Virus record (IMG/VR): IMGVR_UViG_3300006919_010853
Span: 1 to 28,051 of that record
Direction: 5' to 3' (one strand)
Length of the DNA: 28,051 bases
From: a virus
The translations under genes were made by a program, and so were the position numbers. The notes under the pieces were generated by a model. It had not been told where the DNA came from and made no database searches. It saw nothing but the letters and a program-made list of their open reading frames with translations. Positions 1-28,051 of this stretch are shown here, one piece after another (position 1 is the stretch's first letter; the number at the start of each line of letters is the position of its first letter).

Positions 1-37
1 AAGCGTGATTTGCTTCTAAATTGTGTATTAAATATAG

Positions 38-71
38 AAGCCGGTGAAGTTCGCTTCACTGGCTTTTTTTT
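38..71 (+). terminator. Rho-independent terminator
   Basis: A 12-bp stem (38-49 with 54-65, one G-U pair) closes a TTCG loop at 50-53 and runs straight into eight T residues at 64-71. This is a textbook intrinsic terminator. It would end transcription of whatever lies upstream of the window and separate it from the gene at 109. The loop is closed by G-C, not the extra-stable C(UUCG)G form. Confidence 0.9.
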
Positions 72-108
72 AACTTTTTTGCTGTGTTTTTTATAAAAGA
101 GGTAATCA

Positions 109-432
109 ATGGAAATCACAAACTTTTGGGCTCACGTAGCATCAACATCAATAGGCATTATCATTACTCTTTTAGGTTTCTGGGCTACATTTATACGCCA
201 CATGGTAACTAAACAAGAGGTTGCTAATATCATAGAGAATCAAAGTCAATACACTAGAGATAGATCATTGATCATGCAAAGGCTAGAAGAAAACAAAGAA
301 ATGCAAGAACAGTTTTCTAAAGCACTTTGGAGAAACGCAGAAGTAATGAATGAATTAAAAATTCAGATAGCAACTCTCGGAAACACTTTGACTAATCTAG
401 AGGAAAGAATAGATCACTTACCCAAACAATAA
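109..432 (+). CDS. Small membrane protein with coiled coil, unknown function
   Basis: Not recognised as a named family. The 107-residue product has one hydrophobic segment at about residues 10-29 (SIGIIITLLGFW core), then a charged, Glu/Gln/Asn-rich helical stretch to the end that looks like a coiled coil. It would sit in the inner membrane with a cytoplasmic or periplasmic helical tail. An AGAGGT Shine-Dalgarno lies before the ATG. It is the first gene after the terminator and begins the virion/envelope run. Small TM-plus-coiled-coil proteins occur in phage lysis cassettes (spanin- or antiholin-like), but nothing here proves such a role. Confidence 0.75.
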   Translation: MEITNFWAHVASTSIGIIITLLGFWATFIRHMVTKQEVANIIENQSQYTRDRSLIMQRLEENKEMQEQFSKALWRNAEVMNELKIQIATLGNTLTNLEERIDHLPKQ

Positions 433-445
433 ATGAGGTTTTACA

Positions 446-799
446 ATGGCAGTCATTCACCCAGCAATATCAGGTAACCCAGTACTCAATGGTTGTGCAG
501 CCATGAGCACTAAAGTTACAGGTTTTACAACTTACTATTGCGGTGATTGTAATTATCACCCAGAAATAGGTTTTTCAGATTGCTGTTGCAATCCATATGG
601 CGGCAGTGCTTGGTTAGATAATCCAAATGCAGAAGTTATTTCTCCTACAGGTGGAAGCGGAGTATTTGATGAAACTCTTGGTGATCGCTTGAACGTCTGC
701 GACCAGTGTGGCGGTGGCGGCGGCGGCGGCGGTGGATCAGAAGGATACCTAGTTGATGGAGGATTTTCGGATACAGTCCCCGGCACACCTATCCCTTAA
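446..799 (+). CDS. Cys-rich protein with polyglycine tract, unknown
   Basis: Unknown family. The 117-residue protein has eight cysteines (17, 32, 35, 46-48, 85, 88), including a CCC triplet and two CxxC pairs, followed by nine consecutive glycines (89-97) and a Gly/Pro-rich end. The pattern suggests metal binding or disulfides joined to a flexible linker. GAGG lies about 8 nt before the ATG. It precedes the tail-fibre gene, so it may be a small virion or fibre-associated protein (inference). The antisense frame is also open and Pro-rich, but that only mirrors the GGC/GGT run. Confidence 0.7.
   Translation: MAVIHPAISGNPVLNGCAAMSTKVTGFTTYYCGDCNYHPEIGFSDCCCNPYGGSAWLDNPNAEVISPTGGSGVFDETLGDRLNVCDQCGGGGGGGGGSEGYLVDGGFSDTVPGTPIP
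710..736 (+). repeat. GGN trinucleotide run encoding Gly9
   Basis: Nine glycine codons in a row, six of them GGC, form a GC-rich microsatellite in an otherwise AT-rich region. Such a run is prone to slippage, so linker length could vary between related phages. It lies in frame inside the Cys-rich gene at 446. Confidence 0.9.
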
Positions 800-825
800 T
801 GTAAACCTTTTGGAGAATTAAAACA

Positions 826-2481
826 ATGGGCGTTGATCCTACTAAATATTATAAAATGCAACTCCGTAGAGACACTTCGGAGAACTGGATCGCTGAACAA
901 CCTATCTTAGGTACTGGTGAAATAGGTATAGATACAACTTACAATACTTTTAAAATTGGCGATGGTCAATTAATGTGGGGTGCTCTTAGTTATGCTAACG
1001 CTATATATCCAGATGATTCTCTGATTGCTAAACTAGACGAGTTTATTGATCCGGGTTTTGGTATAGAAATGACTTATTTCTCTGGTGAAAGAGTTTATGA
1101 AATATCTACAACAGGACTTGCACTACAGTCAGACCTTACTACTCTAGATGGTCGTGTAAATGATAATGCTTCGGGTATCGCCAATCTAGATGACAGAATG
1201 GATGAGGTTGAAGAAGACATTGAGATTCTTGATATTAAAGTATCAGGCATAGAGTCTAGATCAAGTTTTGATATTGAGTACATTATTAGATCGCCTCAAG
1301 GTAGTGAAGTGTATGGCGATGCACCTGCACCTTCTGCATGTTATGTTGGTCTTAATGGTAGTGTCACCACAAACCCTGTCACAATCAACGAAGTCTTTCT
1401 TAGTTTTGTAGACAAGAATGGCTTGGCACATAACTTTGTTAGTATTGCCTCTGGTGATACATTTAATTTTAGGGAAGAAAACGATCAGGCTGTTGCGGTC
1501 AGATTTCAGGTAGATGCTGCTACTCAATTACCAAGTGGCGTTAAACTTGATGTGACTATGCAAAGTGCTACAGCAAGTGGGACAGTAGATGACGGTGATA
1601 TTTATGATTGCCTCTTCTTTCCTGATGTAGACGTTAGTGATAAAGCAGATATAAGTTATGTAGATCAACTGTTTGGTCTCTCTGCTTTAAAGGGTAGTGC
1701 TAATACATTTGCTGCAAAGAATACTTTTGAAGACCATATTATCATAAAAGGTGATCGCAGAATTACTGCTGACTTTGGTGCAAATGGAACATTGGCATAC
1801 GGAACAAATAATGCTTCACAAGGCATCAGAATGAAATGGGGTAATGATACCGTACAGATGAACTCTAAGTTCAAACTGTATCACGGTAAAGATTATGTTG
1901 GTGCTGATGTAATTCCTGAGATAGATTGTCGTGGCTATAGCATTAAAAACGCAGGTTATTTTGATACTAAAGTAGACCGCACTCAATATCCTGATGATAA
2001 TTTCCAAGTTTTTAAATTAAGAGGCAAGACTGACGCTGGTGAAAATAAAGTTATTCTTCAAGACTATCATTACAAAGACGGTGATAATACCAATAGTTAT
2101 ATAGCGTATTTGGGTAGAACAAGTGTGAGTAACTCTATACAAACAAAATCTTCCGTTGAAGCCCTTATAAGTTCAAACGTCTCAACTGATTACGTTGGTC
2201 TTACTGGAAACGAGACTGTTGCTGGATCAAAGACATTTAGTAGCACAACGACTTTTAGCAACAGTACATCAATTAATATTCAAGGTCGTTTGCAAGCCAA
2301 CGGATCGAGTGGAAATTCTGGACAAGTCTTAACAAGTAATGGTACATCTGGACCACCTTCATGGACAACTCCATCAGCAGGTTCAAGTTTCAGCCCCGGC
2401 GACCAAGTTGTAAAGAGTAGCACAGGTTACACAAGCGGAAGTTTCTACAAGTCTGGTAACACTTTATACTGGGTTCCATAA
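826..2481 (+). CDS. Tail fibre protein, Mtd-like N-terminal domain
   Basis: Probable receptor-binding tail fibre of 551 residues. Residues 12-52 (LRRDTSENWIAEQPIL, then GEIGIDTTYNTFKIGDG) match the short N-terminal motif of Mtd-type and many other phage fibre proteins. Residues about 98-145 form a heptad-like coiled coil expected to trimerise. The C-terminal hundred residues contain fibre-type repeats (NETVAGSKTFSS near 460-475, GQVLTSNGTSGPPSWT near 500-515). Fibre proteins of this build attach the virion to the host surface. A GGAG lies upstream of the ATG. The stop overlaps the next ATG (TAATG), so the two are probably translationally coupled. The fibre assignment is firm; the receptor is unknown. 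Confidence 0.85.
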   Translation: MGVDPTKYYKMQLRRDTSENWIAEQPILGTGEIGIDTTYNTFKIGDGQLMWGALSYANAIYPDDSLIAKLDEFIDPGFGIEMTYFSGERVYEISTTGLALQSDLTTLDGRVNDNASGIANLDDRMDEVEEDIEILDIKVSGIESRSSFDIEYIIRSPQGSEVYGDAPAPSACYVGLNGSVTTNPVTINEVFLSFVDKNGLAHNFVSIASGDTFNFREENDQAVAVRFQVDAATQLPSGVKLDVTMQSATASGTVDDGDIYDCLFFPDVDVSDKADISYVDQLFGLSALKGSANTFAAKNTFEDHIIIKGDRRITADFGANGTLAYGTNNASQGIRMKWGNDTVQMNSKFKLYHGKDYVGADVIPEIDCRGYSIKNAGYFDTKVDRTQYPDDNFQVFKLRGKTDAGENKVILQDYHYKDGDNTNSYIAYLGRTSVSNSIQTKSSVEALISSNVSTDYVGLTGNETVAGSKTFSSTTTFSNSTSINIQGRLQANGSSGNSGQVLTSNGTSGPPSWTTPSAGSSFSPGDQVVKSSTGYTSGSFYKSGNTLYWVP

Positions 2482-3296
2482 TGGCAAAAGTAATCACTAT
2501 TCCACCCAACTATGCTGGCAGTTCGCAATCAACTGATCTATCTAATTTAGGTCATGATAATGTTGCATACAGTAATACAACACTTCATAAGGCTCCTAAA
2601 AACGCAAGTTATAGTATAAGAAATGGCAGTAACATTACTACTGATAGTAGAGCAGGTGATGATATCAGCCTTAGTGGAAATCCTTATGTTAACAACAGAG
2701 GTAATGGAATGCACTCTGGTAGGTCCGGTAAATACAGTAGTAGATATATTATTGCTTGCACATCTAGTTTTGATTTAGTCAGCAGTTCAAGTTACATTGG
2801 TACATCAACAGTAGGTTGTTGGCCTGCCAATGTTAATGGCTTGTGCTGGAACTGGAGTTCAGCCGGTGCTCATAGTGCCAGTAGATGTTCGTATCCTACA
2901 AGATGTATTCTTCTTTATGCAAATTCTAGTGGAACAATTTATAGAGTAGAGGCCAATCAAAAAGTTTTTGGTCTTAATTTAGGCACAGCAGGAAGCAGTC
3001 AAAGTACCAACTATTGGACATGCTATCAGATAAAACAGTCAGACGCTTACTGGATCAAAGACAATGGTTTGTATTGGGGAGGTTTTGCTTTTGAGATGTA
3101 TGCTAATCATGGTACAGGGTCTCAGACTTTAATCTCAAAAATATGGAATGTGAGACCAACACTCTATAAAGGTGGACTATGGGATATAGGCACTAGTTTT
3201 AGCAGTAGTTCTGCTAGACAGGTAATATTTAACAAAAACAACACCTTGAGACAGGCATCCCGTACCACAGATGCAAAAAGGTTAGAAACATATTAA
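2481..3296 (+). CDS. Ser/Gly/Asn-rich probable fibre-associated protein
   Basis: No family recognised. The 271-residue protein is rich in Ser, Gly, Asn, Thr and Tyr, with clustered Trp and Cys (about 115-140: GLCWNWSSAG, SRCSYPTRC). It has no signal peptide or membrane segment, which is typical of beta-rich fibre or adhesin proteins. It starts at TAATG overlapping the stop of the fibre gene by one base, so it is probably made in a ratio to it. By position it may be the fibre tip or a fibre partner (inference). Confidence 0.7.
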   Translation: MAKVITIPPNYAGSSQSTDLSNLGHDNVAYSNTTLHKAPKNASYSIRNGSNITTDSRAGDDISLSGNPYVNNRGNGMHSGRSGKYSSRYIIACTSSFDLVSSSSYIGTSTVGCWPANVNGLCWNWSSAGAHSASRCSYPTRCILLYANSSGTIYRVEANQKVFGLNLGTAGSSQSTNYWTCYQIKQSDAYWIKDNGLYWGGFAFEMYANHGTGSQTLISKIWNVRPTLYKGGLWDIGTSFSSSSARQVIFNKNNTLRQASRTTDAKRLETY

Positions 3297-3310
3297 AATA
3301 GCCATTTTAT

Positions 3311-3348
3311 CAAGATTTTAGATTATCTTGTAACTTTAGGTGTAAATA
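3311..3348 (+). promoter_or_regulatory. Intergenic hairpin and weak late-promoter-like motif
   Basis: The 67-base gap between genes holds a 6-bp inverted repeat (CAAGAT 3311-3316, ATCTTG 3325-3330) without a strong T tract, and TGTAAATA at 3341-3348, one mismatch from the T4-type late promoter TATAAATA. Either could mark a transcript boundary before the holin-like gene. Both are short enough to be chance in AT-rich DNA. Confidence 0.25.
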
Positions 3349-3363
3349 TAGATAGGTGATATT

Positions 3364-3744
3364 ATGCGAAAACCCGGATATAAAACAAGTGAATTTTGGT
3401 TCACATTAGTCAGTTTCATTTTTAGCGGACTCTTCCTAGCAGGGATTATAGGAGATATTGATCAGAAAGACGAATTAACCAGTGTTGTCACCCACGCAGT
3501 TGAATCTATCATACTTATAGCCGGACAATTTGGAATTTTATCAAGATATTTAAAGACTAGAACTCCTGAGCCTGTAGCGGAGCCTACACCTCCAGAACCT
3601 TTGGAAGAACCCGAACCTGAACCACAAGAATCCGAAAGGGAAACCAATGAGCGAAGCGACCAAAGAACAGATAACCGTCGAGTTCGATCAAGTGATCGCA
3701 GACGTAAAAGAAAGCCTAGGCGAAATAAAAAGATTAGCAATTAA
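3364..3744 (+). CDS. Holin-like two-TM protein with acidic and basic tail
   Basis: The 126-residue product has two membrane segments, about 11-30 and 40-60, preceded by a short basic end (MRKPGYKTSEFW). This layout resembles small holin-like proteins of phages and bacteria, whose role is to permeabilise the inner membrane at lysis. Residues 67-91 are Glu/Pro-rich, and residues 92-124 are extremely Arg/Lys-rich. The last 32 or so codons overlap the start of the next gene in another frame, so the basic tail may result from overprinting. No endolysin is recognisable next to it, which keeps the holin call tentative. Confidence 0.55.
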   Translation: MRKPGYKTSEFWFTLVSFIFSGLFLAGIIGDIDQKDELTSVVTHAVESIILIAGQFGILSRYLKTRTPEPVAEPTPPEPLEEPEPEPQESERETNERSDQRTDNRRVRSSDRRRKRKPRRNKKISN

Positions 3745-4081
3745 AGAAGCATGGAAAATCATGCAGGTTGTTATCGGTGAGTTAGTAGTAACCATCGAAA
3801 AGATCGGGACAGATTTGAGCAGTAAGGAAAAGAAGGAATTAGCAATGAATCTTCTATCAGGATTTTATGACAGCGTATTTAAGGCTGTTGATCTTCCGTT
3901 TATTCCTAACGTGTTTGAACCACTGTTTCATTCTTACGTCAAGAAATTTGTAATGGGTCTTGCCAGTGCTGGTATTGATGCCATTGTAACTACGTTTAGG
4001 GAAGTTGGTGTTTTCTTGAAAAAGAAAGTAGATGCCAATCCTTATGATCCACAAACACTAGAAGTTCAATACGCAAAATAA
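3647..4081 (+). CDS. Helical protein of unknown function, overlaps upstream gene
   Basis: Unrecognised. The 144-residue protein is mostly predicted helix: an acidic amphipathic N-terminus (MSEATKEQITVEFDQVIADV), hydrophobic stretches near 40-50, 82-95 and 102-118, and a Pro/Tyr-containing end. The start at 3647 has AAGGG just upstream and gives a 98-nt overlap with the holin-like gene. A later ATG at 3761 would remove the overlap but has a poor ribosome site and would delete a well-formed helix, so I prefer 3647. It is followed 15 nt later by another membrane-protein gene. Function cannot be stated. Confidence 0.7.
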   Translation: MSEATKEQITVEFDQVIADVKESLGEIKRLAIKEAWKIMQVVIGELVVTIEKIGTDLSSKEKKELAMNLLSGFYDSVFKAVDLPFIPNVFEPLFHSYVKKFVMGLASAGIDAIVTTFREVGVFLKKKVDANPYDPQTLEVQYAK

Positions 4082-4096
4082 GAGAGGCGGTTCACA

Positions 4097-4510
4097 ATGG
4101 ATTACACTCAGACATTTAATGAGTTTAGCGGTAGCGTAGGGCCAACTGACTTGGCTTTATACGCAGGGGTGGGTATCGTGCTTTGGGTTTTGTTTAAAGA
4201 CAAACTTAGCCCAGTGCAAAAGATAGTTCTACAAGTTGTAGATCAAGTCAAGCAACTACTTGGCAAGGTTGGAGACAAGACTGTAGTAGTCAAGCCTCTG
4301 CCAAGTCGTGATGAAGTAAAAAGAAGTGATGAAGATATCTTTTTTGATCTAGTAGTATCTTGGAAGCAAACAAGAGACCTTGCAGTTAGAAGCGGTTGCA
4401 CAAAAGCCGTAGAGGTTGCAGATCAAATGTTTCCTTATCTAAGCCCTACGGTTTGTGAAGAAGAAGATACTCCACAAACTACTACGTCATCATACAGTCC
4501 ACTACATTAG
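4097..4510 (+). CDS. Single-TM protein of unknown function
   Basis: The 137-residue protein has one membrane segment at about 18-34 (LALYAGVGIVLWVLF), a basic amphipathic helix, and a soluble domain with the motif FFDLVVSWKQTRDLAVRSG near 82-100, ending in an acidic, Thr/Ser-rich tail. GAGG lies about 10 nt before the ATG. It belongs to the run of small membrane proteins between the fibre genes and the papain-like protease. No family recognised. Confidence 0.7.
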   Translation: MDYTQTFNEFSGSVGPTDLALYAGVGIVLWVLFKDKLSPVQKIVLQVVDQVKQLLGKVGDKTVVVKPLPSRDEVKRSDEDIFFDLVVSWKQTRDLAVRSGCTKAVEVADQMFPYLSPTVCEEEDTPQTTTSSYSPLH

Positions 4511-4526
4511 AATTAGGAGATAGAAA

Positions 4527-5024
4527 ATGAAAGAAAAAATTGCATTAGCAATAGGAGCACTGTTAATTTTATTCGGACTCTTTCAGCCTGACCTTGGCAA
4601 CTTCGTGCCTTTCAAGCCAGAGGTCGTAGTTACTGTACCAACAACAGAAGCACCTTCGGATGAAGTACTTCTTGAAAAGGGTACTGTGATTGTAGACCTA
4701 TTGCGTGAGTCAAATGCTTCTGGTAAAAGAGAAGACTGTCTAAAACTTTCTTCTTTATACAGAGACATGGCTGTGCTTATTGGCCTAGACGGTAAAGATA
4801 ATGTAATTAAAACTACATCTGCTATTAGAGAAGCCAATATTCTTGCAGGCAAAATGCTTAGACTCGATGTAGACGGTAAGTACGAAGGTCTTGCTGATGC
4901 AGCAGGAGACTTGCTTGCTTCTACTATAGGTAAGGATGAAGTTGTTCTTAACGAAGACCTTAGAGAAAAAAGTGTAGATGCTTTTGAGGCTTTGTCGTGG
5001 GCTTTCTATGAAGGGAGCAAGTAA
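4527..5024 (+). CDS. Membrane-anchored or exported protein, unknown
   Basis: The 165-residue protein begins with a Lys-rich end and a hydrophobic segment (about 5-19, IALAIGALLILFGLF) that could be a signal anchor. A Pro/Thr linker (about 30-45) leads to a helical acidic domain. No cleavage site is obvious. A strong GGAG Shine-Dalgarno precedes the ATG. Its stop overlaps the ATG of the papain-like protease by one base (TAATG), so the two are probably co-translated and may act together; this is inference. Confidence 0.7.
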   Translation: MKEKIALAIGALLILFGLFQPDLGNFVPFKPEVVVTVPTTEAPSDEVLLEKGTVIVDLLRESNASGKREDCLKLSSLYRDMAVLIGLDGKDNVIKTTSAIREANILAGKMLRLDVDGKYEGLADAAGDLLASTIGKDEVVLNEDLREKSVDAFEALSWAFYEGSK

Positions 5025-5950
5025 TGCCAAGATATACACCTGATGAACTCTACAGAAACTATCGTGATGGTATGCCCGGATGTCTTTGGGAAGAACACGT
5101 ATTTGAAGAACTTCTAGCAACTTCTAAATATGCCTACTTTAAAGACGGTGCAAAGAAAATTAAAAACAGCGGCAAAGGTAAACTATCTACTCCTTTTCGT
5201 TCTGCTTTAAGTTTTGATAAGCACTGCTACATTGAAAGGCAAACCACTGGAGATTGTGTCAGCCATTCTACAAGAAACGCTGTTGATATTTCTAGAGCAG
5301 TAGAGATTCATGTAGACGGCGAAGCAGAAAGTTGGGTTGCCAGAGGAGCAACAGAAGCCATATATGGATGCAGAGGTCATGGTGGACAAGGCATGAGTTG
5401 TAGTCGTGCTGCAACCTTCGTTAGCCAGAGTGGTGGCGTTCTTGTTCGCAAGAACTATCCCGGCGTAGCAGACTTTAGTAAATACAATGGAACTATGGGT
5501 GCAAGATGGGGATCAAGAGGCTTACCAGACAAGGTTATAGACGAAGCCGAGAAACATAAAATCAGAACGGTTTCGTTAGTAAAAACTGTGGAAGAAGCCA
5601 GAGACGCTTTAGCCAATGGGTATGGCATAAGTGTGTGTAGTGGCTATGGATTTTCCAACAAGCGTAGCAGTACTGGATTTGCTCGTAGAAGCGGGTCGTG
5701 GGCTCATGCAATGGCATGGACGGCTTGTGATGATACAGGTAAAGAGCCAGCCTTCCTTGTGCAAAACAGTTGGGGTAAATGGAACTCTGGTGGTCATCCT
5801 GAATGGGGTCCGATACCAGATGGTTCATTTCTCATACACGCTGATGTGGCAGCAGGAATGTTAAGAGGCAACGGAGCATATGCTTTTAGTTCCTTCAACG
5901 GTTTTCCTCCACAAGAATTACCAGATTACGGTTTTGACTCTTATCTATAA
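5024..5950 (+). CDS. Papain-like (C1-type) cysteine protease
   Basis: Probable cysteine protease of 308 residues. The catalytic set of the papain clan is visible in order: Gln73 and Cys78 (RQTTGDCVSHS), His228 (SWAHAMAW) and Asn248 in the hallmark VQNSWG (246-251). Spacing from Gln to Cys is one residue shorter than in papain. There is no signal peptide and no obvious propeptide beyond a 65-residue N-terminal region. The protein is related to the larger protein at 9495: shared TP(D/E)ELY near the N-terminus, RNAVD after the Cys, RGATE, QGM, and SGGHPxWGPxPxGxFL near the end. It starts at a TAATG overlap. Among virion genes it could be structural, processing or envelope-acting (inference). Confidence 0.8.
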   Translation: MPRYTPDELYRNYRDGMPGCLWEEHVFEELLATSKYAYFKDGAKKIKNSGKGKLSTPFRSALSFDKHCYIERQTTGDCVSHSTRNAVDISRAVEIHVDGEAESWVARGATEAIYGCRGHGGQGMSCSRAATFVSQSGGVLVRKNYPGVADFSKYNGTMGARWGSRGLPDKVIDEAEKHKIRTVSLVKTVEEARDALANGYGISVCSGYGFSNKRSSTGFARRSGSWAHAMAWTACDDTGKEPAFLVQNSWGKWNSGGHPEWGPIPDGSFLIHADVAAGMLRGNGAYAFSSFNGFPPQELPDYGFDSYL

Positions 5951-5961
5951 AGGTTTTAATT

Positions 5962-6720
5962 ATGGCAGACGCAAAAATTACACAGTTACCAGAGGCTACA
6001 CAGGTAGACGAAGATGATGTACTCGCTTTGGTTACAAATACTTCTACTACACCTATTAGTAGAAAAGTCACAGCAGGTCGTCTTGTAAAAGAACTGGCAT
6101 TGCCTGCTGATCAACTTGTAAATGGCACTGGCATATACGTAGAGTCTATCCCTAATAATGACCCAGATCAGTACAGTCAAGCAAAAATTAGTGTCTTACC
6201 CGATGAAGTACAAAGCATGGTAAACCCTATTTATGTATTACAGAACAATGAGACTATAAGTGCAAACGTAACCCTTTCACTACCTTCTGTTACAGGGATA
6301 CTAAAGGCGGGAGAAGAATACGTTGGAGAACTACATATGGCCTTTGAGACTGATAGCATTATATCTGCTAACCCTGCAACTCTACAGTGTACTCTTAATA
6401 ATATTGCTTTAAACTATGTCGGTAACTGGGATAAGTTAGTTGTAGTTGACAATGATTCAACCAGAATGGAACATCAACAAGACTCTTTTGCTAAAGTTCA
6501 AAATCAAGGTATCATTATTGATTTTGGTACTGATCCCTCTATTGGGTTTGGTGGAGGCGTTAAAACTATAACTTCTAATCAAAATTTTTATATTAAAAAC
6601 GACACAGCCCAACCTCAAAACTTTGGAATAGATATTTTTACAAACCTGCTAACAGGCGGTGCTAGTACTCTAAAAATACTTAAAGGCAGTTACTTAAAAA
6701 TGATAAAGGTGGTTCAATGA
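5962..6720 (+). CDS. Probable virion structural protein
   Basis: The 252-residue protein opens with ADAKITQLPEATQVDEDDVL and LVTNTSTTPISRKVTAG, an N-terminal pattern seen in many phage tail, fibre and capsid-decoration proteins (a K-I-T-x-L-P-x-A-T motif followed by an acidic D-x-L repeat). The rest is beta-rich with a Gly patch (GFGGGVKTI). AAGG lies upstream of the ATG. It ends at ATGA shared with the next small gene. The exact virion role is unknown. Confidence 0.65.
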   Translation: MADAKITQLPEATQVDEDDVLALVTNTSTTPISRKVTAGRLVKELALPADQLVNGTGIYVESIPNNDPDQYSQAKISVLPDEVQSMVNPIYVLQNNETISANVTLSLPSVTGILKAGEEYVGELHMAFETDSIISANPATLQCTLNNIALNYVGNWDKLVVVDNDSTRMEHQQDSFAKVQNQGIIIDFGTDPSIGFGGGVKTITSNQNFYIKNDTAQPQNFGIDIFTNLLTGGASTLKILKGSYLKMIKVVQ

Positions 6721-6872
6721 GACTTTTAGATAAAATTGCGATGAACAGATTGATCAAGATTATAATGGATTTTATCTTGGCTATATGTAAAATGTTTGCT
6801 CCTACAGTTAATGTGGAGGAGCCAGAAAAGAAAAGACCAATTTTAGACAAATTAAGGAGATGGATAAAATGA
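6717..6872 (+). CDS. 51-residue membrane-associated protein
   Basis: A short gene that fills the gap between the structural protein and the serine protease. It is coupled at both ends by ATGA overlaps (start at 6717 inside the preceding stop, stop at 6870-6872 inside the next start). The product begins MRLLDKIAMNRLIKIIMDF, has a hydrophobic middle (about 11-28) and a basic, Pro-containing tail. This suggests a membrane-associated peptide. The precise overlaps support real translation. Function unknown. Confidence 0.65.
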   Translation: MRLLDKIAMNRLIKIIMDFILAICKMFAPTVNVEEPEKKRPILDKLRRWIK

Positions 6873-7723
6873 TTACACGCAGAACAATATTAACTTCGCT
6901 ACTGGTAGCATTAGTATTCACAATACCATTTCCATTATACGGTGAAGAACCCCCAGTTAGCACATTTCTCCAAGAAATCAGTGTTACAATCAAAACTGAT
7001 AGGGGCGAAGGTAGCGGAGTTATTTTTACAAGAGAAATTAAGTCAAAGAACGGTAAACAGAACGTAAACTTTGTTTGGACTGCTGCTCATGTTTTGGAAA
7101 ACATCCGTAATGTTCGTAGTGTTTTGGATGCAGAAGGCAAATCTAAAAAAATCATTGAGTTCAAGGATGTACAGATAGTTAAAAAACTAATAGAGAATGG
7201 TATTACAGTTGGGGAACTGTCAATGGATGCCGTAGTAGTTAAATACAGTGATGCCAAAGATGGAGAAGACCTTGCACTGCTTATGATTAAGAAGTTTAAC
7301 TTTGTGGACAAGTCGGCTAAATTTTATGTTGACAAAGCAGGCAGAGGATTGCCTCTAGGAACAAATTTGTATCATGTAGGTTCCCTATTAGGTTCAGGTG
7401 GAAGCAACAGTATGACTACTGGTATTATGAGCCAAGTCGGTCGTATGCTTTCTTTAAACGGTGGGTCAAAAGTACTTTTTGACCAAACGACAGTGACGGC
7501 CTTTCCGGGTTCGTCTGGTGGCGGGGTTTTCTTAACGACAGGTGAATATATTGGTATGCTTGTTCGCGGTGCTGGCGAAACATTTAACCTTATTGTTCCA
7601 ATTCGCAGAATGACTGATTGGGCCGAAGAAGAGAATATAAAATGGGCCTTAGACCCAGAAGAAAAAGCACCATCTTTAGAAGAAATTAAAAAGTTACCAA
7701 AAGAGAGGATCGGTAAAGTATGA
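6869..7723 (+). CDS. Secreted trypsin-like serine protease
   Basis: A serine protease of the chymotrypsin/trypsin fold, 284 residues from the ATG at 6869. That start is preferred over the ATG at 6860 because AAGGAG (6854-6859) lies 9 nt before it and touches 6860 directly. The N-terminus is a good signal peptide (RR at 4-5, hydrophobic 8-22, likely cleavage after Gly25), so the enzyme is exported. The triad is clear: His74 in WTAAHV, Asp134 in EDLALL, Ser216 in PGSSGGG (trypsin GDSGG position). No PDZ domain follows, unlike HtrA. It is coupled by ATGA to genes on both sides. Substrate unknown; host envelope proteins or virion proteins are possible. Confidence 0.85.
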   Translation: MITRRTILTSLLVALVFTIPFPLYGEEPPVSTFLQEISVTIKTDRGEGSGVIFTREIKSKNGKQNVNFVWTAAHVLENIRNVRSVLDAEGKSKKIIEFKDVQIVKKLIENGITVGELSMDAVVVKYSDAKDGEDLALLMIKKFNFVDKSAKFYVDKAGRGLPLGTNLYHVGSLLGSGGSNSMTTGIMSQVGRMLSLNGGSKVLFDQTTVTAFPGSSGGGVFLTTGEYIGMLVRGAGETFNLIVPIRRMTDWAEEENIKWALDPEEKAPSLEEIKKLPKERIGKV

Positions 7724-7956
7724 TCGGGAAAGTTTTATTATGCGGTGTACTTGCTAGTGTCGTAGCGTTTTCTACACTGCCTAAATATAGTACTACTGCT
7801 GTAACTACTTTAGTAGGTGCAGTAATAAAAGCCTCTCAGTCAGTGGATGTGACAGAGAAATACAAACGAAAGGATTGTCCAGTTTGTGAAGGTAAAGGTT
7901 GGTACTGGAGTGGTGATGGAATTGCTAAAATAAATTGTCAATACTGTGAGCCATAA
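7720..7956 (+). CDS. Small membrane-anchored zinc-finger-like protein
   Basis: The 78-residue protein has a hydrophobic N-terminus (about 4-20) and a C-terminal pair of CxxC motifs, C53PVCEGKG and C73QYC, like one DnaJ-type CxxCxGxG zinc-binding unit. It probably binds one Zn ion or forms disulfides, tethered to the membrane. It starts at ATGA overlapping the serine-protease stop, so it may be a partner of that protease (inference). Family not named with confidence. Confidence 0.65.
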   Translation: MIGKVLLCGVLASVVAFSTLPKYSTTAVTTLVGAVIKASQSVDVTEKYKRKDCPVCEGKGWYWSGDGIAKINCQYCEP

Positions 7957-7957
7957 A

Positions 7958-8344
7958 ATGGAAAACCAAGAAAAACTCAAGGCAATAGCCACATCAATTT
8001 TAGAAAAAGCAAACTATCGCAGCACCGATGTAAGTGGTGATGAAGATGAACATGGTAGCGTTATAGCCGTTATTATGATCATAAGTACTTTGCTTACTTT
8101 GATTAGAATAGTTCAAGAATGCAACAAGAACAAAGACAAGATGTTCTATGCAAACAGAATTAGAGACATTAGTGTACGAAGAGGCTGGTACACAAAAATG
8201 CGTATTAAAAGGATTCTCAGGCGTGAGTTAACGCCAGAAGACTATCGCAAAAATGCAACCTCACTAGTTAATGCAATTCTGGATGAAGCAGCACAAATCA
8301 AGGAAGAAGACCTTATAACCATACTGGAGTCAGCAAATGTTTAA
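7958..8344 (+). CDS. Single-TM protein of unknown function
   Basis: The ATG at 7958, one base after the previous stop, gives 128 residues; a GTG at 7946 is possible but would overlap the previous gene and has no better ribosome site. There is one membrane segment at about 34-53 (VIAVIMIISTLLTLIRIV), a basic patch at 66-89 and a helical acidic end. It belongs to the membrane-protein run. Function unknown. Confidence 0.7.
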   Translation: MENQEKLKAIATSILEKANYRSTDVSGDEDEHGSVIAVIMIISTLLTLIRIVQECNKNKDKMFYANRIRDISVRRGWYTKMRIKRILRRELTPEDYRKNATSLVNAILDEAAQIKEEDLITILESANV

Positions 8345-8585
8345 TTTATTTACATGGGCGGTATATGGAATCTTCGTAGGATCAATAGCAAAATCAATAG
8401 TTCCCGGTGAAGAGAACTTTGGTTTTTTAAAAACAATAGCGTTAGGTGTAGCAGGATCGTACATGGGAGGTGCAGGACTATATATGCTAGGATCATATTC
8501 TGCCGTAGAACCAGCAGGTATATTTGCTGGTGTCGCTGGTAGTGTGCTGGCTCTTGTTCTGTATAATAAGTTAAATGAAAAGTGA
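8337..8585 (+). CDS. GlsB/YeaQ/YmgE-family small membrane protein
   Basis: The 82-residue protein has three short hydrophobic helices with glycine-rich faces and the typical order: FVGSIAKSIVPG, then FLKTIALGVAGSYMGG, then a final GIFAGVAGSVLALVLYN. This matches the GlsB/YeaQ/YmgE (transglycosylase-associated) family of small bacterial inner-membrane proteins, whose molecular role is poorly known and is linked to stress responses. TGGAG sits 7 nt before the ATG, and the gene overlaps its neighbours on both sides. In a phage it could alter the host membrane or serve as a holin-like component (inference). Confidence 0.75.
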   Translation: MFNLFTWAVYGIFVGSIAKSIVPGEENFGFLKTIALGVAGSYMGGAGLYMLGSYSAVEPAGIFAGVAGSVLALVLYNKLNEK

Positions 8586-9498
8586 TAAAGTAGCAGTTTT
8601 TTTACATTTATATCATACGGACCTAGCAAAGACTTTTCTAGGGGAACTCAGTCCCATTAAGGACTTAGTGGATGTCTACATAACGCTTCCTGATAGCAAA
8701 GACTGCGAAGAGGCTAAAAGCCTTCTAAAGCCCTTAAATCCCTCATTTGAATACGTTCCTAACCTAGGTACAGACATAATGCCTTTCTTAAAATTGCTTA
8801 ATAAATATGGCAAAAACTATAAGTACTTTCTTAAAATGCACAGTAAAAAATCTCTTAGAGACAATCATGCTAATTGGCTAAATATTTTCTTACATGAATT
8901 AATCGGGGATAGAGATAATTTTAAAAAAAATATCAAGTTAATGGAAGACTATGATCTTATTGGCCCACCCTCTTGTATCATGGATAATGAAAACATACAT
9001 ACAACTTGGATAGATTATTTGATGCATGAAATAAAAATGCCTAATGACCATAGAAATGCTTTTATAGCAGGCACAATGTTTATGGGACGAAGCGACACAT
9101 ATTTAAAATATTTTGATAAAAATGTTGCACAATGGCTGGAAAGCCTTATGATAAAGAGAGGAGAGGTAGGCCATGTGAAAGATTGGGATCATCCAAGACA
9201 GATAGAAATACACAGTTATGTACATTCTATAGAAAGAATGTTTGGATATGTTGGAGAACTAGGCATCACAGAGCCATTTACGTATAAACTAGAAGTAGAC
9301 AATGGCCCACAAACTCTGACTAGAAATATAGTGATTACTAAATATAAGGACATATATGATACTTTTCATAGTTATGTATATGGTATAATTACTGGTCGGC
9401 AAGACGACACAATAGAAGTAGTATGGTATCATAAAAGACCGAAACTCAAAAAAATATATACACTAGATCATGAGAATAGATTGATGGTGGAAAAATGA
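8575..9498 (+). CDS. RgpF-like (rhamnan synthesis F) glycan protein
   Basis: The 307-residue protein matches the rhamnan-synthesis-protein-F family, found in bacterial polysaccharide clusters. Supporting motifs are the N-terminal VAVFLHLYHTDL, VPNLGTDIMPFL (61-72), FLKMHSKKS (85-93) and FIAGTMFMGR (163-172). Family members are treated as glycosyltransferases or glycan-assembly proteins acting in the cytoplasm. It overlaps the GlsB-like gene by 11 nt and the following gene by ATGA. It sits among structural genes, apart from the main glycan operon at 13068, which hints that a virion protein is the acceptor; that is inference. Confidence 0.7.
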   Translation: MKSDKVAVFLHLYHTDLAKTFLGELSPIKDLVDVYITLPDSKDCEEAKSLLKPLNPSFEYVPNLGTDIMPFLKLLNKYGKNYKYFLKMHSKKSLRDNHANWLNIFLHELIGDRDNFKKNIKLMEDYDLIGPPSCIMDNENIHTTWIDYLMHEIKMPNDHRNAFIAGTMFMGRSDTYLKYFDKNVAQWLESLMIKRGEVGHVKDWDHPRQIEIHSYVHSIERMFGYVGELGITEPFTYKLEVDNGPQTLTRNIVITKYKDIYDTFHSYVYGIITGRQDDTIEVVWYHKRPKLKKIYTLDHENRLMVEK

Positions 9499-11528
9499 CT
9501 CCAGAAGAACTTTATCAAACATTTTCTAAAAACCCTTGCGGCTTTATTGGTGCTCCTAGACAAATTGATGAACTAAAAGGAAATGGAGCAGTTTTTGGCA
9601 CTGGCCCTTCATACAACTCTTACGGATATATAGAATATGCACAAGGAAATGTTCCATATTGGCTGGCTAGAATTGTTGATATTTCTAGTTTCCTATACAG
9701 CCCTTGTATAGAGCCTATACTCAGCAGTGCATATGATAACAACTTCCATAATTATAAGTTGTGTCTCCCGTTTAAGTTTTTACAAATTTTAGATGGTGGA
9801 GCATATCAAGAATCCCAGTCTCTTCCTCAATGCGGCGTTGCACATAGTTTCAGAAACGCAGTGGATACCATGAGAGCCTGCCACCACATAGCAAAAAAAG
9901 GTATTGGAAATAGCGATTTTACTAGAGGTGCTACTGAACACATGACTTATTGGGGGTGGAACAGTATACCAGAAAATTTATTAATGCTTGGTCCTGACTT
10001 GGTAGGCTCAGAAATTCAAAGCGAAAGATTTCCAACTGGAACAGATATGGGTTGCTGGCCCGGAAGTCAAGGAATGCCGGGAGCGGCACACGGTTGTGTA
10101 GCATGTCCCGGTGAAGAAAGAGAGACTTGTAAATCATGCGGTTGTTGTCCTCCTACTGGACCTCCCGATGATCCTTGTTGCAATCCCGGCACACCAGATT
10201 GGGCAGAACGATGTTGTGGATACAATAGAATAAGTGCTTTTAATATTGCTTATTTCGTTCCTTCTCAAGACGCAGGAGAGTCGTTCGGAGGAGATATATT
10301 AACTGGTAGATTAGATGACAAACTTTACCACGTAGGAATATTAGAAAGAAAGGAATATGGAGGGGTGTGCTCTTTAAGAAATAGTTCTGCTGACAGACTT
10401 AAAAGTATAGACAATGGTTTATTCTTTACATATTTTCAAGAACGTAACGGTTGGGACTATGGAAACGATGACTACGAAGGAATGGGTCCAACGCCCGTAA
10501 CAAAAAGCAACCCTATAGAAAGATGTAGAACGGCGATGCCCGTTATGCTTCCTGCAAGCGTAAGTAGTAAAGGAGGTATGCCACAAACAGATACGGATTA
10601 TGGCCTCAAACTTATAAAACAATTATTATGGAATGGTGAAGGTGTTGCACTTTTTTCAAATGTTGGGTTCCCAAATGTTAGAGACAGTCAGGGTCTACTA
10701 TATCCAGACAGAATATGGTATCAGATGTACAGTATTATTGGCTATGATGATCGTTGTCTAGAGTTTGAAGAATGTGTCTATGTTTTGCATTGTCCTTTTG
10801 GAGATTGGGTTTCTGGTGGACATCCATCTTGGGGGCCATTGCCAACAGGTGCTTTTCTTGTTACTGAAAGCGTATTAAAAGAAATGATTAAATATATGAA
10901 TGGTTCTGATTATTATGGATGTAGATCAAGAACCTGTCCTGATCCTTCAGCAAGCCCTCCACCAGACTGTAGTGATCCATTTGTACGTGATGAATATTTA
11001 GGATGTAGTGCGGTTCCTGACTATCCCAACTGCCTTCCTTATTTTTGTCAGCCTAGACAAAGTGCTTTTGGTATGCTTTTTGCATTCAGTTTAGATAGAG
11101 ATTTAACGCAAGACAATTATAATGATACATTATTTAAATGGGAACAGTTTATTCCTAGTTGGTCTACTGCTGAACTTTTGAAACAAAGCATGGCATACAC
11201 TGAACTACCTAGTGTGAGTGATATTGATAACGCAGCAGGAGATGGCCTATCACTGGAAATACAATTTATTTGGAACGGGTCCGATGAAAATATGTATAGA
11301 GAAAGAGAGTTGATAAACCATGTCTATGTACACTCCTCAGAACATCAAGACATAATTGTTCAAGACACATCTCTTAAAAGCAGATGCCAAAACCGACAAC
11401 CAGATGACCCCGTATTAAATTTTACTTTAGATATTAAGCCTTATTTTGGTTATATAAAAATAGAAAATAAAGTTCCAGACAATATTACAAAGACTACTAT
11501 TACAGGATATGGAGCCTTTAATGGATAG
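9495..11528 (+). CDS. Degenerate papain-like paralogue with Cys-rich insertions
   Basis: A 677-residue relative of the protease at 5024. Shared features are TPEELY (2-7), PF..Y.E.Q....C (92-113), RNAVD (120-124), RGATE (144-148), QGM (192-194) and SGGHPSWGPLPTGAFL (440-455). Gln108 and Cys113 align with the active Gln and Cys. The His position is Gln410 (IWYQMY) and the Asn position is Cys433 (LHCPFG), so peptidase activity is unlikely. Large insertions add Cys/Pro-rich segments, about 186-241 (CKSCGCC, DPCCNPG, ERCCG) and 474-520. The C-terminal 150 residues look like a separate domain. The start is ATGA-coupled to the RgpF-like gene. It is probably a virion protein reusing the protease fold. 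Confidence 0.75.
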   Translation: MTPEELYQTFSKNPCGFIGAPRQIDELKGNGAVFGTGPSYNSYGYIEYAQGNVPYWLARIVDISSFLYSPCIEPILSSAYDNNFHNYKLCLPFKFLQILDGGAYQESQSLPQCGVAHSFRNAVDTMRACHHIAKKGIGNSDFTRGATEHMTYWGWNSIPENLLMLGPDLVGSEIQSERFPTGTDMGCWPGSQGMPGAAHGCVACPGEERETCKSCGCCPPTGPPDDPCCNPGTPDWAERCCGYNRISAFNIAYFVPSQDAGESFGGDILTGRLDDKLYHVGILERKEYGGVCSLRNSSADRLKSIDNGLFFTYFQERNGWDYGNDDYEGMGPTPVTKSNPIERCRTAMPVMLPASVSSKGGMPQTDTDYGLKLIKQLLWNGEGVALFSNVGFPNVRDSQGLLYPDRIWYQMYSIIGYDDRCLEFEECVYVLHCPFGDWVSGGHPSWGPLPTGAFLVTESVLKEMIKYMNGSDYYGCRSRTCPDPSASPPPDCSDPFVRDEYLGCSAVPDYPNCLPYFCQPRQSAFGMLFAFSLDRDLTQDNYNDTLFKWEQFIPSWSTAELLKQSMAYTELPSVSDIDNAAGDGLSLEIQFIWNGSDENMYRERELINHVYVHSSEHQDIIVQDTSLKSRCQNRQPDDPVLNFTLDIKPYFGYIKIENKVPDNITKTTITGYGAFNG

Positions 11529-13005
11529 ATTAGAAACATACAACCTGACCATAGTTAATGGTACAACTGAACAAAATTGCTCTTATGCCAATCCTAGTAA
11601 CAGTATTTATTTCGATATAGATGCCACTGATTGCTTCTTTAATGGTGGTGCTATAAATATATATGATTTTAAAATGACCCAAAGCAAAATATGTGCCAAG
11701 ACTTTAGAGACACCTTTTCCTGTTCTAGGTTGTGAATACAATCAAAGAGGAATAGTCAAACAGCCTTCGCAAGAATACAGATCAGTAGAAGAATGTGCTA
11801 CTCTGCTTGGCATCGAAAGACCAGAAGCAGGCGATGGCTTTGCTTTTCCCAACGGTATTGATTGGACTTCACCCGATACTTATCAGAACACACCTGCCTA
11901 CAACTATTGGCTTGGTAGAAAAGAACAGGGAGATACTGTAGCATTAAATCCAAATTATCCTTTTACGAATTTCTGGGACAGGTGCGAAATAAGTTTTTAC
12001 GGTAAACCATTTGGAGTTTGTGGATTATTTGGGTATGTAAACGGAGGATATATGCACTGCCATTCTTTTGATTGGTCTTTATGGGACTTAGATGTTTTAC
12101 AGGTTATGGTGGACACTGGTTCTTGGCAATCCTCTCCTCAAGCAGGAGAGTCAAACTATGCCACTACTAGACAAAGAATGGAGATTGACTTTACTAATGA
12201 TCAAATCTTCCCCTTTGAACAAAAAAAACTTGCTAATTTTGTTAGACCTCTCCCTAAAAGGTTGAGTTTTGTAGATTTAACTGCTTATGTCATTGATCTT
12301 TCTGCTGGAGATAGAGGTCATATACCCGGAGAACAAAGAATACTTAGTCCTTATGAGATAGATTGGGGTTCACTTGGAAATGTAGAATGGGGATACGGTA
12401 GTGTCACATGCAAAGCAGATGTTGCAGGAGGAGGCTTGTTATCTATAGGAACAGATGCTAGTTCCGTAAATATATATCACTTTAACGTAAACGCAAGTGA
12501 AATTCAGATAGTTCCTGCACTTGAAATAGACGCACAAAGTTCTGTTGTTGCTAGAAGCATGAGGTGTGGCGGTAGCGTAACCCTAATGAATTTTTCTGTT
12601 ATTAGCGTCAGTTCAGTGACCATCGGTGAAACTTTTACAATGGGGTCATTAAGCAGAGCAATAATTGCAGCAGGTTCATTTCAATCCATATCAGCAATAA
12701 ACAGCGTATTAGTTGCTGAAGATAAGTGGACCGTTGCAGATCAATTTTCAGCAACCAATGGTTGTAGTTTACAAGGAAATACATTTGAGTTTAATGATGA
12801 TGTGACAATCGCAGGCTCAAGCATTAAAGTCCAAAAGATAACAACAGCAAATAGTTTAACGCTAGAATCTACCACGGCATCTATAGGCGTGGCAGAAGCC
12901 GGTGATACATGGTCTATCACAAACGGCAGTAACGTAACAATAGGAACTCTTGTGGGACCAATGCCAGATGTTGATGAGACCAGCACCCTGACGATAACTA
13001 ATTAA
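11521..13005 (+). CDS. Probable virion structural protein with beta-repeat C-terminus
   Basis: The ATG at 11521 is chosen over 11509 because GGAG (11511-11514) lies 6 nt before it; this gives 494 residues and an 8-nt overlap with the previous gene. The N-terminal half is rich in Cys, Tyr and Trp. From about residue 290 the sequence becomes short Val/Ile/Ser/Thr repeats with alternating Gly, Ala and Asn (VTIGETFTMGS, VTIAGSSIKV, GSNVTIGTLVG), suggesting a beta-helix or beta-solenoid like phage fibre or spike domains. No enzyme motif was seen. It is the last gene before the promoter at 13012 and may be a fibre or spike coat protein and glycan acceptor (inference). Confidence 0.65.
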   Translation: MDRLETYNLTIVNGTTEQNCSYANPSNSIYFDIDATDCFFNGGAINIYDFKMTQSKICAKTLETPFPVLGCEYNQRGIVKQPSQEYRSVEECATLLGIERPEAGDGFAFPNGIDWTSPDTYQNTPAYNYWLGRKEQGDTVALNPNYPFTNFWDRCEISFYGKPFGVCGLFGYVNGGYMHCHSFDWSLWDLDVLQVMVDTGSWQSSPQAGESNYATTRQRMEIDFTNDQIFPFEQKKLANFVRPLPKRLSFVDLTAYVIDLSAGDRGHIPGEQRILSPYEIDWGSLGNVEWGYGSVTCKADVAGGGLLSIGTDASSVNIYHFNVNASEIQIVPALEIDAQSSVVARSMRCGGSVTLMNFSVISVSSVTIGETFTMGSLSRAIIAAGSFQSISAINSVLVAEDKWTVADQFSATNGCSLQGNTFEFNDDVTIAGSSIKVQKITTANSLTLESTTASIGVAEAGDTWSITNGSNVTIGTLVGPMPDVDETSTLTITN

Positions 13006-13011
13006 TACTGC

Positions 13012-13039
13012 TTGACAAATCTAATTAGTGTGTTATTAT
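13012..13039 (+). promoter_or_regulatory. Sigma70-type promoter of the glycan operon
   Basis: A perfect -35 TTGACA (13012-13017), a 16-bp spacer and a -10 TATTAT (13034-13039, 5 of 6 matches) lie in the 62-base gap after the structural block. Start of transcription would be near 13046, about 20 nt before the ATG at 13068, with AAAGGAC as ribosome site in between. This is one of only two strong promoter matches I found in intergenic DNA, and it falls at a change of functional module. Confidence 0.75.
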
Positions 13040-13067
13040 AGAGTATAAACACCTAAAAGGACAACAA

Positions 13068-13682
13068 ATGTCAATAACTTATGCTATAACTATTAATGAT
13101 GAATTAAATAGTGTTAAAAGGCTTATGCACACACTAGAAGAGTGCAAGGAAAAAGACTCTGAGATTCTAGCAGTACACTGCTACAGCCGGACAGAAGATA
13201 TGTCCGATAGTAACCACATTGAAATCAAAGAGTATCTCATGGAAAATACAGACACATACTGTAACTATAAGTTCGACAACAATCTCGCGGACTTAAAAAA
13301 CTATATTATTAGTATTTCTACAAAGGAATATATATTTCTGTTAGATGCAGACGAATATCTTACGACACAAACCCTAGCACTGTGGAACAATGTAATAAAA
13401 AATGAGCCTCAGTATGATGTGTTCTGGACTCCTAGAGTTAATATCATAGAAAACTTAACACAGGAAGATATAAAAAAGTTTGGGTTAAAACTTAATGACA
13501 AAAACTGGATCAACTGGCCCGACAACCAACCACGCATATTTAAAAACAACGGTAAAATTAAATGGACAATGGAAAACAACAACTATAGATTGGTAGGGGC
13601 TGCTAAATCAGGGTCGTTGACAGCAGACCCAAGACTTGCCACCATAAACAGAAAGGACAGCATGGATGTACAAAGAACTTAG
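13068..13682 (+). CDS. GT-A family glycosyltransferase (GT2-like)
   Basis: First gene of the glycan operon, 204 residues. It has the GT-A signature of a DxD metal site in YIFLLDADEYL (Asp93-x-Asp95-Glu96), preceded by NNLADLKNYIISIS, which resembles the A-x-x-x-N motif of GT2 enzymes, and a later WPDNQPRIF (150-158). It would transfer a sugar from a nucleotide donor in the cytoplasm. It is shorter than typical GT2 proteins, so it is a minimal catalytic domain. It overlaps the next gene, a relative, by 17 nt. Donor and acceptor cannot be told from sequence. Confidence 0.75.
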   Translation: MSITYAITINDELNSVKRLMHTLEECKEKDSEILAVHCYSRTEDMSDSNHIEIKEYLMENTDTYCNYKFDNNLADLKNYIISISTKEYIFLLDADEYLTTQTLALWNNVIKNEPQYDVFWTPRVNIIENLTQEDIKKFGLKLNDKNWINWPDNQPRIFKNNGKIKWTMENNNYRLVGAAKSGSLTADPRLATINRKDSMDVQRT

Positions 13683-14388
13683 TTTATGTTTAGCAATAGC
13701 AAATTCAGCAGATTGTCTACCAAGATTTATGTCGTGGGCCTTACCACGTTTCGAGGATATTATCATACTCAAGTCAGATTCAGATGATTATACTGACGCT
13801 ATGCTAGATCGTTACGCCGCTGACAATGAGAGTATATCATTATATTATCAACCCATTAGAAACATAGCACACCAGAAACAGACCTGTGTTGACTATAGCG
13901 ATAAAGAGTACAAACTTATTATTGACGCTGATGAGATTGTACAAGAAACAAATTGGGATGAAGTAGTAACCTATATGAAAGATCAGAAAATTAATCTTAT
14001 ACATTTACCTAGATTGAATCTACAGAAAGACGATAAGCACTATCTTCCCGATGCCTACCCAGATTATCAGCCTAGGTTGTTCGACTCCACTGTGTCATTT
14101 AATCTTGAGCCTCTTTATGAAACACACCATGTTATGCAGGGTGCTAATAGTCAATCGGCATTGCAAGAAACCCACATAATACACTGGGGTCATATCAGAA
14201 ATGAAGAACAGATGCAATGGAAAAGTGACATGCGTAAACAATATGCAAAAACTGATCGCTGTGACGGCAAGGGTCTCTTAGAAACAAAAAATTGGTACTA
14301 TGAACGCAATAAAACATTAGGCTTTGACGAAAAAGCATTGCCTTTATCACAAAAAATTATAGACTACATATACTCAATAGAGGAATAA
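13666..14388 (+). CDS. GT-A family glycosyltransferase, paralogue of previous
   Basis: The 240-residue protein has the same layout as its upstream neighbour: YKLIIDADEIV (Asp87-x-Asp89-Glu90), a PRLNL segment (115-119) and YPDYQPRLF (131-139), which parallels WPDNQPRIF. The two probably arose by duplication and may add different sugars. AAGGAC lies 8 nt before the ATG at 13666 and decides this start over the ATG at 13662, which is in another frame. There is no membrane segment, so it is cytoplasmic. Confidence 0.75.
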   Translation: MYKELSLCLAIANSADCLPRFMSWALPRFEDIIILKSDSDDYTDAMLDRYAADNESISLYYQPIRNIAHQKQTCVDYSDKEYKLIIDADEIVQETNWDEVVTYMKDQKINLIHLPRLNLQKDDKHYLPDAYPDYQPRLFDSTVSFNLEPLYETHHVMQGANSQSALQETHIIHWGHIRNEEQMQWKSDMRKQYAKTDRCDGKGLLETKNWYYERNKTLGFDEKALPLSQKIIDYIYSIEE

Positions 14389-14389
14389 A

Positions 14390-15028
14390 ATGGAAAAAAT
14401 ACGATACATAACTTCTATGTTTCCCTTTGCCAAAAAACTGCGTGAGGTTTTTGGAGTAGATGACTTGTCTGCTATACAAAGTGATATACCTTTACTCAAA
14501 AGAGAAAACGATCAATCCACCATACATCATCACCAGTTTTACGAATGGACAGAAGGTGACGATTTTAAAGATATGTACAGAGATTTTATTAGAGTTTGCG
14601 TTCGTCCTCTATATATAGGTAAAATAGTTGTGCAGGCAAACCCTACTTTTAGAATTGCTTACCCTAATAATGTAGCCGTAGGTGAATTTCATAAAGACAA
14701 AAACTATAGAGACCCAGAATGGGCGGCAAAGATTAAAGAGATGAACTACTACCTTCCTTTAACAGATGCTTTTGGCACAAATACTTTCTGGGCAGAATCA
14801 GAAGAAGACAAAGGAGACTTTGCTCCAGTTGAATGCGAACATGGATACTACATAAGGTGGGATGGTGTAAATCTAACACATGGAAATAAAATTAATACTA
14901 CAGGCAAAACAAGGATTAGCGTAGACTTTAGGGTTTGTGAACTTAAAAATTTTGAACCATCGGAGACAGGCAGTATCAATGAAGACAGGAAGTTTGAGAT
15001 AGGAGGATATTACGAATTATATGATTAG
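14390..15028 (+). CDS. StrG-like Fe(II)/2-oxoglutarate oxygenase
   Basis: The 212-residue protein carries an iron-binding facial triad: His101-x-Asp103 in GEFHKDKNY, and His164 in NLTHGN, with Arg175 in KTRISVDFRV placed to bind 2-oxoglutarate. The segment NYYLPLTDAFGTNTFW (119-134) is close to StrG, encoded in the streptomycin cluster, and to similar phage and bacterial proteins. It would hydroxylate or otherwise oxidise a small substrate; inside this operon a sugar or sugar nucleotide is the natural guess. GAGG precedes the ATG, and the gene starts 1 nt after the previous stop. Family call is good; substrate is inference. Confidence 0.75.
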   Translation: MEKIRYITSMFPFAKKLREVFGVDDLSAIQSDIPLLKRENDQSTIHHHQFYEWTEGDDFKDMYRDFIRVCVRPLYIGKIVVQANPTFRIAYPNNVAVGEFHKDKNYRDPEWAAKIKEMNYYLPLTDAFGTNTFWAESEEDKGDFAPVECEHGYYIRWDGVNLTHGNKINTTGKTRISVDFRVCELKNFEPSETGSINEDRKFEIGGYYELYD

Positions 15029-15809
15029 TTTAATTATACCCACATATAAAAATCCTACAGTACTAGATTTGTGTCTAAGGTCTGCTATCGAAGGTCAAGA
15101 CCAAGACAATGAAATATTGGTTATAGTAGATGGCTGCTTAGAAGAAAACCTAGATGTGCTTGAAAAATACACAGACAGTATCAAGCCTCAGATTCTTACA
15201 GAAAACGCTGGGATGAGCGTGGCACAAAACGTAGGAGTAGAAGCATCAACCACAGGCAAGATATTGATTATAAATGATGATAACGTCATGCCAAGAGGCT
15301 GGGATACTATATTAGACAAGTACGACCTTACCGATACAGTTTGGGCTCCTAATCACATTGAGCCTTTTCCTAGTATTTTTAGACAGATAAAAATAAAAGA
15401 CCTAGGCAGAGACCCTGCAACATTCGACCTTGAAAGATTCTGGAAATATGAAGAGAGCATCAGGGAAGACTGTATAGAAATGAATGGTTCCACATATCCG
15501 ATACTAATGAGTAAAGAAAACTATCAGGCTGTTGAAGGCTTTGACGTAGACTATCCCACCAAGGCTGGCTCTGTGTCAGATTGGGATTTTTTCTTAAAGT
15601 GTGAACTCAACGGATGGAAGATGCTCAGGACATACCAATGTTCTCTGTATCACTTTGTTTCAACAACAAGAAAGTCTAAAGAAGAACAGCAAAGAGCGTA
15701 TCAAACAGAACAAGACTGTAAGGCATTTTTTGCCAAGAAATGGGGAACATCGCCACAACACAATCCAATAACTAACTCCAAGATGATAAAGGTGAATAAT
15801 GTCAACTAG
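15021..15809 (+). CDS. GT2 family glycosyltransferase
   Basis: A canonical GT-A fold enzyme of 262 residues. It opens with ISLIIPTYKNP, has LVIVDGC at 33-39, NAGMSVAQNVGV at 62-73, the metal-site loop INDDN (84-88) and a catalytic-loop SDWDFFLKC (186-194) with Asp187 and Asp189. It inverts the linkage when transferring a sugar from a nucleotide donor. It overlaps the oxygenase by 8 nt and the epimerase by 11 nt. It is not closely related to the two GT-A genes at the start of the operon. Confidence 0.85.
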   Translation: MISLIIPTYKNPTVLDLCLRSAIEGQDQDNEILVIVDGCLEENLDVLEKYTDSIKPQILTENAGMSVAQNVGVEASTTGKILIINDDNVMPRGWDTILDKYDLTDTVWAPNHIEPFPSIFRQIKIKDLGRDPATFDLERFWKYEESIREDCIEMNGSTYPILMSKENYQAVEGFDVDYPTKAGSVSDWDFFLKCELNGWKMLRTYQCSLYHFVSTTRKSKEEQQRAYQTEQDCKAFFAKKWGTSPQHNPITNSKMIKVNNVN

Positions 15810-16824
15810 ATTTTTAATTACAGGCTGTGCTGGCCTACTGGGTTCTAATCTTGCAGATTGGATTCTCGATACATGGAAGCCGTCTATAGCATTAGATCAT
15901 ATACAAAACAACGTAGAGGTATATGGTATTGACGATCTAAGCGGAGGATATAAAGAAAACCTGCACCCAGACCTCAAGTTCAAGGAAATGTCTGTACTAG
16001 ACCCTGAATTTGTAGATTACTTTGCAGAGATTAAGCCAACTCATGTTTGGCATTTAGCAGCATACGCAGCAGAAGGTTTGAGTCCTTTTATACGGTGTTT
16101 TAACTATGACAACAACCTAAAGGCTACAGCATCCGTAGTCAACTGCTGCATAAAACATAATGTGAAACGCCTGTGTTTCACCTCAACTATGGCGGTATAC
16201 GGCGAAGGTGAGCCCCCTTTTGATGAAGTACTTTTACCTAAGCCTATTGACCCTTATGGCGTAGCCAAGTACGCAGCAGAAATGGATATTCATATTGCTG
16301 GTGAACAGCATGGTCTAGATTGGTGCATTATACGTCCTCACAATGTTTATGGTCGAAAACAAAACATCTGGGACAAATATAGAAATGTGCTAGGCATCTG
16401 GATGTACCAAACTTTAAATAATGAACCTATGACTATCTTCGGTGACGGTGAACAAAAGAGAGCATTTAGTTACATTAATGATAGTGTCGAACCTTTGTTC
16501 AAGGCTTGCGTGGACCCAAGAGCGTCTAAGCAGATTATTAATCTTGGAGGTATCCATGAATACAGCATCAATGAAGCGGCTGACATTCTTATTAAAGTGA
16601 TGGGCAAAGGCGAGAAAAAATACCTAGAGACTAGGCATGAAGCAAAATACGCCTATCCTACATATCAAAAGTCTATAGATAAATTAGATTATAAACATAC
16701 CACCTCATTAGAGGACGGGCTAAAAGATATGTGGGATTGGGCTAATAGCCAACCGAACCGTGAAAGGTTTATTTGGCCCTTTTATGAATTAGACAACGAG
16801 ATGTACTCTTACTGGAAAAATTAA
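15799..16824 (+). CDS. NAD-dependent nucleotide-sugar epimerase/dehydratase
   Basis: An extended short-chain dehydrogenase of 341 residues, the usual length for this family. The Rossmann dinucleotide site is ITGCAGLLGSN (Gly9, Gly12, Gly15), followed by VYGIDDLSGG for the NAD ribose. The catalytic Ser/Thr is in FTSTMAVYG (127-135) and YxxxK is Tyr153/Lys157 (YGVAK). RPHNVYG and AFSYINDSV are typical of UDP-glucose 4-epimerase-like enzymes. It probably interconverts or dehydrates a nucleotide sugar; the exact sugar is not determinable. AAAGGTG sits 5 nt before the ATG. Confidence 0.85.
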   Translation: MSTRFLITGCAGLLGSNLADWILDTWKPSIALDHIQNNVEVYGIDDLSGGYKENLHPDLKFKEMSVLDPEFVDYFAEIKPTHVWHLAAYAAEGLSPFIRCFNYDNNLKATASVVNCCIKHNVKRLCFTSTMAVYGEGEPPFDEVLLPKPIDPYGVAKYAAEMDIHIAGEQHGLDWCIIRPHNVYGRKQNIWDKYRNVLGIWMYQTLNNEPMTIFGDGEQKRAFSYINDSVEPLFKACVDPRASKQIINLGGIHEYSINEAADILIKVMGKGEKKYLETRHEAKYAYPTYQKSIDKLDYKHTTSLEDGLKDMWDWANSQPNRERFIWPFYELDNEMYSYWKN

Positions 16825-16825
16825 T

Positions 16826-17833
16826 ATGGCACAGAAGAAAATACTGGTTACGGGAGCAGCAGGATTTTTAGGCTCTCATTTTGTAGAAGAAACATTAGTT
16901 AACACAGATTGGAATATTGTGTGCTTGTGTAGAATGACTTACGTAGGAGACCTAGAAAGAATTATACACAGTCTTCATGTGCGTAAGTATGCAGACAGGG
17001 TAAAACTAGTGTTCCATGATCTCAAGTTTGATATTCCTCCGCACATTGAAGAGGCTATAGGCGATGTAGATTATATTGCACATATAGCGGCTAACAGTCA
17101 TGTAGATCGTAGCATCACACACCCTAAACAGTTTTTTGAAGACAATGTGATGGGAAGCGTTAATCTGTTAGAGTGGTACAGGAGGACAAACCCGTCAGCC
17201 CTGTTTATTAACTACCTAACGGACGAAGTGTTCGGACCTGCACCAGAAGGCTATGATTATAAAGAGGACGACAGATGGCGACCTAGCAATCCCTACAGTG
17301 CAAGTAAGGCCGGTCAAGGTGCTGCTGGTATAGCATATTTTAATACTTATAATCTGCCTATTATTAGTACTTACACTATGAATCTGTACGGAGAAAGACA
17401 ACACAAAGAAAAATTAGTGGCTAAAGCAATTCAGAAGATTCATAACGACGAGATTGTCCCTATTCATGCCAAGATGGATGGTAATAAGGTTTTGTATGTA
17501 GGACAACGGCACTGGCTACATGCTCGTAATGCTTCTAATGCAACTTTGTTTTTAATTAATCATGGCGTACCGGGAGACCACTATAATGTGGTTGGGCCAG
17601 TAGAAATGAATAATGATGATTTGGTAAGGGCTATAGCCAAGATCATGGGTAAAGAACCAAAAATACAGTATGTAGATTGCGACAAGGCAAGACCGGGACA
17701 TGATCGTAGATATGCACTTGATGGGTCAAAATTACGAGATATGGGATGGAAGTTGCCTCTAGACTTTGAGACATCTCTTTCTAAGACTATAGATTGGGTT
17801 TTGAATGATAAAGATAAGCAATACAACTATTAA
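16826..17833 (+). CDS. rmlB: dTDP-glucose 4,6-dehydratase-like enzyme (RmlB-like)
   Basis: An extended SDR of 335 residues with RmlB hallmarks. It has a TGAAGFLGSH NAD site (Gly10, Gly13, Gly16), ANSHVDRSI (89-97), the catalytic TDE triplet at Thr132-Asp133-Glu134, YSASK (Tyr157/Lys161) and ARPGHDRRYALD (288-299). RmlB converts dTDP-glucose to the 4-keto-6-deoxy intermediate used for rhamnose and many other deoxysugars. The RmlC-like gene follows with a 29-nt overlap. RmlA and RmlD are not in the window, so the host or genes elsewhere would supply them. The call to dTDP over another nucleotide is by family. Confidence 0.85.
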   Translation: MAQKKILVTGAAGFLGSHFVEETLVNTDWNIVCLCRMTYVGDLERIIHSLHVRKYADRVKLVFHDLKFDIPPHIEEAIGDVDYIAHIAANSHVDRSITHPKQFFEDNVMGSVNLLEWYRRTNPSALFINYLTDEVFGPAPEGYDYKEDDRWRPSNPYSASKAGQGAAGIAYFNTYNLPIISTYTMNLYGERQHKEKLVAKAIQKIHNDEIVPIHAKMDGNKVLYVGQRHWLHARNASNATLFLINHGVPGDHYNVVGPVEMNNDDLVRAIAKIMGKEPKIQYVDCDKARPGHDRRYALDGSKLRDMGWKLPLDFETSLSKTIDWVLNDKDKQYNY

Positions 17834-18323
17834 TGATTGCGTGGTGCTCACGCCAGATATACACAAGGACGAACGAGGTGTGTTTGCAGAGATGTACAAG
17901 AGGTGTGCTTTTCCTCAATTTATTCCTTTCCAAAGCAACTATAGCAAGTCGTCTATTGGAACTATACGTGGCATACACCAAACTCCCTACGCAAAATTAG
18001 TTACCTGTGTTTCAGGCAAGGTGTATGATGTATGTGTAGACCTAAGACCAGAAAGCGAAACGTACAATCAGTATTTTGGTATCAATTTGACTGCTGACAA
18101 CTTACAAAGTTTGTACATTCCACCGAATTGTGGTCATGCGTTTTTTGCGACGACCGACTGTGTTTTGTATTACCAGCAAGATTCAGCCTACGATTCTGAG
18201 CATGACTATGGGTTCTGCTGGTGCGACCCTACATTTAATATTGTTTGGCCCGTGATAAAACCTACTGTAATATCAACAAGGGATAAAAACTCATGCGAAG
18301 AAGTGATAAAAAAAGATTATTAG
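17805..18323 (+). CDS. rmlC: dTDP-4-keto-sugar 3,5-epimerase-like enzyme (RmlC-like)
   Basis: A 172-residue cupin with the RmlC order of motifs: DERGVFAEMY (22-31), SNYSKSSIGTIRGIHQ (44-59) with the base His58, KLVTCVSGKVYDVCVDLR (64-81), LYIPPNCGHAFF (103-114), paired Tyr122-Tyr123, and a C-terminal DPTFNIVWP. RmlC epimerises C3 and C5 of the 4-keto-6-deoxy sugar made by RmlB; relatives epimerise only C3. It starts inside rmlB, overlapping by 29 nt, with no strong ribosome site, so coupled translation is likely. Whether it is a 3,5- or a 3-epimerase is not clear. Confidence 0.85.
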   Translation: MIKISNTTINDCVVLTPDIHKDERGVFAEMYKRCAFPQFIPFQSNYSKSSIGTIRGIHQTPYAKLVTCVSGKVYDVCVDLRPESETYNQYFGINLTADNLQSLYIPPNCGHAFFATTDCVLYYQQDSAYDSEHDYGFCWCDPTFNIVWPVIKPTVISTRDKNSCEEVIKKDY

Positions 18324-19732
18324 ATAATATCAGTCCGAAAGAGGTTCTTAAAGAGGTTTTGAAACTAGAACCTAAATTTAATCACTACCAATACTTGGAA
18401 ATGAATCCCGATCTAGAGGAAATGGAACTCACTAATCATATTGATTTAACAATCCATTATTTTTTAGAAGGTCATCAGGCAGGTAGGCCTGCATTTAATC
18501 CACACTTAGTCAAGTTAGATGAACTGCCAGAAAACTTTGATGAAGAAGTTTATAAATTTATGAACTTAGATGTGGCAATGAATGTCAAAGATGTGGTAGG
18601 TCATTTTTTAAACATTGGATACGGAACAAACAGAACTTGGAACATAGGAATGACCTATGAGGAAATGAATAAATTCCTAGTTGAGCAAGACATAGAAATG
18701 GCAGATGGTTCGATAGTTATCGTAAACCATGAGTCTACCATAAGTGGAGCACCATTTTTTGCTCAAGACTTAGCAAACTGGCTTATAGCACAAGGTTTTG
18801 AAAATGTAGTGTTTCTAGACGCTCACCCAAGTAAATGCTTTACATTGAACAAGAAAATTAAACATATGTATTATTTTAACAATACAAATATTTTATTAGA
18901 TATTTTAAACATGGGTAATCCTAGTGTCATTTATAATAATTCTATGACACGTATGGTTACAGACTATGATACATTCGCCCATCTTGCTGAAAAAACAATT
19001 TATCACTTTCATGAAACTTATGTAGACGCAATTAGGTATTTTCGAGGGGAACGAAAACGAATGTTTCAACTTATCGCAAATGCCAAAGCCGTATTTTTTG
19101 TGGCAAAAAAAATCAGAGACAACTTTAAATTGCCTCCTGAGTTAATAGACAAAAGTTATGTTGTTCCAGAATTTGTAGATGATACTAGAGTCAAAAAAAT
19201 TAAAAAGAACAAGAAAAGAACCAAACTTAATAAACGTGTTAAAATTGCTATGTGCGGTACAATTAATGCAAGAAAAAATATTAGGTTATTTGTAGAGACA
19301 GCCAAGGCCTGTCCAGAATATGATTTCGTATGGATAGGAGGCAAATTAGACACATTAACAATTCCAAATCTAGAATTTATAGATGTGGTTAAAAATCCGC
19401 ATGAATATTTAGAAAAATGTGACTACCTTTTCTTGACTAGTAACCGCGATCCTTGTCCGATTGTAGTACTAGAGAGCCTATTAATGAACCATAAGATAAT
19501 AGTATGCGAGAACAATATTCGCTATAACCACCCCGTTGATGAACTAGAAAACTATTTAGTAATTAAAGACCATAACTTTGACGTTAAAGAAATTATTAAA
19601 AAGTTTAAAGCACTAGATTTAAATACCAAACCACAAAAGACACAGAAAAATAAACAATATTTTGAAGAAAACTTTACCCACCCTCATGTAGTAATACCGG
19701 ACAACGTAAACTTTGAGGAGTTTTTCAAATGA
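18293..19732 (+). CDS. GT-B (GT4-like) glycosyltransferase, tandem copy 1
   Basis: The 479-residue protein has two parts. Residues about 28-115 carry repeats of a motif seen at the ends of many polysaccharide enzymes (YLEMNPDL ... HYFLEGHQAGRPAF). A GT-B core follows: VNHESTISGAPFFAQDLANW (144-163) for the acceptor-side domain, then IAMCGTINARKN (318-329), FVWIGG and SNRDPCPIVVLESLL (383-397) with the donor-binding Glu394. It is a close relative of the next gene. It overlaps rmlC by 31 nt. It is probably a retaining glycosyltransferase in the cytoplasm; donor unknown. Confidence 0.8.
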   Translation: MRRSDKKRLLDNISPKEVLKEVLKLEPKFNHYQYLEMNPDLEEMELTNHIDLTIHYFLEGHQAGRPAFNPHLVKLDELPENFDEEVYKFMNLDVAMNVKDVVGHFLNIGYGTNRTWNIGMTYEEMNKFLVEQDIEMADGSIVIVNHESTISGAPFFAQDLANWLIAQGFENVVFLDAHPSKCFTLNKKIKHMYYFNNTNILLDILNMGNPSVIYNNSMTRMVTDYDTFAHLAEKTIYHFHETYVDAIRYFRGERKRMFQLIANAKAVFFVAKKIRDNFKLPPELIDKSYVVPEFVDDTRVKKIKKNKKRTKLNKRVKIAMCGTINARKNIRLFVETAKACPEYDFVWIGGKLDTLTIPNLEFIDVVKNPHEYLEKCDYLFLTSNRDPCPIVVLESLLMNHKIIVCENNIRYNHPVDELENYLVIKDHNFDVKEIIKKFKALDLNTKPQKTQKNKQYFEENFTHPHVVIPDNVNFEEFFK

Positions 19733-21162
19733 AAATTGAAAGAGAAGAAGCATTTAGGCTTTTAAACAATCCAAAAGAACTCAAGCAGATGGTACTAAAT
19801 TTAAGTCCTAACTTTAATGCTGAAGAATATGCTGAATTACATCCAGAATTAGACGCAAAGGATATTACGGATGAACGTGCAGTTCACCTACATTACTTAA
19901 TAACAGGTCGAGAGCAGGGCTATCCTGCTTATGACATCTATCGTAAGCGATTAGATAAAGTACCTGAAAGTTTTGATTCTGAAGCCTATGGGTTTATGCA
20001 CCGTCACTTGTTAGGTTGCGTAGAAGACTTAGAGGAATGGTATATAGAAAAAGGATATAATACTACTCCAGACTTTGATATTAGTTTAGACGATATACTG
20101 TCAGAAATATTGAATCAAAACGTCTACTTTCCAGACGATTCTATCTTTATCGTTAATCATTCCTCAACAAAAACAGGAGCACCTATATTCGCTCAAGACC
20201 TAGCCAACTATTTAGTGCAACAAGGACATGATAATATTGTTTTTGTAGATGTGTACCCCAACAAATTTTTTAAACTGCATCCCAAAGTTAAAAGAGTTTA
20301 TCATTTTGATCATGAGGAAATATTACTAGACATATTAGAACAAAACAAGCCAAAAGTCATATATAGCAACTCAATAACAAAAATTATAATTAACACCGAA
20401 CTATATGTAAAATACATAGATAAAACCATTTTTCATTACCATGAATGCTGGGATGACTGTTTCAAATGGGGATACAATAGAAAAAAAGCAAAATTTAAAT
20501 GGATATCCAAAAATTCTAAAGCCAATATTACCGTGGCAGAAAAGATAAATGATAATTACCCTTATGACCCAGAAACAAGATCAAAATCATACGTTGTTCC
20601 CCCGTTTATAAATCACGAAAGAATAAACCAGTTACTTACAACTAAAAAAAGAACCACTAAAAATAAGCGTGTAACGCTAGGTATGTGCGGTACTTTGAAC
20701 GGCAGAAAAAACCCTCATTTATTCACAGAGGTGGCGAAGTCATTTCCAGAATATGATTTCATCTGGGTTGGTGGCACATCAGACACAAAACTGCCTAATC
20801 TAGAATTTATCGCACAATGCGACAACCCCAATGAATATTTAGAAAAATGCGACTATTTTTTCTTAACAAGCACACGCGATCCTTGCCCTATAGTAGTATT
20901 AGAAAGTTTATTGCTAAATAGAAAAGTTATTGTGTGCGATGGCAATATTCGTTTCCAGCATCCACAAGACCAACTAGAAAACTATCTGATAATACAAGAC
21001 CACGATAATAACATAAGTAAAATAATAAAAAGTCTTAGAAATTTAGACCTGAATACTGAACTACAAAAGACCACTAAGAATCATGATTACATTATAAAGA
21101 ATTTTACCCATCCACATATAATTAATAAATGCGAAGATTTTATGGAGTTTTTTAAATGTTAA
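19729..21162 (+). CDS. GT-B (GT4-like) glycosyltransferase, tandem copy 2
   Basis: A 477-residue paralogue of the preceding gene, similar along its whole length: HYLITGREQGYPAY near the N-terminus, VNHSSTKTGAPIFAQDLANY, LGMCGTLNGRKNPHLF, YDFIWVGG, STRDPCPIVVLESLL and a shared N-F-T-H-P-H motif near the end. The start is coupled by an ATGA overlap with GAGGAG 9 nt upstream. The copies have diverged enough to suggest different donors or acceptors. Confidence 0.8.
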   Translation: MKIEREEAFRLLNNPKELKQMVLNLSPNFNAEEYAELHPELDAKDITDERAVHLHYLITGREQGYPAYDIYRKRLDKVPESFDSEAYGFMHRHLLGCVEDLEEWYIEKGYNTTPDFDISLDDILSEILNQNVYFPDDSIFIVNHSSTKTGAPIFAQDLANYLVQQGHDNIVFVDVYPNKFFKLHPKVKRVYHFDHEEILLDILEQNKPKVIYSNSITKIIINTELYVKYIDKTIFHYHECWDDCFKWGYNRKKAKFKWISKNSKANITVAEKINDNYPYDPETRSKSYVVPPFINHERINQLLTTKKRTTKNKRVTLGMCGTLNGRKNPHLFTEVAKSFPEYDFIWVGGTSDTKLPNLEFIAQCDNPNEYLEKCDYFFLTSTRDPCPIVVLESLLLNRKVIVCDGNIRFQHPQDQLENYLIIQDHDNNISKIIKSLRNLDLNTELQKTTKNHDYIIKNFTHPHIINKCEDFMEFFKC

Positions 21163-21740
21163 TAAACCGTAAAAGAAAATTTGTAATATTTATGCCTTTT
21201 AAAAACTATTCTAACAGTTTACTGGAGTTTTTTAGTAAATGGAGTTGTTACACGCGATACGTTGGCGACAGCCCTCATTATAGTTGGGAACCACCATTAT
21301 TTACCAATGCACACACCTGTTCTTGTCCTGATTTGATTATGAGCAATCAATGGACAAGATTTTTACCTTTAAGAAATCCTTATGACAGGGTGATAAGTCA
21401 GTGGAAATGGCACATGCAAATGGAAAAAACAGAGACATCATTTGATGATTGGCTTATGACACAATCAAAACAGGCTGTTTGTATGCCTGTTACTAAGGTT
21501 TACCCGCATCATACTGATATTTTAAAATGCGAAAATATTATAGAAGAACTTATGAATAATGAACTTTTTTATTTTGGGCCTAATCGCAAAAAACAAATTC
21601 AGTCTTTTCCACACGCTAATAAAAGCAAAATGAAAAAATCTTTTGTAGAATTAACTCAAAGACAACAGGAAATTATTTATTATTACCACTATGAAGACTT
21701 TATAACTGGGGAGTACTCAAAAACTTATAATCCTTCTTGA
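21156..21740 (+). CDS. Sulfotransferase-family protein
   Basis: The 194-residue protein has the 3'-phosphate-binding motif of carbohydrate sulfotransferases, FLPLRNPYDRVISQWKW (69-85), with Arg73 and Ser81. The N-terminal FMPFKNYSNSL (12-22) lies where the 5'-phosphosulfate loop (PKxGxTSL-like) is expected but is degenerate. A Y-x-x-D-F ending fits the family. It would move sulfate from PAPS to a sugar hydroxyl. It is the last gene of the operon, overlapping the second GT-B gene by 7 nt, and the next promoter's -35 begins inside its stop region. It is shorter than typical family members, so the activity call is moderate. Confidence 0.7.
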   Translation: MLINRKRKFVIFMPFKNYSNSLLEFFSKWSCYTRYVGDSPHYSWEPPLFTNAHTCSCPDLIMSNQWTRFLPLRNPYDRVISQWKWHMQMEKTETSFDDWLMTQSKQAVCMPVTKVYPHHTDILKCENIIEELMNNELFYFGPNRKKQIQSFPHANKSKMKKSFVELTQRQQEIIYYYHYEDFITGEYSKTYNPS

Positions 21741-21764
21741 CTTCGTAACGATTTTACCTATAAT
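21737..21764 (+). promoter_or_regulatory. Sigma70-type promoter of the nucleotide/DNA module
   Basis: TTGACT (21737-21742, 5 of 6) and a perfect TATAAT (21759-21764) are 16 bp apart, in the 63-base gap before the dCMP deaminase gene. Start of transcription would be near 21771, giving a leader of about 33 nt. The -35 overlaps the stop codon of the sulfotransferase gene. Spacing equals that of the promoter at 13012. Confidence 0.8.
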
Positions 21765-21803
21765 AAGTAGGTACAAACTCTTTTCAAGATAGGCAAAATA
21801 AAG

Positions 21804-22262
21804 ATGCGACCAGAGTGGGATGATTACTTCTTAGGAATAGCAAAGGTCGTGGCTCAACGTAGTCACGATGCTCAGACCCAGCACGGTTGCGTAATTACAG
21901 ACGCAAACCATAGAATTATAGGAGTAGGATACAACGGGTTCCCTAGAGGAATGGATGACTCATCTCTGCCTACTACTCGTCCTGAGAAGTATCCTTGGAT
22001 GATTCATGCTGAAAGAAATGCACTATCAAACTGTGTAATTAGACCAGATAAAGGAATTGCTTATGTGACCGGACAATGTTGCAACGACTGTATTATGGCC
22101 CTTTGGCAAGAGGGCGTAGAAACCGTAGTTATGGCAAAAAATCATGGTACACATTTATTTGACGAAGAAGCAAAAAATCGTTTTGATTTTTTCATCAAAA
22201 ATTCTGGAATGAAAATTTTTTACAGAGATGCTGATTTATCTTGGCTACAGCGGTGTATATAA
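21804..22262 (+). CDS. dCMP deaminase
   Basis: A zinc deaminase of 152 residues, as usual for phage dCMP deaminases. His68-Ala-Glu70 in WMIHAERNAL provides a zinc ligand and the catalytic Glu, and the other ligands are Cys93 and Cys96 in GQCCNDCIM (the usual PCxxC has Cys in place of Pro). TQHGCVITD and GVGYNGFPRG are conserved substrate-side motifs. It converts dCMP to dUMP, feeding dTMP synthesis. It is the first gene after the promoter at 21737 and is followed by the RNR. Confidence 0.9.
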   Translation: MRPEWDDYFLGIAKVVAQRSHDAQTQHGCVITDANHRIIGVGYNGFPRGMDDSSLPTTRPEKYPWMIHAERNALSNCVIRPDKGIAYVTGQCCNDCIMALWQEGVETVVMAKNHGTHLFDEEAKNRFDFFIKNSGMKIFYRDADLSWLQRCI

Positions 22263-22314
22263 AACATATCATAAGGACAAACAATTTATACTTCAATTTC
22301 GATCAGGAGATGCA

Positions 22315-24516
22315 ATGTCGGCGTTAAATGAATTACAGAACTACACATTTGTTAGTAAGTACGCACGTTGGGTAGAAGCAGAGAACAGAAGAGAAACTTG
22401 GAAGGAAGCGGTCGAGCGTGTACAGAATATGATGCACACTCAATACGGAAGCATAGAAGGCCTAGCAGACGATATAAACTGGGCTTACTCTATGATGCAC
22501 AAGAAGAAAGTACTAGGCAGTCAAAGAGCATTGCAGTTCGGCGGCGATCCTATCCTAAAGAGACACGCCAAGATTTACAACTGTACAAGTTCTTACTGTG
22601 ATCGCCCAAGATTCTTTCAAGAATGTTTCTGGTTGTTACTATGTGGCAGCGGTACAGGCTTCTCTGTACAAAAACATCACGTTGCTAAGTTGCCTCCTAT
22701 CTCACAAAATAAAAAAGATAAAGATAAAGGTGTAAAGTATATTATAGAAGACAGTATTGAAGGCTGGGCTGATGCTTTAGGTGTTTTGCTTAGTTCATAC
22801 TTTACTAAGCCTACAGATGAAAAATTTAAACAATATAAAGATCAGTACATAGTCTTTGATTACAGCAACATTCGTGAGAAGGGTGCTGTGCTTTCTTCCG
22901 GCGTAGGCAAGGCTCCCGGTTTTGAGCCTCTGCAAAACGGCTTAGAAAAAATCAGAGAATTATTGGAGAAAACAGTTGAAAATAAGCAGAAAAAATTACG
23001 ACCTGTGGATGCTTATGATATTATTATGCACTCAAGCGATGCTGTATTATCTGGTGGTGTTCGTCGAAGTGCTTCGTTAGCATTATTTAGTGCAGACGAC
23101 GAAGAGATGGCGAAAGCAAAAACAGGTAACTGGTATGTAGACAACCCTCAAAGAGCCAGAAGCAACAACTCTGCGTTGCTGCTAAAGGATGACACTACAT
23201 ACGAACAATTCAAAACTCTCATGGACTCAGTAAAAGAGTTCGGTGAACCCGGATTTATCTGGAGTGATTCTACAGAAATGACGTTTAATCCTTGCGTAGA
23301 AGTTGGTATGTGGCCTGTAGATGAAAAAACTGGTAAGTCTGGATGGCAGGGCTGTAACCTTTCTACAATCAACTGCTCGTCTGTTGTAGACGAAGAAGAT
23401 TTTTATGAAAGATGTAGGGCTGCTGCAATCATCGGCACTCTGCAAGCAGGGTTTACTAACCTAGAATATCTAGGAGATATTACTAATGCTATCTTTGAAC
23501 GTGAAGCACTTCTTGGTGTGTCACTTACAGGCATCATGGAAAAGCATGATCTTGTTCTCACAGAGAAGGTACTAAAGAAAGGTGCAAAGATTGCAGTTGA
23601 CACGAACAAAGAACTTGCTAAAAAAATTAATATTAATCAAGCAGCAAGAGTAACCTGTCTGAAACCAGAAGGCACATCTAGTTCTATGCTAGGTACAAGT
23701 TCAGGTATTCACCCTCATCATGCCAAGAGATATATCAGGCACGTACAGGCTAATACTCTGGAAGCCCCATTTCAGCATTTCAAGAGTTATAACCCACAGG
23801 CTTGTGAGAAATCCTCATGGTCTGCCAATGATACAGATGAAGTGATTAAATTTCCCATTGAAGTACCAGACGGTTCTAAACTAAAAAATCAGTTACCAGC
23901 AGTCGAGATGCTCTCGGTAGTCAAAGACGCACAAAAGAACTGGGTACACTCTGGGAAAAACAGGTCACTATGTACACAGGAGTTCCTAAGTCACAACGTC
24001 AGCAACACTGTTACTGTACAACCTGACGAATGGGACGATGTTACAAAGTTCATTTACAATAACAGAAAATTCTTTGCTGGGATTAGTTTAATACCTCAGA
24101 GTGGTGATAAGGATTATACTCAAGCACCATTCACTACGGTATACACTCCTAGAGAAATCGTTAAAGAATATGGTGATGCTGCATTATGGTGTTCAGGGCT
24201 TATTGAGTTAGGCTTAAATGCTTTTAATTTAAATTTATGGGCAGCATGTGATTATATTACATTAAAACAAGAAACAGAAGACGATTCTGAAGACAAAAAA
24301 ATATTTGCAACTAAGATGCATAGATTTGCCGCCAGATATTTTGATGGTGATGAAAAGCGTCTTACATATTGCATGAAAGATGTATATAACTGGAAAAGAT
24401 ATACAGACCTTTATGACAGTTTCAAAAAGGTTGATTACACCCAGTTGCTAGAAACGGAGGATAATACGACCGGGATAGAGGAAATTAGTTGTGCAGGAGG
24501 TGCTTGTCTAATTTAA
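22315..24516 (+). CDS. nrdJ: Class II (B12-dependent) ribonucleotide reductase
   Basis: The ATG at 22315 is favoured because AGGAG (22305-22309) lies 5 nt upstream; upstream in-frame codons would overlap the deaminase. The 733-residue product is the length of monomeric adenosylcobalamin-dependent ribonucleotide triphosphate reductases. It reduces ribonucleotides to deoxyribonucleotides by a thiyl radical. Visible residues are redox Cys90 (IYNCTSSY), radical Cys327 with Glu329 in FNPCVEVG, a second redox Cys at 347 (QGCNLS), LKPEGTSSSMLGTSSGIHPHH in the barrel, and a C-terminal shuttle pair CAGGAC. No intein or intron interrupts it. It needs no radical-generating subunit, only the cofactor, which must come from the host. 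Confidence 0.9.
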   Translation: MSALNELQNYTFVSKYARWVEAENRRETWKEAVERVQNMMHTQYGSIEGLADDINWAYSMMHKKKVLGSQRALQFGGDPILKRHAKIYNCTSSYCDRPRFFQECFWLLLCGSGTGFSVQKHHVAKLPPISQNKKDKDKGVKYIIEDSIEGWADALGVLLSSYFTKPTDEKFKQYKDQYIVFDYSNIREKGAVLSSGVGKAPGFEPLQNGLEKIRELLEKTVENKQKKLRPVDAYDIIMHSSDAVLSGGVRRSASLALFSADDEEMAKAKTGNWYVDNPQRARSNNSALLLKDDTTYEQFKTLMDSVKEFGEPGFIWSDSTEMTFNPCVEVGMWPVDEKTGKSGWQGCNLSTINCSSVVDEEDFYERCRAAAIIGTLQAGFTNLEYLGDITNAIFEREALLGVSLTGIMEKHDLVLTEKVLKKGAKIAVDTNKELAKKININQAARVTCLKPEGTSSSMLGTSSGIHPHHAKRYIRHVQANTLEAPFQHFKSYNPQACEKSSWSANDTDEVIKFPIEVPDGSKLKNQLPAVEMLSVVKDAQKNWVHSGKNRSLCTQEFLSHNVSNTVTVQPDEWDDVTKFIYNNRKFFAGISLIPQSGDKDYTQAPFTTVYTPREIVKEYGDAALWCSGLIELGLNAFNLNLWAACDYITLKQETEDDSEDKKIFATKMHRFAARYFDGDEKRLTYCMKDVYNWKRYTDLYDSFKKVDYTQLLETEDNTTGIEEISCAGGACLI

Positions 24517-24538
24517 CCCCTTACCGTGAGGTATTATT

Positions 24539-25255
24539 TTGCGAAAGAAAAAGAAAAATGCTGGTCAAAATCGGATTGAAAAACCCGACGAGATCATTGT
24601 TGGTTTTAGAAACAGGTTGAAGCCTAAGACGATTAATCAAAAAGACTATATCCGTAACGTAGCCGAAAATACTATTACATTTTGTCAAGGTGCAGCGGGT
24701 ACTGGTAAAACTCATATCGCAGTAGGTATGGCTTTAGAATATCTATTGGATATGAAAGTAGAGAAGATTATTATCACAAGGCCCGTAGTAGAAGCAGGTG
24801 AAAGACTTGGTTTTCTACCGGGAACAGCAGAAGAAAAACTACATCCTTATCTATTGCCTTTATTTGATGAACTAAGCCATTTTTTAACCGCTACACATAT
24901 AGGCATGTTAAAACATAAAAGAAAAATAGAAGTTGTACCTTTGGCATTAATGAGAGGTCGCAGTTTTCATAATTCTTTTATCATAGCAGATGAGTGCCAG
25001 AATGCTTCTTATGATCAACTTAAAATGCTACTAACAAGGATTGGTAATGATAGCAAGATGGTTTTAACTGGAGATATTGAACAGTCTGATCTTATGAGAC
25101 AGCAACAAGGTGGTTTCTATGCTCTGACCAATATACTAAAAGATATAGTAGGAGTAGGCTATCAAAGACTAGAAGACGTTGATATTCTCAGAAATCCTAT
25201 TATAGCGGATATTGTAGATAGGTTGACTGAACATGAAAGTAGAAACAGAACATAA
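24539..25255 (+). CDS. phoH: PhoH-like P-loop ATPase, TTG start
   Basis: The 238-residue protein is the PhoH type common in marine phages. Walker A is GAAGTGKT (51-58), Walker B FIIADE (147-152), followed by LTGDIEQSD; ITRPVVEAGERLGFLPG (79-95) is a family signature. It is a cytoplasmic ATPase, possibly an RNA helicase; its phage role is unknown. The start is TTG: GAGG (24528-24531) lies 7 nt before it, and the next in-frame ATG falls after Walker A, so TTG is needed. It overlaps the HNH gene by 23 nt. Confidence 0.9.
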   Translation: MRKKKKNAGQNRIEKPDEIIVGFRNRLKPKTINQKDYIRNVAENTITFCQGAAGTGKTHIAVGMALEYLLDMKVEKIIITRPVVEAGERLGFLPGTAEEKLHPYLLPLFDELSHFLTATHIGMLKHKRKIEVVPLALMRGRSFHNSFIIADECQNASYDQLKMLLTRIGNDSKMVLTGDIEQSDLMRQQQGGFYALTNILKDIVGVGYQRLEDVDILRNPIIADIVDRLTEHESRNRT

Positions 25256-25814
25256 AAAATGTTTGATATTAAATGCTGACTTTTCTCCGATTGGTATTAT
25301 CAGTTGGAGAAAGGCCATCATTTGGGAGTATCAATATTCTTTGCGTGAAAAACCTTCTATTGAAATAGTACAGTATTATGATGACGATTTTATACAAGGT
25401 GCTAATACTACTGTTCAGGTTCCTGCTGTAATTAAAACAGCAAAGTATTTTAATGTATACAATACCCATCAGGTTGTATTTTCTAGAAAGAATATCTTTA
25501 TCAGAGATGAGTACAGTTGTCAGTATTGTGGTTGTCAACCCAGTATAAACCAGTTGACTTATGACCATGTAATCCCTAAGTCAAAATGGCAGAATAACAC
25601 TTCTCCTACTATCTGGGAAAATATTGTAACTTGTTGTGTCAAATGCAATCGTAGAAAATCTAATAAAATGCTCAATCAAACAGACCTAAAACTGCGAAAA
25701 ACACCGATTCGTCCAAAAAAATCAAATAAGTACTTGCCAATCACCTATGAACTGCATATAATAAAGGATAGGATACCCGAAGAATGGACCAACTACCTCA
25801 AAGGTTACACATAG
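25233..25814 (+). CDS. HNH endonuclease
   Basis: The 193-residue protein has a C-terminal HNH nuclease: Cys96-x2-Cys99 (CQYCG), the catalytic YDHVIPKS with Asp111-His112, WENIVTCCVKCNRRKSNK with Asn130 and Cys135-x2-Cys138. The N-terminal ILNADFSPIGIISWRKAI is typical of a widespread free-standing HNH group in bacteria and phages. It binds one structural Zn and would cut DNA. It sits in the replication block, overlapping phoH. It may be a homing-type gene or part of phage DNA processing; the context does not decide. Confidence 0.85.
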   Translation: MKVETEHKKCLILNADFSPIGIISWRKAIIWEYQYSLREKPSIEIVQYYDDDFIQGANTTVQVPAVIKTAKYFNVYNTHQVVFSRKNIFIRDEYSCQYCGCQPSINQLTYDHVIPKSKWQNNTSPTIWENIVTCCVKCNRRKSNKMLNQTDLKLRKTPIRPKKSNKYLPITYELHIIKDRIPEEWTNYLKGYT

Positions 25815-25815
25815 G

Positions 25816-26184
25816 ATGCCAACTTATACATATTCCTGCGAAGACTCAAATTGCAATATATACTTTGAATTGACCGTACCCATGTCAGAATATAATAGTC
25901 AACCAAAGTGTCCTAAATGCAATAGCAAAAAGGCTGTATCTCGTTCTTATGAAGATGATCTGCCTGTCGTCAGTGTAATCAAGGGAGACAGCGAGATAAC
26001 ATTAGGTCATCTAGCAGAACGTAATGGCAGAAGATTTAGTGAAGATCAAAAACAATCCATAGATGCCAAGCACTATGATAATAAACAAAAAGAAGATGCC
26101 AGAAAAGTTTTGGATTCACAATTACCAGCAGGTATGAGCAGAATACAGAGACCTAAAACTAAAATCAAATGGACTAAAGACTAG
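25816..26184 (+). CDS. FmdB-type zinc-ribbon protein
   Basis: The 122-residue protein begins MPTYTYSCED with Cys8, Cys13, Cys32 and Cys35 (CPKC), followed by SKKAVSRSY. This is the short FmdB-type zinc ribbon of bacteria and phages, whose role is unclear, though some are called regulators. The remaining two-thirds is a charged, Lys-rich tail with no recognised domain. The start is 1 nt after the HNH stop, with only distant AAAGG as ribosome site. Confidence 0.75.
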   Translation: MPTYTYSCEDSNCNIYFELTVPMSEYNSQPKCPKCNSKKAVSRSYEDDLPVVSVIKGDSEITLGHLAERNGRRFSEDQKQSIDAKHYDNKQKEDARKVLDSQLPAGMSRIQRPKTKIKWTKD

Positions 26185-26192
26185 GAGAAAAC

Positions 26193-26591
26193 ATGACGAT
26201 ATTTAATCCCAAAAGCGTATACAAAGAAGATAAGACAGTTAGGAAAGTCGTGGAAGAAGGTGTCGCTTACTACACTGTAGCAGGAGATCAAGACTTTAAT
26301 GACCAAGAAGAATATCCTCGCAGGGAACAGGATGATGGTAAAGTTTATGCTAAAACCTTACTGAGAAAAGATGGATCATATAAATATATGTGTAAAACAG
26401 TGACCACAGGTAAACTATATGATGCTGTAGATCAATACGGAATCAAGGAAGATGTACAATTTTTGGATCGTGTGTGTCGATCTAACGATAAATTTAGAGA
26501 AGTTAATCAAAAAGTCTTCTCTCTATATATCAATTTTCTAAAGACTAAGAACAAGGCTTACTTATTAAATGCAGAAAGAGAGTTAGAATAA
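26193..26591 (+). CDS. Hypothetical protein
   Basis: No family recognised. The 132-residue protein is soluble and charged, with an acidic stretch (DQDFNDQEEYPRREQDDGK, about 33-51), then a beta-like KDGSYKYMCKTVTTGKLYD and a helical C-terminus. AGGAG sits 6 nt before the ATG. It is placed among replication and recombination genes, so a DNA-metabolism accessory role is possible, but not shown. Confidence 0.7.
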   Translation: MTIFNPKSVYKEDKTVRKVVEEGVAYYTVAGDQDFNDQEEYPRREQDDGKVYAKTLLRKDGSYKYMCKTVTTGKLYDAVDQYGIKEDVQFLDRVCRSNDKFREVNQKVFSLYINFLKTKNKAYLLNAERELE

Positions 26592-26592
26592 C

Positions 26593-26940
26593 ATGGCAAA
26601 TAAAATCACAAAGACACAGACATACGCAGTATTGCACCTTGCAGGAGAAGGCTCAGGAGTGTCGTCTATCGCAGAAGAACTAGGCTTGTCACCAGCACAA
26701 GTTAAAGGTGTTCTAAAGCGTAATTCTCCACAACCAGCAAAGAATGATGGTGCGATTAAAACTAAACAGGCTCCGGTAACTGGCGTTAGAGACTTGATGC
26801 AGGGTGAAACCGCTAGTGGTAAAAGCACTGTTTCTGTGATGACAGAAGCAGCATCTCAACAAGCACAAGAGGCTGTGCAGAAAGCCAAAGAAGCAAGTGA
26901 TGCTAGAGATACATCAGACTTTATTTTTAGGCCAGAATAG
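26593..26940 (+). CDS. Small protein with putative helix-turn-helix
   Basis: Unknown 115-residue protein. Residues about 11-43 resemble a helix-turn-helix (VSSIAEELGLSPAQVKGVLKR), as in many transcription regulators. The remainder is Ala/Gln/Lys-rich and probably disordered or helical. It may bind DNA. It begins 1 nt after the previous stop. Confidence 0.65.
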   Translation: MANKITKTQTYAVLHLAGEGSGVSSIAEELGLSPAQVKGVLKRNSPQPAKNDGAIKTKQAPVTGVRDLMQGETASGKSTVSVMTEAASQQAQEAVQKAKEASDARDTSDFIFRPE

Positions 26941-26949
26941 GATAATTGT

Positions 26950-27366
26950 ATGCAGAATATAAAAACATGGATAGATTGTTTTACAGAAGAAGAACTAGAA
27001 CAGTACACTAGACTCACTGCAAAATTAGAGGCTAGTACAGAACATAGACTTCCTCAAGGCGATAAGATGCAGATAGAAAATCCTAATTATTTTTATGGCA
27101 ATAGTCATCCTGAGTATACTTACCCTGAAGGCGTAAGACACCTGTTTCTTACTGTAAAAACAGAACTACATCACATGAACGAAGAATGTTCAGAACTATT
27201 GGATGTAGATCAAATAGCACACGTTGACTATCATGTAGTAGTCAAGCCAGAGATAGACCCAGTTAATCTTACAAAAGATTTTCTAGACCACCTTGACAAA
27301 TCAATAGATACTTCCTATGTTAATATAGAAAAAGCAAAAGCAAAAGAACAACAAGAAAAAACATAA
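26950..27366 (+). CDS. Hypothetical protein
   Basis: No family recognised. The 138-residue protein is acidic, with no membrane segment, a conserved-looking HHMNEECSELLDVDQ stretch in the middle, and an Ala/Lys/Gln-rich tail. The ribosome site AGGA overlaps the stop of the upstream gene. The stop is shared as TAATG with the next start. Confidence 0.65.
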   Translation: MQNIKTWIDCFTEEELEQYTRLTAKLEASTEHRLPQGDKMQIENPNYFYGNSHPEYTYPEGVRHLFLTVKTELHHMNEECSELLDVDQIAHVDYHVVVKPEIDPVNLTKDFLDHLDKSIDTSYVNIEKAKAKEQQEKT

Positions 27367-27773
27367 TGAAGTATATCTCAAAATATTCTAACGGTAAAGA
27401 AGTCACACCGGCTCAATTTATCACAGAGATGATCTGCGAACGCAAAGCCAAGATGGACGACAACGACCTCCATTTTCGTTTCTGGACAACCGATAAGTGG
27501 AATAAGTATTTCAGGAACCAGATACCGACTGCTAACAAGTTAGTTAAGCAGTTTTCTCCAAGGGCTATTATTAATGCGTTAAATACAAAGGGTGGTTTAA
27601 GAATTTTTTCCTTGAGAGCACCACACCTCAAGGCTATAATAGAAGAGGAAGAAAAGAAACTTGCAGCACAGAACACAGAGATGACTAAAGACATTGACAG
27701 AACACAAAAGCAAACTTTTGCGAAACACAAAACGAAAGACAATATTATTAGTAAACTTAGGGAGTTAGATTAA
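27366..27773 (+). CDS. Hypothetical protein
   Basis: No family recognised. The 135-residue protein is basic and helical, with an N-terminal MKYISKYSNGKEVTPAQFI and WTTDKWNKYFRNQI near 40-53, then a Lys/Glu-rich C-terminus. It has TAATG overlaps at both ends, placing it in one transcript with the recombinase. It may be a nucleic-acid-binding accessory; inference only. Confidence 0.65.
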   Translation: MKYISKYSNGKEVTPAQFITEMICERKAKMDDNDLHFRFWTTDKWNKYFRNQIPTANKLVKQFSPRAIINALNTKGGLRIFSLRAPHLKAIIEEEEKKLAAQNTEMTKDIDRTQKQTFAKHKTKDNIISKLRELD

Positions 27774-28051
27774 TGGCATTAAAAGAAGATATTAAGAAGC
27801 AATTTGGTGACGAGGTTGTGGTATCGGCAAATGCGGTAGTAGACCAAAAGCAGATTATCATACCAGTTAGTCCAGCACTTGATCTTGGATTGGGAGGTGG
27901 AATACCAGAAGGTAGTTTTGTAATTTTTACTGGACAGCCCAAGTGTGGAAAAACCACATCATCACTAGACTTTACAGCCACAGCATTGAGACCAGAATAC
28001 CAAGGAGAACTAAAGAAACCACGACAAGCGTACTACCTAAACATAGAAGGT
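27773..28051 (+). CDS. RecA-like recombinase, N-terminal part (cut by window edge)
   Basis: The reading frame runs open to the window end (93 codons). The product has the RecA-type ATPase start: VSPALDLGLGGGIPEGSFV, then a Walker A of FTGQPKCGKTT, then AYYLNIEG leading into the next strand. It probably pairs DNA strands in phage recombination and repair, or acts in a related RecA-fold role. GGGAG lies 9 nt before the ATG. Distinguishing RecA, UvsX and RadA types needs the missing C-terminus. Confidence 0.8.
   Translation, partial: MALKEDIKKQFGDEVVVSANAVVDQKQIIIPVSPALDLGLGGGIPEGSFVIFTGQPKCGKTTSSLDFTATALRPEYQGELKKPRQAYYLNIEG

Follow-up and report, generated by a model that had tools for sequence, protein, structure and literature searches.

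The window analysed here, a 28,051-base IMG/VR virus record taken whole, encodes a pair of homologous proteins, F and S, for which the status of enzyme and pseudoenzyme, respectively, is well supported by alignments and predicted structures. The duplicate enzyme was apparently turned by the phage into a structural or binding part. An initial annotation had placed open reading frames of 308 and 677 residues at positions 5024 and 9495, and both have these coordinates and lengths (Table 1).

Table 1. Features of the window, with position, strand and basis of each assignment
Feature	Position	Strand	Basis
g5, two predicted transmembrane (TM) segments, charged C-terminus, holin-like	3364..3744	+	Hydropathy; weak PF04531 match (E 0.16, below cut-off)
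g6, conserved cassette gene for a 144-aa protein lacking TM segments	3647..4081	+	50/50 loci
g7, 137-aa protein, one TM segment	4097..4510	+	50/50 loci
g8, 165-aa N-terminally anchored protein (TM 5-23), abuts F	4527..5024	+	Directly upstream in 88/98 distinct F loci
F, 308-aa predicted papain-like cysteine peptidase, active type	5024..5950	+	Tetrad in 98/98; AlphaFold model; VIA match to xylellain
Gln73 to Cys78 codons of F (oxyanion Gln, nucleophile)	5240..5257	+	Alignment; model helix 78-98 begins at Cys78
His228 codon of F	5705..5707	+	His in 98/98
Asn248 (NSWG) codon of F	5765..5767	+	Asn in 98/98
g10, fibre-like 'MADAKITQLPEA' protein after F	5962..6720	+	Sequence; no significant profile match
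g12 and g13, conserved small proteins with TM segments, located between F and S	7946..8585	+	Conservation, hydropathy
g14, RgpF-like (rhamnan synthesis), abuts S	8575..9498	+	PF05045, E 6.6e-17
S, 677-aa predicted dead paralogue of F	9495..11528	+	Homology to F; clade 100/100; papain-like model core
Cys111-Gly112 of S, Gly at nucleophile position by helix register	9825..9830	+	Column G20/A2/S2/T1 (n=25)
S insertion rich in Cys and Pro, roughly residues 187-241	10053..10217	+	Alignment; Cys counts
Gln410 of S at His position	10722..10724	+	Alignment with F
Cys433 of S at Asn position	10791..10793	+	Alignment with F
g16, 498-aa fibre-like partner gene, overlaps S end	11509..13005	+	Kind follows S directly in most loci

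Conservation and predicted structure of F

All 98 distinct F proteins retain the Gln/Cys/His/Asn tetrad in this order, and the residues first read as catalytic in the window's F (Gln73, Cys78, His228 and Asn248) were each verified. The AlphaFold (AF2) model of F (pLDDT 83.3, pTM 0.86) has Cys78 at the N-terminus of a long helix (residues 78-98), and its best PDB match is xylellain 3ois (VIA Z 20.3, 232 residues, rmsd 3.2). A papain fold is predicted for F with good confidence, in agreement with the initial annotation. The match to Pfam PF00112 reaches 13 bits, below the cut-off of 20.7 (E 0.11); the lineage is divergent. Residues 5-50 align with procathepsin propeptides and F may therefore start as a self-inhibited precursor; no export signal was found in F. 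The F proteins contain a mean of 6.4 Cys, share 61-99% pairwise identity (median 77%) and give dN/dS values of 0.02-0.06 between pairs, the comparison of L117 with L123 being discounted as void because it contained a placeholder. Together, the alignments and the predicted model show F as a putatively complete Cys-His-Asn enzyme on which purifying selection acts very strongly.

Inserts are present in six F proteins, which are 648-680 aa long. The insert of L142-L144 stops directly before Cys78, making this residue the +1 position, that of L092 lies directly after His228, and that of L090/L091 directly follows NSWG (248-251). Pfam Intein_splicing exceeded its cut-off in L092 and L143, as did LAGLIDADG_3 in all three insert types; judged by length and alignment, none of the 25 S proteins carries an intein-like insert. 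Native inteins are reported to prefer conserved positions close to active sites (PMC3359363). Given that each of the three intein sites touches one triad residue, the active site of F appears to matter, and the position of these sites in the sequences is strong indirect evidence that catalysis by F does. Inteins at three triad-touching sites constitute an unusual natural record of important enzyme positions.

Homology to F and residue loss in S

BLASTP aligned F with S at E 5e-15 over F residues 189-281 (the His/Asn region) and at E 1e-7 in the Cys region, which bears out the kinship around the catalytic sites noticed in the initial annotation, and an F-only HMM recovered every S protein, with scores of 72-136 bits and E no worse than 1.1e-20. 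Chance similarity was ruled out as an explanation by these BLASTP and HMM scores. Alignment with F verified Gln410 at the His position and Cys433 at the Asn position of S, as first proposed. The catalytic helix of S is preceded by one extra residue relative to F, so that the helix register puts Gly112 at the nucleophile position and Cys111 one residue earlier. Since Gly112 fills this position and Cys111 is not conserved among the other S proteins, the nucleophile is lost as well, throughout the S family. The nucleophile Cys is absent from all 25 distinct S proteins (Gly in 20, Ala in 2, Ser in 2 and Thr in 1); His is lost in 6 and kept in 19, and Asn is lost in 9 and kept in 16. A search for another conserved catalytic set across the same 25 proteins yielded none, which sustains the earlier pseudoenzyme claim. 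The missing nucleophile had escaped the initial annotation.

The Cys/Pro-rich insertions were also confirmed: the window's S contains 28 Cys (4.1% Cys, with 7.5% Pro), and 20-30 Cys are present in every one of the 25 distinct S proteins. The AlphaFold model of S, built on an alignment that included six F rows, has a mean pLDDT of 65.5 and a pTM of 0.72, with a confident core that matches papain structures at VIA Z 13-16, among them xylellain 3ois (Z 16.1) and the plant papain-fold protein 2b1m (Z 14.0). Foldseek of the whole S model against the PDB returned nothing below 1e-3, and the fold claim for S therefore rests on VIA-align and homology. A papain-like fold is predicted for the S core, as had been expected for the 677-residue protein, at a lower overall confidence than for F.

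Phylogeny of the F/S family

In a tree that excluded the four catalytic columns and to which seven relatives from genome contigs were added, S formed a single clade within the F group with support of 100/100, and its stem measured 2.05 changes per site. All seven added relatives retain Cys, His and Asn. Given that S is one clade and that every outgroup protein has Cys, the nucleophile was lost once, and one duplication with one early nucleophile loss fits the data; because its stem is so long, exactly where S branches off is uncertain. The history shown by the tree, alignments and models is one in which an ancestral papain-type gene (C1A-like, xylellain-like) duplicated once within the phage group. 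S then lost its nucleophile on the stem, with Asn and His lost later in parts of the clade, and gained its Cys/Pro-rich insertions while remaining under purifying selection. The parent enzyme and its inactive duplicate lie within a few kilobases of each other, and relatives stand at several stages of residue loss; a clean phage case of this kind would let the passage from enzyme to pseudoenzyme be read step by step.

The graded loss of catalytic residues and the fast evolution of S (pairwise identity 27-98%, median 43%) are what a functionless, decaying duplicate would also produce. Against such decay, the S frames are intact in 25 distinct copies (515-750 aa), the Cys content is high in all of them, the fibre-like partner is conserved, and pairs of S give dN/dS values of 0.10-0.36, which argues for a maintained gene rather than debris; decay is already largely refuted and barely credible. 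It is likewise very improbable that some S proteins are serine-type enzymes instead of pseudoenzymes. L060 and L076 combine Ser at the nucleophile column with retained WYH and NSWG, as such an enzyme would, but they are 2 of 25, their sister L096 has Gly at this column, and in the window's S the nucleophile is replaced by Gly, with His and Asn missing too.

Gene neighbourhood

F is the last gene of an invariant cassette of small membrane proteins, and g5-g8 were present upstream of F in all 50 distinct loci with enough upstream DNA. The match of g5 to Phage_holin_1 is weak. A PF04226 match was obtained within a 40-protein set that contains the G001 homologue of g13, the match belonging to the set and not to a named member. 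In most S loci a large repeat-rich fibre-like gene lies directly after S, and the N-terminal profile of this gene is nearly absent where S is missing, with one weak exception; in L060, L076 and L096, S is followed by a glycosyltransferase-like gene and not by the fibre-like gene. The initial annotation had assigned the pair to a structural block. This description fits only in part: fibre-like and glycosyltransferase genes surround F, and F itself closes the membrane-protein cassette. In L086, a free-standing gene that reads as HNH-like lies between g8 and F.

Occurrence and probable host

Relatives of F are encoded by 394 candidate stretches in IMG/VR. F found no match among 50,697 isolate phage records, and isolate phages likewise gave none to S, to the window DNA or to the distant relatives of F. 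A direct scan with S as the sole query produced zero matches, the S family having surfaced through aligned profiles of relatives and not through a single-sequence scan. Only a subset of the F-bearing phages has S: it is present in 6 of the 80 loci retrieved by F alone, and in 22 of 91 distinct F with more than 5.5 kb of downstream DNA, a figure inflated by the S-directed searches. A T4-like identity of these phages was considered and rejected, the Gp23 and Terminase_6C profiles being unmatched in 14 long contigs, although Gp23 is a weak criterion given that control genomes were also unmatched.

The carriers of F and S are a widespread group of large uncultured phages, with Planctomycetota as probable hosts. 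DUF1559 and DUF1501 are families known mainly from planctomycetes; the 171-kb contig of L001 contains two DUF1559 genes and one DUF1501 gene, and DUF1559 was found in 3 of 18 long contigs. MAGs of Gemmataceae and Thermoguttaceae contain more distant relatives of F, at 32-34% identity. In the two nearest relatives of clearly planctomycete origin, the N-terminus bears either a TM segment or a twin-Arg-like leader, and one of the two is close to an integrase-like gene. From these observations we infer that the host is probably a planctomycete. The 'Lokiarchaeota', 'SAR202' and 'Flavobacteriales' MAG labels of L179-L182 were rejected as hosts in view of the phage-like genes on L179 and L180: L179 bears the same cassette and L180 bears g8-like and dCMP-deaminase-like genes, a pattern to be expected of mis-binned phage contigs.

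Possible roles of F and S

We tentatively favour, at a little under even confidence, a combined reading in which F is an envelope-directed protease, probably used in lysis, S is a pseudoenzyme within an adhesin module, and both descend from a single ancestral duplication. F would act on the host cell envelope: encoded last in the invariant cassette, which also specifies a holin-like protein with two TM segments and two proteins with one each, it would be released at lysis and cut envelope proteins. The envelope of planctomycetes, the probable hosts, is described as a layer of protein that is rich in proline and cysteine and joined by disulfides (PMC3035269). In S, the former active-site fold and its Cys-rich loops would serve a virion adhesin in binding or assembly, and S would be produced along with the large repeat-rich fibre-like protein whose gene directly follows. 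Of the earlier proposal that the protease fold was reused as a structural or binding module, the pseudoenzyme part holds, and the structural or binding role gains indirect support from the link with the fibre-like gene. The lysis role of F is favoured because of the membrane cassette and because six common peptidoglycan-hydrolase families had no match in 18 long contigs, which are possibly partial and may encode hydrolases of families beyond these six; the gene order agrees just as well with a virion role, since fibre-like genes flank F.

Such a virion role would make F an entry peptidase, carried in the tail or injected, that breaches the protein layer of the envelope, with S as an inactive structural homologue in the same tail/fibre complex and the membrane genes as ejection-channel or other parts unconnected with lysis. 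Fibre-like genes do lie on both sides of F (an Mtd_N protein gene upstream, g10 and S/g16 downstream), and the peptide 'TPxELYxxY', a conceivable docking tag, stands in the N-terminal part of both F and S. However, the cassette from g5 to F resembles a membrane/lysis set, and secretion suits F better than virion packaging because its relatives in planctomycete MAGs carry an N-terminal TM segment or leader; we regard the entry role as a serious, if somewhat unlikely, alternative. That F instead matures phage proteins, such as fibre or head precursors, with S as its decoy, chaperone or substrate adaptor, would agree with the position of the two genes, which many related phages have on one strand at a distance of 1.2-4.3 kb, and with the fact that active paralogues are often regulated by pseudoenzymes. 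Yet most of these phages have F without S, as in the loci retrieved by F alone, and the G001 gene set already has a match to a ClpP-type head-maturation protease, leaving maturation by F quite improbable.

Returning to an envelope-directed F, a bolder and unlikely extension concerns the host layer itself. Planctomycete phages might open a disulfide-rich protein envelope with a papain-type protease that either replaces a peptidoglycan hydrolase or works alongside one (peptidoglycan too was found in planctomycete envelopes by later work), and the dead duplicate might be a Cys-rich adhesin domain recognising the same layer. Should F prove to open the envelope of its host, lysis of planctomycetes by phages would become directly testable.

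Comparison with known papain-like proteins

Conversion of an enzyme into a binder is well known in cells. Inactive papain-like proteins have been described from cellular organisms (PMC10318531), phage papain-type peptidases are already known (PMC10380794; BFVD entries), and acquisition of xylellain-type peptidases by Caudoviricetes has been reported (PMC10380794). Our literature search, of partial coverage, found no papain enzyme/pseudoenzyme pair in a phage. The C1A peptidase xylellain of Xylella fastidiosa, the closest structural match of F, shares with it the fold, the Gln/Cys/His/Asn tetrad and an N-terminal segment at the propeptide location. F differs from xylellain in being only 16% identical to it, in having no significant Pfam match, in its setting within a phage membrane-protein cassette, in the inteins of some homologues and in its inactive paralogue.

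For S, the nearest parallel is SPE31 of Pachyrhizus erosus (2b1m/2b1n), which has papain topology without the nucleophile, its catalytic Cys being changed to Gly. SPE31 is a short plant seed protein with neither Cys-rich insertions nor a phage fibre-like partner gene, whereas many S proteins have additionally lost His and/or Asn. Rad4, menin, OTULINL and DUF1175 (PMC10318531) resemble S in that the catalytic residues are gone and the fold is reused for binding, but they belong to other papain-like families of cellular organisms and are not phage paralogues. The viral CHAP and NlpC/P60 endolysins and the pseudomurein endopeptidases C71 (PMC10318531) are papain-fold proteins that open walls, as proposed for F. 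F belongs to a different family with a C1A-type NSWG tetrad and, unlike these (pseudo)murein-cutting lysins, resembles proteases that act on proteins.

Mobile elements at the peptidase gene and other features of the phage contigs

The papain-like cysteine peptidase gene (F) is interrupted by inteins at three insertion sites, in L092, L090 and L143, every one of which adjoins one residue of the catalytic triad. Judging from its sequence, the HNH-endonuclease-like gene of L086 would be a further homing-type element at F. Relatives of F are also present on MAG contigs labeled Lokiarchaeota (L181 and L182), SAR202 (L180) and Flavobacteriales (L179), which look like phage contigs put into bins of unrelated genomes.

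Features of the window and of related contigs
Feature	Location	Context
Intein-interrupted F	L092:4710-6728	
Intein-interrupted F	L090:2998-4944	
Intein-interrupted F	L143:4306-6348	
HNH-endonuclease-like gene	L086:2971-3654	between F and g8 (N-terminally anchored protein gene)
Cys- and Gly-rich protein, 117 aa	window 446-799	upstream of Mtd_N fibre gene
Trypsin-like serine protease, hydrophobic N-terminal segment	window 6860-7723	between F and S (catalytically dead paralogue)
Glycosyltransferase, epimerase and sulfotransferase-like genes (long run)	window 13068-21740	downstream of F/S block
DUF1559 pilin-like genes and DUF1501-like gene	L103:14726-15796 (-), L106:12876-13859 (-), L106:17163-18461 (-)	171-kb phage contig
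Split ribonucleotide reductase	L010:15594-16801	

The long gene run at window 13068-21740 suggests that the phage encodes surface glycan synthesis. The DUF1559 and DUF1501-like genes, which we take to be planctomycete-type, are possibly auxiliary genes acquired from the host. The small Cys- and Gly-rich protein gave no match in the PHROG comparison, and the trypsin-like gene represents a second protease in the F/S block. The ribonucleotide reductase of L010 is split among several short frames, reflecting either a pseudogene or assembly errors.
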